Shown: positions 1 to 64,000 of the stretch, piece by piece
Layout of the letters: each line of letters starts with the position of its first letter
How positions within the stretch are numbered: the stretch's first letter is position 1
Assembly (NCBI RefSeq): GCF_025151215.1
Contig: NZ_CP102286.1
Location: forward strand, 4,030,001-4,094,000
DNA length: 64,000 nt
DNA from: Parabacteroides merdae ATCC 43184
GTDB taxonomy: Bacteria; Bacteroidota; Bacteroidia; Bacteroidales; Tannerellaceae
Reading direction: 5' to 3'
Translations under genes and position numbers: made by a program
Notes under the pieces: generated by a model
The model's input: the letters and a program-made list of their open reading frames with translations, nothing else
The model's database searches: none
What the model was told of the DNA's origin: nothing

Positions 1-1
1 G

Positions 2-1492
2 CGCGACTATGCGAAGCCGGGGGATGTATTGCCTGTTTACCTGCCGGTGCTCTTCGATGTGGAGGCGCGCAAGCAAATGGCGTTGAATGTCACTCCTTAT
101 GAAAATCAGTTCTATCTGAACCTGACCGGTTGGCGCGAAGACAGCCGCGCGTTCACGTTCGAGTTCAACCAGCGCGGGCATCAGCGTTATGTCATTGGCG
201 AAGTGAGTGCTGCCGACGGTTCTATCCGTCATTTGGTGGATGAGCAGACGAAGACTTTCATCTATTATTATAACAACTATCGGTATGATCTGGATGACGG
301 AAAAGAATTGCTTTGGATTTCCGAACGGGACGGATGGCGTCATCTTTACCTGATAGATGGTACGAGCGGGCAGGTGAAACGACAGGTGACAAAGGGTGAA
401 TGGGTGCTCCGTCAGGTCGATTATGTGGATGAGACGAACCGGGTTGTCTATTTCACCGCTTCGGGCTTTAATAAAGGCGAAGATCCTTATAACCTGCATT
501 ACTGCCGGATTAACTTGGATGGAACAGGCTTTACCGATATGACTCCTGAGAACGGGAACCACCGTGTGACTTTCTCTGCCGACCGTTCTTATTTTACCGA
601 TGTCTATTCTCGTCCCGACCTGCCGCCTGTCAGTCAGTTGAAGCGGACTTCGGATGTGTCTGTGGTGGCCGGATTACAGAGGTGCGATGTGAGTGCGTTG
701 CAGGCGGAAGGCTGGCAAATGCCGGAAGTGTTCTGCGCGAAAGGCCGGGACGGGCAGACGGATATTTGGGGGAACATTTATCGCCCAATGCACTTTGATG
801 CTTCCAAATCTTATCCGGTCGTAGAGTTTATTTATGCCGGTCCGCATGATTCGCATGTGGATAAGGACTTCAAACCGGCCCATCATCTGGTCTCCAAATT
901 GGTAGAACTCGGCTTTATCGTCGTTTCGATCGACGGTATGGGGACGTCCAACCGCTCGAAAGCTTTCCATGATGTATGTTGGAAGAACCTAAAAGATGCC
1001 GGTTTCCCGGATCGTATCGCTTGGATGAAAGCGGCAGGTGCGAAATACAAGTATATGGATTTGAATCGTGTCGGCATCTATGGCTGGTCGGCTGGAGGTC
1101 AGAATGCGATGGCTGCTTTGCTGTTCCATAACGATTTTTATAAGGTTGCAGTCGCCCTTTGCGGTTGCCATGACAACCGGATGGATAAAATCTGGTGGAA
1201 CGAACAGTGGATGGGCTATCCGATCGACGCCTCTTATAGCACCTCCTCCAATGTTGACAATGCTTACCGTCTGAAAGGCAAGTTGCTCCTGATCAACGGT
1301 GAACTGGATGACAACGTCGATCCGGCTTCCACCTTGCAGGTTGTTAGTGCCTTGATGAAAGCAAACAAGAATTTCGAACAGCTTTATCTACCAGGCAAGA
1401 CGCACAGCCTCGGCGGTCCGTTTGAAATGCACAAAATGCACGATTTCTTCGTCAAGAATTTGCTGGGGCAGGAACCGCCGGAGTGGGAGTAA
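2..1492 (+). CDS. S9 family prolyl oligopeptidase / DPP-IV-like peptidase, 5' end outside window
   Basis: The reading frame is already open at the first bases of the window, so the N-terminus is missing and the TTG at 29 is not a real start. What remains is the end of the eight-bladed propeller domain followed by the complete alpha/beta-hydrolase domain. The catalytic triad is visible: the nucleophile serine in GWSAGG (DPP-IV proteins usually have GWSYGG), the aspartate in GELDDNVDP and the histidine in GKTHSLGG. The family removes dipeptides from peptide N-termini, often after proline, usually in the periplasm. It converges on the sialidase gene nanH and shares a terminator hairpin with it. 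Exact substrate is unknown. Confidence 0.9.
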
Positions 1493-1512
1493 GGAGATAT
1501 CTGAATAATAAA

Positions 1513-1557
1513 AAGGCCCTGTATCCAAGAGATTTCGAACCTTGGATACAGGGCCTT
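1513..1557 (-). terminator. Terminator between convergent peptidase and sialic-acid operon
   Basis: A perfect 17-bp inverted repeat (1513-1529 and 1541-1557) with an 11-nt loop lies between the two convergent stop codons. On the minus strand it is followed by a T-rich run (TTTTTATTATT), so it should mainly end the sialic-acid operon; it can also form on the plus strand, where no good T-run follows. Confidence 0.85.
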
Positions 1558-1563
1558 TCCGGT

Positions 1564-3198
1564 TTAGGGCAGTAATTCTTCCAATTTGATTTGTTGAAAG
1601 ACCATATCGGCTTGACTGCTTTCATATAAAATACCGATTGTGTTTTCATTTACAGAGGTTATGCAGGAATAGCCGCGTCCGTTATATTCATCCAATAGGA
1701 TTTTCTTGTTTTCAGGCCAGGTCTTTCCATCGTCATAGCTAATCTTCAGTGTGATATGATTACGCTCCGAATAGGATTCCGGGTTGACGAAAAGCAGGAT
1801 TGATTTATTTTGTCCGTCTTTGTGATAAGTGTGTTTGTGTATGCTACCCATACAAGTCGGTTCGATTAATGCTTTTCGTGAGGTGGGATGTTCTGTCCAA
1901 GTTTTCCCTAAGTCAGAGGTGATGCAGACACGCCGTCCGTTCTCCTCTTTGTTTCCCCGGTTACGGTTGTCACGCATATTTAGCATGATGTTTCCGTCGG
2001 ATAGTTGTACGGCCATACATTCTGTTACATTTGTAAAAGCCGGATTGCTGGCGCTCCAGGTTTTACCACCGTCTTTGCTCCAAGTGATATTGGAAAATGG
2101 GTGTCCGTCTTTATCTCGTCCTTGTGTCGGAAAAACGAGAGTTCCGTCTTGTAGTGTAATCCCATGTCCCGGTGCAGGGGCATATAGCCACCATTCCTTT
2201 CGTTTGGTTTGTTCCGTTATGTTTACAGGGGGATTCCAGGTTTGACCGTCATCGGTACTTTTTGCAATTAGGAACTGACTGGTCTCTTTTACTCCAAACC
2301 CAGGCTGAGAGCCTTTTTCACGCCATTGGTGTATCCAGCGGGTACTGTCTTTTGTCATTCCAGACACCCATTCCCCTGTTTTTCCATCTAATACTCCATG
2401 CATCCAAAGGCCGGCTACATAAATATCCCCTGTGTTTTCATCTACCAGGATGTTGGCATCACTGACTCCATTGTATTTTTCAGGTAATCCTCCCCAATCT
2501 TTCATGTCCAGGACTACTTGCATAGGTTGCCAGGTTTGCCCTCCGTCTGTACTGCGATTCAGACAAATATCCATATGCCCTTGTAAATCGCGTGGACTTT
2601 CGTAGCGGGCGTCATAGATTGCTAACAATGTTCCTTTTGTAGATGTTGCTAACCCTGGGATACGAGACGTGTGAACGCCGTCTTGCTTGTGCTGGCGTAC
2701 GGCCACTCCTGCACGAAGTTCAGATGAAGCTGTTACAGGCACTTTTATCTCTCCTTCATTTGTCTCTATCTTAGTACAGCTTGCTTTAAAGCGATGGCTG
2801 AGATCGACTTTGTCTTTTAACTTAAAGGATACCCAAAAAGGGAAGGTGTCCGTATCAATTGAAATATCTGTATTGAAAACAACTTTTTCAGATGCGGATA
2901 CTGTTTGGAGAACCGGCTTGTTGGTATCGATCATTCCTTTGGAATCGGTATGATAAAGACCGACACTTTCAATATCGTCGATATCTGTTGTGCCATGAAG
3001 GTCCACTTCTAATTTTTGTAATGAATAATTATCGCCAGTTTGATGTCTTATCAGTTCAATTTTGAAGACAGGGTTGGCTTCCTTCATGGTAAGAATGGGA
3101 AGTACCGGATGTTCTGCTGTCATGGATATGTTGTCTGTATAGTTCGTACAGGAGAATGACAGACCTGAAAGGATTGTAAATAATAATGCTCTATTCAT
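1564..3198 (-). CDS. nanH: Exo-alpha-sialidase (GH33) lipoprotein NanH
   Basis: A 544-residue sialidase that removes terminal sialic acid from host glycans. The N-terminus is a lipoprotein signal with Cys17 (LSFSC), implying an outer-membrane or surface anchor. Residues about 40-165 form the sialidase N-terminal beta domain; the propeller follows. I count five Asp-boxes, starting at 216, 314, 374, 427 and 487. The arginine triad fits R179 (SRIPG), R409 (NMR) and R479, with Glu446 in IEPTC and Tyr510 in GYSCI as the likely nucleophile pair. Size and layout match Bacteroides NanH. It is the last gene of the nan operon, 6 bp after the sulfatase gene, and ends at the terminator 1513-1557. Confidence 0.95.
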   Translation of the reverse strand: MNRALLFTILSGLSFSCTNYTDNISMTAEHPVLPILTMKEANPVFKIELIRHQTGDNYSLQKLEVDLHGTTDIDDIESVGLYHTDSKGMIDTNKPVLQTVSASEKVVFNTDISIDTDTFPFWVSFKLKDKVDLSHRFKASCTKIETNEGEIKVPVTASSELRAGVAVRQHKQDGVHTSRIPGLATSTKGTLLAIYDARYESPRDLQGHMDICLNRSTDGGQTWQPMQVVLDMKDWGGLPEKYNGVSDANILVDENTGDIYVAGLWMHGVLDGKTGEWVSGMTKDSTRWIHQWREKGSQPGFGVKETSQFLIAKSTDDGQTWNPPVNITEQTKRKEWWLYAPAPGHGITLQDGTLVFPTQGRDKDGHPFSNITWSKDGGKTWSASNPAFTNVTECMAVQLSDGNIMLNMRDNRNRGNKEENGRRVCITSDLGKTWTEHPTSRKALIEPTCMGSIHKHTYHKDGQNKSILLFVNPESYSERNHITLKISYDDGKTWPENKKILLDEYNGRGYSCITSVNENTIGILYESSQADMVFQQIKLEELLP

Positions 3199-3204
3199 GG
3201 AATT

Positions 3205-4641
3205 TTATTTATTATGAGTGTTTTTATACTCTTCAATCATTTGCTGTAGTTCATTTTCAATGTCAACATATTCTCTTTTTCCGCTTAGATTTTCTTTTTC
3301 TGCTTTATTGCCGTTCATGCAATAAAGTTCTCGGTCTGTAATATGATTTGTCGCATTGTCGTACCATAGCGTGTAACGCCAGTTTTTAGTCCGGACAGTG
3401 TATCCCATGTGTGTCTGGTTTTTATAAGAATTTACCGCTTTATAGGGCCTTGGGAATTGGCTGAAAGCACGATTCTTCCAGTTAACTTTATTCTCTATCA
3501 GAAAACGAAGGGATTGCCCGGATAATGTATGTGCAGGTTTTAGTCCGCAGAAATCGGTCAATGTCGGATAGATGTCAATCAACTCTACAATATCGTTTAT
3601 TCTTTTCGGGGCATCTTTATATTCTGGGCTGTATATAAGTAGAGGAACTTTGCAATCCAATTCAAAATTTGTGGATTTCCCCCATAGGTGCTGTTCTCCG
3701 AGATGGAAGCCGTTGTCACCCCAAATGACAATGATTGTATTTTTCTCCAATCCCAGTTCTTTGAGCTTACCCAATAATTTCCCGACTTGTGAGTCGATAA
3801 AACTGACACATGCATAATAAGCTTTACAAAGTTCTTCCTGCTTTTCTATTGAAAGGTTTCCGTGTTTGGGTATGTCGGTATATCCTCTCAACTCTTCCCA
3901 ATTGTGGAAGGAAATAACAGGAGCGTGTATTGGCTGTTTATCTTCTGCCTCTTTTCGGATGAAGGATTTATTCCGGTATATATCCCAGTATTTTTTCGGC
4001 ATACTAAATGGCAGGTGAGGTTTGATATACCCGACTGCCAAAAAGAAAGGCTGCTTGGATTTGGATAATTTATCCAATCTCTTTAGAGCTTCTGCGGTAA
4101 CTTTGCCATCCAGAAAAGAAGTGTCCGGTTGATCGGCAATTTCAATTGTTGCCGCTTTATTCCCTTGTCTGTTTTGCATCAACGTATATTCTTCTTTCTT
4201 AATAGATAAGTTGTATATGGGGGGGCGGGTCCAGGAAATCGTATCTTGTGTCCGGGTACTGCCATGATAGATTTTACCGATACCGATAGTTTCATATCCG
4301 TTATTTTTAAAAAGTTGCGGCAGAGTGGTAATATACGGACATTTTTCTCTGAAATGGGTGTTTAGATCGGTAACTCCGATTTCATCCGGACGCAATCCTG
4401 TCAGTAGGGATGCCCGTGAAGGGCCACTGACGGATTGCTGGCAGTATGTGTTTTCAAAGAGGAAACTTTTAGTCGCAAATGTATCGATATTGGGAGTTAC
4501 GGCGTATGGATCACCGTAACATCCCAATGTCGGGCGCAAGTCATCTATGGCTATGAAAAGCACGTTTCTAACATCATTTTCTGCTTGTATGCAAAAAGGT
4601 AATAATGCCCCAATGGCTGTCAAAGTAGTCTTTTGTTTCAT
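3205..4641 (-). CDS. Sulfatase, serine-type, iduronate-2-sulfatase-like (S1 family)
   Basis: A 478-residue arylsulfatase-fold enzyme. The activation motif is S72-G-P-S-R with LLTG downstream, so the catalytic formylglycine would be made from serine. That needs an anaerobic radical-SAM maturase (anSME), which is not in this window. Metal-site residues are seen at D33-D34 (AIDD) and in WGDNGFHLGE. The QQSVSGPSR stretch resembles iduronate-2-sulfatase-like enzymes. A 20-residue signal peptide (cleavage near IQA/E) predicts export. It lies between two sialidase genes in one operon, so I infer it removes sulfate from mucin or other sialylated glycans that would otherwise block glycosidases. The substrate cannot be read from sequence. 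Confidence 0.9.
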   Translation of the reverse strand: MKQKTTLTAIGALLPFCIQAENDVRNVLFIAIDDLRPTLGCYGDPYAVTPNIDTFATKSFLFENTYCQQSVSGPSRASLLTGLRPDEIGVTDLNTHFREKCPYITTLPQLFKNNGYETIGIGKIYHGSTRTQDTISWTRPPIYNLSIKKEEYTLMQNRQGNKAATIEIADQPDTSFLDGKVTAEALKRLDKLSKSKQPFFLAVGYIKPHLPFSMPKKYWDIYRNKSFIRKEAEDKQPIHAPVISFHNWEELRGYTDIPKHGNLSIEKQEELCKAYYACVSFIDSQVGKLLGKLKELGLEKNTIIVIWGDNGFHLGEQHLWGKSTNFELDCKVPLLIYSPEYKDAPKRINDIVELIDIYPTLTDFCGLKPAHTLSGQSLRFLIENKVNWKNRAFSQFPRPYKAVNSYKNQTHMGYTVRTKNWRYTLWYDNATNHITDRELYCMNGNKAEKENLSGKREYVDIENELQQMIEEYKNTHNK

Positions 4642-4693
4642 GTGCTTTTAGGGTTAAGCAATAATTTGCGTACGTGGAATCATACCATTTGTT

Positions 4694-5821
4694 TTATTTT
4701 TTTAGTTGTTCGAATGGTATTATTATAAAGCCGATTTTTTCATACGGATTGTTTATGCCATATTCATATAACAGTCCGATATTCCCGTTTCTCAGATTGG
4801 TCAGGTCTGAATAAGCGCTTGGACCTGAATAGACTTGATAGGCATAGGGCCAGGTTTTACCATTATTTTCACTCAGTTTGATTGTCATCTTTTCTCTTTT
4901 ATCCGTGGAGGCTGGATTGGAGAATAAAATGTTGTTGCTGATCTTTCCCTTTTTCATATAATTTAGCGTGCTCCCTTGACAAATAGGCTCGATCAGTTCA
5001 GGAAGATATGACATTTGAGAGACAGTTTCTCCACCATCTTTACTGATTGCATACGAACGGGTTTTACTTTCTTCCCGGTTGTAATTACGCATGTTTAGCA
5101 TTAAGTATCCATTTTTTAATTCCACAACACTACTTTCATTTCCTCCATGTTCGTTGACAATTCCTCCTAGTTTCCAAGTCTCGCCTTTATCATCGGAATA
5201 AATCAGTTGGGAATGATAAGTCTTTGTCCCTGCCACCATATGGTTGGCGGCAACTACTAACCGTCCTTTATTCTTTTTACCTTGTAATTGGATCCCATGA
5301 CAGGGGCCTGTTGCGTACCAAGTCCAATCAGGGTGTTTGACAGATGATGTGATTTCTTTGGGGGTAGACCAACTTTTGCCATCGTTATCGGAATAAAGAA
5401 CATATACTCTCCGACTGTCTTTACTTGTTTTATCGATGATTTGTTTTTCGTGATCCTCTCCTAAATTCCAACAACTGACCAAGATGATACGACCTGTTTC
5501 TTGGTCTACGATAGGAGACGGGTTGCCACATACATTATCACCATCGTCCCATACTGTAATGATGCGGCTCCAAGTCTTACCTCCGTCTTCGGAACGTTTC
5601 ACTACTAAATCAATATTACCGGTATCGGAACAACTGTTTTTTCGCGCTTCAGCAAAGGCAAGCAGGGTTCCCGCTTTGCTTTTGACGATAGCAGGAATAC
5701 GGAAGCAAGCATATCCGTCCTGACTTTTTAGGTAAATGTCTGTTGTTGTATTTGTTTGTGCATGGACTAAAATCCCCAATTGCATCAAAACGAAAAAGCA
5801 TGTTACTATTATATTCTTCAT
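4694..5821 (-). CDS. Second sialidase (GH33), secreted, single-domain
   Basis: A 375-residue propeller sialidase with a standard signal peptide (cleavage after VHA at residue 21). It lacks the extra N-terminal domain of NanH. The arginine triad fits R41 (FRIP), R245 (NMRN) and R309; the Glu278 (LIEPIC) and Tyr337 (SAYSD) pair is present. Asp-boxes start at 77, 144, 209, 260 and 317; the fourth ends in V instead of W and is degenerate. It shares the FRIP fold with NanH but differs strongly in sequence, so it probably has a different linkage preference or location (soluble periplasmic rather than lipid-anchored). It is 21 bp downstream of the lyase-like gene and part of the nan operon. Confidence 0.93.
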   Translation of the reverse strand: MKNIIVTCFFVLMQLGILVHAQTNTTTDIYLKSQDGYACFRIPAIVKSKAGTLLAFAEARKNSCSDTGNIDLVVKRSEDGGKTWSRIITVWDDGDNVCGNPSPIVDQETGRIILVSCWNLGEDHEKQIIDKTSKDSRRVYVLYSDNDGKSWSTPKEITSSVKHPDWTWYATGPCHGIQLQGKKNKGRLVVAANHMVAGTKTYHSQLIYSDDKGETWKLGGIVNEHGGNESSVVELKNGYLMLNMRNYNREESKTRSYAISKDGGETVSQMSYLPELIEPICQGSTLNYMKKGKISNNILFSNPASTDKREKMTIKLSENNGKTWPYAYQVYSGPSAYSDLTNLRNGNIGLLYEYGINNPYEKIGFIIIPFEQLKK

Positions 5822-5842
5822 GATTTATTAGCTGATTTGAGA

Positions 5843-6781
5843 TTATTGATTGAAAAATTCCGGAATGATACGATAGCCTTCTTCTCTTACTTTAATAACG
5901 TATTCTTCCGGTATCGAACGATAAGGCCATCTCAAATGACTACCTATATCAGCCCATTTTCCTACTAATGCCATGAAGCGATCACAGGCATGGTTTGGAA
6001 AATGTTCTTTTACGATAAAAGGAGTTATCAGTTTATCCATAAACAGATGAATACGCTCTTCCAATTCGAGTGCCATATCCTTATTTGCTGTTATTTGCTC
6101 ATACCATTTTTGAGCAGCAAAAGGATTCAGGCAAGCTATATTGGAATACGCTCCGTGAGCTCCGGAGAGTATGCCGCTTGCCAGATTATGGCCTGGAATA
6201 AAAACGGATAATCCTTGTACCTTTTCTCTGATTTGTTTATACCATTCGGGATTCCGGTTTCCGTCAAAAACTTTGATGCCGATCAAAGATGGTATATGTT
6301 GTTTTAGGTACATCCAATCATGGGGAGAAAGTATCTTTTTTGCATGAGGAGGATTGTAAAGGACGATAGGAATTCCGTTTGCCGCTTCTTCCATCCTTTG
6401 CAAAAAAATGACAGCCTCTTCCAATGTGACCGGAAACCAGTCTGGTAAGATTACTTGGACTGCGCCAGGATTTAGAGACTTGACAGCTTGTAATCGATTT
6501 AGAGATATTTGCGGGCTCATGTGGCTGACACCGATTTGAAAGGGAATACTGGCAGCAGAACATTTCTCTGCCAATAATTCGCTTGTTTTTATAAATTCTT
6601 CTTCATTTTGAGTATAAAACTCTCCTGCTGTCCCATTCGAATAGATTCCGCAGGGAGATGATGCTATCAAGATATCTATTTCATCTCCCATGCGTTTATA
6701 ATCTATTTCTCCGTTTTTATTTGTTGCCAGCAAAAGTGTTGCCCAGTTGCCGACAAGAGTTGTATGTGTTAACGGATGCAT
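5843..6781 (-). CDS. DHDPS/N-acetylneuraminate lyase family protein, divergent
   Basis: A 312-residue class I aldolase of the DapA/NanA superfamily. I place the start at the ATG at 6781, 9 bp after the susD stop; an upstream TTG would add only three residues. Visible signatures are GTAGE at residues 50-54 (GTTGE in the nearby nanA), the catalytic tyrosine Y142 in VLYNPP and the Schiff-base lysine K170 in IGIKVFDG. It is clearly not a recent copy of the other lyase at 11531-12442. Being inside the sialic-acid operon, it may cleave a modified sialic acid or a related keto acid, but the true substrate is unknown; a dihydrodipicolinate synthase role is less likely from context. Confidence 0.85.
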   Translation of the reverse strand: MHPLTHTTLVGNWATLLLATNKNGEIDYKRMGDEIDILIASSPCGIYSNGTAGEFYTQNEEEFIKTSELLAEKCSAASIPFQIGVSHMSPQISLNRLQAVKSLNPGAVQVILPDWFPVTLEEAVIFLQRMEEAANGIPIVLYNPPHAKKILSPHDWMYLKQHIPSLIGIKVFDGNRNPEWYKQIREKVQGLSVFIPGHNLASGILSGAHGAYSNIACLNPFAAQKWYEQITANKDMALELEERIHLFMDKLITPFIVKEHFPNHACDRFMALVGKWADIGSHLRWPYRSIPEEYVIKVREEGYRIIPEFFNQ

Positions 6782-6790
6782 AAGTATCAA

Positions 6791-8245
6791 TTATTCATCA
6801 TATCCCGGAGTTTGTATGATATTCGGGTTCTTATTAATTGACGTTTGAGCTACGGGCCATAATAAAATATTTAACTCGTTTTCACGTCCAATCAAATAAG
6901 GGGCCTTTTTGAATACAACTCCTAAACGGATGAAATCCCACCATAATTTGCCTTCGGCAGCGAATTCTTTCATTCTTTCTGTTACAATGGCTTCATTCAA
7001 GTCATTGGCAGCCATGGAAGATGGATAGAAATTCTTTTTACTGTATGCCCGTTCAGCAATTTTGTTAAGTGAAGCAATCGCACCGGGCAAATCATTTTTT
7101 GCTAATTTGATTTCTGCATCAAATAGGATGGCGTCAGCATAACGGTATACGATTATATCTGAATCAAAGATACGTGTTCCGTTTGTCCATGTTCCGGCAA
7201 ATTTATTGATCCATTGAAATGTTGCATTTTTCGGTTCGTCGAAATAAGTTTCGAAACTTACAATTGTTCTTTGATCTTCTTTATTTTCAGAAAGTAAAGC
7301 TTTGTAATCTTCTGTATAGAAGCACCATTGTTGATGGCTACCTACTTTTACCGGATTTTCTATTGCTTCGACAGAAACATATTGAGAAGGAACCAGATAA
7401 TCTCCAGGATATCCACCTGTATATTCATCTTGAATGTAACTCCACGCAAATATAATCTCGTTACCTAATTCGTTGTAAAAAATGTTGCCGAAATCTTCTT
7501 CAAGCGAGTAATTTGAGTTGTTCAAAACAGCTTGGACAGCAGTGTTTGCATTGTCGAGTGCCACCTCTCCTGCGTTTCGTACTTTATACATCCATAAAGA
7601 GTAGTCTGCTTTCAACATATTAATGGCTCCCAATGATGCCAGATTCCTGTCTGCTACAGATGTAGGCATCAAAGTTAAAGCATTGTCGATGTCTTCGCCT
7701 ACCTGTTTGAATACATCTTCGGCTGGTTGACGCGTCGGAAAAAGTCCTTCTTGCTGATCCGATTCAAAGCCGTCCAGCAATATGGGAGCATCTCCCCAAA
7801 TACGCCCAATCCAATAGTAGCAAAATGCTCTTACATAATATGCGTTTGCTAAAATCTTATTTTTAGCATCTTCACTATTGAACGCAATATCCGGTGTGTA
7901 TTTTAAAATCAAATTAGCATTGTTGATTGTTGTATATAAATCAGCCCAATTTGCATAACCGTGGTTTGTTGGTATCTGATTTTGATATACTTGGTCACGT
8001 GCTGTTTGTCCGGCTAAACCGTCTGCCCAAAGACCGGTTCTATATTCTCCCCAGTAAATGTAACCAGTGCTGAATGTAGCTCTGAATTTATTAAACATAC
8101 CATACATGGCAGAAGTTGCATCTCCTTCATCTTGCCACATGGAGTTGGCTGATACTTCACTTTTCTGGATGATATTCAGATCACCATGGCATGAAGCAAG
8201 TAGAGTTCCAGCCAATAATATTACTAATATTGTTTTGATTTTCAT
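6791..8245 (-). CDS. SusD/RagB family glycan-binding lipoprotein (NanU-like)
   Basis: A 484-residue SusD-family protein with a lipoprotein signal (LLASC near residue 19), so the mature protein sits on the outer-membrane surface. SusD proteins form a lid over the SusC channel and bind the ligand. The tetratricopeptide-like N-terminal half (NKILANAYYVRAFCYYW) and the C-terminal RagB segment ending in TPGYDE are typical. It is 36 bp downstream of the SusC gene. By context its ligand should be free sialic acid or a sialylated glycan, as for NanU of Bacteroides and Tannerella; that part is inference. Confidence 0.93.
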   Translation of the reverse strand: MKIKTILVILLAGTLLASCHGDLNIIQKSEVSANSMWQDEGDATSAMYGMFNKFRATFSTGYIYWGEYRTGLWADGLAGQTARDQVYQNQIPTNHGYANWADLYTTINNANLILKYTPDIAFNSEDAKNKILANAYYVRAFCYYWIGRIWGDAPILLDGFESDQQEGLFPTRQPAEDVFKQVGEDIDNALTLMPTSVADRNLASLGAINMLKADYSLWMYKVRNAGEVALDNANTAVQAVLNNSNYSLEEDFGNIFYNELGNEIIFAWSYIQDEYTGGYPGDYLVPSQYVSVEAIENPVKVGSHQQWCFYTEDYKALLSENKEDQRTIVSFETYFDEPKNATFQWINKFAGTWTNGTRIFDSDIIVYRYADAILFDAEIKLAKNDLPGAIASLNKIAERAYSKKNFYPSSMAANDLNEAIVTERMKEFAAEGKLWWDFIRLGVVFKKAPYLIGRENELNILLWPVAQTSINKNPNIIQTPGYDE

Positions 8246-8281
8246 GATATAAATGTTTTTATAACTTAAGAAATCGTTTGA

Positions 8282-11200
8282 TTAGAAAGTAACTTTTACT
8301 CCTACGGAATATTTACGGATAGGAGGATAATTGTAATAATCCTTATTATAGGTCGTAGAAGCACCCACTTCAGGAGAGACACCCTTTACAGCTGTAAAGT
8401 AATGCAGATTGTTTCCTGCTAATGTAATAGCCAAATTTTGAATACCCAGTTTTGTCAACTTATTTGTTGGAACATTGTATTGTAGACTTATTTCACGGAT
8501 GCAGAGGTAATCACCTTTGTAGTTGAATACATTCGATGTACGGCTAAAATTAGCATTTCCATCATCCGGATCATTGGCTGTAAAACGTGCGTATTTTGTA
8601 TTGTCGCCCGGCTGTTTCCAACATTGTTTCACTTCATCAATCAGTGTATAATTGTTTGCAAATGTATTCATGAAATAACGCATTTCTGAATTGTTATTGA
8701 TGGAGTGGCCTAAAGCCCAATCAACAAAGATATTCAAAGTGAAATTTTTATAGGTGAAATTGTTGTTCAAACCTCCGGTTGAATGTGGAACTGTATAACC
8801 AAGCAAGAATTGATCTTGACTGTCAATATAATCTTTTCCGTCTTTTGTTTGGCTACCTTCACGGTTTTTCCATTCGTAATCACCGATTTCTTTACGTCCG
8901 GCTATATTTTTTCCATCGGAAGGCCGATAACCTTTTGCGGAACTATCATACATCGCATTGTCTGCTTGTTCTTGTGTTTCGATAATATGGTCAACTACAT
9001 AACCATAATAACGATATAACGGTTCCCCCTCTGCTGTTCCCCCGAAGGCTGTCCCATCTGCCAAAGTAATACCTCCTATACGATTTTTGTCTCGTCCGTT
9101 GTCAGGGAGTTTTAAAACTTTATTTTTTACATAACTCCATGTAAATTTGGATGTCCATATGAAATCTTTTGTTTCGATGTTTGTGGAACTGATTTCGATA
9201 TCGAAACCATAGAATTTTACTTTACCAATGTTAGTTTGAACATTGTCAAAGCCAGAAGTATTTGGTAATTCTTTGCTAAATAATAGGTTGTCAGTTCTTT
9301 TGTCGAAATAGTCTGCGCTGATGTTTAAGCGATTGTTAAACATTGATAGATCGAAACCTGCATCTAACTGTGTAGAGACCTCCCATGTTAATCCTAAATT
9401 AGGCATAGTAGACGGGATAATTCCTGCAACTCCATCGTATTTGGCATTTGTTGAATATTTGCCATAAGCGTCATATAGCCCGATTGCATTGTTTCCTGTT
9501 TGTCCATAGCTTATACGCCATTTCAAGTTATCAATGGGTTTTATATTTTGCATAAAGGATTCGTCAGACATAACCCAGCCCACGGAAGCACCAGGGAAAA
9601 AACCCCATTGATTTCCAGTCGCAAAACGGGAAGATGCATCTTCTCTAAATGTGGCAGAAAACAAATATTTCTTTTGGAAATCATAGGATAATCGGCCGAA
9701 ATAACCAATTGTGACATCCTCTGTGAAATCACTTTTTGCGTCTTTTTTATTGGGACCTGCTGTTAATGTCGGAACTTTGTCGGAACTGGCACCTGTAACA
9801 GTTGCTTCCATTGATTGATTTTTATCTTTCTGATAGGAGTAACCAGCCATAACAGAGAAAGAATGATCTTTGATTGTCTTGTTATATGTTCCATAGGCTT
9901 CCAATTTATTTCTGTTTAATTCACCGAATTGCGCAGTGGTTGTACGTAAACCACTGAATTCGTTGGCTTTTTCGAAACTGTCACTTCTCCAATGATGATT
10001 ATATGTAGACATTTGCACATCTGCTTTCAGACCTTCAATAATGTGGTATGTTAGTCTTCCAAATGCAGACATTCGTTTTTCCTCTTTGCTTTGGTCATTG
10101 TAATATTGATACCATAATGGGTTAGGAGATGTTGCATTATAGCCTTTTGTGGGTGTTCCGTCTTCATTATATTTCTTTTGAGTCGGTGGAGTTGCTAGAC
10201 CTCTTGATATAACATTCATCTGGTTAGGATATTCAGATGAATTGGTTTTAGAATAATCAAAACCCATTGCAAAAGACAATTTGCTATTAATTTTTACATC
10301 CAGATTATTCCGCATGCTTAAACGGGAATAGCCTGTAGCTAAAGCGACTCCCCCGTCATCTGTGTATCCTGCACTAGCACTGTATCTGACAGATTCACTT
10401 CCTCCATCAATTCCTACATAATAGTTTTGCCATAGTGCGTTTTTGTAGATTTCGTCTTGAAAGTTGTTATCCTGGAAAATCAGTGTTTTAGTTGGATCTA
10501 ATGGATCTGGCATGGATTTGTATCCAGTTGGTATGCTTTCCCCTTCTTTGAGGTAGCGAGTTGAATAGATTGAAGATTCTGTATTTCCTGAACTTGCAGA
10601 ATAACCATCCATAAAGTTGTAGTGAGATTTGGGACCTAAGGCTACAGCTGGACGAACAGTATTGATATAATCTTCGGCATTCATGAAATTATACAATGTT
10701 TCTGCTTGTTGTAATGCCAAATTAGCCTCGAATGTTATTCGGGGAGCTTGATTGGCTGATCCTTTTTTTGTAGTGATAAGAATTACACCATTAGAAGCTC
10801 TTGAACCATAGATTGCAGTGGATGCCGCATCTTTTAAAACTTCAATAGATTCAATGTCATTTGGGTTAATACCCGAGAATGCACGTTCTACGCCATCAAC
10901 TAAGATCAGAGGGTCGTTGCTTTTATTGATAGAAGAACCACCACGAATGCGGATTGTAGCATCAGCCCCAGGTGTGTTGTTATTGGAGTATAGGCGTGCA
11001 CCGGCAATTTTTCCTTTTAAACCTTCACCAATAGTATTTACTGGAACATTTTTTAATGCATCACCACTTACTTTTGTAATAGCAGAGGTGATTGTTCTTC
11101 TTGATTGTGTACCATAACCGACAACAACTACTTCATCCAAACCTATAGTAGAGGCGTTTAGTGTAATGTTTAAAATGTTTTCGTTTCCTACTTTTACCTC

Positions 11201-11446
11201 TTTTGTCGTATATCCGATAAAAGAGAAAAGAAGAGTTGCCCCTTTTTGTACATTGAGGTTGTATTTACCGTCAATATCGGTAATAGTACCTGTTGTTGTT
11301 CCCTTGACAGAAACAGAAACACCTGGCATAGTTAGTCCATCGTTGTCTATAACAACGCCCGAAATATTCATTTCTTGAGCAGAAATTGAAATAAAAGGGA
11401 ATAATAAGAGGACTAACAGTAAACATAAATGATTTAATTTGTTCAT
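8282..11446 (-). CDS. SusC/RagA family TonB-linked outer-membrane transporter (NanO-like)
   Basis: A 1054-residue TonB-dependent transporter. In order: signal peptide (cleaved after ISA, about residue 23), a carboxypeptidase-regulatory-like domain (about 27-105), the SusC signature DEVVVVGYGTQ, the plug domain (IRIRGG, ILVDGVERA, IEVLKDAASTAIYGSRASNGVI) and a large beta barrel ending in VGVKVTF with a terminal phenylalanine. It would import the ligand caught by the partner SusD, driven by TonB-ExbBD. Gene order and context match the sialic-acid transporter NanO. A hairpin-rich 84-bp gap separates it from nanA upstream, so it may have separate control of expression. Confidence 0.95.
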   Translation of the reverse strand: MNKLNHLCLLLVLLLFPFISISAQEMNISGVVIDNDGLTMPGVSVSVKGTTTGTITDIDGKYNLNVQKGATLLFSFIGYTTKEVKVGNENILNITLNASTIGLDEVVVVGYGTQSRRTITSAITKVSGDALKNVPVNTIGEGLKGKIAGARLYSNNNTPGADATIRIRGGSSINKSNDPLILVDGVERAFSGINPNDIESIEVLKDAASTAIYGSRASNGVILITTKKGSANQAPRITFEANLALQQAETLYNFMNAEDYINTVRPAVALGPKSHYNFMDGYSASSGNTESSIYSTRYLKEGESIPTGYKSMPDPLDPTKTLIFQDNNFQDEIYKNALWQNYYVGIDGGSESVRYSASAGYTDDGGVALATGYSRLSMRNNLDVKINSKLSFAMGFDYSKTNSSEYPNQMNVISRGLATPPTQKKYNEDGTPTKGYNATSPNPLWYQYYNDQSKEEKRMSAFGRLTYHIIEGLKADVQMSTYNHHWRSDSFEKANEFSGLRTTTAQFGELNRNKLEAYGTYNKTIKDHSFSVMAGYSYQKDKNQSMEATVTGASSDKVPTLTAGPNKKDAKSDFTEDVTIGYFGRLSYDFQKKYLFSATFREDASSRFATGNQWGFFPGASVGWVMSDESFMQNIKPIDNLKWRISYGQTGNNAIGLYDAYGKYSTNAKYDGVAGIIPSTMPNLGLTWEVSTQLDAGFDLSMFNNRLNISADYFDKRTDNLLFSKELPNTSGFDNVQTNIGKVKFYGFDIEISSTNIETKDFIWTSKFTWSYVKNKVLKLPDNGRDKNRIGGITLADGTAFGGTAEGEPLYRYYGYVVDHIIETQEQADNAMYDSSAKGYRPSDGKNIAGRKEIGDYEWKNREGSQTKDGKDYIDSQDQFLLGYTVPHSTGGLNNNFTYKNFTLNIFVDWALGHSINNNSEMRYFMNTFANNYTLIDEVKQCWKQPGDNTKYARFTANDPDDGNANFSRTSNVFNYKGDYLCIREISLQYNVPTNKLTKLGIQNLAITLAGNNLHYFTAVKGVSPEVGASTTYNKDYYNYPPIRKYSVGVKVTF

Positions 11447-11459
11447 CTTTGTACTGGTT

Positions 11460-11527
11460 TTAAAATAGTGCTATTTTAAGATTGACACGAGGGAATAAGT
11501 ACCGATCAAAGTTTTATTCCCCGTGTC
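11460..11527 (-). promoter_or_regulatory. Two inverted repeats in the nanA-susC gap
   Basis: Two structures fill the 84-bp gap. The first in transcription order pairs 11514-11527 with 11484-11498, a 14-bp stem with one bulged base and a 15-nt loop. The second, 11460-11479, is a perfect palindrome with 9-nt arms (TTAAAATAG) around TG. No T-run follows the first hairpin on the minus strand, so it is not a normal terminator. A partial terminator, mRNA processing or stability element, or operator are all possible. Confidence 0.5.
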
Positions 11528-11530
11528 TTT

Positions 11531-12442
11531 TTATTTAGATAAGAAACCGATTTTTATTAAATCGTTTTTCAGCATATCATATTCTTCCTTGCTTACAGCT
11601 GGAATGGGTAGTCTGCATGGGCCGCACTCTATTCCGATCAAATTCATAATTGCTTTACCTCCTCGTACACCTCCTCCGTATTTAATGATTATTTTTACTA
11701 TTTCTATTGATTTCATTTGTAATTTTCTCGCATGTTGGAAGTCCCCTTCTTCAACTGCTTTCAAAATACCGTGGTAGACTTCGGGAAGATAGTTATAGGT
11801 GCTTCCAACGCCGGCAACTGCTCCGAATGCTAATCCTGAGATTAGAATTTCATCATACCCGTGAAGTACTTCAAATTCACCGTTATTTAATGTTAAACAT
11901 TCACCCATTTCCATGAGATTATTGTGTGTAAATTTTGTTCCCACTAAATTAGGCATCACTTTTTTACCCTCTGTCAGAAAGGTCGCAACAGGTAAAAATA
12001 CACCAGTCATAGATGGCATATTGTAATAATAGAATGGTAGTTCTTCTGCACTGTTGGCAATCGGAGTAAAAAAGTCAATTAAATCTTTGACAGTTTCCGG
12101 CTTGAAGAAACAAGGTGCCATTGCGGCAATAGCATCGGCTCCTGTCTCTGCCGCATGGCGTGCTAATTCGATTGCTTCTACTTGTGAATTACTGCCTACA
12201 TGGACTATTACTTTAAATCGTCCATTGGATGATTTAACCCATTGCTCTAGAATATTTTTTCGTTCATTAGTTGTTAGGGATTGCGACTCTCCGGTCGTAC
12301 CGCACACGAACACTCCTGTCATATCAGATTTAGCCATCAGATCTGCATACTTATCGATTACGGAAAGATTAATCTTTCCTTGGGCATCCATAGGAGTGAA
12401 AGATGCCGCAATTAGCCCTTTTAAACGTTGATAGTTTTTCAT
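11531..12442 (-). CDS. nanA: N-acetylneuraminate lyase
   Basis: A 303-residue class I aldolase expected to split N-acetylneuraminate into N-acetylmannosamine and pyruvate in the cytoplasm. The family motif GTTGES is at 48-53, the catalytic tyrosine Y140 is in YYNMPSMTG and the Schiff-base lysine K170 is in VGTKFTHNN. A glycine-rich segment (KYGGGVRGGKAIMNLIG) near the C-terminus also fits sialic-acid lyases. It lies 4 bp after the symporter-fusion gene and before susC, as expected for a catabolic nan operon. The next pathway enzymes (ManNAc-to-GlcNAc epimerase and a kinase) are not encoded nearby. Confidence 0.93.
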   Translation of the reverse strand: MKNYQRLKGLIAASFTPMDAQGKINLSVIDKYADLMAKSDMTGVFVCGTTGESQSLTTNERKNILEQWVKSSNGRFKVIVHVGSNSQVEAIELARHAAETGADAIAAMAPCFFKPETVKDLIDFFTPIANSAEELPFYYYNMPSMTGVFLPVATFLTEGKKVMPNLVGTKFTHNNLMEMGECLTLNNGEFEVLHGYDEILISGLAFGAVAGVGSTYNYLPEVYHGILKAVEEGDFQHARKLQMKSIEIVKIIIKYGGGVRGGKAIMNLIGIECGPCRLPIPAVSKEEYDMLKNDLIKIGFLSK

Positions 12443-12446
12443 GTTT

Positions 12447-15038
12447 TTATTTTTTAGAGAATATTTTATATATTGTTAAATGATCTATGTTTTTAGTCTT
12501 GCCGGGAATAATCCAACTTGCTATATACCCAATAACGAAGCATGAGACAAATCCAGTAGTTGTATATAGTAAGAGATGTACGGATTGCTGTTGGATGACG
12601 ATCAGTTGTATAAATATACTACCGATAATGCCGCATAATGCTCCTGCAGTATTTGCTTTTCGTGTGATCATTCCTAATAGGAAGAGTCCACCAAGGCTAC
12701 CTAAAATGATACCTAAAATTTTATTGAATTCATCCCATAATGATTTTATTTCCCAAGTTGCCATCATATAAGCAAAAGCTATTCCTGCAATACCTAAGAA
12801 AAGAGTTGCTATTTTTGCTGTGCGTAAGTTGTCTTTTGCTTCTTTTTTAATTATTTTGCCGTGAATATCAACAATGTAGGCGGTGGCGGCCGAATTCATA
12901 CTGCTACTGAGGGTAGACATGGCTGCTGCAAATATCCCTGAAATTAAAAGTCCTGTGACTCCTTGGGGGAGTTGAGAATAAATGTACCAAGGGAGAATTG
13001 CATCTCCGTCTGTGATTGTCAAACTTAAATCTGTTGGATTATGTTTATAGTAAACATATAATACTGTGCCTACGAAAAAGAAAAGAAGTGTCGCGGGAAT
13101 AGTAAGAATTGCATTTGTCAGTACACTTTTCTGTGCTTGTTTTTCTGTTTCGGTAGTCATATAGCGTTGTACCATTGTCTGGTCTGTACCATAAGTTGTT
13201 AAATTGGTAAAGAAAGTCGCAATTAGTACAGTCCATAATGTTGATTGCCTCAAGTCGAAATTTAAACTTCCCAAGTCGAATTTATTGTCAACTGATGCTT
13301 CTCGGATAATACCTGAGACCCCATCAGGGATATTGCATGCGGCCATGATAACAACCAGGATGGCACCACCTAATAGAATAACGACTTGTAAAGCATCTGT
13401 CCACACTACAGCTTCAATACCTCCCATCATGGTATAGATAAGACTTAATATTCCCATCAGCCCTATGCAGAGAAATATATCGAAGCCTGTAACAACATTT
13501 AATGCTATAGCTGGTAAGAATAAGACAATTCCCATACGACCAACCTGAAATAGGATGAAAGCTATACTGCAAAGTACCCGAATTAAAGAACTGAATCGTT
13601 GTTCTAAATATTCGTATGCTGTTGTAACATTCAGTTTGCGATAGAATGGAATAAACAAATATAATATGAATGGAACAACCATTAAGATACCTGCATTTAC
13701 AAGCATGTAGCTCCAATCGGAAGAATAAGCTTTTGCGGGAATGGACATGAATGTGATAGCACTCAGACTCGTTCCGAAAATACTTAGTCCAACAGCCCAC
13801 CAAGGGAGTCGTCCTCCTCCTTTGAAATAGTCGTCTGTATTTTTTTGCTTCTTCGAAAAATAGTAGCCAATCCAACCAAGAGATACAAAATATAAAATGA
13901 TAACAATTGTATTGACTATACCCAGTTTTTTTTCGAATGGGATGATTTCCCCTTTTAGGACATGAGGTGTACGAATACCAGGCTTGACTTCACCACTCCC
14001 TACATAAAATGTATTGCCTTTTTGGGCAATATTGGTTGTAACGGAAATAGGATAAGGAGCAACTTCTTTCTTTATCAAACTTTGGGTGATAGTATGGTAA
14101 AGACGAATTGTATTGTCAAAACCTGGATGATCATCGGATCCTGGAATTAATTGTGGTACACCCCCTAAAAAAAGAATATGGTTTGCACCACAAGATAATG
14201 CATTGCCAGCCATGACTGGAAAGCTTTGTTTCAGTTTCTTCCATGAATTTAAACGTGGGTTGAAGGCATAGCCATCTGTAAGTGTATTTATGTATCCGTC
14301 AGCTTTATAGTTACGCCCACTAAAAAGATAAAAGCATTTATCAAAACCGTCACTTTGAGTTGTACTCACTGCATATCCTCGAGGTTCTCCTGGCCATGAT
14401 GGTAATTCTTTCCAACCTTTATTGCGGCTGTTGAGATCTAGAACAAAAAAATAATTGGTAGCTTCGGGCTTTTCCATGCTTTTCTGACCTCCGGCCACAT
14501 ATATTTTATCTCCAAGCAAAGAGGCTGTCGCATTTGCTAAAGGAACAGGTAAGGAAGGCCACTCTGTGTCAATTTTTATTTGTCCGTCAATTAGTTGAAT
14601 TTGGAAAACATCATTATAGCATTGGATGGAATCGCAACCTCCAATACATAATATACCTGTATGCAATTCTATAGAATTGCCGTATGCCAAGGCTTTTGGC
14701 ATACTTTCTGGTAATACTAACCATTTGGAGGCTGGCTGGATTGTGTTTATACAATATATTGTATTCTGATAAGTCTTATTTCCTCCATTCCAAGGTGTGG
14801 CATAAGGAAAATTTGCGCCTCCTGCAATAATTAGGTGGTTGTCTATAAAACCTGAAAAAGCTCCCGCAACTCCGATATTCGGCTTGCCGTCTAAATCAGG
14901 TAGAGTAAGAGAATTATCCCATTTGATTTTTTCCAATCTAGGATTAGTTGAAGGGATACTTTCTTTTAATGCTGCGGCTTGAAATAAATTCAATAAACAA
15001 GCCAGAAAAATTGTTCCTATTTTGACTGTATTAGACAT
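12447..15038 (-). CDS. Kelch beta-propeller (NanM-like mutarotase) fused to sodium:solute symporter
   Basis: A single 863-residue protein with two modules. Residues 1-24 look like a signal peptide; about 35-365 form Kelch-type propeller repeats (IIAGGANFPYATPW, LCIGGCDS, IYVAGGQKS, YLFSGRNY, ILFLGGVP) resembling N-acetylneuraminate mutarotase NanM/YjhT; from about 373 on there is a complete SSS-family symporter with many membrane helices and the GGIEAVVWTDALQ signature. SSS transporters have an outside N-terminus, so the propeller would sit in the periplasm at the mouth of the transporter. I infer it converts alpha- to beta-sialic acid and passes it to sodium-coupled uptake. It directly follows the regulator (20-bp gap) and precedes nanA. 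Confidence 0.93.
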   Translation of the reverse strand: MSNTVKIGTIFLACLLNLFQAAALKESIPSTNPRLEKIKWDNSLTLPDLDGKPNIGVAGAFSGFIDNHLIIAGGANFPYATPWNGGNKTYQNTIYCINTIQPASKWLVLPESMPKALAYGNSIELHTGILCIGGCDSIQCYNDVFQIQLIDGQIKIDTEWPSLPVPLANATASLLGDKIYVAGGQKSMEKPEATNYFFVLDLNSRNKGWKELPSWPGEPRGYAVSTTQSDGFDKCFYLFSGRNYKADGYINTLTDGYAFNPRLNSWKKLKQSFPVMAGNALSCGANHILFLGGVPQLIPGSDDHPGFDNTIRLYHTITQSLIKKEVAPYPISVTTNIAQKGNTFYVGSGEVKPGIRTPHVLKGEIIPFEKKLGIVNTIVIILYFVSLGWIGYYFSKKQKNTDDYFKGGGRLPWWAVGLSIFGTSLSAITFMSIPAKAYSSDWSYMLVNAGILMVVPFILYLFIPFYRKLNVTTAYEYLEQRFSSLIRVLCSIAFILFQVGRMGIVLFLPAIALNVVTGFDIFLCIGLMGILSLIYTMMGGIEAVVWTDALQVVILLGGAILVVIMAACNIPDGVSGIIREASVDNKFDLGSLNFDLRQSTLWTVLIATFFTNLTTYGTDQTMVQRYMTTETEKQAQKSVLTNAILTIPATLLFFFVGTVLYVYYKHNPTDLSLTITDGDAILPWYIYSQLPQGVTGLLISGIFAAAMSTLSSSMNSAATAYIVDIHGKIIKKEAKDNLRTAKIATLFLGIAGIAFAYMMATWEIKSLWDEFNKILGIILGSLGGLFLLGMITRKANTAGALCGIIGSIFIQLIVIQQQSVHLLLYTTTGFVSCFVIGYIASWIIPGKTKNIDHLTIYKIFSKK

Positions 15039-15058
15039 ATTGTTAACAAGTTATTTCT

Positions 15059-15772
15059 TCATTTTCTACTGTTTAGAAATCTTTTATATACTTCAAAGTG
15101 TTGTTCTATTGCTTTTCGATACCCAAGCTCATTTCTGTTTTTGAGAAAATTAAGCAGATCTACGTGGGTAACTATCTGCCCTTGCTCTTTCATTTCTATA
15201 TTGATAGGTTCTAATAAATCCTTGAATTTGTTTTTTACAAAAATCATTACGGGATGAATGATATCTTGGAATTCGGAAATAGTTTTATTTCCTGTGATTT
15301 CGTATAATTTAGCATGGAATGTAAATTCGCTGACAGGGGCATATTCATTATTTTCAAAGACAATTCCCATTTTTACAATTTCTTCCAGTTCTGAAATGTC
15401 TTCCGGAGTAATATTTCTGAAAATATCGCTACATATCCCTATTTCCAAAGCAATTCTGAATCCTAAAATATCGAAAAGAGCCTCTTCGCCTAAAATACGT
15501 GGATCGACAACTCGTTTCATTCCTCCAAGAATCGTTGGTTCTGTTAGGATCATCCCCCGACGCGTACGAGTTTCTATCATCCCCATCATCTTTAACCGAC
15601 TTAAAGCCTCTCGAAGTACACTGCGAGCTACCCCCAGTGCTGCTGCCAATTCCAATTCATTAGGAATAGAATCTCCTGTACGTATATCTTTTTCTTTTAA
15701 ATAATTGAGAAGTTTATCCTCTACTTGATCAACAAGTGTGATTGTCTGACTATGTACTTTTAATGTATCCAT
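15059..15772 (-). CDS. FadR-subfamily GntR transcriptional regulator
   Basis: A 237-residue DNA-binding protein. Residues about 11-80 are the GntR winged helix-turn-helix (IPNELELAAALGVARSVLREALSRLKMMGMIETRTRRG) and about 95-230 the helical FCD effector domain with metal-binding-type histidines (FHAKLYEITGN, THVDLL). It is the first gene of the nan operon and is preceded by a perfect palindrome of FadR-family type, so autoregulated repression of the whole operon, relieved by sialic acid or a breakdown product, is the simplest reading. It is a functional counterpart of NanR; orthology is not claimed. Confidence 0.92.
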   Translation of the reverse strand: MDTLKVHSQTITLVDQVEDKLLNYLKEKDIRTGDSIPNELELAAALGVARSVLREALSRLKMMGMIETRTRRGMILTEPTILGGMKRVVDPRILGEEALFDILGFRIALEIGICSDIFRNITPEDISELEEIVKMGIVFENNEYAPVSEFTFHAKLYEITGNKTISEFQDIIHPVMIFVKNKFKDLLEPINIEMKEQGQIVTHVDLLNFLKNRNELGYRKAIEQHFEVYKRFLNSRK

Positions 15773-15805
15773 TGCAATAATATTAGACGATAATTATGAT
15801 TAATC

Positions 15806-15824
15806 TTATTTGTCAGACAAATAA
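15806..15824. promoter_or_regulatory. Perfect 19-bp palindrome, probable operator of the GntR regulator
   Basis: TTATTTGTCAGACAAATAA has 9-bp arms around one central base, 34 bp upstream of the regulator's start codon. The core TTGTC-A-GACAA has the shape of FadR/GntR operators. It sits where the promoter of the nan operon should be, so binding would block transcription. Confidence 0.75.
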
Positions 15825-15877
15825 ATGCAAAAGATATATTATATGCAATAATTGGGTTAGTTTTTTGGATAAATTAA

Positions 15878-16381
15878 CTATTCTTCTATTTCATCCAGCC
15901 AGATTTCCAAGCAAACCTGAGGGAATAGCTCCATTGTTTCCTGTACGGTAGTCAACGACTTCATCCGGTTAGCAATCTTATCCGCTGTATTGGGGTAGGC
16001 AGTTTCGATCAGATCGTTCAGAATGAAAGAGAAGAAAGGGGGATTTCGTTTTAGGTAGCGGTCCATTAACAAATAGCAGGTAGCGGGAGAGGATGACAGT
16101 ATTAGCTTTTTCAGATCTGCATACTCTTCCGTTTCCATATATTGATAGGGAGTATTTTCTGATCCCATTTCATCGCATTTGTGAAGAAAAGAGTTGAATG
16201 TCTCGTTGAAAAGCCTCTTTTCTGTGCGGGAAGCCATTTTTATCCCAGTATTGATACGGGTGCGGAGGTCTGGTGTTACCTTGAAAACATCCGGTTCCGG
16301 ATAATCTTCATTATTGCATGCTCCCAGCATGGCAAAGATGAAAAGTGCCAACAGTGTAGCTAATAGTTGTATTTTTGTCAT
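15878..16381 (-). CDS. Small predicted lipoprotein, function unknown
   Basis: A 167-residue protein with a clear lipoprotein signal (AMLGAC, Cys22). The mature part is mostly helical and charged with no motif I recognise; three further cysteines occur (in HKCDE, ATCYL and QVCLE). It is on the same strand as the genes around it. The 105-bp gap on each side suggests its own transcription, or a loose unit with the exported protein upstream. Not part of the nan pathway as far as can be seen. Confidence 0.75.
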   Translation of the reverse strand: MTKIQLLATLLALFIFAMLGACNNEDYPEPDVFKVTPDLRTRINTGIKMASRTEKRLFNETFNSFLHKCDEMGSENTPYQYMETEEYADLKKLILSSSPATCYLLMDRYLKRNPPFFSFILNDLIETAYPNTADKIANRMKSLTTVQETMELFPQVCLEIWLDEIEE

Positions 16382-16486
16382 AACCTGTTTCCGATTAATA
16401 TTTCTTGTATAACTATAAGACGTTATATGACACTGGATTGTTGCAAAATGATACGACTTTTTTTGAAAATTTATTCTATGGGCTGT

Positions 16487-17140
16487 TTAGTTCATCGGAG
16501 CAAAGGAGGTTACGTGTGTCGTGTCTTTTAACTGCAACGAATCCTTGCGTGACAAAAGCGTATCCTGCCTGGCAAATTCCGGATGACCAGTTGCGAGTTT
16601 CTTCTTTTTCTTGATGATGTCGGGAGTAGGCAGATTGTTGTAATTTCTCCATGTCCCATCTCTTTTGGCATTACGTTTGTGTATATAACTCTTCCTGCTG
16701 GTCATTTCTGCGAAGTCGAAAGTGACGAAGCCTGTGTTATGAGAACGATTCATAGGATCGTTTTTCCATGTTTCGAGCATATTTTTATAGACCGGTAAAA
16801 ATTTACCGGGAGGAGGAGCATATAACCAGAAAACACCAGGAGGCAGGTCCTTTAATGCTATTTTACGATGGGTTGAATCTGTTTGTATGTATTCGGTGAA
16901 ATCTTTGAGGATGGGTAACGGGGTTACCGGTGACATTTTCATGTCGGAAGCCGGTTCATCCAAGTTTATAAAAGAACCTGATTGAATCGCTTTCATCGTC
17001 TCTGGATTCAGTTCCAGCTTTTCTTTACCGGACAAGACGTTCTGGAGCCAGACTGAATCCTTTTTTGTCCACTGCTGTGCAGATATATAATCGGCACCTT
17101 TCAGACAAATCAACATCACTATAAGCAGTTGTTTGTGCAT
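16487..17140 (-). CDS. Exported protein of unknown function (possibly DUF4858-like)
   Basis: A 217-residue protein with a signal peptide (cleavage near ISA/QQ). The mature part begins QQWTKKDSVWLQNVLSGKEKLELNPETMKAI, a pattern I loosely associate with the Bacteroidales DUF4858 family; that match is from memory. A proline-rich PPGVFWLYAPPPGKFLP segment and a basic C-terminal KKKKK stretch are seen. It starts 6 bp after the stop of the thioredoxin-like lipoprotein gene, so the two are probably co-transcribed. Confidence 0.75.
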   Translation of the reverse strand: MHKQLLIVMLICLKGADYISAQQWTKKDSVWLQNVLSGKEKLELNPETMKAIQSGSFINLDEPASDMKMSPVTPLPILKDFTEYIQTDSTHRKIALKDLPPGVFWLYAPPPGKFLPVYKNMLETWKNDPMNRSHNTGFVTFDFAEMTSRKSYIHKRNAKRDGTWRNYNNLPTPDIIKKKKKLATGHPEFARQDTLLSRKDSLQLKDTTHVTSFAPMN

Positions 17141-17146
17141 GTTATA

Positions 17147-18229
17147 TTATTGCATCATCTCTTTTACTTTTGCTTTCAACGCATCGCCTCTCAGGTCGCG
17201 AGCTACGATTGTCCCGTCAGGGCCAAACAAGATGATATGCGGAATTCCGTTGAAGCCGTACAGTTCAGAAGGCGTGTTCTGGGCATTGAGAATCTGTGGC
17301 CAAGTAATCTTCAAATCTTCGATGGCTTTCTTTGTATCTTTCGGCTGGTCCCATGTGGCTACACCAAGTACTTGGAATCCTTTATCCTTGTATTGGTTAT
17401 ACACTTCTGCCAGTATCGGGGTCTCTGCACGACAGGGGCCGCACCAGCTTGCCCAGAAGTCAACCAATACATAATTCCCTTTTCCTACATAGTCGGAGAG
17501 GGAAACCTTTTTGCCATCTTCGGTTTCCACTGTAAAGTCGGTGAAAGGTTGTCCGACGGCCGTCTTTTTCAGGTTGGTAATCCGTTGGCTCAGTTTCCGG
17601 ATGATGTTCCTACTTTGGATAAAGGCGCTGGATTGGGCAATGATAGATTCCATTTCTTCCGGGTTCATAAAGTTCGATAGGTTTTGAAGGGCAAAAGCAC
17701 CGATGTAATTATCTTGGTTTTTATCGATGAAGTCCTTCAGCATAGCCATATAGGCCGGCTTATACTCATTGTCGTAATAGGTCTTTGTCAATTCTTGGAC
17801 TTTACTTTTATCTTGTTCCTGCTCCCGGATCTCTTTCATTTTGTTCTGGAAGAGTTCACTGATTCTTTTTTCTTCTTGGATATAGCTGCTGAAGGTCTCA
17901 TTCAAGGGAGTGCCGGACGCGCTGTTCGGAGTTTCCATGTTCAGTTGGATGGTACCGTTTTCGAGCATGAAGGTGGTATAGTATTTCCTTCCGACTTGGG
18001 TTAGGCATAAAACAGCGGTGTCAATCTGACCGGTGAACGTAAACGCTCCGTTTTCAATCACTGCGCTGTCAATGTTTTGCCCCTTATCCCGGTCGAAGAT
18101 ATAGACTGTTTTCCCATTAAAGGTAGAATCGGGGATATTTCCCATTACCGTGTAGGAGGGAATCGGCTGTGAACAGGAGGCAAGGCCTGCTCCTGCCATG
18201 AGCAATGCGATTAATGTTTTTGTATTCAT
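17147..18229 (-). CDS. TlpA/ResA-like thioredoxin lipoprotein with N-terminal DUF4369-type domain
   Basis: I place the start at the ATG at 18229, giving a 360-residue lipoprotein with Cys19 in AGLASC; an upstream start would spoil the signal. The N-terminal beta domain (about 22-115, YTVMGNIPDSTFNGKTVYIFD) is of the DUF4369 type often fused to thioredoxins in Bacteroidota. A helical linker follows, then an AhpC/TSA-thioredoxin domain with active site WASWCGPCR. It should act as a membrane-anchored periplasmic thiol oxidoreductase. A TACTTTTG -7 box lies 26 bp upstream of the start. Confidence 0.9.
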   Translation of the reverse strand: MNTKTLIALLMAGAGLASCSQPIPSYTVMGNIPDSTFNGKTVYIFDRDKGQNIDSAVIENGAFTFTGQIDTAVLCLTQVGRKYYTTFMLENGTIQLNMETPNSASGTPLNETFSSYIQEEKRISELFQNKMKEIREQEQDKSKVQELTKTYYDNEYKPAYMAMLKDFIDKNQDNYIGAFALQNLSNFMNPEEMESIIAQSSAFIQSRNIIRKLSQRITNLKKTAVGQPFTDFTVETEDGKKVSLSDYVGKGNYVLVDFWASWCGPCRAETPILAEVYNQYKDKGFQVLGVATWDQPKDTKKAIEDLKITWPQILNAQNTPSELYGFNGIPHIILFGPDGTIVARDLRGDALKAKVKEMMQ

Positions 18230-18254
18230 AAAATAAATATTAATGTTTTGAGGA

Positions 18255-18262
18255 CAAAAGTA
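18255..18262 (-). promoter_or_regulatory. -7 promoter box of the thioredoxin-lipoprotein gene
   Basis: TACTTTTG on the minus strand matches the Bacteroidota -7 consensus TAnnTTTG, 26 bp before the start codon at 18229. No clear -33 TTTG is seen. Confidence 0.5.
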
Positions 18263-18337
18263 AAACATGTTGGCTTATGATAAGCCCTAATTCATGTAAT
18301 TTGTCTTATCATCCAAAATATTAATTGTTTTTAGTGC

Positions 18338-18366
18338 TGTGTTCCCGCGCTTAATGTGGGAACACA
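18338..18366 (-). terminator. Hairpin after the last efflux permease gene
   Basis: Perfect 9-bp arms (TGTGTTCCC at 18338-18346 and its complement at 18358-18366) with an 11-nt loop lie 8 bp beyond the permease stop codon. There is no strong T-run after it on the minus strand, so termination would be weak or the hairpin protects the 3' end. Confidence 0.5.
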
Positions 18367-18373
18367 TCCTCCT

Positions 18374-20737
18374 TTATTCCGTTTTGATTACCTCTGCCGG
18401 GTTCAACCGTGAAATCAGCCAGATACGATAGGCGACGGTTACGAATACGATAGTGGTGGTCAGAAGGAGGATTGCCAGCCACATCAATGGATTGTTTAAC
18501 CAGCCGGGATCAATCGTTATCTTTTCTTGCGTCAATATTCGCAGGAGCATATAGACGATTGCCAGCGCAGGGATGGCTGAAATGGCAAGTAAACGGATAT
18601 ATAGTTTACCGAACAATAGTGCAATGACCTTAGGGCCGGCTCCGTTGATTTTCCGTATGGCGACTTCTTTTTGCCGGCTGACCGTGTCGAGTGTAATGGC
18701 GGAATAGATACCCAGGACTGTAATGACTATGCTGATAACGGACAATAGGCTGAACAGGTCGCTTATCAGCATCTCCCCTCCATTGAGCCGGAATCGCTCC
18801 TCTTGTTTGGTGGTCAGCAGGAAAGGAATGGATGCCGGCAACCAGTTATGTACGATTTTGAGTATTTCTTTCCGTACGTTCTGTTCCTGTCCGGCTATGC
18901 ATTTGATGTAAGCGACCCTATAGTTCGGTTCCTTAGGAACGGAGATGAAGGAGAAACGGTGATATTGAGATTGATTGGCTTTAGCCATTTGATCTTGGGT
19001 ATATACCGGTTCGAACGGTAGTTGCTCATATATGCCGGTAATCTGGAAAGTCTGGTCTCCCAATTGTACGGATGTCGGATTCTTTTCCCCGTCTTTCTCC
19101 AATTCCCAGATAAGCGACCGTGAAACCACTATTTCGTTAGCCGCCTGTGGCATTCTTCCCTCTATCGGCAGTTTCATGAAAGACGGGTAGTTTTTACTGG
19201 TGAGGAAATGTATCCCGTGCAGTGTCTCTCCCTGTTTGTTCTTATAATCCAGATATTTGCCGGGAGTCTCTAAAAGCACGTCTTCAACCCCAGCAAGCGT
19301 ACGGATACGGGAGACGATCTCTTCTTCGTGTCCTTGTACTTGCGGTTCCCAAAGTTCTATCTTCCAGATACGGGTACATTCTTCTTCCGTCAGCGTGTTG
19401 TTCCTTTTTTCTTCTGCGAGGTGGTAAATATTTCTTAGTCCGATAGCTCCGGCAATAAAGAGGAAACAGATGAACAGTTGGACTCCTAACATGAAGTTCC
19501 TTATACTATGTTTCTGTCGTTTCACGCCTTTTATTCCTTCTGTCAATGTGATATGTTTGATGCGGAAGATGACCAATGACACAATCAAGGCGCAGAGAAC
19601 AAACAAGAAACAGAGATACTCCATTTCCTGCTGGATCAAGGTAGGCGTATGGATAAACAGATTCTCGTTGATCGTTTCTTTCGAGGCCATATACTGATAA
19701 TAAACAGGCACTATCCATTCGGTCAGGACGAGACTTGCCAATGCCGACAGGATGAAAAGAACCGCAATCTCGCTGAAGAGTAATCTGAACAATCCTTTTG
19801 CGTCTGAACCTAAGCATTTCCGTAAACTGAGTTCTCGTGTCCGGTTATAGAACGACTGAATGCAGAACTTCAGGAAGTTTATCATCGCGGCAATCAATAT
19901 CAGGAGGCCGATCAACGGGATGAAGAATGTCGCACTGAGATTATCCGGTTTGTACATCTCTTCCTTGAAAGTGCGTGCTGTCAGATAGTGATCGTTGTTT
20001 TTTCCAAAAGCCGGTATTTGTTGGCGTAACCTTTGGTTTATTTCTTTGCTTGAAACACCTTTATCCAGCAGGACCACCAGATCTCGGTATTTACGTTTTG
20101 GTTGGATGCCGGCTGTTTCCAGGAAATAAAAGTCACTCTTTTCCCGTGTCCCATCCGGAAAATCCCTGATAACGGCGCTGATTGTGGAATAGTGGATGGC
20201 AGACGTGTCGCTGTCTGCACGACTGAAATAGAGTGTTTTTCCGATAGAGTTTTCTGCTCCGAATATTTTTTTCGCGGATGATTCGCTGATGAATACTTCT
20301 CCCGGTTTGAGTGTCGGTGTCTGGCCTTCCAACGTTTGAATGCTGAATATGGTCGGAAAATCTTTTGTGACATTCTGGATGCTGCACTGGTACGGGATTT
20401 CTTTCTGGTTCTCTTTGGATATGGAAATATTGGCTTGGCCGTATCCGTATGAATAAGCGATTTGCCCAATTCCGGTGATCGGATTCCCCATCAGTTCTTG
20501 CACCACCTCTCCTGGAATATAAGGGTCCTCATAACCGTATTGGGCCGATTTGACATATATATTCGCCATCCGATCGCTGTTTGCCCAAGCAATAAACTGG
20601 TTGTTGAATCTTCTGATATAATAAGAGGTTATACTGAAACAAAGAAGTCCGACTGCGATTCCGATGATGGAAAGCAAATACTGGATCTTGTTTTTAAGAA
20701 TTTGGCGGATAGCCATTTTCAAGTAGTGTTTGAACAT
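18374..20737 (-). CDS. FtsX/MacB-type ABC transporter permease 4 of 4
   Basis: A 787-residue protein built as two consecutive permease units: a first membrane helix (YLLSIIGIAVGLLCFSI), a periplasmic MacB-type domain, three helices, a second lone helix near 425, a second periplasmic domain and three C-terminal helices. The second unit carries the family motif VSRQKEVAIRKINGAGPKVIALLF, and the protein ends NPAEVIKTE. There is no Walker motif. Permeases of this class do not pump through the membrane; they transmit ATPase motion to periplasmic partners. It is the last gene of the efflux operon, 38 bp after its paralogue. Confidence 0.92.
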   Translation of the reverse strand: MFKHYLKMAIRQILKNKIQYLLSIIGIAVGLLCFSITSYYIRRFNNQFIAWANSDRMANIYVKSAQYGYEDPYIPGEVVQELMGNPITGIGQIAYSYGYGQANISISKENQKEIPYQCSIQNVTKDFPTIFSIQTLEGQTPTLKPGEVFISESSAKKIFGAENSIGKTLYFSRADSDTSAIHYSTISAVIRDFPDGTREKSDFYFLETAGIQPKRKYRDLVVLLDKGVSSKEINQRLRQQIPAFGKNNDHYLTARTFKEEMYKPDNLSATFFIPLIGLLILIAAMINFLKFCIQSFYNRTRELSLRKCLGSDAKGLFRLLFSEIAVLFILSALASLVLTEWIVPVYYQYMASKETINENLFIHTPTLIQQEMEYLCFLFVLCALIVSLVIFRIKHITLTEGIKGVKRQKHSIRNFMLGVQLFICFLFIAGAIGLRNIYHLAEEKRNNTLTEEECTRIWKIELWEPQVQGHEEEIVSRIRTLAGVEDVLLETPGKYLDYKNKQGETLHGIHFLTSKNYPSFMKLPIEGRMPQAANEIVVSRSLIWELEKDGEKNPTSVQLGDQTFQITGIYEQLPFEPVYTQDQMAKANQSQYHRFSFISVPKEPNYRVAYIKCIAGQEQNVRKEILKIVHNWLPASIPFLLTTKQEERFRLNGGEMLISDLFSLLSVISIVITVLGIYSAITLDTVSRQKEVAIRKINGAGPKVIALLFGKLYIRLLAISAIPALAIVYMLLRILTQEKITIDPGWLNNPLMWLAILLLTTTIVFVTVAYRIWLISRLNPAEVIKTE

Positions 20738-20775
20738 GATGTGATGTTTTTGTCGTTATTATGTTTTTGTTTTTA

Positions 20776-23166
20776 TTATTCCGTTTTGATTACCTCTGCC
20801 GGATTGGTGGCGGCTGCCCTTTTGACCTGACGGAATATAGAGAGCAGCACGATCCCACAGGTGATAAGGAAAACCAACAGGAACAATCCTGCCGGCAATG
20901 TGGTATGGTTGGCGTATGTCTCGAGCCAACGTTTTATAACCAAGTAGCCGACTGGAAGAGCAAAAACATTGCCTAATGTCACTAATATGAAATACTCTCG
21001 GAAGAACAGTTGAAGAATGTGATAAAAGGTAGCTCCGTTTACTTTGCGGATGGCAATCTCTTTCCGCCGCTGTTCGGTGGCGAGGCTCACCAGAGAGTAA
21101 ATGCCGAATGTGGAGATAAGGATGCAAACCAGCGAAAGGATGCTGAAGATGGTAAAGATCACTTTTTCCGGCCGGTTGAACCGATCTATTAGATCGGACA
21201 GCTCCGTAAACATTTTACTCCGGTTGACATTGTCATTCTGAATATGTGATGTTATCTCGTGAAGATGTTCCAGCACTTCTTTTTTATGTCCTTTTGCATA
21301 GCGGACATAAATAAGGTAAGGACGCTCGAAGTCTTTTACCATCGGATTTTCGTATGTGGTGAAGAACAGCGGTAATATAGGATATTGCATCGGAGCGTAG
21401 AGATAGTCTTTGATGACACCGCAAACTCGGGCTTGGCTTGCTTGCCCTTTTATGTATATAGGCCGTTCAAGCAGATCCGTGTAGCCTAATGTTTGCAGGC
21501 AAGTTGCATTTACCATATAGCTATATGGGGTTGCGTCCGTCGGCCAGCTACCTGCTTTCAGTTGCAGTTTGAAGAACGAAAAGAAGTCCTTGTCGGCAAC
21601 GATTACCGAGTTGTAACTATTGGGTTCGGCTTCATTCGGATTGAAACAGAAATACGAGTAAAAGGAACCGTACCAATCCCCTTGTTCCGTAAAGACTGGA
21701 GCGTTCCCGCAGGTGTATGTGACTTCTTCTACATACGGATGGTTGGTCATTTCCGGTTTCAAAACACTTAAATCCGTCTGAAAGGAGGTGTCATATCCTA
21801 AATCTACCTGTATGACCCGTTCATAATCGATCCCTTTATCTTTTGAAAGGATAAAATGCAACTGTCGGAACAATCCGATGGAGGTGATAAAGAATAGTGA
21901 ACCGATAAATATCTGAACGATGATCAGGCCCTGTTTGAAAAGAGCCGGTTTCTGTATTTTATGCTCTAAAAGATTTCGTATCGGATAATAACAGATAAGA
22001 AGGAATACTAACATACAGATTCCAGCGAGTGACAGCGTATTGCCTAAAAGTGAAGTTCGTGAAAGGTGGCGACTGACGTTCTCATAGATACCATACCGGT
22101 GCCAGGTCGTATAGCTTTCATAGTAAGGATAGATGCTCTCGATCAGACAGAAAGAAATCAGGAAGGCGATGATCAAAGGAAGTGCCAGTTCGATGAAACT
22201 TTTTGTAATCATACTTGTGGTTGAGGCTCCTATACAAAGATAAGTCCGGTTTTTTTGTTGTTTCCGTTGCTGTTGACCGATAAAAAGGACAAGTAGGTTG
22301 ATCAGAGCGCTAAGGAAAGCCATTGTCCCGGCCAAAGCCAGGATATGAATGTTACGGATGCGGTCTGTCAATTCAGGATGGCACCGAAGATGCACTTCGG
22401 AGGCTGTCAGCAGGTTTATTTTCCAGTTTTTTACCTGTTCGCGATCCCATTTGTTTTCGGCATGGCTTTTATAGTGCGCCAGTTTGTTCCGTACATTTGC
22501 CACGTTCGCATTCTTTTGGAGCCGCACGTAGGTCGTCATGCGTTTGACATGATTGGGGTGAGGGGTTCTGATCAACAGAAAGTCGAACAGCAGATCAGTA
22601 TTATCCGGATAGTTACGGATAATACCGACTACAGAGGGACGAAGATTATTATCCAATACGACTTCCTTGCCAATACAGTTTGTTGTCCCGAACAATTTGT
22701 GGGCTGTCCGTTCCGTTAAAATGACAGAACTGCCGTCGGGAATGACCCCTTGGTGAGTCCCTTCGATAAAATCTGCCCGGAAAAGGTCGAAGAAGGACTG
22801 TTCGCTTTCCATTCCATGCAGGTTGATTGCTTCGTTGTCCTGTTTCAATGTAAAACTGAGGTGGTTGAATGAACAAGAGACTTCGATTTCGGGGAGCAGC
22901 TTGAATAATTCTTCCCGGTCGTTAATATGTAACTGGTCTAAATCTGATTGTGTTCCGTTGGCACGCTTGACAAGTCCTTCTGTCGTCAGGCAGTAAAGTC
23001 GGTCTGCTTCCGGATGGAAATTATCGAAATGTGTCTCCCACCATAGCCAGTAACCTCCTAAAATGAAGGCAGTAAATCCTACGGCCAGACCAATGATGCT
23101 GACAATTGATTGAGTTCGGTATTTCAGTAGTTCCCGAAAAGAAACTTTGACATAGTGTGATAACAT
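20776..23166 (-). CDS. FtsX/MacB-type ABC transporter permease 3 of 4
   Basis: A 796-residue double-unit permease, homologous to its three neighbours but clearly diverged in the periplasmic parts. It begins LSHYVKVSFRELLKYRTQSIVSIIGLAVGF, carries EQRRKEIAIRKVNGATFYHILQLFF before the last three helices and ends NPAEVIKTE. A histidine-rich stretch (HLHEITSHIQ) is in the second periplasmic domain. It is separated by 40 bp from the gene before it. Partner choice (homo- or heterodimer with another of the four) cannot be told from sequence. Confidence 0.92.
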   Translation of the reverse strand: MLSHYVKVSFRELLKYRTQSIVSIIGLAVGFTAFILGGYWLWWETHFDNFHPEADRLYCLTTEGLVKRANGTQSDLDQLHINDREELFKLLPEIEVSCSFNHLSFTLKQDNEAINLHGMESEQSFFDLFRADFIEGTHQGVIPDGSSVILTERTAHKLFGTTNCIGKEVVLDNNLRPSVVGIIRNYPDNTDLLFDFLLIRTPHPNHVKRMTTYVRLQKNANVANVRNKLAHYKSHAENKWDREQVKNWKINLLTASEVHLRCHPELTDRIRNIHILALAGTMAFLSALINLLVLFIGQQQRKQQKNRTYLCIGASTTSMITKSFIELALPLIIAFLISFCLIESIYPYYESYTTWHRYGIYENVSRHLSRTSLLGNTLSLAGICMLVFLLICYYPIRNLLEHKIQKPALFKQGLIIVQIFIGSLFFITSIGLFRQLHFILSKDKGIDYERVIQVDLGYDTSFQTDLSVLKPEMTNHPYVEEVTYTCGNAPVFTEQGDWYGSFYSYFCFNPNEAEPNSYNSVIVADKDFFSFFKLQLKAGSWPTDATPYSYMVNATCLQTLGYTDLLERPIYIKGQASQARVCGVIKDYLYAPMQYPILPLFFTTYENPMVKDFERPYLIYVRYAKGHKKEVLEHLHEITSHIQNDNVNRSKMFTELSDLIDRFNRPEKVIFTIFSILSLVCILISTFGIYSLVSLATEQRRKEIAIRKVNGATFYHILQLFFREYFILVTLGNVFALPVGYLVIKRWLETYANHTTLPAGLFLLVFLITCGIVLLSIFRQVKRAAATNPAEVIKTE

Positions 23167-23206
23167 AATCTGATTGTTTGTTATAAGATATTGTTCAAAG
23201 ACATTC

Positions 23207-25531
23207 TTATTCCGACTTGATCACTTCTGCCGGGTTCTGGTTCGCTGCCTTCTGTATGCGCCAACCGGTACAAAGAGTCAGCAGCAGGACCAGTACACCC
23301 CAGATGACCGGATAAAGCCACCAACTGATTGCTGCTTGCAACACATAGTTTTCAATCCATGATTTCATGATCAGGTAACTGGCCGGAAATGCTATGACCG
23401 AAGCGATGCATAGCAGGCGGAGATTACCGGCAAAAAACATTCTCATGATATCGGAGGCCTCTGCCCCGTTTACTTTACGGACAGCGATTTCTTTCTTCTT
23501 CTGTTCGCAGTCCAGAGTTACTTGAGAGAATACGCCGAACAATGAGATCAAAATACAGACTATAGTCACGAAGTCAAGCATCTTGAGTAGCGCCTTTTCC
23601 GATTTCAGAAACTTTTCATACTCTTCTTCCATAAAAGTAACATGTATGTCGACGGCGTTCGGTTGCATTTTCTTTGCCAACTGTTCAACCTGTTGTTTGC
23701 ACAGTTCGCGGCTTCCCGGCTGATGCCGGAATATGGCAGTCGTTGAATAATCATTCTGTATATTCTTTTTTCCCGGACTGAACTCGAGCATAACCGGCTT
23801 TACCGGAACGGTAGGAGGTGCGATATAAAAGTCTTTGAAAATGCCGTCGATGATAAATCCTTTCTGATCTTTGCGGCTAAGTGTTTTGCCAATCGGGTTG
23901 TCGATCTTCAATTCCTTTACAGCTGCTTCGTTTAGGAGTATGTGCCGTTCGGTATCTCCTTCCGGCAACTTGCCTTTTAGCAATTGCAGACCATAAAATT
24001 CAAAGTAGCGATTGTTGCATGGGATTATTTGGATCGTAAGACCTTCCACAGAGGCCGGCTTGCCTTCCCAATCGGTAAAGGACCTGTAGGAACGTGAATG
24101 GCTTGGAAATAGTGGATCGTTTTCATCCGGATATACTTCGGCGATGGAGGAGAGTTTGGCAATTTCTTCTTTCAAACCGTCTGTTTGGGGATATATACGG
24201 ACATCGCCCCGGTCTTTCCGGTTTAGTCCGATATCGGTGGTGTGCAAGTGATGGATTTGCTTGATCAGTACCGACGAACAGAATATGAATCCGATGCTGA
24301 TTATCAATTGCAAGGTAAGGCTTGCTTTGGGGAAGAGGTTCTTTCCTTTTCCGTCAGACGAACCTTTAAGGGCCTTTTGTAGCGAACGCTTCCTGAAATA
24401 GTAGATAGGGAATAAAGAGAACAGGAAAGCCAGTAAGGTGATGAATCCGAAATAGACGAATGTTTCCAGATAGAGACTGAACGAATCCGTTTTTACATTC
24501 GATAATTCTTGGAATACAGGCAGTATGATTTCGATCAAGGCTATTCCGGCTAAAAGAGAGATGGAAAGCGTAAGCAGGTATTCGGAAGCGAACAGGACAA
24601 ACAGATTGCCGTCAGACGAGCCGCACACTTTCCGAAGCCCGATCTCTTTACTGCGTATTCGTATACGGTTTACGAATAGGGTCAGATAGTTGAATAGTGC
24701 GCACAGGATTACCAATCCTCCGGCAAGAGCGAATAGCAAGATATGTTCGAACTTGATAGTTGGCTCTTCTTCGGGGTGGTCATACCGCATGGCGGTGATT
24801 GACGTCAGAACGAAATGACTCAGCGAGTCTCTGTCTTTCTTTATTTTATGTTCGTAAAGTTTCTTTTTAAAAGCTCTCATATCCGTTTCCGGACGGACCT
24901 TTATAAAAGTCTGACAATAGGCTACGTTCCATTCCTCCGTTTGTCGGGACGGCTTCAGTATTCCGAACGGGAAATTCGAGTGCTGGTCCTGACTTTTGAC
25001 TATGGCACATATTTCCATATCGTCAGACCAAATTTTCAGTTTTTCACCTAATGGGTCCTTTGTGCCGAAGACCTCTTTGGCAAGCTTGTCCGTGATCGCG
25101 ATCTTGTTACTTTTCGGGATCATAAAATCCCGGCTACCGGAGATCAGTTCTATTTCGAACATATGTTCGGCAGCTGAATCCATGACCATGTCGAAAGATT
25201 CGTATTTCTTCTCGTTGTAGAGGAAATCGGTTTTCCAGGCACTCGTGTTGCAACTTTCCTCTATCTCCGGGAATGTCTCTTTCAAATATCGGGCCAGCGG
25301 GTAAGGTGTAACGCTTGATAATCCTTGGTCATCGGTTTCCGATTCCATCCGGACGTAATAGATCCGGTCTGCGTCTTTCCTAAACGTATCGTAGGTCAGT
25401 TCATATCGTATCCAGAGCGACGATAACGCGAAACTTGTAAATCCGATTGCGAGCCCGACGATACAGATGAATGATTGCAATTTATATTTCAAGAGATTAC
25501 GGAAAGCTATTTTGATGTAATGGTGTAGCAT
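23207..25531 (-). CDS. FtsX/MacB-type ABC transporter permease 2 of 4
   Basis: A 774-residue double-unit permease, the shortest of the set. N-terminal LHHYIKIAFRNLLKYKLQSFICIVGLAIGFTSF starts the first unit; the first-unit loop has IRSKEIGLRKVCGSSDGNLFVLF and the second has EQKKKEIAVRKVNGAEASDIMRMFF. It ends NPAEVIKSE. Both units therefore keep the conserved cytoplasmic coupling helix (KEI-x-x-RKV-x-G) that would contact an ATPase. It lies 22 bp downstream of the first permease gene. Confidence 0.92.
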   Translation of the reverse strand: MLHHYIKIAFRNLLKYKLQSFICIVGLAIGFTSFALSSLWIRYELTYDTFRKDADRIYYVRMESETDDQGLSSVTPYPLARYLKETFPEIEESCNTSAWKTDFLYNEKKYESFDMVMDSAAEHMFEIELISGSRDFMIPKSNKIAITDKLAKEVFGTKDPLGEKLKIWSDDMEICAIVKSQDQHSNFPFGILKPSRQTEEWNVAYCQTFIKVRPETDMRAFKKKLYEHKIKKDRDSLSHFVLTSITAMRYDHPEEEPTIKFEHILLFALAGGLVILCALFNYLTLFVNRIRIRSKEIGLRKVCGSSDGNLFVLFASEYLLTLSISLLAGIALIEIILPVFQELSNVKTDSFSLYLETFVYFGFITLLAFLFSLFPIYYFRKRSLQKALKGSSDGKGKNLFPKASLTLQLIISIGFIFCSSVLIKQIHHLHTTDIGLNRKDRGDVRIYPQTDGLKEEIAKLSSIAEVYPDENDPLFPSHSRSYRSFTDWEGKPASVEGLTIQIIPCNNRYFEFYGLQLLKGKLPEGDTERHILLNEAAVKELKIDNPIGKTLSRKDQKGFIIDGIFKDFYIAPPTVPVKPVMLEFSPGKKNIQNDYSTTAIFRHQPGSRELCKQQVEQLAKKMQPNAVDIHVTFMEEEYEKFLKSEKALLKMLDFVTIVCILISLFGVFSQVTLDCEQKKKEIAVRKVNGAEASDIMRMFFAGNLRLLCIASVIAFPASYLIMKSWIENYVLQAAISWWLYPVIWGVLVLLLTLCTGWRIQKAANQNPAEVIKSE

Positions 25532-25553
25532 GGTTCAATGATTTAGTTTGTTA

Positions 25554-27959
25554 TTATTCCGATTTGATCACTTCCGCAGGATTGGTCCGGGCAGCCTGTA
25601 TCGTCTGATAGAGGACGGTTCCGATGATCAGAGTGATGGTGGCAAATACGATTACGATATACATCCAGGCAGAGATATGGCTCCGATAGGCATATTGCTG
25701 CAACCAACTTTGCATGAACAACCACGCGAGTGGCAATGCAAGAAGGTTGGCTATCAATGCAATTGTCAGATATTCCATAAAAAACATTTTGACAATCGTG
25801 CCGGCAGAGGCTCCCATCACTTTCCGTATGGCAATTTCTTTCCTTCGTTGTTCCATATTGCTGGATGAAATGGAATAAAGCCCGAAGATGGAGATTAGCG
25901 TACAGAACAGAGCCAGCAAAGTAAAGAGCTGCAGGCTGGCATCTTCGGAAGTGCTGAGCCGATCAAGTATCTGGCTTATGGTCTGTACATTGCAGGTAGT
26001 GGGATCGCCTGACTTAGAGTGTTTTTTGAATATATTCCGGATTGCTTTGATCGTGGCTTTTTCTTTTCCGGGTTCGGTACGGGCATAATAAAAATAACTG
26101 TTCCATTTGCTTTGGTCGATTACGATCACTTGTGGCAGGATCGGGTTGCGCAAACTGGCCGCTTGGAAGTTTTGGATGATCCCGACGATCTCCATTTCGG
26201 CACGTCCTCTGCTTCCGTCTTGCATGATCGTATAATTCCAAATACTGATTTTCTTGCCGATCGGGTTATCGATGCCCATGATGCGAGCAGCTTCTTCATT
26301 GATGACGGCTTTTGTCCAAGAAGCTCGCCAATCTCCATTGTCTGCCAGATCGCCGTCATTGATGAAACGGCCTTTCAGCATCGGTATGTTAAAAACTTCC
26401 GAGAAGTTGCTGCCTACTTGCAGGACTTGGAAGTTTGGATTGAAATCCAGAGGCTTACCTTCCCATTCGACTTCGTTTTGTGTATAAGGTTCATGGGTGA
26501 TGGTAAATATTCCGGCTTGTGTGAATCCTTTTAGGACTGCTAATGAAGAAATCTCGCGATTGATTCCTTCCCGGTCGTTGAATGTCATTTCCATCTGTAT
26601 CAGACCCTCTTTCTGGAATCCCAAGTTTTTATGTTTCATGAAAGATATTTGCCTGAACATGATAAATGTGCTCATCAGGAAGAATATGCAGATACATAGT
26701 TGGAGTGTCATGCTGATTTTGCGGAAACCGCTTTTCCGGGTAGGAGAGATTCCTCCGGATATTAATAGAGAAGAAGCGCGTACAAAATGCAAGAATAACG
26801 GTAGACTGACAATCATGAGTGTCAGCCAGCTAATGCCTGCTATGATACAAAGATGGCTGAATAATAACTTTCGCTGTAATGTCGTATCGAAGAGGTGTGA
26901 GAAACCGCCAGCGGTTAATTCCAACAGGCAGGAAGCCAATAGAAAACTGATCCCGACAAGCAATGTCAATTCCAGCAACAACTGGATAACCAAGTTCTTT
27001 TTATCAGCGCCGATCGCATTTCTCAATTTCATTTCTTTGTTCCGTAAGTAGATACGATTCAACAGCAGATTGGTGAAATTAAAGAAAACGCAGAGTAACA
27101 ATAAGAGGCCGGTTACCGTGAATGTCCGGATGTAGGAAAGATTAAATGTCAATTCACTTCCGAATGTATGACGGACATCTGTCAGGGGAACCAACTTTAA
27201 CAAAATTGATTTATTATATTCATGTTCGACTATATAAGAATTGATCTTCTTCTCAAAAGCTTTTATATTAATGTTGGGTGCTAATAATAGATAGATTTTA
27301 GTGTTTAGCAAGGCCCATTGTTTTTCGTCCGTGATCCGGTTTTCCCGGTCACGGTCGAATTTGTCCAGTTCATAAACATCGGCTTGCATCATGGAGTTGT
27401 TGGGCGAATCTTCCAGGACGGACACGATCGTAATGCTTTTGCGATATCCGTTTTCAAGGGTTTTGCCTAATGCTTCCTCCGGTGTTTTGAAATATTTCAC
27501 GGCAAAAGAGCGGGTGACGGCTATCTCATCCAGCGTTTTCAGGATATCATCCCTTTTACCGCAAATTACGGGACGTGGAAAGAATTTGAAATACTGTTCG
27601 TCAATGAATTCCTCGTCCGGATCCTCTAACCTTGTTTCTCCATATTTGAAAGTCGAGCCGTATTTGGAATAAATCTGCGTTGTCTCTATTACTTCCGGGA
27701 AATCTTTTTTCAGTTTGCGTGCCAGAATAAGTGGTAATTCCTCCGATTTCTTTCCCGTTTGTTTATCGATTCCGTATATTCGGTAAATTTGTCCGGATTG
27801 TGGGTAGAACCCGTCGTAGTTCGTTTCATACCTGTACCAGTTCCATCCGTATGTAAAACAGATCAGCCCGATTGCCAAACCGACAATACTGATGGCAGAT
27901 TGTACTTTATATTTTGCCAAGTTACGAAATGCAATTTTGATATAATGTTGTAGTATCAT
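25554..27959 (-). CDS. FtsX/MacB-type ABC transporter permease 1 of 4
   Basis: An 801-residue double-unit permease, first of four in the operon. It starts LQHYIKIAFRNLAKYKVQSAISIVGLAIGLICF and carries EQRRKEIAIRKVMGASAGTIVKMFF before the last helices; the first-unit coupling element is LRNKEMKLRNAIGADKKN. It ends NPAEVIKSE. It begins 10 bp after the stop of the HlyD-like gene, so the pair is tightly coupled. In similar Bacteroidota operons an ATPase gene normally lies among these genes, but none is present here. Confidence 0.92.
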   Translation of the reverse strand: MILQHYIKIAFRNLAKYKVQSAISIVGLAIGLICFTYGWNWYRYETNYDGFYPQSGQIYRIYGIDKQTGKKSEELPLILARKLKKDFPEVIETTQIYSKYGSTFKYGETRLEDPDEEFIDEQYFKFFPRPVICGKRDDILKTLDEIAVTRSFAVKYFKTPEEALGKTLENGYRKSITIVSVLEDSPNNSMMQADVYELDKFDRDRENRITDEKQWALLNTKIYLLLAPNINIKAFEKKINSYIVEHEYNKSILLKLVPLTDVRHTFGSELTFNLSYIRTFTVTGLLLLLCVFFNFTNLLLNRIYLRNKEMKLRNAIGADKKNLVIQLLLELTLLVGISFLLASCLLELTAGGFSHLFDTTLQRKLLFSHLCIIAGISWLTLMIVSLPLFLHFVRASSLLISGGISPTRKSGFRKISMTLQLCICIFFLMSTFIMFRQISFMKHKNLGFQKEGLIQMEMTFNDREGINREISSLAVLKGFTQAGIFTITHEPYTQNEVEWEGKPLDFNPNFQVLQVGSNFSEVFNIPMLKGRFINDGDLADNGDWRASWTKAVINEEAARIMGIDNPIGKKISIWNYTIMQDGSRGRAEMEIVGIIQNFQAASLRNPILPQVIVIDQSKWNSYFYYARTEPGKEKATIKAIRNIFKKHSKSGDPTTCNVQTISQILDRLSTSEDASLQLFTLLALFCTLISIFGLYSISSSNMEQRRKEIAIRKVMGASAGTIVKMFFMEYLTIALIANLLALPLAWLFMQSWLQQYAYRSHISAWMYIVIVFATITLIIGTVLYQTIQAARTNPAEVIKSE

Positions 27960-27969
27960 GATTCGAATA

Positions 27970-29220
27970 TTATTTTAAAATCAGTTCTTCCGCATCCCCA
28001 AAGGTACTATATCCTGTGACAATCACCTTGTCGCCCGGTTGGAGGCCGCCGGTTATTTCGTATTGCTGCGGGTTTTGGCGGCCGATGCTGACCGGGGTTT
28101 TCCGGGCTTTCGTGCCGGATTCATTCAGTTTGTATATCCATTGGCCGCCGGTGGCCTGGAAGAAGTCACCACGTGGGATGACGAGGGCCTCTTCCGGTTG
28201 TCCGAGTTCGATCTGGACACGGAAACTTTTTCCGATGCGTACGTTCTCCGGGCTTGCCTCCGTAAAGACCAGGTCGACATCGAAGTTCCGGTCTTTGACT
28301 TCCGGAACGACTTTGGTGATCCGGAGCGGGTACTTTTTGTTTTGCCAGGTGATGGTGGCGGGTAGACCGGTGGTGATCCGGTCGATGTAGTATTCGCTGA
28401 GGGAAGTATGGATCTTGAACTGATCGAGGACTTTGATCTCGGCGATCGCTTCGGTACTTTGCACCTGTTGTCCGGGAGTTACTTTCACAAAACTGAGTTG
28501 TCCGGAGAGAGGAGCACGAACAACCAAGTCCTCCATGCGTTCCCGGACACGTTCGAACTTTTTACGTTCCCGTTCAAGATCGTTTTTCATCAACTCACGG
28601 CGCAAGATCGTAGCTGCACTATCATGGCGCAAACCTTCCAACTGCAAAGCGGTGCTTCGGGTTTTATAGTCGAATTCGTCCCGGGCCACTTCGAGCTGTG
28701 CTTTGCTTTTGACTCCCATATTGAATTCCTCTTCATCGAGTGCATAGCTTTTTTTGAGCCGGTTCAGTTCGTAGGTCGTTTGTAAGGTCTTTTGTTGCAG
28801 GTCGATACTTTTCTGTTCCATCTCGATCTCTTTCTCCTGATAAGAGATCAGCTGCTTTTCCCATTCATCCTGTTGGTCCTCGATGGCGCGGATAAGGTCG
28901 GGATTGTTGAGTGTCAGGATCGTGTCTCCCTTGTTCATCATAGTTCCTTCCTCTGCAATGATCCTGTCCACGCTGCCGGCTTCGCGGGTGTTGATCTGGA
29001 TGGTGAGGATGGGTTGCACGACGCCTTCGACGTCTACATATTCCAGAAATTTGTCGCTTGTCGCTTCTCCGATGATCAGGTTTTCTGCATCGGTACGGAG
29101 CTTCCTGCCACCGGAAGCGGCGATCCCGACATAGATGAGAAGAACAATAAATGCGATTCCCCCGGCGATATGCCAGCGGTAGCGGTAATAAACGGGTTTC
29201 TTTGCTATGGGCTTGTCCAT
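27970..29220 (-). CDS. HlyD/MacA-type periplasmic efflux adaptor (RND/ABC membrane fusion protein)
   Basis: A 416-residue adaptor. One N-terminal membrane helix (residues about 12-30, AGGIAFIVLLIYVGIAASGG) anchors it in the inner membrane. Then come the first lipoyl half (GSVDRIIAEEGTMMNKGDTILTL), a long coiled-coil hairpin (about 95-210), the second lipoyl half (VVRAPLSGQLSFVKVTPGQQVQSTEAIAEI), a beta barrel and the C-terminal membrane-proximal domain. It would link the inner-membrane permeases to the TolC-like channel encoded just upstream. Confidence 0.93.
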   Translation of the reverse strand: MDKPIAKKPVYYRYRWHIAGGIAFIVLLIYVGIAASGGRKLRTDAENLIIGEATSDKFLEYVDVEGVVQPILTIQINTREAGSVDRIIAEEGTMMNKGDTILTLNNPDLIRAIEDQQDEWEKQLISYQEKEIEMEQKSIDLQQKTLQTTYELNRLKKSYALDEEEFNMGVKSKAQLEVARDEFDYKTRSTALQLEGLRHDSAATILRRELMKNDLERERKKFERVRERMEDLVVRAPLSGQLSFVKVTPGQQVQSTEAIAEIKVLDQFKIHTSLSEYYIDRITTGLPATITWQNKKYPLRITKVVPEVKDRNFDVDLVFTEASPENVRIGKSFRVQIELGQPEEALVIPRGDFFQATGGQWIYKLNESGTKARKTPVSIGRQNPQQYEITGGLQPGDKVIVTGYSTFGDAEELILK

Positions 29221-29248
29221 GTATATGATTTATAATTTATGATTTATG

Positions 29249-29274
29249 AATTGTCAATTGTCCATTGTCAATTG
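29249..29274. repeat. Short AT-rich repeat, copy 1
   Basis: A string of TTGTCAATTG units fills part of the 47-bp tolC-hlyD gap. A 25-nt stretch of it occurs again, identically and in the same orientation, at 46632-46656 between rpsB and tsf. It is internally partly self-complementary (CAATTG). Confidence 0.7.
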
Positions 29275-30737
29275 TTTAAAAGGAGTTCATAGTCTTCTGT
29301 GATCGGGATCATCTTCTCGAAATCGTAACCGGTCAGGCTGCGGAGACCGTAATAGAGATTCCAATAATTATATAAAGCCGCGATGTAAGCACGACGGGAA
29401 TTGTCTTTTTCGGCTATGGCGGCATTGAGATCGAGAATCGTCGATTTGCCTAACAGGTAGAGCCTGCGTGCCACATCGTTACGGCGCTGGGCCGTTTGGT
29501 CTGTTTTATAGGCTATGGCAACTTTTCCGGCCTGTATGTTGAATTGCTTGACAATCTTGGCTACGTTCAGTTCGAAATCCATCCGTTCTTGTTCCAGTTC
29601 GGTGTAAACCTTGTCGCGGTTGCTTTTGGCCACTTTCACCCGGCCTTTACCTACGCCCCAGTCCAATATCGGTATGCGTATCCCCAATGTCACCAATTGC
29701 TGGTCCATCGGGTCGCGGTAGGATTCTTTCAGCTTTTCGTTGCTTTGCGTCAGACCGAACTGTGCATATAAGGCTGCTTTAAAACCCCGGTTGGCTTTTG
29801 CCTCGGCAACGTTGCTTTCACTTTGCAGCCGGCGGCGTTCGAAAGCGCTGATATCCGGGTTGTTTTGGAAAGCAAGCTGCATGGCTTCGTTTACGTCGAC
29901 TGTGAAGTGAGGAATACTGTCGTCGGGAATCACTACCAAGTTTATATTTTCGGAAATGCCCAGATAACTGCGGAGCGACTGGATATAATCGTCGACCTCG
30001 ATTTGCGCATTGAGGCAGTTTGTTTGTTCGGTCAGTTTGTTGAGTTCCAATTGGAGCATTTCGTTTTCGGTGATCGTTCCGATATTGTAACGTCCTTGTG
30101 CATACCGGTAAAGCGTGTCGGCGTATGCAAAATTATAGTTCGCGATTTCCAGCGATGTCTGTGCCGTAGCCAAGTTAAAAAAGCGGTTGGTCGTATAGGC
30201 TGCTACCAGTTCAAGTGTTTCGATATAGGTCTTTTTTGCTTCTTCGTATTTGATCGGCTCGATACGGCGTTCCCATTTAAGGTCATTGAAGCCGAATAAG
30301 TCTTGTTCATATCCTACGACAACCGGAGTACTTTTGTAAGACGAGATATTGTCGGTAAACATATCCAGTCTTTCAAGTCCGGTTTTCAATAAAACCTTTC
30401 CCCCTGTAAGGGCTATATTTTGTTGGATTTCGAGGCTGGCATCGACTGAGAGTTGGTTCCGATGCACAAACTTGTCGCTACCGTCTTCCAAGGTGACTGA
30501 CTGGATGGAACGATTCAAGCTCGGATCGGATGTAAGTGTCAGGCTCGGCAACTGTTTAGCCCGGAACGAACGCCAGTTCCAGTAAGAAGCCCTGAAAGCG
30601 TGACGGGCGGCAATCGCTTCAGGAGAATTCCGACGTGCCATTTCGATAGCTTCGCTCAATGTCAGCGTAAGTGTTTTCTGCGCCTGGAGCTGTAAGGGGA
30701 GCAGAAATAGTATTGCTATGTATATTATTTGTTTCAT
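29268..30737 (-). CDS. TolC-family outer-membrane efflux channel
   Basis: I place the start at the ATG at 30737, which gives a clean signal peptide (KQIIYIAILFLLPLQLQAQ) and a 489-residue protein; a start 96 bp further upstream adds residues that do not fit. The two outer-membrane-efflux repeats are visible, each with long helices (EAIEMARRNSPEAIAARHAF and MQLAFQNNPDISAFERRRLQ). TolC-like trimers form the exit duct of tripartite pumps. It is the first gene of the operon with the adaptor and four permeases, and its promoter region has sigma-54 features. Confidence 0.92.
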   Translation of the reverse strand: MKQIIYIAILFLLPLQLQAQKTLTLTLSEAIEMARRNSPEAIAARHAFRASYWNWRSFRAKQLPSLTLTSDPSLNRSIQSVTLEDGSDKFVHRNQLSVDASLEIQQNIALTGGKVLLKTGLERLDMFTDNISSYKSTPVVVGYEQDLFGFNDLKWERRIEPIKYEEAKKTYIETLELVAAYTTNRFFNLATAQTSLEIANYNFAYADTLYRYAQGRYNIGTITENEMLQLELNKLTEQTNCLNAQIEVDDYIQSLRSYLGISENINLVVIPDDSIPHFTVDVNEAMQLAFQNNPDISAFERRRLQSESNVAEAKANRGFKAALYAQFGLTQSNEKLKESYRDPMDQQLVTLGIRIPILDWGVGKGRVKVAKSNRDKVYTELEQERMDFELNVAKIVKQFNIQAGKVAIAYKTDQTAQRRNDVARRLYLLGKSTILDLNAAIAEKDNSRRAYIAALYNYWNLYYGLRSLTGYDFEKMIPITEDYELLLNN

Positions 30738-30749
30738 GGCAAAAATGAA

Positions 30750-30764
30750 GCAAATAATATGCCA
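30750..30764 (-). promoter_or_regulatory. Sigma-54-type promoter of the efflux operon
   Basis: On the minus strand TGGCAT-N5-TTGC matches the sigma-54 pattern TGGCAC-N5-TTGC with one difference, and the GG-to-GC distance is correct. It lies between the tolC start and an upstream composite operator, next to a gene for a sigma-54 activator. The predicted transcript start would be only 1-2 nt before the tolC ATG, so the mRNA would be almost leaderless, which is unusual. Confidence 0.6.
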
Positions 30765-30819
30765 TTTTTGTAAAAGGTTGGTACTTATGTAAATAGTGAT
30801 GTGTAGTGATATGGATAGG

Positions 30820-30854
30820 GTGCTAATCCGCACAATTTACGTGCGGATTAGCAC
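30820..30854. promoter_or_regulatory. Composite operator, copy A (activator site of the efflux operon)
   Basis: A perfect inverted repeat with 14-bp arms and a 7-nt centre. It reads as four tetramers, GTGC-N6-GCAC-N7-GTGC-N6-GCAC. It is centred about 100 bp upstream of tolC, at a normal distance for an NtrC-type enhancer site. The same architecture recurs at 31370-31404. Confidence 0.75.
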
Positions 30855-30970
30855 GGTATATTCAGGCTGAAATTGTATTAAGAAACGATAGACATCTCTT
30901 TATGGTTTTGCGGGATTCTCTATCACTCTATCACGCTTTGCTTTGTAAGTATTGATAAGCATGATGTACA

Positions 30971-31005
30971 AGGAGTGATACATGCCGGATTCATGTATCA
31001 CTCCT
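30971..31005. repeat. Perfect 14-bp inverted repeat with 7-nt centre
   Basis: AGGAGTGATACATG at 30971-30984 pairs with 30992-31005. Arm and spacer lengths equal those of the composite operator A, but the sequence differs. No T-run follows on either strand, so it is more likely a protein site or RNA hairpin than a terminator. Confidence 0.55.
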
Positions 31006-31188
31006 GTGTCACACTTGTATCAATTGAAACGGAGAATCGGTATTGTTCTGAAAGTAGCGGGAAGCGTATCTATATGTATTTGTGAGCAAGTTATTTCGTC
31101 GACATAAGGTCCTTTTTTGCAGAAAACAAGGAGGAAAAGAGTGGAAAGCAAGCAGAAATGTTCGGAAACATGCCCATCTTCCGGCATT

Positions 31189-31250
31189 CTACACCCGGAT
31201 GTTGACGCTCCCTACACCCGGATGTTGACGCCTCGAACATCCGGGTGTAG
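31189..31250. repeat. Two direct copies and one inverted copy of a 14-20 nt element
   Basis: A 20-nt element beginning CTACACCCGGATGT is at 31189-31208 and 31212-31231 (3-nt spacer); its first 14 nt return as the reverse complement at 31237-31250. The inverted copy can pair with either direct copy, giving two mutually exclusive hairpins. Confidence 0.75.
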
Positions 31251-31369
31251 AGAATCATTACATACTGACATGTTGTAATGAAGATGCTTATTATGCAAGA
31301 AAAGGCTATATGTATTCCAAACATTCTTAATATGTTACTATTAGCTTGCCTGTAAGTGTATGAAAAAAC

Positions 31370-31404
31370 GTGTTATTTCGCACAAATTATGTGCAGTATC
31401 GCAC
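31370..31404. promoter_or_regulatory. Composite operator, copy B (upstream of the regulator gene)
   Basis: Four tetramers, GTGT-N6-GCAC-N7-GTGC-N6-GCAC, with exactly the spacing of copy A at 30820-30854; the central 16 bp differ at only two positions. It ends 24 bp before a good -7 box, so it covers the -33 region of the regulator's own promoter, suggesting autoregulation. Confidence 0.75.
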
Positions 31405-31427
31405 ATACATTCCGTATATATAATACA

Positions 31428-31435
31428 TATCTTTG
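31428..31435 (+). promoter_or_regulatory. -7 promoter box of the response-regulator/kinase operon
   Basis: TATCTTTG matches TAnnTTTG, 47 bp before the start codon. The -33 position is inside or next to operator copy B rather than a TTTG. Confidence 0.5.
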
Positions 31436-31482
31436 TCACGTCAAGGATGATTTTTTACACGAGATAGAATAATACCAGGAAT

Positions 31483-32847
31483 ATGAAGAACGGGAAAATA
31501 TTGATTATAGATGATAACGAAGATGTCCTCTTTGCGTTGAATCTGTTGCTTGAACCTTATGTGGAACAGATAAAAGTGACGACGCAGCCGGAACGGATCG
31601 AGCATTTTATGTCGACATTCGTGCCCGATGTTATTTTATTGGATATGAATTTCCGGCGGGATGCGATCAGCGGACAGGAGGGGTTCTTTTGGCTCGAAAA
31701 GATAAAGGCCGCCGACCCCGATGCCGTGGTTCTTTTTATTACGGCCTATGCAGATACGGAAAAGGCCGTACGTGCCATAAAGGCGGGGGCTACCGACTTT
31801 ATTCCGAAACCCTGGGAAAAAGAAAAACTGCTTGCTACTCTCTCGGCAGCCTTGAAACTGCGTGAAAGCCGTACGGAAATCAATACATTGAAACAGCGGG
31901 TCGAGGCATTAGGAAGCCCTGATGATACCGGCTTTGAGATTATCGGTGAGAGCGATGTCATGCAGGAATTGTTTGCCACGATTGCCAAACTGAAGGATAC
32001 GGATGCCAATATTCTGATTTTAGGCGAAAACGGGACTGGAAAGGATCTGATTGCACGCGCTCTTTATCATCATTCGCCCCGTTGCAACCAGGTTTTTATC
32101 AGTATCGATCTTGGGAGTATCCCGGAACAATTATTTGAAAGCGAACTGTTCGGATATGAAAAAGGAGCTTTCACGGATGCACGGCGCGATAAGCCCGGAC
32201 GTATGGAAGTGGCTTCCGGCGGGACCCTGTTTCTGGATGAAATCGGTAATTTGAGCTTGCCGATGCAGGCGAAGTTATTGACCGCTATCGAGAAAAGGCA
32301 GATTCTCCGTCTGGGTGCTACCCGTTCCGTGCCGATCGATGTCCGGCTGATCTCTGCCACGAATATGGATATCCATGCGATGGTACAGGAAGGAACTTTC
32401 CGGCAGGATTTGTTGTACCGGATCAATACGATCGAGTTGCATATCCCTCCACTCCGCGAACGGGGAAATGACATCTTGCTGTTGGCCGATTATTTTCTGG
32501 ACTGTTATGCCCGCAAGTATAAGAAAAAGATAGGAGGGCTTACCAGAGATGCGAAAACGAAATTGCAAAGCTATGCATGGCCGGGCAATGTCCGCGAACT
32601 GCAACATGCGATCGAGCGTGCCGTGATTCTTTCGGATGGCCCCATGCTGAGACCTGAAAACTTTATGCTGCATCCTGCACCTGCCCAAAAGAAAGGGGAG
32701 CCGGAAGAACTGAACCTGGGAGTTCTCGAAAAGGAAGCGATTGAACGAGCCCTCCGCCGGGCGGACGGGAATATCACGCGTGCTGCCGAGCTGCTGGGAA
32801 TCACCCGTTTTGCCTTGTACCGGAAACTGGATAAGTTGGGCCTATGA
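31483..32847 (+). CDS. NtrC-family sigma-54-dependent response regulator
   Basis: A 454-residue activator. Receiver domain about 4-120 with phosphoacceptor D54 (VILLDMNF) and K109; AAA+ domain about 150-380 with Walker A GENGTGKD (181-188), GTLFLDEIGNL Walker B and an R-finger region; C-terminal Fis-type helix-turn-helix (NITRAAELLGITRFALYRKL). The sigma-54 contact loop reads GAFTDA (228-233) instead of GAFTGA. It should activate the divergent efflux operon from the composite operators. Its stop overlaps the kinase start by 4 bp (ATGA), so the pair is translationally coupled. Confidence 0.95.
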   Translation: MKNGKILIIDDNEDVLFALNLLLEPYVEQIKVTTQPERIEHFMSTFVPDVILLDMNFRRDAISGQEGFFWLEKIKAADPDAVVLFITAYADTEKAVRAIKAGATDFIPKPWEKEKLLATLSAALKLRESRTEINTLKQRVEALGSPDDTGFEIIGESDVMQELFATIAKLKDTDANILILGENGTGKDLIARALYHHSPRCNQVFISIDLGSIPEQLFESELFGYEKGAFTDARRDKPGRMEVASGGTLFLDEIGNLSLPMQAKLLTAIEKRQILRLGATRSVPIDVRLISATNMDIHAMVQEGTFRQDLLYRINTIELHIPPLRERGNDILLLADYFLDCYARKYKKKIGGLTRDAKTKLQSYAWPGNVRELQHAIERAVILSDGPMLRPENFMLHPAPAQKKGEPEELNLGVLEKEAIERALRRADGNITRAAELLGITRFALYRKLDKLGL

Positions 32848-33845
32848 AACGATATGTCCTTTTCCTGAAGATCGGGTTGTTGGTCGGGCTATCTCTTTCA
32901 ATTGCCTTTCTGCTTTTGAAGGAATTGTATTTTACGGCTGTCATGTGTTTTATAATCTTGCTGGGAACTGCTTTTTCCCTTTATCAGGATCAGCGGAAAA
33001 TGCTTCAGAAGATGGAGCATCTGATTGCCAACATCCACTATGGAGATATGAATCTGTCTTTTCCTATCCCTTCGACAGACGGGCCCGAAGCCAACCTGAC
33101 GCGTGCCATGAATGAAGCGCTATCTGCTTTTCGGACCCGTCTGTACAATGTGGTGGTGGCGGAGGCGGAGACAGAAGCCTGGCAAAAGCTGATCCGTGTC
33201 TTGACGCATGAGATCATGAATTCTATCGCCCCTATCATTTCCTTGTCGGAAACGGTGACGGAACGTGCGAGTTCCAACGGGTTGAACGAGCGGGATTACA
33301 GTATTATGTTGCAAGCCATGCAAACGATACACCGTCGGAGCAAGGGGTTATTGGATTTTGTCGAAAATTATCGGAAACTGACTCGTATTCCGGTTCCGAT
33401 GCAGCAGTTGTTTCCGGTTTCCTCTCTTTTTGACGATTTAAGGGGGCTGTATCCTGCCGGTGCTGTTTCGTTCTCTTTCTCTGTCCGGCCGGTAGACTTG
33501 CGTATTTATGCGGATCGTGCCATGATTGAACAGGTGTTGATAAACCTGTTGAAAAATGCAGTCGAGGCATGCCAGGAACGTTCTTATCCCGAAGTCCGGG
33601 TGAATGCGTTCAGGCGTGAAGGTGTTCCGGTGATTACGGTCTCCGACAACGGATACGGCATTGTGCCGGAAGCGATGGATAAGGTATTTGTTCCGTTTTT
33701 TACAACTAAACAGGGCGGTTCGGGAATCGGTCTGAGTGTTTGCCGTCAGATCATGAACCGGCATGGCGGTAGTATTTCCGTTATTTCAGAAGAAGAGAAA
33801 GGAACTACTTTCACTTTGCAATTTCCCCAGACGCGTGTGTTGTAA
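32844..33845 (+). CDS. Sensor histidine kinase, partner of the NtrC-type regulator
   Basis: A 333-residue kinase. Two membrane helices (about 6-25 and 29-46) are joined by only a few residues, so there is almost no periplasmic sensor domain. Then come a linker, a phosphoacceptor region with the histidine in [17 protein letters not shown], and an ATPase domain with N-box [15 protein letters not shown] and [14 protein letters not shown]. The lack of an outside domain recalls intramembrane-sensing kinases such as BceS that work with FtsX-type peptide transporters. Its 3' end overlaps the convergent hybrid kinase gene by 35 bp. Confidence 0.93.
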
Positions 33846-36195
33846 GGGAGAGATATTGGACAATGATTTTTTTCAATTCCGCCGGTTTGATCGGCTTGGC
33901 CGCATATCCGTTGAAGCCGTTTTGCTTTACTCGCTGCTCATCCTCTGAAAAAGCAAAAGCGGTTACGGCAATAATAGGAATGTCGGAGTCTTCTTTTCTG
34001 ATTTCGACAGTTGCCTCATATCCGTCCATGTCCGGCATCTTGAGATCCATCAGGATAAGGTCGGGACGGTGTTCGCGATAAAGCCGGACGGCTTCGTTAC
34101 CATCGTGGGCATGCAATAGGTCGTATTCTTTCAGGACCGCACGGATCAGTATGTAGTTGCTTTCGTTGTCTTCTGCGATCAGCAGCGTCGCTTTTTTCGG
34201 ATTCGTGTTGTCGATTACAGCATCTTCGTTTACCGCCGTTTTTATCGACTGAACGTCAATGCCATGAATGACGGTATCCGGCAAAGTGAACCAGAAAGTC
34301 GAACCTTTCCCCAATTGGGATTCCACACCGATCTCACCGCCCATTTTTTTGACGATCATCTGGCAGATGGCAAGTCCCAGGCCTGTTCCTTGTGCAAAGC
34401 TGTTCAGCTTTACGAAACGGTTGAACACAAGATCTTTCTTCTCCGGTTCTATGCCACATCCCGTATCTCTGACGTAGAGTAACAGTTTATCGTCTTTATG
34501 CCGGTAGCCGAACCGGATGCTTCCTTCTTTCGTAAACTTGATCGCGTTGTTGATGAAGTTCGTGATGACTTGTGCCAATCGGTTCTTGTCCGACATGATG
34601 ATGCAATAAGGCATTTTTTCGACAAAAGAAATCTGTACCCCTTCGGGTGCTTTTAGGCGGGACGATTGCTCGATATCGGATAATAGGGCGTTGATGTCTA
34701 TCTCAGAGTCGATAAATTCCAATGTGCCGGCCTCGATTTTGGCTACGTCCAGGATATCGTTGATTAGTTGCAGGAGCAATTCATTGTTGCTGCTGATGAT
34801 ATTGATATATTCATTCCGTTCCTCTTCGTCCTCCGCCATGGTCAGCAGGTTGGAGAAACCGACAATTGCATTCAGCGGCGTACGGATCTCATGGCTCATA
34901 TTGGCCAGGAAAGCCGATTTCAAACGGTCGGATTCTTCTGCCTTGTCTTTGGCTTTTCTCAGTTCTATTTCGTCTTCTTTCTGTTTGTCGATCAGGATCA
35001 GTAATTTATTTTTCAGCTTGCTGGTGCGCAGGTAAAAGTAAAGCACCATGATCAGGAACAGTAACAACACGATTGCGACCAACAATAGGATTTCAAATTT
35101 ATATTGGACGAATAATCCTACCTCGGTATTAATAAATACGGAATGAGGAGGCAGTTCTTTTGTCGAGATGTGCCTTTCTTTCAGTTTCTTGGCATCGAAT
35201 GTATATAGGTTCGGAATTGTTTCTGTGTCCAATTTTTCAGGATGTTCCTTTAAAAGGTGGAGAGCCTGACGGGCCAGATCTTTTCCTATGGAGCGGTATT
35301 GGGGTATACAGCCTCCGATTGCCCAATGCCCCAGCCCGATGGAAGTCAGTGAAAATGCCGGTACTTTGGGATTTGCCAACATCATGGTGTAAGTTGCGTT
35401 GCCGACATAGTATCCGTCATTGACGTCTACACGCCAGGTTCCCAGAAGAATGATGCTTTGCGGGGGTAACTGCTTGATCTCCTCGATGATGTTATAGATG
35501 TCGTTCTTACGCCCGTCCAAAGGGATGAAGTCTATCCCCTTTATTTTGCCGATTTCCTTTTTTACCAGGGCTTGGAGAGAAATACCGCCATAGCTGTTGT
35601 CTGTGATAAGGGCAAAATGTTTGGTGCTCGGATACAATTTCCGGACCAGTTCTATATTGGCTTTGATATCATAGTTGTAGACGAATCCAGCCAGGTTTCT
35701 TCTCTTGTTTTTCAGGTCTTCTACATTTACACTTTCGGGAGTCCATTCCGCTACGTTTATATTACTGTCAGGTAATAAGACGGCATTTCGGCTGACCATG
35801 CCGCAAAGTATCGGAATATCTCGGATTATGCTGTCATCTTGAGAAAGGTAGGAGGCCCATCCTTCTTGTCCGAGTATAACGATCAGGTTAGGGCTGTTTT
35901 CTCCCTGATATTTGTTCAGCAGTTTACGCATTCTTTCCTTCCAGAGGGGAGCTTCGGGCAGGCTTTTGCAGTTCATGTTCTCGATTACGACAGGCGAGTT
36001 TCCCCCCTGTTTCTTATACTCTTCCATGAATTCGGAAATATTTTGCGTCGTATTGCGTGTGTCGGGATTGTAAGAGCTGATGATCAGGATAGGGTTATTT
36101 TCATCAGCATGGACCCGGCATGTGAAGAGTAGGCATATGACAGTGAAAAAAAATAGCCATCTGTACATTACTTTGTAGTCTGATGATTTGCCCAT
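33811..36195 (-). CDS. Hybrid sensor kinase with periplasmic ABC-substrate-binding-like domain and receiver
   Basis: A 794-residue protein. Signal peptide (an internal ATG at 36168 gives a more typical one); periplasmic region about 35-380 resembling ABC substrate-binding sensors ([37 protein letters not shown]); membrane helix about 382-405; kinase core with phosphoacceptor histidine in [17 protein letters not shown]; ATPase boxes [20 protein letters not shown] and [10 protein letters not shown]-terminal receiver with aspartate in [16 protein letters not shown] and lysine in AAKPIKP. There is no DNA-binding or output domain after the receiver, so phosphate must pass to another protein. It follows the TonB-receptor gene on the same strand. 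Confidence 0.93.
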
Positions 36196-36247
36196 TAAGT
36201 AAATATTATTCTAAACTCCCAAATAGATTCCTTTTGAATCCCGCATG

Positions 36248-36255
36248 CAAAAATA
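36248..36255 (-). promoter_or_regulatory. -7 promoter box of the hybrid kinase gene
   Basis: TATTTTTG on the minus strand matches TAnnTTTG, 52 bp before the start codon at 36195, in the 99-bp gap after the TonB receptor gene. Confidence 0.45.
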
Positions 36256-36294
36256 GGAATTATTTGGTATAAGCTTACATAAATCAACACTTTT

Positions 36295-38685
36295 CTAAAA
36301 TTCGATCATGAGTCCTATGCTGGGTAATAGGGTCCCGGTACGTCGTTCTACAGGTTTTAGTTCATATCGTTGTTGGTCGAGAGGTGCGTCCGGATTTAGG
36401 ATTTTACCTGTTTTGATATACACATCCTGTTCTTTATATTTGGAATTCAGAATATTCTGAATGTCAATATAGGCCCCCAACATGAACTTTTTCAGATAGA
36501 AGGTCTTGTCTATCCGGATATCCAGTTGGGTGAAAGGTTTTAACCGTTCGCTGTTGAAGCGGCTGTAATCGTAATAGAGACTGCCGCTGGCGTCCCAAGC
36601 TTCGACCAGGCTACTTTTTTCAACATCGTAAGGGGTATAGGGCGCACCGCCCACAACTCTTAGTTTGGCTCCGATATCCCAGTTTTTAGGCAGTGCGTAG
36701 GTCCCGCTGAATGTAAAGAGATGGCGGTTGTCCCAAGCTGACGGAATGTATTTTCTGCTCCCGCGTCCATCCTTGAATTCGCTCCGTACATAGGTGTAAG
36801 AAGCGATAAAGGTCAGTCCTTTATAATTATACCACCGTCCGGTAAGTTCGAGGCCGTATGCTCTTCCTGTGGCGGTCGAGCTGACCGCTTCGTTTCCTAA
36901 AACCCCGTAGTCCGTACCTTTAGAGGCGAGTGGAATGCTATCGACTAATGACATCGGGTATTGGTCGTATTTCTTGTAAAAACCTTCTGCCGAGAATTTC
37001 AGATATGAGGAAGGGCGATACTCCAGTCCGAGTCCTGCCTGGTCGCTTCGGATATAAGTCAGGTGGTTGGCTTTATTCAGGTAATTACCTTGATTGTCTT
37101 TGAATCCTAGAACCGTGTAAGGTGGCAATTCGTAATATCTGCCGATGCTTCCGTTCAGATAGACCGCTCCAAACAAACGGTAGGAAAGGGAGAGACGGGG
37201 CGAGAGTTGATCCAGGAGGTTGTTCATCTCCGGCGAATAGTCGTTGGCATCCGCCCGTACTCCTAAAGAAGCGGTGAAACGCTCGTTGTCGCTTTCGTAT
37301 ATGGCTGTGGCATAAAGCCCCCATTTCAAAAGTCCTAGATCTGTGTGATAGTTGATCACTCTGGGGATCGTGGTGAACTGTTTCTGGTATGTACGATTGG
37401 TGTAGGTCGCATATTCGAGGTTTCCGCCGACATTCAGCCGGAAGAAAGGAAAACGGAATATATTTTCACTGCGCAGTTTATTTTCGATTTCGTCCGAACG
37501 GTAATTGAGAGTCAGGTTCTCTTCCGAACTTTCGTCATTATCCCTGTATTTGATATTCTTATTGTTTAACTGGCTCCGGCTGACAATTAGCGAATAGATG
37601 TTTTTGCCAGAGTAATGTTTGTAAACAGCTCCTAATGTGTATGTCTTTTGCTTGACCACCGGCAGGTAGGCTAAGATATACTGGTTCTTTTCACTCATGT
37701 CTTCCATACCGGTGTTGAGTTTCATGTCGTCTATGGCTCCCAATCCCAGAATAGCCAGTTCGTTTTTCCGGTCGAATGTATGTTTCACTTTGAATTGTGC
37801 GTCTGTGAAGGTCGGCAGGAAAGGCAGCCCGATCATGTCGAACAGGAACTGAAGGTATGAACGGCGAATAGACACTTGGTAGGTCGTCTTCTTGCCGGCC
37901 GGTCCGTTGGCAGAGAATCCGATATCCGAAGCTCCTATCACTCCCCGTAGGGAGAATTTTTCTTTGTTTCCGTCCTGCAACTTGAAATCAAGAACCGAGC
38001 TAAGAGCGTTTCCACGCGCGGCAGGATAGGCTGCAGAGTAGAAATCGACTTCGCGTATGAAATCTGGGTTAATGATCCCGACAGGACCTCCGGATGCTCC
38101 CTGTGTGGAGAAGTGGTTGATGTTCGGTATTTCTACGCCATCGAGAAAGAAACGGTTTTCAGACGGTCCTCCTCCTCTGACCATCAGGTCGTTTCGGAAA
38201 GCAGCCGTAGATGCCACACCAGGAAAAGATTGCACGACCCTGGATATGTCCCGGTTTCCTCCGGCACTTTTCTCGATCTCTTTGAACCCGATCACGCGCA
38301 GTCCGAGCGGACTTTCTGCCGTCTTGCGGAAAGGAGAGGCGACAATGCTCACTTCTTGCAGGCTTTCACTACTTTCTTCCAGTTCGATCGGAAAAAACAT
38401 GTCCTTGTTGGAAATTCTGAATTCAGCCGTAACTGTTGGTTTATAACCGATAAAGGAGGCTTGCAGGCGATAGCTTCCGGGAGAGACTCCGGTGATCTCG
38501 AATTGGCCGATCGAATCAGTGACAGTCCCTTCTATCGTGTTCCAGATGACCACATTGGCGAAGCTAACCGGTTCGCCGTTGGCGGCATCTTTTACAATCC
38601 CTTTTATTGAATATGTTTGTTGGGCCTGCATTATTTGTAAACCCGTAAACATCAAGAGTAAAAGAAAGATAAATTTTTTGGTCAT
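36295..38685 (-). CDS. TonB-dependent outer-membrane receptor with carboxypeptidase-like N-domain
   Basis: A 796-residue receptor. Signal peptide to QAQQ (about 22), regulatory-like beta domain (about 25-110, YSIKGIVKDAANGEPVSFANVVI), plug (about 120-240 with MVRGGGPSENRFFLDGVEIPN) and a 22-strand-type barrel ending LPSIGLMIEF. It lacks the SusC signature and has no SusD partner, so it is more like a small-ligand or metal/peptide receptor than a glycan importer. It is divergent from mnmD, with facing -7 boxes in an 80-bp region. Ligand unknown. Confidence 0.9.
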   Translation of the reverse strand: MTKKFIFLLLLMFTGLQIMQAQQTYSIKGIVKDAANGEPVSFANVVIWNTIEGTVTDSIGQFEITGVSPGSYRLQASFIGYKPTVTAEFRISNKDMFFPIELEESSESLQEVSIVASPFRKTAESPLGLRVIGFKEIEKSAGGNRDISRVVQSFPGVASTAAFRNDLMVRGGGPSENRFFLDGVEIPNINHFSTQGASGGPVGIINPDFIREVDFYSAAYPAARGNALSSVLDFKLQDGNKEKFSLRGVIGASDIGFSANGPAGKKTTYQVSIRRSYLQFLFDMIGLPFLPTFTDAQFKVKHTFDRKNELAILGLGAIDDMKLNTGMEDMSEKNQYILAYLPVVKQKTYTLGAVYKHYSGKNIYSLIVSRSQLNNKNIKYRDNDESSEENLTLNYRSDEIENKLRSENIFRFPFFRLNVGGNLEYATYTNRTYQKQFTTIPRVINYHTDLGLLKWGLYATAIYESDNERFTASLGVRADANDYSPEMNNLLDQLSPRLSLSYRLFGAVYLNGSIGRYYELPPYTVLGFKDNQGNYLNKANHLTYIRSDQAGLGLEYRPSSYLKFSAEGFYKKYDQYPMSLVDSIPLASKGTDYGVLGNEAVSSTATGRAYGLELTGRWYNYKGLTFIASYTYVRSEFKDGRGSRKYIPSAWDNRHLFTFSGTYALPKNWDIGAKLRVVGGAPYTPYDVEKSSLVEAWDASGSLYYDYSRFNSERLKPFTQLDIRIDKTFYLKKFMLGAYIDIQNILNSKYKEQDVYIKTGKILNPDAPLDQQRYELKPVERRTGTLLPSIGLMIEF

Positions 38686-38706
38686 CTTTGATTCTTGTTA
38701 TGGTTA

Positions 38707-38745
38707 CAAAGGTATATAAAAACCGGGATTAAAAACTTACCTTTG
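38707..38745. promoter_or_regulatory. Divergent -7 boxes for the TonB receptor and mnmD
   Basis: TACCTTTG occurs on the minus strand at 38707-38714 (22 bp before the receptor start) and on the plus strand at 38738-38745 (21 bp before mnmD). Both fully match the Bacteroidota -7 consensus. Confidence 0.6.
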
Positions 38746-38765
38746 CAGGCATATTATAGAAATAC

Positions 38766-39446
38766 ATGCAGAACGCAACGAATCATATCAAACGGGAATT
38801 GCAACTGACGGCGGATGGGAGCCATACGCTTTTTATCCCCGAAATGGACGAACACTACCATTCTGTGAACGGCGCCGTGCAGGAGTCGCGCCATGTCTTT
38901 ATTGAAGCTGGGTTACACCATCTGGAACGGAAAGAAATCGTCGTTCTGGAAATAGGTTTCGGTACTGGGCTCAATGCCTTCTTGACTTTGTTGGATGCCG
39001 AGGTGCATCAACGGAAAATACATTACTATTCGGTTGAACTTTATCCGCTTGATATGGACGTGATCGAGAGCTTGAATTACGGCGAAATGATCTGTGCCGG
39101 ACGGAAAGATGTTTTCCAAGCCTTGCATCAGGCGGAATGGAATGTTGCGGTCCAGGTTACGGATTTCTTTGGACTGCATAAAATACAAGGAGACAGTAAT
39201 ACGTGTGCTTTGCCGGATCGGATCGACCTGGTCTATTTTGATGCGTTCGCTCCCGATAAGCAGCCGGAGATGTGGAATCAGGAAATCTTCAACCGACTGT
39301 ATGCCCGCATGACCGGAGGCGGTGTTTTGACAACCTATTGTGCGAAAGGTGTCGTCAGACGTATGATGAAAGAAGCCGGATATTCTGTCGAAAGAATACC
39401 CGGCCCCCCAGGAAAACGCGAAATGCTTCGCGCTATTAAATTATAA
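38766..39446 (+). CDS. mnmD: tRNA (mnm5s2U34) methyltransferase MnmD
   Basis: A 226-residue SAM-dependent methyltransferase of the MnmC N-terminal type, here without the FAD oxidase half found in E. coli MnmC. It performs the last methylation of the wobble uridine in certain tRNAs. The SAM-binding motif is VLEIGFGTGLNAFLTL; the DLVYFDAFAPDKQPEMW motif is characteristic of the family, followed by GGGVLTTYCAKGVVRRMMKEAGY. Its last 6 bp overlap the convergent trxA gene. Confidence 0.93.
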   Translation: MQNATNHIKRELQLTADGSHTLFIPEMDEHYHSVNGAVQESRHVFIEAGLHHLERKEIVVLEIGFGTGLNAFLTLLDAEVHQRKIHYYSVELYPLDMDVIESLNYGEMICAGRKDVFQALHQAEWNVAVQVTDFFGLHKIQGDSNTCALPDRIDLVYFDAFAPDKQPEMWNQEIFNRLYARMTGGGVLTTYCAKGVVRRMMKEAGYSVERIPGPPGKREMLRAIKL

Positions 39447-39755
39447 AAGAGCTTCTATTTTAGATACGAATGTAGTTTTAGGAGCAGCACCTACCTGTTT
39501 ATCTACTACCTTGCCGTCTTTGAAGAAAAGAACGGTCGGAATATTACGGATGCCAAATTGTGCAACCACGTCGTTGTTGTTGTCTACATCCATTTTGCCG
39601 ATAGTAACACGGCCTTCATATTCGGTAGCCAGTTCATCGATGATCGGACCAACCATGCGGCAAGGACCACACCATTCAGCCCAGAAGTCAAGGACCATAG
39701 GCTTACCAGAGTTTACCAACTCTTCAAAATTTGCATCTGTAATTTGTAGTGCCAT
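39441..39755 (-). CDS. trxA: Thioredoxin
   Basis: A 104-residue thioredoxin of normal length with active site WAEWCGPCR, the structural IPTVLFFKDGK with cis-proline, and no signal peptide, so it acts in the cytoplasm as a general thiol-disulfide reductant. It is preceded by a TACTTTTG -7 box at 39791-39798 and lies downstream of dnaE on the same strand. Confidence 0.96.
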   Translation of the reverse strand: MALQITDANFEELVNSGKPMVLDFWAEWCGPCRMVGPIIDELATEYEGRVTIGKMDVDNNNDVVAQFGIRNIPTVLFFKDGKVVDKQVGAAPKTTFVSKIEALL

Positions 39756-39790
39756 ATCTTTAATTATGAATTATATATTCGAATTTTGTG

Positions 39791-39798
39791 CAAAAGTA
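39791..39798 (-). promoter_or_regulatory. -7 promoter box of trxA
   Basis: TACTTTTG on the minus strand, 35 bp before the trxA start, matches TAnnTTTG. Confidence 0.55.
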
Positions 39799-39823
39799 CA
39801 AATTCTTTTATACCATACAAATA

Positions 39824-42800
39824 CTACCCGTTAATTTTAAAATCCATATTCTCGTTCGTTTGCAAGAATTCGACTAGGTTGCGTGTGACATTAAGCCGTA
39901 TGTTTTGTGAGAAAAAATTCTGTATGACATTATGTTCGCAGTCAACCACCTTGAAATATAACAGGCTCTGACCCGGATTGTTTTTAATCAAGGTCGACAG
40001 TTCGTTTATGGTCGGTTCGTCCAAATCGTGGATCGGGACCGTGATACTGATCTTTTCGATCAGGCGGTCTTTCTCTTCCTGCAGCAATTGGATGGCCCCG
40101 ATAGACAAGCTAAGGCGACCTGAATTGTAGCGGTCTTCCACACGCGCCTTGATCAGCAGGTACATGCCGCGCTTGCCGAATTTGCTGTAATCGACGTAAT
40201 CTTTACCGAATAATGCTATTTCGCCGCTACCGGTAAAATCTTCTATCTTGATAATGCCGTAAGGATTCCCTTTTTTGGTCATCCCTTCGCGGAAGTCCGT
40301 AACGATACCGCCGAACAGCAAGTCTTTGCCTACCAGGTTTTCCTTGTCGTTTATTTCCGCCATGCCGGTATTACAAACATATGTCAGAATAATACGGTAT
40401 TCATCCAACGGATGGGCGGAAAGATAGATACCGACCAGTTCTTTTTCTTTATTCAGGCGTTCGAGGTCGCTCCAACGTTCACATTTGGGAATCTCCGGTT
40501 TGGCGATGGCGATAAAAGCATCTCCTCCGAACAGGGAATTGGTAGCCGTGCTCTTGTCTGTCTGGAACTTATTGCCATAGCGAACCAGTGTTTCAAGGAA
40601 TATTTCTCCTTTTCCGGTTTCGGCAAAGAACTGTTCCCGCTGGATGCCGAAATTGTCAAAAGCACCGGCTAATGCCAGCGATTCGATGTTTTTCTTGTTG
40701 CAGGCAGTCAGGTTGACACGTTCCACAAAATCAAAGATATCTTTGTACGGACCGTTTTTCCTCCGTTCTTCAATGATATTCTGCACGGCGGCTTCGCCGA
40801 CACCCTTCACAGCACCCAGACCGAAGCGGATGTTCTTATTCTTGTCCACACTGAACTTCAGGATCGACTCGTTCACGTCCGGTCCGAGCACCTGAATGCC
40901 CATCGCCTTACATTCGTCCATGAATTTCGTGATATCCACAATATTCGATAAACTTCGGCTCAAGACGGCAGCCATATACTCGGACGGGTAGTTCGCTTTC
41001 AAAAAAGCTGTCTGATAGGCTACCCATGAGTAGCAGGTGGCATGGCTCTTGTTGAAGGCGTATGAGGCGAATTTTTCCCAGTCGGACCATATCTTCTGCA
41101 AAGTTTCTTCCTTGTAACCATTCGTCTTTCCACCCGCCATGAATTTGGATTTCAGGTGGTTCATCTTTTCGATCAGCTTCTTACCCATTGCCTTACGGAG
41201 GGCGTCACTCTCGCCACGGGTGAAGTTCGCTAACAGACGTGACAGAAGCATGACCTGCTCCTGGTAGACGGTGATGCCATATGTGTCTTTCAGATACCGC
41301 TCCATGACGGGAATATCGTACTTGATTTCTTCTTTTCCCTGTTTACGGGCGATAAAGGAAGGAATATAATCCATAGGTCCCGGACGATACAGGGCGTTCA
41401 TCGCGATCAAGTCTTCGAATTTAGACGGTTGCAGTTCTTTCAGGTACTTCTGCATACCAGCGGATTCAAACTGGAAGGTACCTGTGGTTTTCCCGTCGCA
41501 ATACAGTTTGTAAGTTGCCGGATCTTCCAGACTGATATGATCGATATCCAGGTCATGGCCGGTCGTCAGCCGGATGTTTTCAATTGCTTCCTTGATGATG
41601 GACAGTGTTTTCAGTCCTAAGAAGTCCATCTTGATCAAACCGGTCTCTTCGATCACCGAACCTTCATATTGGGTGACGAGCATCTCTTCACCGGTATCTT
41701 TGTCCTTGGCCGTACTGACAGGTACGACATCCGATATATCGTAGCGTCCGATAATGACGCCGCAGGCATGTACACCTGTGTTGCGCACGTTACCTTCCAG
41801 CATTTGGGCATATTTCAAGGTGTCGCGTGCCAGCGGGTCGTTTCCGGTAGCCGCTTCTTTCAGCTCCGGCACATAATTGATCGCATCCTTCAGCTTGAAC
41901 TTCTTCATATCCGGAATCTTGTCCGGAACGAGTTTTGCGAGGCGGTTCGATTCGGCAAGCGGAAGCTTCTGTACACGTGCGACATCCTTGATGGCCGATT
42001 TGGTCGCCATCGTACCATACGTGATGATATGCGCTACACGTTCGGCCCCGTATTTTTCCGTTACCCAACGGAGTACTTCCCCGCGGCCGTCATCGTCGAA
42101 GTCGGTATCGATATCGGGGAGGGAAATACGGTCCGGATTCAGGAAACGTTCGAACAGCAAGTCATATTTGATCGGGTCGATGCGGGTGATCCCCAGACAG
42201 TAGGCAACAGCCGAACCGGCTGCCGATCCACGGCCGGGACCGACCGAAACGCCCAGTTCTTCGCGGGCGGCCCGGATGAAGTCTTGCACGATCAAGAAGT
42301 AACCGGGGAACCCCATCGTCTTCATGATGTGCAACTCGAAGTTCAGCCGCTCCTTGACTTCGTCGTTCAGATCATCTCCGTAGCAAATCTTTGCCCCGTC
42401 GTATGTGATCTTTTTCAGGTAGTCGGCTTCCAGTTTGATGCGGTATAGTTTTTCGTAACCGCCTAATTTTTTTATTTTGTCGTGTGCGGCCTCTTCACTC
42501 AGGACAACGTTTCCGTTTTCATCGCGGGTGAATTCGTCGAATAAGTCCTGTTCGGTGAATTTCTGGCGATATTCTTCTTCCGTCCCGAAATCTTCCGGGA
42601 TGGCGAAGGTCGGCATGATAGGACCGTGGTCGATGGAGTAGAATTCCACCTTGTCGGCTATTTCCAGTGTGTTGCTGAGGGCTTCAGGAATATCAGAAAA
42701 GATGGTATTCATCTCTGCTGTCGTCTTCATCCATTCCTGTTTGGTGTAGCGCATACGGTTCGGGTCATCCAAATCTTTACCCGTACTAAGGCAGATTAGG

Positions 42801-43624
42801 CGGTCGTGAGCTTCCGCATCTTCCGCATTGACGAAATGAACGTCGTTGGTCGCGATAACCTTGATATTGTGTTTACGCGCCAGTTCCAGAATCGCCTTGT
42901 TTGCCGTAACTTGGTGGGGGTATACATCTTGTGCGGCGTTCGGGTCATGTGTCTCGTGTCGCTGTATTTCCAGATAGTAATCTTCTCCGAACAGGTTCTT
43001 GAACCAAAGGACCGATTCTTCGGCCTTGTCCATCCGTCCGTTCAGGATATGCTGCGGAATTTCCCCACCGATACAGGCGGAGCAAATGATCAGGTCTTCA
43101 TGATATTTTTCCAACAACTCCTTGTCGATGCGCGGACGTCCGTAAAATCCTTCCGTCCAGGATAAGGAAACCATCTTGATCAAATTTTTGTAACCGTTCA
43201 GGTTCTTAGCCAGCACGATCAAGTGCCATCCGCTTCGGTCGTTCTGTGAAGCAAGCTTGCTATGCCGTCCGTTACGAGCACAATAGCACTCGCAACCGAA
43301 GATCGGTTTGAATATTTTTTTCTTCTCTTCTTCGATCTTTGCAGGTATTTCTTCAAGGCGGGCTTGCTCTTCGGCGGTCAGTTCCGTTTTACTTTTTAGC
43401 TCTTTTAGCTCTTTTTCATAGTCCTTGATGGCTCCTAACGGCTTGCCGTTTTTTTTGGATACCTTGTTGAAGAACTCTTTTATTCCGAACATCACACCAT
43501 GGTCAGTGACGGCAATCGCCGGCATACCATCCTTTTGCGCTTTGTCAATCAAAGCGTCGATCGATGCTTGTCCGTCCAGCAGTGAATACTGGGTATGTAC
43601 GTGCAGATGTATAAACGGTTCCAT
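39824..43624 (-). CDS. dnaE: DNA polymerase III alpha subunit
   Basis: A 1266-residue replicative polymerase. N-terminal PHP domain (HLHVHTQYSLLDG, VTDHGVMFG); palm with catalytic aspartates in SLPDIDTDFDDDGR, preceded by the FLNPDRIS stretch; fingers and thumb (KSHATCYSWVAYQTAFLKANYPSEY); helix-hairpin-helix region; and a C-terminal OB fold (LFGGIVTDFREGMTKKGNPYGIIKIEDFTG). Length is slightly above E. coli DnaE because of an insertion after the PHP motif (ELKELKSKTELTAEEQARLEEIPAK region, residues about 90-120). An imperfect -7 box (TATCTTTA) is seen upstream. Confidence 0.97.
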   Translation of the reverse strand: MEPFIHLHVHTQYSLLDGQASIDALIDKAQKDGMPAIAVTDHGVMFGIKEFFNKVSKKNGKPLGAIKDYEKELKELKSKTELTAEEQARLEEIPAKIEEEKKKIFKPIFGCECYCARNGRHSKLASQNDRSGWHLIVLAKNLNGYKNLIKMVSLSWTEGFYGRPRIDKELLEKYHEDLIICSACIGGEIPQHILNGRMDKAEESVLWFKNLFGEDYYLEIQRHETHDPNAAQDVYPHQVTANKAILELARKHNIKVIATNDVHFVNAEDAEAHDRLICLSTGKDLDDPNRMRYTKQEWMKTTAEMNTIFSDIPEALSNTLEIADKVEFYSIDHGPIMPTFAIPEDFGTEEEYRQKFTEQDLFDEFTRDENGNVVLSEEAAHDKIKKLGGYEKLYRIKLEADYLKKITYDGAKICYGDDLNDEVKERLNFELHIMKTMGFPGYFLIVQDFIRAAREELGVSVGPGRGSAAGSAVAYCLGITRIDPIKYDLLFERFLNPDRISLPDIDTDFDDDGRGEVLRWVTEKYGAERVAHIITYGTMATKSAIKDVARVQKLPLAESNRLAKLVPDKIPDMKKFKLKDAINYVPELKEAATGNDPLARDTLKYAQMLEGNVRNTGVHACGVIIGRYDISDVVPVSTAKDKDTGEEMLVTQYEGSVIEETGLIKMDFLGLKTLSIIKEAIENIRLTTGHDLDIDHISLEDPATYKLYCDGKTTGTFQFESAGMQKYLKELQPSKFEDLIAMNALYRPGPMDYIPSFIARKQGKEEIKYDIPVMERYLKDTYGITVYQEQVMLLSRLLANFTRGESDALRKAMGKKLIEKMNHLKSKFMAGGKTNGYKEETLQKIWSDWEKFASYAFNKSHATCYSWVAYQTAFLKANYPSEYMAAVLSRSLSNIVDITKFMDECKAMGIQVLGPDVNESILKFSVDKNKNIRFGLGAVKGVGEAAVQNIIEERRKNGPYKDIFDFVERVNLTACNKKNIESLALAGAFDNFGIQREQFFAETGKGEIFLETLVRYGNKFQTDKSTATNSLFGGDAFIAIAKPEIPKCERWSDLERLNKEKELVGIYLSAHPLDEYRIILTYVCNTGMAEINDKENLVGKDLLFGGIVTDFREGMTKKGNPYGIIKIEDFTGSGEIALFGKDYVDYSKFGKRGMYLLIKARVEDRYNSGRLSLSIGAIQLLQEEKDRLIEKISITVPIHDLDEPTINELSTLIKNNPGQSLLYFKVVDCEHNVIQNFFSQNIRLNVTRNLVEFLQTNENMDFKING

Positions 43625-43717
43625 ATGGGGTCTTAATCTTTTTTATTTCGGCCTATAAAGATACGGGTTATTTTATAAATTTATTCTATCGGCTGCAATA
43701 ATCCGGTTGAAAAACTC

Positions 43718-43725
43718 TATCTTTG
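43718..43725 (+). promoter_or_regulatory. -7 promoter box of the barrel-protein gene
   Basis: TATCTTTG matches TAnnTTTG, 26 bp before the ATG at 43752. It also argues against using any start codon upstream of 43752. Confidence 0.5.
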
Positions 43726-43751
43726 CTTTTAATAACTCAGAGATTAGCAAT

Positions 43752-44381
43752 ATGAGAAAAATTATATTTATCGCCTTTTGGGCAATGTTGATGATTATGC
43801 CGGCTGTCGGTCAAGTTACTTTCGGCGTGCGTGCGGGTGGTGCTTATTCTTCTCTGGTGCAAAAAGTTGAAGGGACATACAATGCAGGTGCCCGTTTCGG
43901 TTTCAGCTTGGCCGGACTTGCCGATATACATTTATATAAGGGCTTGTCTTTGCGTCCCGAACTGGCGTTTGTGAACCAAGGTGGTTCTTTCTACTCTAAT
44001 CCGCAGGTGGAAGGGGCAAAGAATTCTTTCAATAAATGCAGTTACTATTCTATCCAGGTTCCGGTGAACTTGGCTTATACCTTTATTATAAATGATGTGC
44101 AGTTGGGCGTTTATGCCGGTCCGGCTCTCGACTTCTCTCTTTTTGGAAAGATGAAAACTGAAAACCAGAACGTCGATATCCATTTCGGCCAGACCAAGGA
44201 GGCTGATCTCAAAACATTTGATCTGGGTGTCAATGTCGGCTTGCGTGTGGATTACAGTCGCTACTTCTTTTCCGTCAGCGCCCTTTGCGGCACACTGGAT
44301 CGTCGCGCTATAGAACGCGAAGGCGAATCTTCCCTCTATCAGAACAACGTGACGTTGTCGTTGGGGTATATGTTCCGGTAA
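43752..44381 (+). CDS. Outer-membrane beta-barrel protein (porin/OmpX-like family)
   Basis: I place the start at 43752, giving a 209-residue protein with signal peptide RKIIFIAFWAMLMIMPAVGQ. The mature part alternates hydrophobic residues as in an 8-strand barrel (VTFGVRAGGAYSSL, LSLRPELAFVNQGGSFYS, QLGVYAGPALDFSLF, LGVNVGLRVDYSRYFFSVS) and ends in LSLGYMFR, a barrel end strand with penultimate Phe. This is the common PorT/OMP_b-brl type of Bacteroidota; its specific function is unknown. Confidence 0.85.
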   Translation: MRKIIFIAFWAMLMIMPAVGQVTFGVRAGGAYSSLVQKVEGTYNAGARFGFSLAGLADIHLYKGLSLRPELAFVNQGGSFYSNPQVEGAKNSFNKCSYYSIQVPVNLAYTFIINDVQLGVYAGPALDFSLFGKMKTENQNVDIHFGQTKEADLKTFDLGVNVGLRVDYSRYFFSVSALCGTLDRRAIEREGESSLYQNNVTLSLGYMFR

Positions 44382-44712
44382 ATATTTATTACTCCGGCAT
44401 ACCGAAAACGAGATGATCCTTCTTTGTCATTTAGACGGAGAAAGGATATATTTCTTGATGTAAAATATTAGATGCTTTTTATGTCCGGTCTATAGCATCT
44501 TTTTCCTGAATTTGACCTACTTGTGTAAATTCTTTCTACGAAAAGTTTTGTGTTTTGCAGAAAAACCGTACCTTTGCAAGCCGAATATTATCAAAATTGT
44601 ACTAAGAGTTTAATTTTTAGCACGTTGTTATGTCAAGTGTCCGTGGTGACAGCGCATGCGAGGATTGGATTCTTGTTTTTTAGAGTTATTAATTTATTAA
44701 TTTTTTAAGCAA
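44382..44712. other. 331-bp gap before the ribosomal operon
   Basis: No gene seen. It holds the rplM promoter and a leader of roughly 130 nt before the GTG start. An imperfect hairpin near 44414-44450 could end the barrel-protein transcript but has mismatches and no good T-run. Confidence 0.5.
44547..44576 (+). promoter_or_regulatory. Promoter of rplM-rpsI-rpsB-tsf
   Basis: TTTG at 44547-44550 and TACCTTTG at 44569-44576, with an 18-bp spacer, fit the Bacteroidota -33/-7 promoter pattern (usual spacer about 19-21). It is the most complete such promoter in the window and is before a highly expressed gene set. Confidence 0.65.
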
Positions 44713-45168
44713 GTGGATACTTTAAGTTTTAAGACCATTTCTGCAAACAAAGCAACTGTAAACAAAGAGTGGGTCATTGTTGACGCCGAAGGACAGACTT
44801 TGGGACGCCTTTGCGCAAAGGTAGCGAAGCTTTTGCGTGGTAAGTACAAACCCAATTTTACTCCGCACGTTGATTGTGGTGATAACGTAATTATCATCAA
44901 TGCAGACAAAATCGTTCTGACAGGTAATAAGTGGAACGATCGTATTTATTTGAGATATACCGGATATCCCGGTGGACAGATCGCTTATACGCCGGCTGAC
45001 TTACAGGCTAAAGGTGACGACCGTCTGTTCCGTAAAGTAGTAAAAGGTATGCTTCCGAAGAATCGTCTGGGTGCTAAACTGTTGAACAATCTGTATGTAT
45101 ATGCAGGAACAGAGCACAAACACGAAGCTCAGCAGCCTAAATTAATCGATATAAACTCATATAAATAA
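44713..45168 (+). CDS. rplM: 50S ribosomal protein L13
   Basis: 151 residues, standard length for L13, with the family segments WVIVDAEGQTLGRLCAKVAKLLRGK and RYTGYPGG. Translation starts at GTG (44713); there is no in-frame ATG nearby that would preserve the N-terminus. It is followed 5 bp later by rpsI, the conserved L13-S9 pair. Confidence 0.97.
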   Translation: MDTLSFKTISANKATVNKEWVIVDAEGQTLGRLCAKVAKLLRGKYKPNFTPHVDCGDNVIIINADKIVLTGNKWNDRIYLRYTGYPGGQIAYTPADLQAKGDDRLFRKVVKGMLPKNRLGAKLLNNLYVYAGTEHKHEAQQPKLIDINSYK

Positions 45169-45173
45169 TCACA

Positions 45174-45560
45174 ATGGAAGTAGTAAATGCAATAGGAAGA
45201 CGTAAGGCAGCAGTTGCTCGCGTATTCGTAAGCGAAGGTACAGGAAAGATTACTATCAACAAACGTGATCTGGCTAATTACTTTCCTTCTACAATCCTTC
45301 AGTTCATTGTTAAGCAGCCGCTCGCAAAGCTGAACGTTGCAGAACAATATGATATCAAGATCAACCTCGATGGAGGTGGCTTCAAAGGACAGTCTGAGGC
45401 AGCTCGCTTGGCTATCGCTCGCGCACTGGTTAAGATCAATCCGGAAGACAAATCCGCTCTTCGTGCAGAAGGTTTCGTTACTCGTGACCCGCGTGCTGTT
45501 GAACGTAAGAAACCGGGACGTCCTAAAGCTCGTAAGAGATTCCAGTTCAGTAAACGTTAA
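45174..45560 (+). CDS. rpsI: 30S ribosomal protein S9
   Basis: 128 residues with the S9 hallmarks NAIGRRKAAVARVFV at the N-terminus and the basic C-terminal tail ending RKRFQFSKR, which reaches the P-site tRNA. It is coupled to rplM upstream; a 141-bp gap without a clear terminator precedes rpsB. Confidence 0.97.
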   Translation: MEVVNAIGRRKAAVARVFVSEGTGKITINKRDLANYFPSTILQFIVKQPLAKLNVAEQYDIKINLDGGGFKGQSEAARLAIARALVKINPEDKSALRAEGFVTRDPRAVERKKPGRPKARKRFQFSKR

Positions 45561-45701
45561 TCTTATTTGTGAGTCCCTTACAAGTATAGCAAAGCGTTTA
45601 GTATCTAAATTATCAGGATTCTTTTTATATGCTGACATACAGGAGGACTACCTGATGATTGAGTTAAACAAAAGAAAGTAAACGATTTTAAGAAAAAAAC
45701 A

Positions 45702-46544
45702 ATGTCAAGAGTTAATTTTGATCAGTTATTAGAAGCTGGCGTACACTTCGGACACTTAAAAAGAAAGTGGAACCCTGCAATGGCTCCTTATATCTTCATG
45801 GAGCGTAATGGTATTCATATCATTGACTTATATAAAACAGTTGCTAAAGTAGACGAAGCAGCAGAAGTAATGAAGAACCTTGCAAAACAAGGTAAGAAAG
45901 TACTTTTCGTTGCTACTAAAAAACAAGCTAAACAGGTTGTCGCTGATAAGGCTTCTTCTGTAGGTATGCCTTACGTTATCGAACGCTGGCCGGGTGGTAT
46001 GTTGACCAACTTCCCGACTATCCGTAAAGCTATCAAGAAGATGGCTACTATCGATAAGATGACAAAAGATGGTACATTTGATAATCTTTCTAAGAGAGAA
46101 AAACTTCAGATCACTCGCCAGCGTGCTAAGTTGGAAAAGACCTTAGGTTCTATCGTGGACCTGACTCGTCTTCCGTCAGCTTTGTTCGTCGTTGACGTAA
46201 TGAAAGAGCATATCGCAGTTCGTGAAGCTAACCGCTTGGGGATTCCTGTATTCGGTATGGTTGATACAAACTCCGACCCGAACAATATCGACTACGTGAT
46301 TCCGGCTAACGATGACGCTACAAAATCTGTAGAAGTTATCTTGGGAGCTATCTGTGAAGCAATGAACGAAGGTTTGCAGGAACGTAAAGCTGAAAAGATC
46401 GATACAGAAGCTGCCGGTGAAGGCGAAGCTCCTAAAAGAGAACGCAAAGCTAAAGCTGCTGTAAAGAAAGAACGTACTAAGAAGGAAGACGACGAAGCTC
46501 TGAATGCTAACGTTGCTGACAAATTCGCTAAGGACGAAGAGTAA
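45702..46544 (+). CDS. rpsB: 30S ribosomal protein S2
   Basis: 280 residues. The core to about 225 carries typical S2 segments (LLEAGVHFGHLKRKWNPAMAPYIFMERNGIHIIDL, RWPGGMLTNF, GIPVFGMVDTNSDP). The last 50 residues are a charged Lys/Glu/Ala-rich tail (KRERKAKAAVKKERTKKEDDE) longer than in E. coli and probably disordered. It is followed by tsf, the usual rpsB-tsf pairing. Confidence 0.97.
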   Translation: MSRVNFDQLLEAGVHFGHLKRKWNPAMAPYIFMERNGIHIIDLYKTVAKVDEAAEVMKNLAKQGKKVLFVATKKQAKQVVADKASSVGMPYVIERWPGGMLTNFPTIRKAIKKMATIDKMTKDGTFDNLSKREKLQITRQRAKLEKTLGSIVDLTRLPSALFVVDVMKEHIAVREANRLGIPVFGMVDTNSDPNNIDYVIPANDDATKSVEVILGAICEAMNEGLQERKAEKIDTEAAGEGEAPKRERKAKAAVKKERTKKEDDEALNANVADKFAKDEE

Positions 46545-46548
46545 TTCA

Positions 46549-46656
46549 ATTGACAATTGAAAATTGACAATTGAAAATTAAGAGAAACATAAAATGAAAC
46601 GATGGGCAATTGGCTTTTGACTTGAATTGTCAATTGTCAATTGTCCATTGTCAATT
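46549..46656. repeat. AT-rich inverted/direct repeats between rpsB and tsf, includes repeat copy 2
   Basis: The left side has tandem CAATTGAAAATTGA-type units (46549-46580), the right side TTGTCAATTG units (46624-46656); the two sides are complementary and can form one long AT-rich hairpin between the two genes. The 25 nt at 46632-46656 are identical to a stretch at 29249-29274. Confidence 0.7.
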
Positions 46657-46693
46657 AATAAAGTAAATATTTAATAAATAAGAAAATAAGATT

Positions 46694-47683
46694 ATGGCTG
46701 TAACTATGGCTGATATTACCAAGCTGCGCAAAATGAGTGGAGCTGGTATGATGGACTGCAAGAAGGCTTTGACCGAATCTGATGGTGATATCGAAAAGGC
46801 AATGGAAATTATCCGTAAAAAAGGACAGGCTATTGCTGCTAAGCGTTCTGACCGTGAAGCTGCTGAAGGTTGCGTATTGGCAAAGAAAGATGGCGAATTC
46901 GCTGCTATCATCGCTTTGAAGTGCGAAACAGACTTTGTGGCTAAGAATGAAGATTTCATCGCACTGACTCAGGCTATCTTGGATGCTGCTGTGGCTAACA
47001 AGTGCAAGACTCTGGACGAAGTGAAGGCTTTGCCGATGGGTAAAGGCACTGTACAGGATGCTGTTACCGACCGTAGCGGTATCACGGGCGAAAAGATGGA
47101 ATTGGACGGCTATAACGTAGTGGAAGGCGCTTATACCACTGTTTATAACCACATGGGTAAGAATCAGTTGTGTACGATCGCTGCGTTTAATAAGGAATCT
47201 GAAGAAGCTGCTCACAACATCGCTATGCAGATCGCAGCCATGAACCCGATCGCTATCGATGAAGCCGGTGTTCCTGAATCTGTAAAAGAACAGGAAATCC
47301 AAGTGGCTATCGAGAAGACTAAAGCTGAACAGGTACAGAAAGCTGTTGAAGCTGCCCTGAAGAAAGCTGGAATCAACCCGACACACGTTGACAGCGAAGA
47401 CCATATGGAAAGCAACATGGCTAAAGGCTGGATCACGGCTGAAGATGTTGCCAAAGCAAAAGAAATCATTGCTACTGTTTCTGCTGAAAAAGCAGCAAAC
47501 TTGCCTCAGCAGATGATCGAGAACATCGCTAAGGGGCGTCTTGGCAAATTCTTGAAGGAAGTTTGCTTGCTGAACCAGGAAGATATCATGGATGGCAAGA
47601 AGACTGTAAAAGAAACAATGAAGGAAGCTGATCCTGAATTGCAGATCTTGGCATTCAAACGCTTTACTTTGCGTTCCGAATAA
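46694..47683 (+). CDS. tsf: Translation elongation factor Ts
   Basis: 329 residues, longer than E. coli EF-Ts (about 280) but typical for Bacteroidota. The N-terminal UBA-like domain with KLRKMSGAGMMDCKKALTE and the TDFVAKN motif that contacts EF-Tu are present. It exchanges GDP on EF-Tu. An ATG 12 bp downstream (MADITKLRK) could also serve as start. A strong terminator follows. Confidence 0.97.
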   Translation: MAVTMADITKLRKMSGAGMMDCKKALTESDGDIEKAMEIIRKKGQAIAAKRSDREAAEGCVLAKKDGEFAAIIALKCETDFVAKNEDFIALTQAILDAAVANKCKTLDEVKALPMGKGTVQDAVTDRSGITGEKMELDGYNVVEGAYTTVYNHMGKNQLCTIAAFNKESEEAAHNIAMQIAAMNPIAIDEAGVPESVKEQEIQVAIEKTKAEQVQKAVEAALKKAGINPTHVDSEDHMESNMAKGWITAEDVAKAKEIIATVSAEKAANLPQQMIENIAKGRLGKFLKEVCLLNQEDIMDGKKTVKETMKEADPELQILAFKRFTLRSE

Positions 47684-47707
47684 TTTTGCTACGGCAGTTT
47701 GAAATAA

Positions 47708-47740
47708 AAAAGGAGATGTTTTCAAAAAACATCTCCTTTT
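47708..47740 (+). terminator. Rho-independent terminator of the ribosomal operon
   Basis: Perfect 15-bp arms (AAAAGGAGATGTTTT and its complement) with a 3-nt loop, then CTGTTTTTT. It ends the tsf transcript; because it is rich in A at the 5' side it can also act on the opposite strand. Confidence 0.88.
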
Positions 47741-47754
47741 CTGTTTTTTAGACA

Positions 47755-47778
47755 CGGATTTCACAATTGTGAAATCCG
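47755..47778. repeat. Perfect 24-bp palindrome between tsf and the aminotransferase gene
   Basis: Half-site CGGATTTCACAA is followed directly by its complement. It lies 16 bp beyond the stop of the minus-strand aminotransferase and may act as its 3'-end hairpin or as a protein site. Confidence 0.6.
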
Positions 47779-47793
47779 TTTATATCCGTAGGT

Positions 47794-48987
47794 TTATTTT
47801 AAAGCAGCCAAAGCCTCTTTGATACGTTTGATAGCTTCCACGATGTTTTCATCGCTGGTAGCGTAACTCATGCGGATGCATTCGGGGGCACCGAAAGATG
47901 TTCCGCCAACGCAAGCTACATGGGCGACTTCTAACAAGTACATGGCTAGATCATCTGCATTCTCGATCGTGCGTGTACCGTCGGTTTTGCCAAAGTAATA
48001 GCTACATTTGGGGAACAGGTAGAAAGCTCCTTCCGGCTGATTTACTTCGAATCCCGGAATCTCTTTCGCTAAGCCGACAATCAAGTTGCGGCGGCGTTCG
48101 AATGCCTGGCGCATTTCTTCGACCGGTGCTTGTGAACCTGTGTAAGCAGCTTCTGCCGCTTTCTGGGATACGGAGCATGGTCCGGAAGTATATTGTCCCT
48201 GCAATTTGTTTACTGCCTTTACGATCCATTCCGGTCCGGCAATGAAACCGATACGCCATCCGGTCATGGCATAGGCTTTGGAAACACCGTTGACAATGAC
48301 AGTACGGTCTTTCATTCCGTCCACCTGTGCGATGCTGTTATGTTTGCCGATATAGTTGATATGTTCGTAGATCTCGTCTGCAATCACGATGATTTCCGGA
48401 TGTTTTTTCAGGACTTCGGCCAAGCCTGCCAATTCTTCTGCACTATAGACCGAGCCTGTAGGGTTAGACGGGGAGCAGAGGATCAACGCCTTTGTCTTCG
48501 GTGTGATAGCCGTTTCCAACTGTGCCGGAGTGATTTTGAAATCCTGTTCGATACCGGCCGCAACGATTACTGGTGTACCTTCGGCCAATTTTACCATTTC
48601 CGGATAGCTGACCCAGAACGGAGCCGGGATAATCACTTCGTCACCCGGATTTACCAATACCATGATTGTATTACAAACGGATTGTTTGGCACCATTTGCG
48701 CAAGAAATCTGGTTGGCTGTGTATTCCAATCCGTTTTCGTTTTTCAGCTTGGCAACGATGGCGTTACGCAAGGCCGGATAACCAGCGACGGGAGAATAAC
48801 GAGAATAGTTTTCGTCGATAGCTTTTTTGGCAGCATCCTTAATAGGTTCGGGAGTATTGAAGTCGGGTTCTCCGACACTTAAGTTGATAACATCAACTCC
48901 CTGAGCCTTTAATTCACTGCTCTTCTGGGACATCGCCAATGTTGCGGATGGCGACAAACTTGCTAAACGTGCTGATACTTGTGTCAT
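47794..48987 (-). CDS. PLP-dependent aminotransferase, aspartate aminotransferase type (class I, subgroup Ib-like)
   Basis: A 397-residue fold-type I transaminase. The PLP lysine is in VNGVSKAYAMTGWRIGF, the substrate-carboxylate arginine in ECIRMSYA, and the cofactor contacts in CSPSNPTGSVYS and ADEIYEHINY. SVGEPDFNTPEPI near the N-terminus is typical of thermophile-type aspartate aminotransferases that may also act on prephenate. It lies 25 bp downstream of ribBA and ends near the tsf terminator. Confidence 0.93.
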   Translation of the reverse strand: MTQVSARLASLSPSATLAMSQKSSELKAQGVDVINLSVGEPDFNTPEPIKDAAKKAIDENYSRYSPVAGYPALRNAIVAKLKNENGLEYTANQISCANGAKQSVCNTIMVLVNPGDEVIIPAPFWVSYPEMVKLAEGTPVIVAAGIEQDFKITPAQLETAITPKTKALILCSPSNPTGSVYSAEELAGLAEVLKKHPEIIVIADEIYEHINYIGKHNSIAQVDGMKDRTVIVNGVSKAYAMTGWRIGFIAGPEWIVKAVNKLQGQYTSGPCSVSQKAAEAAYTGSQAPVEEMRQAFERRRNLIVGLAKEIPGFEVNQPEGAFYLFPKCSYYFGKTDGTRTIENADDLAMYLLEVAHVACVGGTSFGAPECIRMSYATSDENIVEAIKRIKEALAALK

Positions 48988-49012
48988 GATAGTGTTATTA
49001 TGTAATTATGAA

Positions 49013-50230
49013 TTATTTGATATTGTGCAAGACGTGTCCCATACGTTCCTTTTTCGTTTTCATGTAGAATTCGTTGTAAGGATTCGGAGCGACTTCGATA
49101 GGAACGTTTTCTACGACTGTCAGCCCGTATGCTTCCAGTCCGACACGCTTGACGGGGTTGTTGGTCATCAGGCGCATCTTGGTGACTCCCAAATGGCGCA
49201 GGATCTGGGCACCGACGCCGTAATCGCGTTCGTCTGCCTGATGTCCGAGATGCAAATTTGCATCGACAGTGTCCAAACCGTCTTCTTGAAGTTTATAGGC
49301 TTTCATCTTTTCCATCAGTCCGATGCCGCGTCCTTCTTGGTTCAGGTAAACGATTACTCCTTTGCCTTCTTGCTCGATACGTTGCATTGCTTTGTGCAAC
49401 TGCTCGCCACATTCGCAGCGCATGGAGCCAAAGATATCACCGGTTGCACAAGAAGAATGTACACGGACCAAGATCGGTTCGTCCGGTTCGAACCTACCTT
49501 TTATCAGGGCAATATGTTCCAGTCCGTTGCTTTTTTGGCGGAAAGGGATCAAGCGGAAGTGGCCATACTGGGTGGGCAGATCAACTTCGACGCCATTTTC
49601 TACGATCGATTCTGTTTTCAAACGATATGAAATCAGATCTTTGATACAGATGATTTTGATATCGAACTTCTTGGCGACCTCGATCAGTTGGGGCAGGCGA
49701 GCCATGGTCCCGTCTTCATTGATGATTTCGATCAGTGCGCCAGCCGGGTATAAACCGGCAAGGCGTGCCAGATCAACAGCTGCTTCGGTATGTCCGGCAC
49801 GGCGCAACACACCACGTGAACGGGCACGAAGCGGGTTGATATGTCCCGGACGGCCCAGGTCGGACGGTTTGGTTTTCGGATCGGCAAGCGCCAGAATAGT
49901 TTCTGCACGATCAAACATCGAAACGCCGGTTGTACAGCCACCTCCTAATTTATCAACCGTTATCGTGAAAGGAGTTCCTAGTAAAGAGGTATTATTTGCA
50001 ACCTGCATGTCCAGTTCTAATTCTTGACAACGTTCTTCCGTGATCGGTGCGCACAATACGCCACGACCGTTTTTCAACATGAAGTTTACTTTTTCAGGAG
50101 TTATCTTTTCGGCGGCAATAATAAAATCACCTTCATTTTCGCGATCTTCATCATCGACTACGATTAAGAATTTTCCTTCTCGGAAGTCTTCAATAGCTTC
50201 TTCAATGGTGTTTAATTTGATTTCGCTCAT
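49013..50230 (-). CDS. ribBA: Bifunctional DHBP synthase / GTP cyclohydrolase II (riboflavin synthesis)
   Basis: 405 residues. Residues about 1-205 are 3,4-dihydroxy-2-butanone-4-phosphate synthase ([46 protein letters not shown]); about 206-405 are GTP cyclohydrolase II with the zinc cysteines in [21 protein letters not shown] and [11 protein letters not shown]. Both halves appear complete, so the protein should supply both precursors of riboflavin. A TATCTTTG -7 box on the minus strand (50260-50267) overlaps the end of the upstream permease gene. Confidence 0.96.
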
Positions 50231-50256
50231 ATATTATTTTACTTATATTTCTTATT

Positions 50257-52224
50257 TTACAAAGATACAGGTAATTTTTCAATTATATCAATCAGTTCAT
50301 AGCTTGTCTTTTGTACCATCTTGATATCGTGCCGTAAAAGTTTACGCTGATACGTGGCAAGCAGATAAACCGGGAATCCGATCGGGAAAAAGAGGCTGAT
50401 TGCCAGCCCGGCTTTTCCATTTATTTTTGCATTTATCTGGTTGTAACCGTTGATGACCGGATAGTCCATCAGTTTGTTCAGAACCAAGTTTTGGTCCGAA
50501 TTAGACAATTCTTCGATGATCCCGTCCATTTTTACTGCTAATTGTTCGGCCGTATGGTCACGACCTCCCTGTTTCCAGAAGAGAAAATAGTTTGTCCATC
50601 GTTTATGGGCGGCTAGGTAGGCATTGCTTTCTTCTGCCAGTTGTTTCAGGCGGAGAATGATTTGCCCGTAATCCGGATTGAACATGATCACCTCTTTCAT
50701 TTCAACTTTTCTGCCCGAACGTTTTCCGAACAGGTTTTTTAAGGCATTCAGGTATGTGTCGGCATTCAGGATGACGGAGTCGTTGACCGCTTTATAAGTC
50801 AGGAAGATACCTAACGGAGCCAAAATTGCGGAACTTAGCCACATCCCTTGCCATGCTTCCCATACGCCGTCACGCGCCATTTTGAAACCGATATTGTCAA
50901 TGATGTAATAGAAAATAAACAGTATGACCGAAATGACGACCGGCATCCCCAATCCGCCTTTACGAATGATGGCTCCCAGCGGTGCGCCGATAAAGAAAAA
51001 GACCATGCAGGCGAAAGACAAAGTGAACTTCTTGTGCCATTCCGTCAAGTGGCGGCGTACCCTGTAAGCTTCGTCTCCGATAGTGGCTGCTTTGAAGAAG
51101 TAATCAGCCTTCATATTTTCTATGCTCGATTTCGCACGTGTCAGGATAGTTGCCTTCTTTCCGGGATTTTCTGCCTGATAGAGACTGTCAAAGTTCATGA
51201 CAATTACCGGCTCGTCCGTTTTGGGCGTCTCTAGTGTCGTTTTTGTATCTGATTTTTCACTATTCGAATCATCCTTTACGTTATTCTGCTTTATGTCTTG
51301 CGGCTTCTTTAGTGTCTTTTTGTATGAGGTTTCGTAAACATTTTTGGCGTTGACGTTTTGTATGCTGTCTAAGCGTACGGAAACAGAATCGATGAAGATT
51401 TGTAAATCATGCATGTTTTTACCCATAAACTGGTTTTGCATGAATGATTCGTCCGTCCGTGAAAAGTTGGCATCAAATTCGATCAGGATATCCCGGCTTT
51501 TGAATGTCTCCCTTTGGTAAGGAACGGAACTTTTTGTACCTGCGGTACTCGGTTGCTTGTCCAGGCTTCTAAAGGATTCTCCATTAAATAGGGAAAGGAC
51601 TAAGAACATTTTGTCTGCCGATGTCTTCAGGCGTCCCGAATCTGCGACCATCACGCTTACTTTGTTGAATCCTTCAGAATAATCATAGATCATCATATCG
51701 CGAAGGAGCCCCGTTTCAGTATCCTTATGCTTCACATATACATTAAATCCAGTGATTTCGCTGTAAAAAACCCCTTCAGGAATATCTAGCTCCGGCGATT
51801 TCTGCCGCATAGACCAAAGTAGCGTGTAAAGTTTGACTTGTACGACAGGCATGGCATAGTTCTGGAAGAAGAAAGCCCCGATACTTATAATACTGATGGT
51901 GATGATTAGCGGGCGCATGATATGGACAAGTGAGACACCCGCCGATTTCATAGCCAGTAATTCCAATCGTTCGCCAAGATTCCCGAAAGTCATAAGCGAG
52001 GCAAGCAAAATAGCCAGTGGTAGTGCCATCGGTACGAGAAATAGGGCGGCATACATAAACATTTCCGCCAAAACAGGAATCCCCAAACCTTTCCCGACCA
52101 TGTCGTCAATGTACCTCCACAGGAACTGCATAAGCACAATAAACAGACAGATGCCGAAGGTCATCAAGAACAACGGCAGGAAAGTCTGCAGCATAAATGT
52201 ATATAATCGTTTTATTTTCAACAT
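50257..52224 (-). CDS. LptF/LptG (YjgP/YjgQ) family lipopolysaccharide export permease
   Basis: A 655-residue membrane protein, well above the usual 360 of LptF or LptG. N-terminal helices (about 12-35, 50-75, 100-120) and three helices after residue 395 frame the periplasmic jellyroll. A low-complexity Lys/Thr/Asp-rich insert (about 300-345) interrupts the periplasmic part, and a 150-residue C-terminal extension with two more hydrophobic segments follows the core. With LptB it would extract LPS from the inner membrane. A TACTTTTG -7 box lies 26 bp upstream. Confidence 0.9.
50260..50267 (-). promoter_or_regulatory. -7 promoter box of ribBA
   Basis: TATCTTTG on the minus strand matches TAnnTTTG, 30 bp before the ribBA start and overlapping the last codons of the LptF/LptG-family gene. 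No FMN riboswitch was recognised in the short leader. Confidence 0.5.
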
Positions 52225-52249
52225 TGCTTATCCGGTTGACGGCGCAAAA

Positions 52250-52257
52250 GTAGTGAA
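52250..52257 (-). promoter_or_regulatory. -7 promoter box of the LptF/LptG-family gene
   Basis: TACTTTTG on the minus strand, 26 bp before the start codon, matches TAnnTTTG. Confidence 0.5.
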
Positions 52258-52295
52258 AAAACGATATGATCGCTAACAGAAATCACTAAAACAAG

Positions 52296-52679
52296 CTAAA
52301 TACCGAGTGTACGTTTCAGTTCTTCTACTTGCGTGTCCCATAAATCGATAGAATCCTTTTTTTCATCTTGTTCGGCAAAATCCGTTATTTGTAAAGAAGT
52401 CGATCCTGTTAATTCATGGCTGTGGATCTGGAATTCGAAATAGGCATTTTCATCCTCTTCATCCATCCAACGGTAACGGATGCTCATTTCCGGTTTTATA
52501 GACAGCACTTCCGCTTCCTGTTCGGCTTTGTTCCATTTAAAAACATATATGTTACCATTGATAATAACATCATCGGCGAACCAGGCGGATAGTCCTGGAG
52601 GAGTTGTGAGGTGATTCCATAAGCTTCGTCGTGAAACTTTATCGAAAATGTATTCGATATGAAATTTCTCTTTTTTCAT
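52296..52679 (-). CDS. START-like / SRPBCC (AHSA1-type) domain protein
   Basis: A 127-residue cytoplasmic protein. It has the helix-grip features of Bacteroidota START-like proteins: N-terminal strand EKFHIEYIFDKVSRRSLWNHLTTPPGLSAWFADDV, an antiparallel sheet (YFEFQIHSHELTGSTSLQITDF) and a long C-terminal helix (DLWDTQVEELKRTLGI). The fold binds hydrophobic ligands, but no ligand or pathway can be named. It lies 71 bp upstream of the LptF/LptG-family gene on the same strand. Confidence 0.85.
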   Translation of the reverse strand: MKKEKFHIEYIFDKVSRRSLWNHLTTPPGLSAWFADDVIINGNIYVFKWNKAEQEAEVLSIKPEMSIRYRWMDEEDENAYFEFQIHSHELTGSTSLQITDFAEQDEKKDSIDLWDTQVEELKRTLGI

Positions 52680-52814
52680 CTTTCATCGTGTTTATTGCGC
52701 AGCAAGATAATAAAAGAATTGATATTTGCCAAATCTGTTCGCCAAAAAAACAACTCTGAATTAAGATCTTAACAGGAAGCTTTCAAAATAATTGAATTTT
52801 TTTTCATGAAAGTG

Positions 52815-52845
52815 TTGCACAATATAAAAATAAGCTCTACTTTTG
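52815..52845 (+). promoter_or_regulatory. Promoter of the tRNA gene
   Basis: TTG at 52815-52817 and TACTTTTG at 52838-52845, spaced 20 bp, fit the -33/-7 pattern, 32 bp before the tRNA. Confidence 0.6.
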
Positions 52846-52877
52846 CAGCGTCAATCAAGGAAATGGTGACATTTGAT

Positions 52878-52951
52878 GGCGAGATAGCTCAGCTGGTTAG
52901 AGCGCATGATTCATAATCATGAGGTCCCCGGTTCAATCCCGGGTCTCGCTA
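52878..52951 (+). tRNA. tRNA with CAU anticodon (elongator Met, or Ile2)
   Basis: A full cloverleaf can be drawn: acceptor GGCGAGA/TCTCGCT with a G1-U72 pair, D-arm GCTC/GAGC, anticodon stem CATGA/TCATG with loop TTCATAA (anticodon CAT at 52912-52914), T-arm CCCGG/CCGGG with TTCAATC, and A73. CCA is not encoded. The paired end excludes an initiator tRNA (which has an unpaired position 1). Elongator Met is the default; a lysidine-modified Ile tRNA cannot be excluded by eye. Confidence 0.93.
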
Positions 52952-52952
52952 C

Positions 52953-52999
52953 ACGGAAAAAGACTTCGTAAACTAAACATTTACGAAGTCTTTTTCCGT
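52953..52999 (+). terminator. Strong terminator after the tRNA
   Basis: Perfect 20-bp arms (52953-52972 and 52980-52999) with a 7-nt loop begin directly after the tRNA, followed by TTTATTTA. Confidence 0.9.
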
Positions 53000-53024
53000 T
53001 TTATTTAGTAATCAAAAACGAGAA

Positions 53025-53077
53025 AAAAGTCCAGGTTTTCTGTTCTTGTCAAAAAGAAGCAGAGAGCCTGGACTTTT
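53025..53077. terminator. Second long hairpin after the tRNA
   Basis: Outer arms AAAAGTCCAGG (53025-53035) and its complement (53067-53077), with a partly paired inner stem, form a long hairpin with A/T tracts on both sides. It may be a backup or bidirectional terminator. Confidence 0.6.
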
Positions 53078-53432
53078 ATGATAATTATGTAACCTCACGG
53101 TTATATTAATTAGGTTTGCTTGCAGAATTAAGGGATTCGTGCAAACAGAGTATAGGGTAAAATTTCACAAATTGTATTGTGTTATTTCTTGCTACAAAGT
53201 TACGCTATCAATAGTGTTTATATGCGTGGCAAAAATATCATACGGGCATTGTACCCATATCATTCGTGATAATGTAAAATGCTTGTAATCAGATGAAATA
53301 TTTATTAACGATTGTATTTGTATCATATTGGCTGGTATTCCTATCACGGAGGATCGCATATTTATAAAAAGTGGTGCACACTCGGAATAATCCGAATGTG
53401 CACCTATTGCATATAAAAAATTGAGGGTCGAA
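53078..53432. other. Gene-free stretch after the isolated fimbrial gene
   Basis: About 355 bp without a credible gene. It contains the fimB-like terminator at 53373-53404 and an open minus-strand frame that runs into the fimbrial gene out of frame and has no features of its own. Confidence 0.5.
53373..53404 (-). terminator. Terminator of the isolated FimB/Mfa2-like gene
   Basis: A hairpin with 14-bp arms and a 4-nt loop; the only imperfect pair is G-U on the minus-strand RNA but C-A on the plus strand, which points to minus-strand use. ACTTTTTAT follows on that strand. A decayed copy is at 54852-54883. Confidence 0.82.
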
Positions 53433-54356
53433 TTATCCGACTGTAACATACTGAATAACAGTACCCCATTCTGAAATGCTAATATTGATATTGTTGCGGG
53501 AAAGGTCAAAAATGATATTTGTTTGTTCTCCTTCGTTTGCAGCCACATTTTCTGAATTTTTGACATTTTCGGAAGAAAGAACTAAAACGTCATCTCTGTA
53601 AAGCTCTATAGTCATATTATCAGCCGGTAAAATGGAGAATGTACCTGTGGTTAGGTTGCCATTATCATTTAAAGTAGCTGGAATAATATATCCGATATCA
53701 TTGCCTGTCAATTCACCATTGCAGTTGAATGAGCTTTTTGTTCTTTTGATTTTGTAATAATAATTGCCTTCTTTGGAGTCAAATACCTTTAAAGCACCTT
53801 TTGTCAAGATCGACATGGAAGACACCTTGCGTTCGATCTTTAATTCCTGCGAAGTTGCTTTTGTAGAAGAACGATGTAGAACGATTTGTCCATAAAACAA
53901 GTCTCCCGGCAGATTGTTTGCAACGCCATTATTGTGTTTTAGGCTCACTTGCAGGTCTGAGATGACGTTTGCCTGGTTCATATTGCTGATTTCTTCGCTA
54001 TTGCTTGAAAGGCCTGCCCAAGCGATGACGGTGATCTTGTCGGATCCCGGACAGTTTATTTCGACCGGCTTAACCTGTAAAAGATAATCATTGTCCACTG
54101 TGATTTGTTTGTAGAAATCGTTATTTTCATCGAAAACATACAGTGTAGTGCTTTTTACGTCCCCTTTGGCAGTGATGTCCGAATTCTCGGAGTATGCTTT
54201 CAAGATTATGGAAAAAGGTGCTTCTGTTTCCAGTGGAACTCTTTCATCTATGATTGAAATGGAATCACCATCGGAAGAGCAACTTGCGAAAGATAGAATA
54301 ACGGACAATGTCCAAATAGAAAACAAACAATTTGTGAAAATTTTACCCTTTTTCAT
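53433..54356 (-). CDS. FimB/Mfa2-family fimbrial lipoprotein, isolated on the minus strand
   Basis: A 307-residue lipoprotein (FASC, Cys26). The fold segments match the FimB/Mfa2 (fimbrial anchor) family seen again at 60642-61544: an early TTLYVFDENNDFYKQITVD strand pair, DKITVIAWAGLS, a DLFYGQIVL strand and a final ISISEWGTV. Such proteins anchor or cap fimbriae. Unlike its relative it stands alone, facing away from the fimbrial operon, with its own promoter and terminator. It could be an alternative anchor or a minor surface lipoprotein. Confidence 0.82.
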   Translation of the reverse strand: MKKGKIFTNCLFSIWTLSVILSFASCSSDGDSISIIDERVPLETEAPFSIILKAYSENSDITAKGDVKSTTLYVFDENNDFYKQITVDNDYLLQVKPVEINCPGSDKITVIAWAGLSSNSEEISNMNQANVISDLQVSLKHNNGVANNLPGDLFYGQIVLHRSSTKATSQELKIERKVSSMSILTKGALKVFDSKEGNYYYKIKRTKSSFNCNGELTGNDIGYIIPATLNDNGNLTTGTFSILPADNMTIELYRDDVLVLSSENVKNSENVAANEGEQTNIIFDLSRNNINISISEWGTVIQYVTVG

Positions 54357-54469
54357 GACCCTAATTTTTTTTATATGCTAATTAAAACCCTATACTCCGA
54401 AAGAACATTTGTAAGGTTAAGACCCTCATCAAAACCTTCGTTTCTTTTTTTCGATAGTGCAAATGTATC

Positions 54470-54477
54470 ATTGGTTT
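54470..54477 (-). promoter_or_regulatory. -7 promoter box of the isolated fimbrial gene
   Basis: TACATTTG on the minus strand matches TAnnTTTG, about 113 bp before the start codon at 54356, giving a leader of roughly 105 nt. Confidence 0.45.
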
Positions 54478-54851
54478 TCGAATAATACAATAATTCTGTA
54501 TGTAAAATATGTTAAACGAATCAAAATGGTTGGAGAATATCTCTTTATGAGGGTTGTTTGTCTCATTTTTGCATGGTAAAGGTATTAATTATCATTCGTT
54601 ATTGAAAGGTCTACCACTTTTCTAGAGGCAGGTAAAGTGTCATGAATGTGGTTGATTCTGTCATGACTCGGATTTTGTTTTTAGATTTACCATTTCGCTG
54701 GTAAATGTATCAGCTGAGATAGGTGAAACTATTGGTTCTCCCTTGAAGTTGGTGATTGCCTATGTTGATAGGTTTTCTGAATATTCATAATATAATGCCC
54801 CTTCTATGTCGTGTATAAAATATGTACGTGCATAAAACAGGCAAAAAAAGT

Positions 54852-54883
54852 GGCGCACACGCGGAACAATCCGGATGTACGCC
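54852..54883 (-). repeat. Decayed second copy of the fimB-like terminator
   Basis: Same 14-4-14 layout as 53373-53404 and same flanks (AAAAAGTGG before, ATGCATATAAAAAATTGAGGGT after), but with one true mismatch in the stem and two G-U pairs on the minus strand. It does not follow any intact gene. Confidence 0.75.
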
Positions 54884-55414
54884 TATGCATATAAAAAATT
54901 GAGGGTAAAATAAATCAAATGAAATATTTTATTGATGGACAACTCATTTAGAGAAGCTTGTTTTGAAAAGTTTCCGATACTATGAGTATTGATAATTAAT
55001 GATTGTTTGCTATGAAACAAGCTGCATTCTATAATACCTTAATTTGGAACCGATAAGCCTCGTCTGAATCTCTGTCCATTATTTTTGTACAAAAATAAAA
55101 TGTCTTTTTCTGTTCTACAATAATACGTGCGTAAAAGATGTTAAACGTGTCAATGTGTAGGTATTCGTGTCATGTTCTGATGGGGAAGAGTTTTTTGATG
55201 CCCTATTTTTAATTGCGTCTATCGGATGAAATTTGGATGCTGTCATGTTTTTGTAACGATTTTGTATGTTTAAAAATATATGATTATCATGATATTTTTT
55301 GAAAAATAGTTGGTGTTAAATATCTCGTAAGAAAAATATTTTTGCCATCTTTGTCGTTCAATGCTGACGATGAGTTTTGATTTATAGAAGGATATATAAT
55401 AAATGCATATAAAT

Positions 55415-57469
55415 ATGAAGAAAAAATCTCTGTTCAAGAGGGTGAGTGGAGTATTGACAGGTGTTTTTTTCAGTACTTCATTTATCTTGGCTGCCAATGA
55501 AAACGGACAACTATTCGGAAGTGAGACATTGATTGTGGTGGTTGCTCTACTGCTTTTATTTGTCCCCCTGTTTCTTTATGTGAGAAAATTACATTCCAAT
55601 ATGAATGATCGCTCGGATCGGATCATCAAGGAAAACGCCGCACTTGAAAGTTTGAATAAAGAAATCAGCTCCCGAAACGAAGAAGTGAATACCCGCAATG
55701 AAGAACTTGATTCCCGGAATAAGTCGTTGGAAGGGCAAATCGAGCAACAGGAAGAAAGATACCGGGTTTTACGGGAGCAGAATGACGATTTGGCGAAAGC
55801 CAATAGTGATTTGGTCCGGAAGAATAACGAACTGGAGTTGGTGATCTCTACATTAAACAATAACAAGAAAGAGTTGGAGCAGCTCATCGTAACCAAGATT
55901 AAGGAAAACGACATGATCCAGCGTGAGGCTGCCGACAAGCTTGCCGAAGCGGAAAAACGCCTGAAAGACGCTGAAAGCATCAACGACAACTTCTTTATCG
56001 AGACGATCCACGAAATGCGCACCCCGCTTTCCTTAGTGTTGGGTTCTCTTGCCTTGGTGGTGCAGAACGACGATCCGGAGAAAGATATGTCTACCCAGTT
56101 GCTTTCCGCTTATCGTAATACACTTGCCATGCAGGACTTGGCGGACCAGTTGATCGGTACGCACCGTTCGAACGATGTCGCCAATTATTTGCGCATCGCC
56201 CGTTACGATATGGTCGAGATTGCCCGCCAGATCTGCGATATCTTTGTCGATTGGGTAGCCATGAACAACATCGATTTCCGTATCAACACGCAGACGCCCG
56301 CCCTTTGGGTCTGGATGGACCGCCGCAAGATGGAGTTCGCTCTGCGTATGTTACTGTCGAATGCCTTCAAAAATACGTTTGTTTATGGGAAAGTGACACT
56401 CGATATATCTGTTGTAAATGAAAACGGAAAAGCCTACAGCGCACTGGTTGTGACAGACGAGGGGTTGGATGAAGACGAAAGTACACGCCGCGGCTTGAAG
56501 CAGATCATGGACATGGCTGATGCGATAGGCGGTATGTACCGAAGCGAGTCGGACAAGAACGGCACTTCCTACATAATCATGATCCCGCTTGGCAAGCAGC
56601 ATCTGTTGGACCGTCGTGTCGAGTTTGTGGAACCCGAATCCGACCTGGTCAAACTGAATGCCCGCCAGAAAGAAGAGATCGCCGAACTGATCCATGTGAT
56701 TCCGCAAAAGAAGGAAACCGGAAAGAAACTCCTTGTGATCGACGACAGCGACCAGATACGTTGGTTCCTGAAGCATGTCTTTAATAAGGAATACCAGATA
56801 TTGGAAGCCCGCAATGGCCAGGATGGGATAAACGTCGCTTTGAAAGAAGAGCCGGACCTGATCCTTTGTGATGTCATGATGCCGGTGAAAGACGGCTACG
56901 AGACCTGCCGTGAGATCAAGAACGATCCCAAGATGGCGCAGACGCCTGTCGTGATGTTGACAGCCAAAGTCGAGAGCGAAGATGTGATTACCGGTATCGA
57001 AGCGGGTGCTGACGATTACATCACGAAACCTTTCGACGTGGAAATCCTGCGGAGCAAGATCAACAGCCTGATGAAGAAGCGCGACGATATGAAACGTTAC
57101 TTCTCTAATTCTTCTGCTGCTTCGCACAATGAAGAAAACACGCTGTCGACCAACCCGTTCATGGATGCCGTTGTCAAAAACATAGAGAAACACCTCGATG
57201 ACTCTACTTTTGAGGCAAAAGTGCTGGCAGACTCATTGAATATGAGTCTGCCAACCTTGTATAGGAAAATTAAACAATACTCAGATCTGAGTATCCTTGA
57301 ACTGACACGCAACATAAGGCTGAAAAAAGCCGCCGAACTGCTTGCCAGCCAGCAATACTCCGTACAGGAAGTCGCCGAAATGGTGGGATTTAACGATACG
57401 GCTACATTCCGTAAACGTTTTACCGAGCAATACGGAGTTACACCTTCACAATACGGAATTCCAGCTTAA
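55415..57469 (+). CDS. One-protein sensor regulator: coiled coil, kinase-like, receiver and AraC-type DNA-binding domains
   Basis: About 684 residues from the ATG at 55415 (an ATG at 55403 adds four). Signal-like helix, second membrane helix (about 42-58), then a heptad-rich coiled coil (about 60-180, repeated SRNEE/TRNEE/SRNKS). The phosphoacceptor region has IHEMRTPLSLVLGSLAL. The ATPase-like domain keeps an N-box (LLSNAFKNTF) but reads VTDEGLDEDES where DxGxG is expected and lacks a clear GLGL, so catalysis is doubtful. The receiver has aspartate in LILCDVMMPVKDGYE and lysine in YITKPFD. The C-terminal AraC domain ends FTEQYGVTPSQYG. It lies just upstream of the fimbrillin genes and probably controls them. 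Confidence 0.9.
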   Translation: MKKKSLFKRVSGVLTGVFFSTSFILAANENGQLFGSETLIVVVALLLLFVPLFLYVRKLHSNMNDRSDRIIKENAALESLNKEISSRNEEVNTRNEELDSRNKSLEGQIEQQEERYRVLREQNDDLAKANSDLVRKNNELELVISTLNNNKKELEQLIVTKIKENDMIQREAADKLAEAEKRLKDAESINDNFFIETIHEMRTPLSLVLGSLALVVQNDDPEKDMSTQLLSAYRNTLAMQDLADQLIGTHRSNDVANYLRIARYDMVEIARQICDIFVDWVAMNNIDFRINTQTPALWVWMDRRKMEFALRMLLSNAFKNTFVYGKVTLDISVVNENGKAYSALVVTDEGLDEDESTRRGLKQIMDMADAIGGMYRSESDKNGTSYIIMIPLGKQHLLDRRVEFVEPESDLVKLNARQKEEIAELIHVIPQKKETGKKLLVIDDSDQIRWFLKHVFNKEYQILEARNGQDGINVALKEEPDLILCDVMMPVKDGYETCREIKNDPKMAQTPVVMLTAKVESEDVITGIEAGADDYITKPFDVEILRSKINSLMKKRDDMKRYFSNSSAASHNEENTLSTNPFMDAVVKNIEKHLDDSTFEAKVLADSLNMSLPTLYRKIKQYSDLSILELTRNIRLKKAAELLASQQYSVQEVAEMVGFNDTATFRKRFTEQYGVTPSQYGIPA

Positions 57470-57483
57470 GGCTGGACATTCCG
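57454..57483 (+). terminator. Hairpin spanning the stop codon of the AraC-hybrid gene
   Basis: CGGAATTCCAGC pairs with GCTGGACATTCCG with one bulged base and the TAA stop in the loop. No T-run follows, so its role in termination is uncertain. Confidence 0.35.
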
Positions 57484-57881
57484 TCCTTCCGGACAATTAG
57501 TCGTACTATATTCCTCTCTTATTCTTGTTCTATAATAAGATGTAAGCACCATAAAAACTGAAAATATCTCAAAAATAGGTGCAAATAAATCAAAATAGTC
57601 ACTTAGAGTTTTACCGATTATATTTGAGAGTCACGCCCCTAATGCGTATTTACTTTTTCTCCCACCTTTGCAATGTCGAAAGACGATAACCCGAAACGAT
57701 GAGACAGATAAAGATAATATTATAGATGGTATCAATAAATATAGTAAAGATAGTTAGCCGATGGGAAGTATAGGACAACATAAAACACAACAATCGTTCC
57801 GAACAACTCAGTAAGCTATAGGGGAAGAAAAATAAAGATCATTATATAAACGAATTTATTAACTTTTTAATTTTGAAAAAT
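57470..57881. other. 412-bp gap with fimbrillin promoter and long leader
   Basis: No gene seen. It contains the motif/promoter at 57626-57670 and, downstream of it, an AT-rich leader of about 205 nt before the first fimbrillin gene. No invertible-element repeats were found around the promoter. Confidence 0.5.
57626..57670 (+). promoter_or_regulatory. Fimbrillin promoter P1 with shared upstream motif
   Basis: GAGAGTCACGCC at 57626-57637 and a CACCTTTG -7-like box at 57663-57670. The motif and its distance to the -7 box are the same as at the second fimbrillin promoter (59295-59339). The poor -7 box suggests need for an activator. Confidence 0.55.
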
Positions 57882-59150
57882 ATGAAACTAAGAAATTTAA
57901 TGTATGCAACAATGATTGCATGTGCTTTCGCTTCGTGTTCGAATGATGATGTGCCGACTCCGGATAACGGTAATCCTGATGCGCAGGGTGGGACAAGTTT
58001 GACCGTGAAGTTTGACAAAGCAGCTGATACAAAAGCATCTGGTGATATTACGTCTTTATCCATGTTGGTTTTTAATGCAGATGGCAAACTGGAAGTTGTC
58101 GGAACTAAAGTAAATACACCTGCTGTGGAAGGGGGAAATGATGCCGTTGCTCATGCTGAATTGACTGCTGGTGTTAAAGAGGTGGCTTTGATTGCCAATT
58201 ATACAGTACCAACAAATTTGATAGGAGAAACAAAAGAGGAGGTTTTTACTGCTTTAAATAAAACGTTTGATTCTGAATTGGAAGTTGGTGCAGCTCTTAC
58301 AATGAACAGTAAAATCTATACTGGTGTGGTTGTTGCTGCTGAAAAGAAGAATGTATTTGGTTTCACAACTGAGCCTACTGGTTATGTAAATGTAGAAGGC
58401 TTGTCTGACAATGATTTGAAAAAACCGGTGAAATTGTATCGTAACGTGGCTAAAGTTGTGTTGAATAAAATTTCTGCGAAAGTGACAACTGATGAAAATA
58501 AGCCTAAATATTCAGATCCTCAGTTGGATCTTAAAGAAATCTTTATTCTTCAGGGACATAAGAAAACTAATTTGATGGGTGAGGACTGGAAAGAATATGG
58601 ATCTACAAATGTAGAAAATGAATGGTATAGTGCTTATGAGCATACGACTGATTGGCTTAACAAGGATGACAAGTATACGCTTGTTGATAATCCTACTGTC
58701 CCAGATGGGACTCCGTCTTGGATTAAAACAACTATCACTGGTACAGTTACAACTTCAAATGCTTATGAGACAGTAAACAGTTTTTATGTGTATGAAAATA
58801 CAAATTTAACCAATAGAACACTGTTGGTTGTGAAAGGTGACTTCTCTTATAAAATCAATGATACTGATCGTAAAACAGAGAGCGATCGTTATTACACAAT
58901 CGCTTTAGGTGAAAATTTCCAAGTGTCAGCTGGTGAAAGCAATGTCGCTTCTGAGCTTTTGACTCTGCGTGGAGTAACAGGAAATGATGGCAAATACAAT
59001 GGTTTGTATCGTAACTTGCAGTATGATTTGACTTTGACAGTTACAGGACCGGGCTATCAGACTCCTGGTGGTGGTGGCGATCCTACAACGCTGGATGTAC
59101 AGTGCGTGGTTGTTCCTTTCGGGTATGTTAGTCAAGATGTTGAAATCTAA
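57882..59150 (+). CDS. Fimbrillin-type major fimbrial subunit 1 (FimA/Mfa1-like lipoprotein)
   Basis: A 422-residue lipoprotein (ACAFASC, Cys19) starting at the ATG at 57882. It shows the fimbrillin pattern: a Lys/Ala-rich start of the mature part with TKASGD, strands SLTVKFDKAAD, LSMLVFNADGKLEVVG, VKEVALIANYTVPTN, the conserved VKLYRNVAKVVLNKISAKV segment, and a C-terminal half with SFYVYENTNLTNRTLLVVKGDF, YYTIALG and NLQYDLTLTVTGPG. Subunits are lipid-processed and polymerise at the surface by strand exchange. It has its own promoter and terminator, so it can be made in excess over the downstream minor subunits. Confidence 0.87.
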   Translation: MKLRNLMYATMIACAFASCSNDDVPTPDNGNPDAQGGTSLTVKFDKAADTKASGDITSLSMLVFNADGKLEVVGTKVNTPAVEGGNDAVAHAELTAGVKEVALIANYTVPTNLIGETKEEVFTALNKTFDSELEVGAALTMNSKIYTGVVVAAEKKNVFGFTTEPTGYVNVEGLSDNDLKKPVKLYRNVAKVVLNKISAKVTTDENKPKYSDPQLDLKEIFILQGHKKTNLMGEDWKEYGSTNVENEWYSAYEHTTDWLNKDDKYTLVDNPTVPDGTPSWIKTTITGTVTTSNAYETVNSFYVYENTNLTNRTLLVVKGDFSYKINDTDRKTESDRYYTIALGENFQVSAGESNVASELLTLRGVTGNDGKYNGLYRNLQYDLTLTVTGPGYQTPGGGGDPTTLDVQCVVVPFGYVSQDVEI

Positions 59151-59169
59151 TCATCATTTATAAATATAG

Positions 59170-59202
59170 AAAATCCCCGGTCCTTAAAGGCTGGGGATTT
59201 TT
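59170..59202 (+). terminator. Terminator after the first fimbrillin gene
   Basis: AAAATCCCC (59170-59178) pairs with GGGGATTTT (59193-59201) with an inner CCTT/AAGG stem, followed by TTTAG. It lies 20 bp after the stop codon. Confidence 0.82.
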
Positions 59203-59294
59203 AGTTTATAGAAAGGAGGTATTTATGGCATCTGTTGCACAAACCTATGCAAACCTATCAAAACGCCTGTGTGATAGGTTTATCTATTAATAAA

Positions 59295-59339
59295 GAGAGT
59301 GACACCTATTCTTAAAACACGCAAAGCTAAATACTTTTG
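59295..59339 (+). promoter_or_regulatory. Fimbrillin promoter P2 with shared upstream motif
   Basis: GAGAGTGACACC at 59295-59306 and a TACTTTTG -7 box at 59332-59339. Compared with P1 at 57626-57670 the motif (GAGAGTSACRCC) has identical spacing to the -7 box. It serves the second fimbrillin and probably the genes after it. Confidence 0.6.
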
Positions 59340-59393
59340 TATTGTATAAATCAAAATAAGGGATAAATAGAAATTAATAAAATATACATATTT

Positions 59394-60605
59394 ATGAAAT
59401 TGAAGAGTTATTTTCTTTTGAGTATAGTGGTAGGGATGACATTTGCGTGTTCATCAGACGAGAACGTCCCGGAGGTGGAGGTTTTTACTCCGGATGCAAC
59501 TTTGTCTTTGGCTGCTGTTGCAGATGGGAAAAGCTTGACTAAAGCCGGTGAAGGAGAGGGGGAAAATATTGATCAGGAAGATGCTATTAATAGTTTGCAT
59601 GTGATGGTTTTTTATGCTGATGGAAACTTGCAAATTGATAAAGTGGTTGCAATCAATAGAGTGGAGGATTTGGATGTACAAAGCGGTGCTGTCAAAATTC
59701 TTGTATTAGCAAATGCTGGAACGCGGGAAAAACAATTTGGCACATTAAAGGAAGCATTAGTATATCAGAGGGCATTAGATAATGAGAATGAAAATAACGG
59801 ATACTCTATGAGCAGTCGGTTAATCGAGGCTACGTTAGATGAGGGAAAGCATAATATTTTTGGTGAAATAAAAGATTTCTCCGGTCATATGCCGAATGTA
59901 TCAAAGGACGGAAATAATATTAAACTGACACGCCACATTGCCCAAATCAACTTGAAATCAGTTTCTGTGAAATCTGATAATGGAAAAGCTTCTTTCGTCA
60001 TTGACTCTGTCTTTATGGCAAATGTGAAAGGCTATTCTTTGATGGCGGCCAATTCCACTGAAGAATGGGGGATGGTGGAGAGCAAAGGAGCACCGGAAGG
60101 TAATTTCTTATGGTGGTACGGCCAATATGAAAATGAATATTGGAATGGTGAATACAAGACGATTGAGGATGGTTTGTTGAAGGCTGATTTGTTAGGCTTT
60201 AATGCTAATAAACGGAAAGTGACCTCTTCCTCTCCTTGGAAACCAGAAACAGGCCAACTCGCTTGTGGCAAATCATTTATCGTATATGAAAATATGGTTG
60301 ATGCCGTCAAGCCCGGACAACGTACTTTGTTAGTGTTGAAGGGCACTTATACAGATGATAACGGCAGAGTAGAAGAGAACCGTTTTTATACGATCCCTGT
60401 CAATGCAATGGGGACGATGACAAATGCTGAAGGTGGTACACCTGACCACTCTTACGTCAAACGCAACTACCGTTACAACATCTCCCTCACCATTAATAGC
60501 AGTGGTTCCGACCGGCCGTATGATCCGGTGACTGAGGCTTGTATGGATGTGGCTGTTACGGTGGCTGACTGGGATGTGATCGAGCAAAATGAAGATTTGG
60601 ATTAA
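59394..60605 (+). CDS. Fimbrillin-type fimbrial subunit 2 (FimA/Mfa1-like lipoprotein)
   Basis: A 403-residue lipoprotein (MTFACS, Cys19). Fimbrillin features: TLSLAAVADGKSLTKAGEGEG, INSLHVMVFYADGNLQIDKVV, VKILVLANAGTREKQFGTLKE, IKLTRHIAQINLKSVSVKS, SFIVYENMVDAVKPGQRTLLVLKGTY, RFYTIPVNAMG and the end NYRYNISLTINSSGSDRP...VADWDVIEQNEDLD. It has the same order of strands as subunit 1 but low overall identity, so it may be an accessory or alternative shaft subunit. It heads a cluster with the FimB/Mfa2-type gene 36 bp downstream. Confidence 0.86.
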   Translation: MKLKSYFLLSIVVGMTFACSSDENVPEVEVFTPDATLSLAAVADGKSLTKAGEGEGENIDQEDAINSLHVMVFYADGNLQIDKVVAINRVEDLDVQSGAVKILVLANAGTREKQFGTLKEALVYQRALDNENENNGYSMSSRLIEATLDEGKHNIFGEIKDFSGHMPNVSKDGNNIKLTRHIAQINLKSVSVKSDNGKASFVIDSVFMANVKGYSLMAANSTEEWGMVESKGAPEGNFLWWYGQYENEYWNGEYKTIEDGLLKADLLGFNANKRKVTSSSPWKPETGQLACGKSFIVYENMVDAVKPGQRTLLVLKGTYTDDNGRVEENRFYTIPVNAMGTMTNAEGGTPDHSYVKRNYRYNISLTINSSGSDRPYDPVTEACMDVAVTVADWDVIEQNEDLD

Positions 60606-60641
60606 TAGGGTAAAATGAATGGGAATAAAAAACAAAACGTT

Positions 60642-61544
60642 ATGAAATCAATATTGACAAAAAAGGTTTTATTTCTGGCACTTGTCGCAGTTACGGTCTT
60701 TGCCACCGGCTGTATCAAGGAAGACTTGGACGAGTGCTATAAGCTGACACTAAAGGTCGTGAACCACAAAGGTGATGATATCACGGCTTTGAGCGTTGTT
60801 TCGGAAGCCAAGCTCTTTATCTACGATAACAACTCGAAGCTGCTTGATACGCGCGATCTCAACGATGCCTTTATCAGAGGCAAAGAAACCATTGAGTTGA
60901 ACTATCCCGAAAGTTCGAAACTGCACCTGATCGCATGGGGAAACCTCAAAGGACATCAGGACGTGAACGAGGCCACCAAGGCCGAAGACTTCGCCGTTTC
61001 TCTGAAGAGCGAAGGCGAGATCGCACAATCTCCCGACAGCATCTTTTTCGGCGATATCGATGTGACAGTACGCGGGAACGGTGTGGCTGGCGGAAACCAG
61101 GAAATCGTGCTCGAACCCAAAACCGGAACGGTCGAGATGAGAACGCTTAACCTTCAATATGCCCTGACGGCAAGAGGGCTGCGTGCGACCGATGAATGCG
61201 ATTTCTATATGGACCGCACCTTGAACACGATCGACTATAAGGGCGAGTTGACCGGCGACAGCGTCTACTACAACCCCGAAGCCGACTGGAAAGACTCCGA
61301 ATGGGAAACGACAGGACCGCAGGCGCTCTATTTAGGTCAGAATATGACCGGAAGCATACAGGTCGGTAACGACCGTTACGAAGTGAAGGAAGGAACTTTC
61401 GACGACGGTACGACAGGCCCGATCGAAATCCATCCGTTCCAGCGTACATTGGTACTATTCGCATGGGGCGAAGACGGCGCCTTCTTAGGCGCAAGGATCA
61501 AAGTGACTCCTTGGGGTGTTGTCGATGATGATATTGAATGGTAA
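60642..61544 (+). CDS. FimB/Mfa2-family fimbrial anchor or assembly lipoprotein
   Basis: A 300-residue lipoprotein from the ATG at 60642 (FATGC, Cys24); an ATG 27 bp upstream would leave a poorer signal. Family segments: DLDECYKLTLKVVNHKGDDITA, EAKLFIYDNNSKLLDTRDLN, KLHLIAWGNLKGHQDV, DSIFFGDIDVTV, GPQALYLGQNMTGSIQV and RTLVLFAWGEDGAFLGARIKVTPWGVVDDDIEW. Mfa2 and FimB proteins anchor fimbriae and limit their length. It is more GC-rich than the fimbrillin genes before it. Confidence 0.88.
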   Translation: MKSILTKKVLFLALVAVTVFATGCIKEDLDECYKLTLKVVNHKGDDITALSVVSEAKLFIYDNNSKLLDTRDLNDAFIRGKETIELNYPESSKLHLIAWGNLKGHQDVNEATKAEDFAVSLKSEGEIAQSPDSIFFGDIDVTVRGNGVAGGNQEIVLEPKTGTVEMRTLNLQYALTARGLRATDECDFYMDRTLNTIDYKGELTGDSVYYNPEADWKDSEWETTGPQALYLGQNMTGSIQVGNDRYEVKEGTFDDGTTGPIEIHPFQRTLVLFAWGEDGAFLGARIKVTPWGVVDDDIEW

Positions 61545-61574
61545 TAAGAAACGAATGCTAATATATAAAGACGA

Positions 61575-63611
61575 ATGAGTATGTTACATAAAAATATAGT
61601 AAAGCTGGCAGCCCTCCTTTGGTGTGTGCTGACAGTTGCTTCGTGTACCAACGAAGATTTCGATAAAGGCAACAACGGTCCGGATGTCCCCGAAGGTCTG
61701 CCGGTGACCTTGAAACTGAATATCGGCACCCCCGAAGTCCCGGTGGTGGAAACAAAATCCTTAGACAATGGCGCTACTTTCGGTGCGATCAATGACTTGG
61801 CGGTGTTAGTGTATGATGAGAAGGGGGAAAACCCGATCGTTACGTTTCATGATGTGGAAGGAGAGAATCAAACATCTGTAAACAATATGACTTTCGATGC
61901 CAAGACCGGCAAGCACAAGATCTATGTGTTGGCAAATGTCGGTTCTGAAGATGCTGCAAAAGAATATACAACGGAACAAGCTCTGTTATCCAAACAAATT
62001 GAATCTCAAGAACCGATGGGAACAGAAATGATGCTGGGGTTTGTCGCAAAAGATATGGAGACGAGCATAAATCTATATAACAGTGGCAATAACGAAGTGA
62101 TTGATATAACAGGCGATGCTTCCTTTGCAGCAAAAGTCGTGCCGCCTTATTCAAAGATAACGTTCAAGATCACGAAGGATCTGCCGAGTGACAAACATGT
62201 TTATTTGGCCATAACAGAAGTCAATGTCCGTCATTTGCCTGTTAAATATAGTCTGCTCCCCTATGAAAAGTGGACGATGGACAATGGTGTATCGGGTGAA
62301 AGCATCATCTCTTTGTATGAAAATAAATCGGCAAAGCCGGAAGATGAAGTAGACGGATTAGCCACCGGCAGGGATTTTTATATGTATGAAAATTTGCAAG
62401 GTGAGAATAATATTAACAACGATGATCCATCATTAAAAACTCCTGTTGGTTTGGAGGTCCCGACAATAGGAGATGGCAAGATCGACTATACTGAGTGGTT
62501 TAAAAAATGGTCTTCCGTACCTTGTACTTATATAGAGGTGAAAGGGAATTACACGATTTTTACTTCTGAACCGGGTGTCAATCATGTCGGGGATGGCGAG
62601 ATCAACTATCGTTTTTTCTTAGGTGAGAATAGTACATCGGATTTCAATATCAAACGCAATACTCATTATAATGTGACTTTGGCCTTTACCGGTTTGGCCG
62701 GCAAGAACGAATTGCAGTATGAATGGCGCGTACAAGCGGATCTGGAAAACTCGACGTTTTATCCGAAGGGAACATTGGTAATTGATGGGGCTCCTTCAAC
62801 CATTGGCATCGTTCCTTTTTATGTGGTTAACAATAGTGGTAGTGCTGTAAACATGACTACTGATGGATACACAGGTTCTGATATGAAAGTTTTTTATGAA
62901 ACTACAGAGTCTGGATATTGGACAAATGCTTCGACAGCAACTGTTGAAGTAAAGAATAATAATTATAGTAAATTGGGTGTTGCAAGTAATTATATTGGAA
63001 TCATTGGAAGCCAAGGACATACAAGTATCTATGGAGAGAATAATGAATATAAGAATCAAAATACAAATACGGAAGTTAAGGAAGAAAGTGACAATTATAC
63101 TTTAAGAGATCAAGTCGCTAACGGTACTATCTATAGGAAAAGAGATTTCAAATTGAATACTGGAGAAACTATTGAAGTACACGAATATCCATTGCTGTAT
63201 TTAGGTGATTTGAGTAGTGGAATTGGGGCTGCTGGTTATTCTGCCTATTATGCACGAAGAGTTGATGGTGGATCTTATTCGGTTGGTGAGAGTTGGTTGA
63301 ATCAGTGGGAAACAAAAAGTGGAAAAGTACAGTCTGTGCAAGATGCCAAGTTATTGTGCAATGATCAATATGGAACGATGAATATTGATTACATTCAGTC
63401 TGTTTCAGGAACTGCTTATATCATATCTCTGTTGCCAACCCAAGAGGATATTAAAAAGATTATTTACCATGAAAAGAAGTTCCAATTGAAAGATGAAGCT
63501 TATTGGACAAGAGATGCCGGTTTGGTAAGTGGAAAAACGGGTGAACGGACTACATCACGCGATGGTGGTTATGTTCGATGCGTTTATAAAAGTAAAGGTT
63601 TGCTGAAATAA
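61575..63611 (+). CDS. Large fimbrial tip-like lipoprotein (DUF4906-type) with distinct C-terminal domain
   Basis: A 678-residue lipoprotein (LTVASC, Cys24; an ATG 6 bp later is also possible). The N-terminal two thirds show fimbrial-subunit strands (INDLAVLVYDEKGENPIVTF, KHKIYVLANVGSEDAA, DFYMYENLQGENN, YIEVKGNYTIFTSEPG, NTHYNVTLAFTGLAG). From about residue 405 the character changes: Asn/Tyr-rich, AT-rich DNA, and an end GGYVRCVYKSKG that resembles the end of FISUMP/formylglycine-enzyme-like ligand-binding domains. I infer a tip adhesin, like Mfa4/Mfa5-type accessory proteins; the family names are from memory. Confidence 0.78.
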   Translation: MSMLHKNIVKLAALLWCVLTVASCTNEDFDKGNNGPDVPEGLPVTLKLNIGTPEVPVVETKSLDNGATFGAINDLAVLVYDEKGENPIVTFHDVEGENQTSVNNMTFDAKTGKHKIYVLANVGSEDAAKEYTTEQALLSKQIESQEPMGTEMMLGFVAKDMETSINLYNSGNNEVIDITGDASFAAKVVPPYSKITFKITKDLPSDKHVYLAITEVNVRHLPVKYSLLPYEKWTMDNGVSGESIISLYENKSAKPEDEVDGLATGRDFYMYENLQGENNINNDDPSLKTPVGLEVPTIGDGKIDYTEWFKKWSSVPCTYIEVKGNYTIFTSEPGVNHVGDGEINYRFFLGENSTSDFNIKRNTHYNVTLAFTGLAGKNELQYEWRVQADLENSTFYPKGTLVIDGAPSTIGIVPFYVVNNSGSAVNMTTDGYTGSDMKVFYETTESGYWTNASTATVEVKNNNYSKLGVASNYIGIIGSQGHTSIYGENNEYKNQNTNTEVKEESDNYTLRDQVANGTIYRKRDFKLNTGETIEVHEYPLLYLGDLSSGIGAAGYSAYYARRVDGGSYSVGESWLNQWETKSGKVQSVQDAKLLCNDQYGTMNIDYIQSVSGTAYIISLLPTQEDIKKIIYHEKKFQLKDEAYWTRDAGLVSGKTGERTTSRDGGYVRCVYKSKGLLK

Positions 63612-63623
63612 TATTATAGACTT

Positions 63624-64000
63624 ATGAAACTATCAAACATATTCCTCTCGACCCTGGCAGTACTCCTATGCTGTACTGCCTGCTCCAAGGATGAAGAATC
63701 ATTTAAGGGGAAGGATGCGGATGCTTCGTTGAGCATTGCGGTCAAGGCGGCGGGGTCGGCCGTAACGAAAGGGTTTCACCCGAATGATGAGAATGAGTTG
63801 GCCGGAGAGGCCAAAGTAAATAACCTTTCGGTGCTCGTTTTCGACGAAAGCGGTGCACAACTGATTGGCTATGGCTGGCAGGCAACCAACTCGGAAGGCG
63901 AGGCCTCTATCCTGAACGTGCCTGCTATGACCATGCGGGCGCAGATCGTGATCGTTTCCAATACGCCGGAAAATTCGCTTGCCGGTGTTACGAGCTATTC
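63624..64000 (+). CDS. Fimbrial lipoprotein, 3' end outside window
   Basis: An ATG at 63624, 12 bp after the previous stop, opens a frame that runs to the window edge (125 complete codons). The N-terminus is KLSNIFLSTLAVLLCCTAC, a lipoprotein signal with Cys20. The mature start has DADASLSIAVKAAGSAVTKGF, then NNLSVLVFDESGAQLIGYGWQ and MRAQIVIVSNTPENSLAGV, the same strand pattern as the fimbrillins upstream. It is therefore probably another fimbrial subunit of the same operon. Confidence 0.82.
   Translation, partial: MKLSNIFLSTLAVLLCCTACSKDEESFKGKDADASLSIAVKAAGSAVTKGFHPNDENELAGEAKVNNLSVLVFDESGAQLIGYGWQATNSEGEASILNVPAMTMRAQIVIVSNTPENSLAGVTSY

Follow-up and report, generated by a model that had tools for sequence, protein, structure and literature searches.

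A Parabacteroides merdae gene joining a permuted NanM-type propeller to a SiaT-type sodium symporter: a candidate membrane-tethered sialic-acid mutarotase

The fusion gene and its genomic setting

The window analysed here is the whole 64,000-nucleotide stretch from Parabacteroides merdae ATCC 43184, and all the features described in it lie on the minus strand. At 12447..15038 there is a single open ATG-to-stop frame of 863 residues that combines a signal-like helix, a permuted NanM-type propeller and a SiaT-type sodium:solute symporter; frame 1 of the plus strand has many stops over the same positions. A chance origin or a frame artefact is ruled out by P0001, a relative of equal length (named Parabacteroides johnsonii) that shares 93% identity with the protein.

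The N-terminus, residues 1-23 (14970..15038), is hydrophobic and signal-peptide-like, with a helix at 2-23 in the AlphaFold model and a hydrophobic stretch at 4-25. Profile matches and the model place a Kelch propeller of the permuted NanM family at residues 35-366 (13941..14936), near the end of which lies the motif GEVKPGIRT (residues 349-357; 13968..13994) with E350 and R356. The SiaT-type symporter domain, assigned from profile matches and from the alignment of SiaT residues, covers residues 372-855 (12474..13925), and its first helix, residues 374-395 (13854..13919), starts 7 residues past the last propeller strand and is followed by a positively charged loop. In the AlphaFold model of the whole protein (mean pLDDT 84.1, pTM 0.81) the N-terminal helix spans 2-23, the propeller strands 37-366 and the first transmembrane helix 374-395; modelled alone, the propeller reached a pLDDT of 96.5 and a pTM of 0.93. 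The first-pass annotation of this DNA had read a signal peptide, a Kelch propeller (about 35-365) and an SSS transporter (about 373-855) in one frame, and had proposed structure prediction of the whole protein as a check. The open frame, the Pfam NANM and SSF matches and the model, in which helix, propeller and transporter regions are all present, agree with that reading, and its boundaries were right to within a few residues.

The surrounding genes look like a sialic-acid operon, as that annotation had implied, with the NanA, NanR and NanU matches all under their cut-offs. Twenty bases before the fusion gene lies a GntR/FCD regulator (15059..15772) whose best named match is NanR. Four bases past it is a NanA-like lyase (11531..12442), best matched by N-acetylneuraminate lyase under the NCBIfam cut-offs, followed in order by a SusC-like TonB-dependent receptor (8282..11446), a SusD-like lipoprotein with NanU as its best match (6791..8245), a second, divergent DHDPS-family aldolase (5843..6790), a sialidase-like BNR protein, A (4694..5821), a sulfatase with Sulfatase and SGSH_C domains (3205..4641) and a second sialidase-like BNR protein, B, with a BNR_assoc_N domain (1564..3198). 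From their BNR domains, A and B would belong to GH33. The gene cluster showed no 2-epimerase (NanE). Relatives of the second aldolase occur near the fusion in at least 6 of the 79 loci described below, three of which (L117, L118, L142) are without a NanA-like gene. Sulfatase-like genes were found near the fusion in at least 10 of the 79; since a sulfatase also lies inside the present operon, sulfated sialoglycans may be its target. Elsewhere in the window, at 18374-25531, three consecutive minus-strand reading frames of 774-796 residues appear, from reading their translations, to encode putative ABC-type permeases.

A second nan locus lies elsewhere in this genome, beyond the window, at about 3395-3407 kb (L020:1439-13061). 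It encodes a ROK protein, a DHDPS-family lyase, an N-acylglucosamine 2-epimerase, an MFS transporter, a sialidase-like protein, a hexosaminidase and a 1078-residue protein in which GDSL and SASA domains are joined to a mutarotase module that passes the TIGR03548 cut-off. Passages of a study of P. merdae report that an MFS transporter, an AGE epimerase, a sialidase and a permuted mutarotase are induced on Neu5Ac (PMC12893687). The table of 35 genes given there (20 up, 15 down, after a fold-change cut-off) lists no sodium symporter. If that strain carries the fusion, these data would count against a simple Neu5Ac role for the fusion protein.

The two domains compared with NanM and SiaT

That the propeller is related to a sialic-acid mutarotase came from several comparisons. 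The fusion protein matches Pfam NANM (PF24996) with 142.2 bits, well over the cut-off of 45, while its match to TIGR03548, the cyclically permuted mutarotase family, covers residues 54-296 and stays below the cut-off (169.4 against 243.2 bits). E. coli NanM carries the motif GEAKPGLRT, which aligns with that of the fusion so that E350 and R356 pair with Glu209 and Arg215 of NanM (counted without the 19-residue signal), which we take to be its catalytic residues; their roles are said to have been described by Severi in 2008. The first-pass annotation had staked the mutarotase reading on the NanM active-site residues, and the pair is present.

The order of the propeller is, by alignment, circularly permuted relative to NanM. 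When NanM in its native order was compared with a model of the fused propellers, the match was split in two pieces, the better of 72 bits; rotated NanM matched as a single domain of 131 bits in which the motifs line up, against a best score of 7.4 in a shuffle control in which 132 of 200 shuffles were reported at all. A profile of 43 fused propellers searched against the PDB placed NanM at the top (1.4e-44, 155.7 bits); the runner-up chain reached 69.9 bits. This gap speaks against a Kelch domain of the ordinary binding kind. Of the 46 columns that 93% or more of the 43 propellers conserve, 33 are identical in NanM, after five gap-dominated columns were taken out by hand, compared with 58 of the 261 other aligned columns. 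Conserved columns common to NanM include Y119, R220, D255, E350, P353 and R356, and N76/F77 of NanM paired with Asn/Tyr or Gly/Phe depending on the aligner, which left the total of 33 unchanged. The claim of a NanM-like propeller with the Glu/Arg pair of NanM thus stood up both in alignment and in the profile search.

The transporter half passes the cut-offs of TIGR00813 (sss; 259.4 against 184 bits) and Pfam SSF (PF00474; 170.6 against 22.8 bits). The carboxylate ligands of SiaT, S60, T63 and R135, are kept as S426, T429 and R501. Passages of the SiaT structural paper assign the Na2 and Na3 sites to positions 57, 182, 342, 343, 345 and 346 (PMC5931594); these are kept as T423, D548, S708, T709, S711 and S712, with Thr (T709) in place of S343. 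Profile scores and these positions agree with a SiaT-like transporter. The contacts of SiaT to the N-acyl and glycerol groups are not kept (F78Y at Y444, G81V at V447, Q82N at N448, F243T at T608 and Q250T at T615), and the changes are family-wide: N448 is found in 67 of 67 proteins, T608 in 57 with Ser in the other 10, and T615 in 65. The sialic acid carried may therefore be Neu5Ac or another form; the alignment suggests a protein that works like SiaT, and we do not claim that it is SiaT. In passages of the same structural paper the N-terminus of SiaT is periplasmic and the bound ligand is beta-Neu5Ac (PMC5931594), which fits the extracytoplasmic N-terminus assumed for SSS proteins in the first-pass annotation.

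Distribution, exchange and decay of the propeller

The fusion is widespread. By the precomputed domain column, the best 120 of 2008 sequence-database matches all carry both domains; the names shown for these relatives are mostly "sodium/solute symporter" or alike, with one (P0246) named a mutarotase, and recognition of the fusion would sharpen such labels. At 1e-60, matches were present in 11 of the 38 genomes of the genus, comprising seven full fusions, one broken copy, two propellers on another protein and one symporter-like match only. The broken copy (L012, L016, L019; G021 contig 485) is interrupted by stops and frame shifts in a draft assembly and is possibly an artefact. In the order, 42 of 392 genomes match at the same threshold and fusions were recognisable in 14 of the 29 fetched loci (L021-L049). 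In the phylum, TIGR03548 matches at 0.001 occur in 137 of 392 genomes, many of them weak, and the 29 loci fetched (L050-L078) divide into 15 with propeller and symporter and 14 with a propeller without symporter, the partner-domain scan having left out L050 and L051.

A scan of named genomes gave 367 relatives, from which 79 loci were kept. These come mainly from Bacteroidota, with Balneolota-type, Planctomycetota, KSB1, Sumerlaeota, Armatimonadota and Verrucomicrobiales records among them, and many are draft bins. Both domains were recognised in one frame in 72 loci, and the catalytic Glu and Arg are kept in 66. A search for the same fusion in other nan operons had been suggested, and a NanA-like gene lies near the fusion in at least 67 of the 79 loci, on the same strand in 67 of 67 and within 400 bases in 58. 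SusC-like genes were counted at no fewer than 39 loci, sialidase-like genes at 36 or more and NanR-like genes at 34 or more; as many loci end at contig ends, all these neighbour counts are lower bounds. In a tree of 164 tips, of which just one is an unfused SiaT, the fused proteins group together, a weakly tested indication of a single origin.

The propeller has also been found in front of other partners. Two genomes of the same genus carry it ahead of a sialidase-like domain (L013/L178, at L178:138-2804 on the plus strand, and L014/L179, at L179:6020-8026 on the minus strand), and the sialidase partners are of two kinds (L178, L179, P0240, P0244, P0245). P0240 (887 residues; 1639 sequences in its cluster) shares 90% identity with the symporter fusion P0061 across residues 1-364. 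Past that point it continues as a sialidase-like protein with 60% identity to protein B of the window; from these identities, P0240 and P0061 look like the product of a recent cassette exchange. Among the best 120 of 688 matches to the propeller, 117 have a symporter domain and three have sialidase-type domains, and in P. merdae itself a relative is joined to an O-acetylesterase (GDSL and SASA). As these partners would act in the release, trimming and import of sialic acid, they support sialic acid as the substrate of the propeller.

In 13 of the 79 loci one or both catalytic residues are lost and the transporter is kept (L090, L100, L120, L128, L129, L136, L139, L148, L149, L150, L153, L154 and L156). 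In L090 Glu is kept and Arg is replaced by Thr, in L100 both sites are Asn, and in the other 11 the stretch is not alignable. The Ser, Thr and Arg of the symporter pocket are kept in 12 of the 13, L090 having Lys for Arg. The N-terminal remnants of the decayed proteins vary from almost complete to about 200 residues ahead of the symporter, or about 180 in abundant clusters; L153 and L156 match a lipobox pattern, and a relative of 491 residues has just 14 residues ahead of the symporter, where the start may be miscalled. Some further relatives keep Glu and have Cys or Ser for R356, and three loci flagged as lost by the motif pattern (L110, L138, L151) retain both Glu and Arg. Loss of catalytic residues falls at three or more separate places of the 164-tip tree, some with modest support. 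Taken from sequence, this pattern suggests step-wise loss in front of a kept symporter.

We searched 45 of the genomes behind the 79 loci (13 decayed, 32 intact), mostly draft bins of unstated completeness, for mutarotases encoded elsewhere. A second permuted-mutarotase match at 1e-10 was absent from 12 of the 13 decayed genomes and present in G812; in 25 of the 32 intact genomes the fusion is the sole match in this search. Among the decayed genomes, the broader NANM profile found a separate frame over its cut-off in G812 and G817 and only matches of about 25 bits in G813 and G820. Replacement of the decayed propeller by another mutarotase is not supported, most of the 13 genomes being without a clear substitute. 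Since these loci kept the transporter without an intact pair, conversion would be dispensable in some lineages, and mutarotation looks useful, not essential, to this transporter.

A probable tethered mutarotase, its alternatives and its known relatives

Retaining GH33 chemistry, in which sialic acid is released as the alpha form, is established for gut sialidases. We argue that the sialidases of the operon would release alpha-sialic acid, that the tethered periplasmic propeller would act as a mutarotase serving its own importer, that the symporter would carry the sugar in with sodium, and that the adjacent NanA-like lyase would begin its breakdown. Judged from the fusion, the homology, the residues, the operon and the spread, as read from sequences and models, it is probable that the protein is an active periplasmic sialic-acid mutarotase tethered to a sodium/sialic-acid symporter. 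Mutarotase activity, the substrate, the periplasmic location and an advantage of making both domains in a fixed 1:1 ratio at the membrane are the inferred elements of this reading. Against it count the TIGR03548 and NanA-like matches under their cut-offs, the decayed loci, the changed pocket, the P. merdae induction set, and the second nan locus with its MFS transporter and mutarotase.

An account compatible with the tethered mutarotase, and one we hold at slightly under even chances, is that an active mutarotase and an active symporter are joined for co-expression or membrane retention only; it denies just the hand-off of product. That the cassette is joined to symporters, sialidases and an esterase fits a portable enzyme better than a shaped channel, and E. 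coli manages with free NanM, the loss of nanM lowering its growth rate by at most 20% according to passages of a review (PMC3658417). The spacing at the junction points the other way. The catalytic Glu lies 21-23 residues from the symporter start in all 65 frames measured, which span several phyla, and exactly 22, as in the window protein, in 54; the pattern is absent from 15 further frames outside this count, namely the 13 decayed ones and L138 and L151, whose Glu and Arg stand in a variant of the motif. The final strand of the propeller (359-366) takes up part of this stretch, with a linker of only 7 residues (367-373) after it, so the constancy is suggestive only; it fits a fixed geometry, and no other observation here hints at coupling as much.

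This spacing slightly lowers the account of co-expression alone and slightly raises one in which the propeller docks over the outer vestibule and hands the beta-anomer straight to the symporter, or gates it. Uptake of fresh alpha-sialic acid would then be coupled to conversion, and on a sialidase the same cassette would couple conversion to release. The first-pass annotation had proposed that the product feeds directly into uptake. We regard such hand-off as improbable; because strand 359-366 lies between the catalytic loop and the linker, the loop may sit on the far face, and in the model the catalytic loop and the membrane anchor may be at opposite faces of the propeller. The tethered mutarotase that we prefer makes no claim of direct channelling, which stays a possibility only.

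It is also conceivable, if rather doubtful, that the substrate is another sialic acid (e.g. glycolyl, acetylated or sulfated) and the locus a specialised second system, which would again be compatible with a tethered mutarotase. The N-acyl/glycerol pocket differs from SiaT throughout the family, a sulfatase and a second aldolase lie in the operon, and the other nan locus of the genome could cover Neu5Ac; the carboxylate ligands are conserved, however, and substitutions alone cannot give specificity. Least likely, and quite remote in our judgement, is a receptor- or lectin-like propeller that concentrates sialic acid by the symporter with little or no catalysis: its structural fold matches are mostly Kelch binding domains and N-terminal remnants of about 180 to 380 residues persist where the catalytic pair is lost, but Glu and Arg are (nearly) invariant in the intact majority and by sequence its best relative is an enzyme, NanM, with other chains scoring far lower.

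Why bacteria have a sialic-acid mutarotase has been only modestly explained so far: losing nanM lowered the growth rate of E. coli by 20% at most (PMC3658417). The occurrence of the fusion in bins of several phyla, and of the propeller on sialidases and an esterase, suggests that bacteria gain from having anomer conversion where sialic acid is released or taken up. The fusion makes the benefit of a mutarotase testable in one protein, with the lineages that have a decayed propeller as a natural control.

In the literature searched (listings and passages, most subscription papers lying outside it), we found no description of a mutarotase-symporter fusion or of a mutarotase-sialidase fusion, and passages of PMC8141875, PMC3969230, PMC2693436, PMC6593285, PMC5583593, PMC5931594, PMC12893687, PMC3658417, PMC10017367 and PMC7918813 do not describe the former. 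Both kinds of domain are known; the combination, its spread, the sialidase exchange and the decay are new. Of the earlier reading, the NanM-like propeller, the SiaT-like transporter and the sialic-acid operon are supported, whereas the circular permutation, the other partners and the second nan locus, which has a mutarotase module of its own, lay beyond its view.

The prediction of transport may have a precedent. Passages of a gut-genome survey assign the SSS transporter NanX to Neu5Ac pathways (PMC5583593); these fusion proteins may be included there, and the passages mention no propeller. E. coli NanM (YjhT, PDB 2uvk) resembles the fused domain in its Kelch propeller, in the GE.KPG.RT motif with the Glu/Arg pair and in the 33 shared conserved columns. 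Passages of PMC10017367 describe NanM as a soluble dimer of the periplasm built from six-bladed propellers, whereas the fused domain is permuted and tethered to a transporter, and NanM has an insert of about 26 residues that is absent from the fused consensus. The TIGR03548 family shares the permutation, but its members stand alone or behind an O-acetylesterase, and the fusion protein scores under the family cut-off. The mutarotase-sialidase fusions (L178/P0240; L179; P0244, P0245) have the signal-propeller cassette in common with the symporter fusion and differ in carrying a sialidase-like domain after the propeller and no transporter. Proteus mirabilis SiaT (5nv9/5nva) shares the carboxylate-ligand and sodium-site positions; the solved protein is without an N-terminal domain, whereas the fusion bears an enzyme-like domain of about 330 residues and has F78, G81, Q82, F243 and Q250 replaced. 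CbrA and MxtR, in which an SSS domain is combined with sensor-kinase modules (passages of PMC7918813), likewise hold an SSS domain inside a larger protein, but there it is N-terminal to signalling domains, while in the fusion the added domain is N-terminal and, as predicted, exported.
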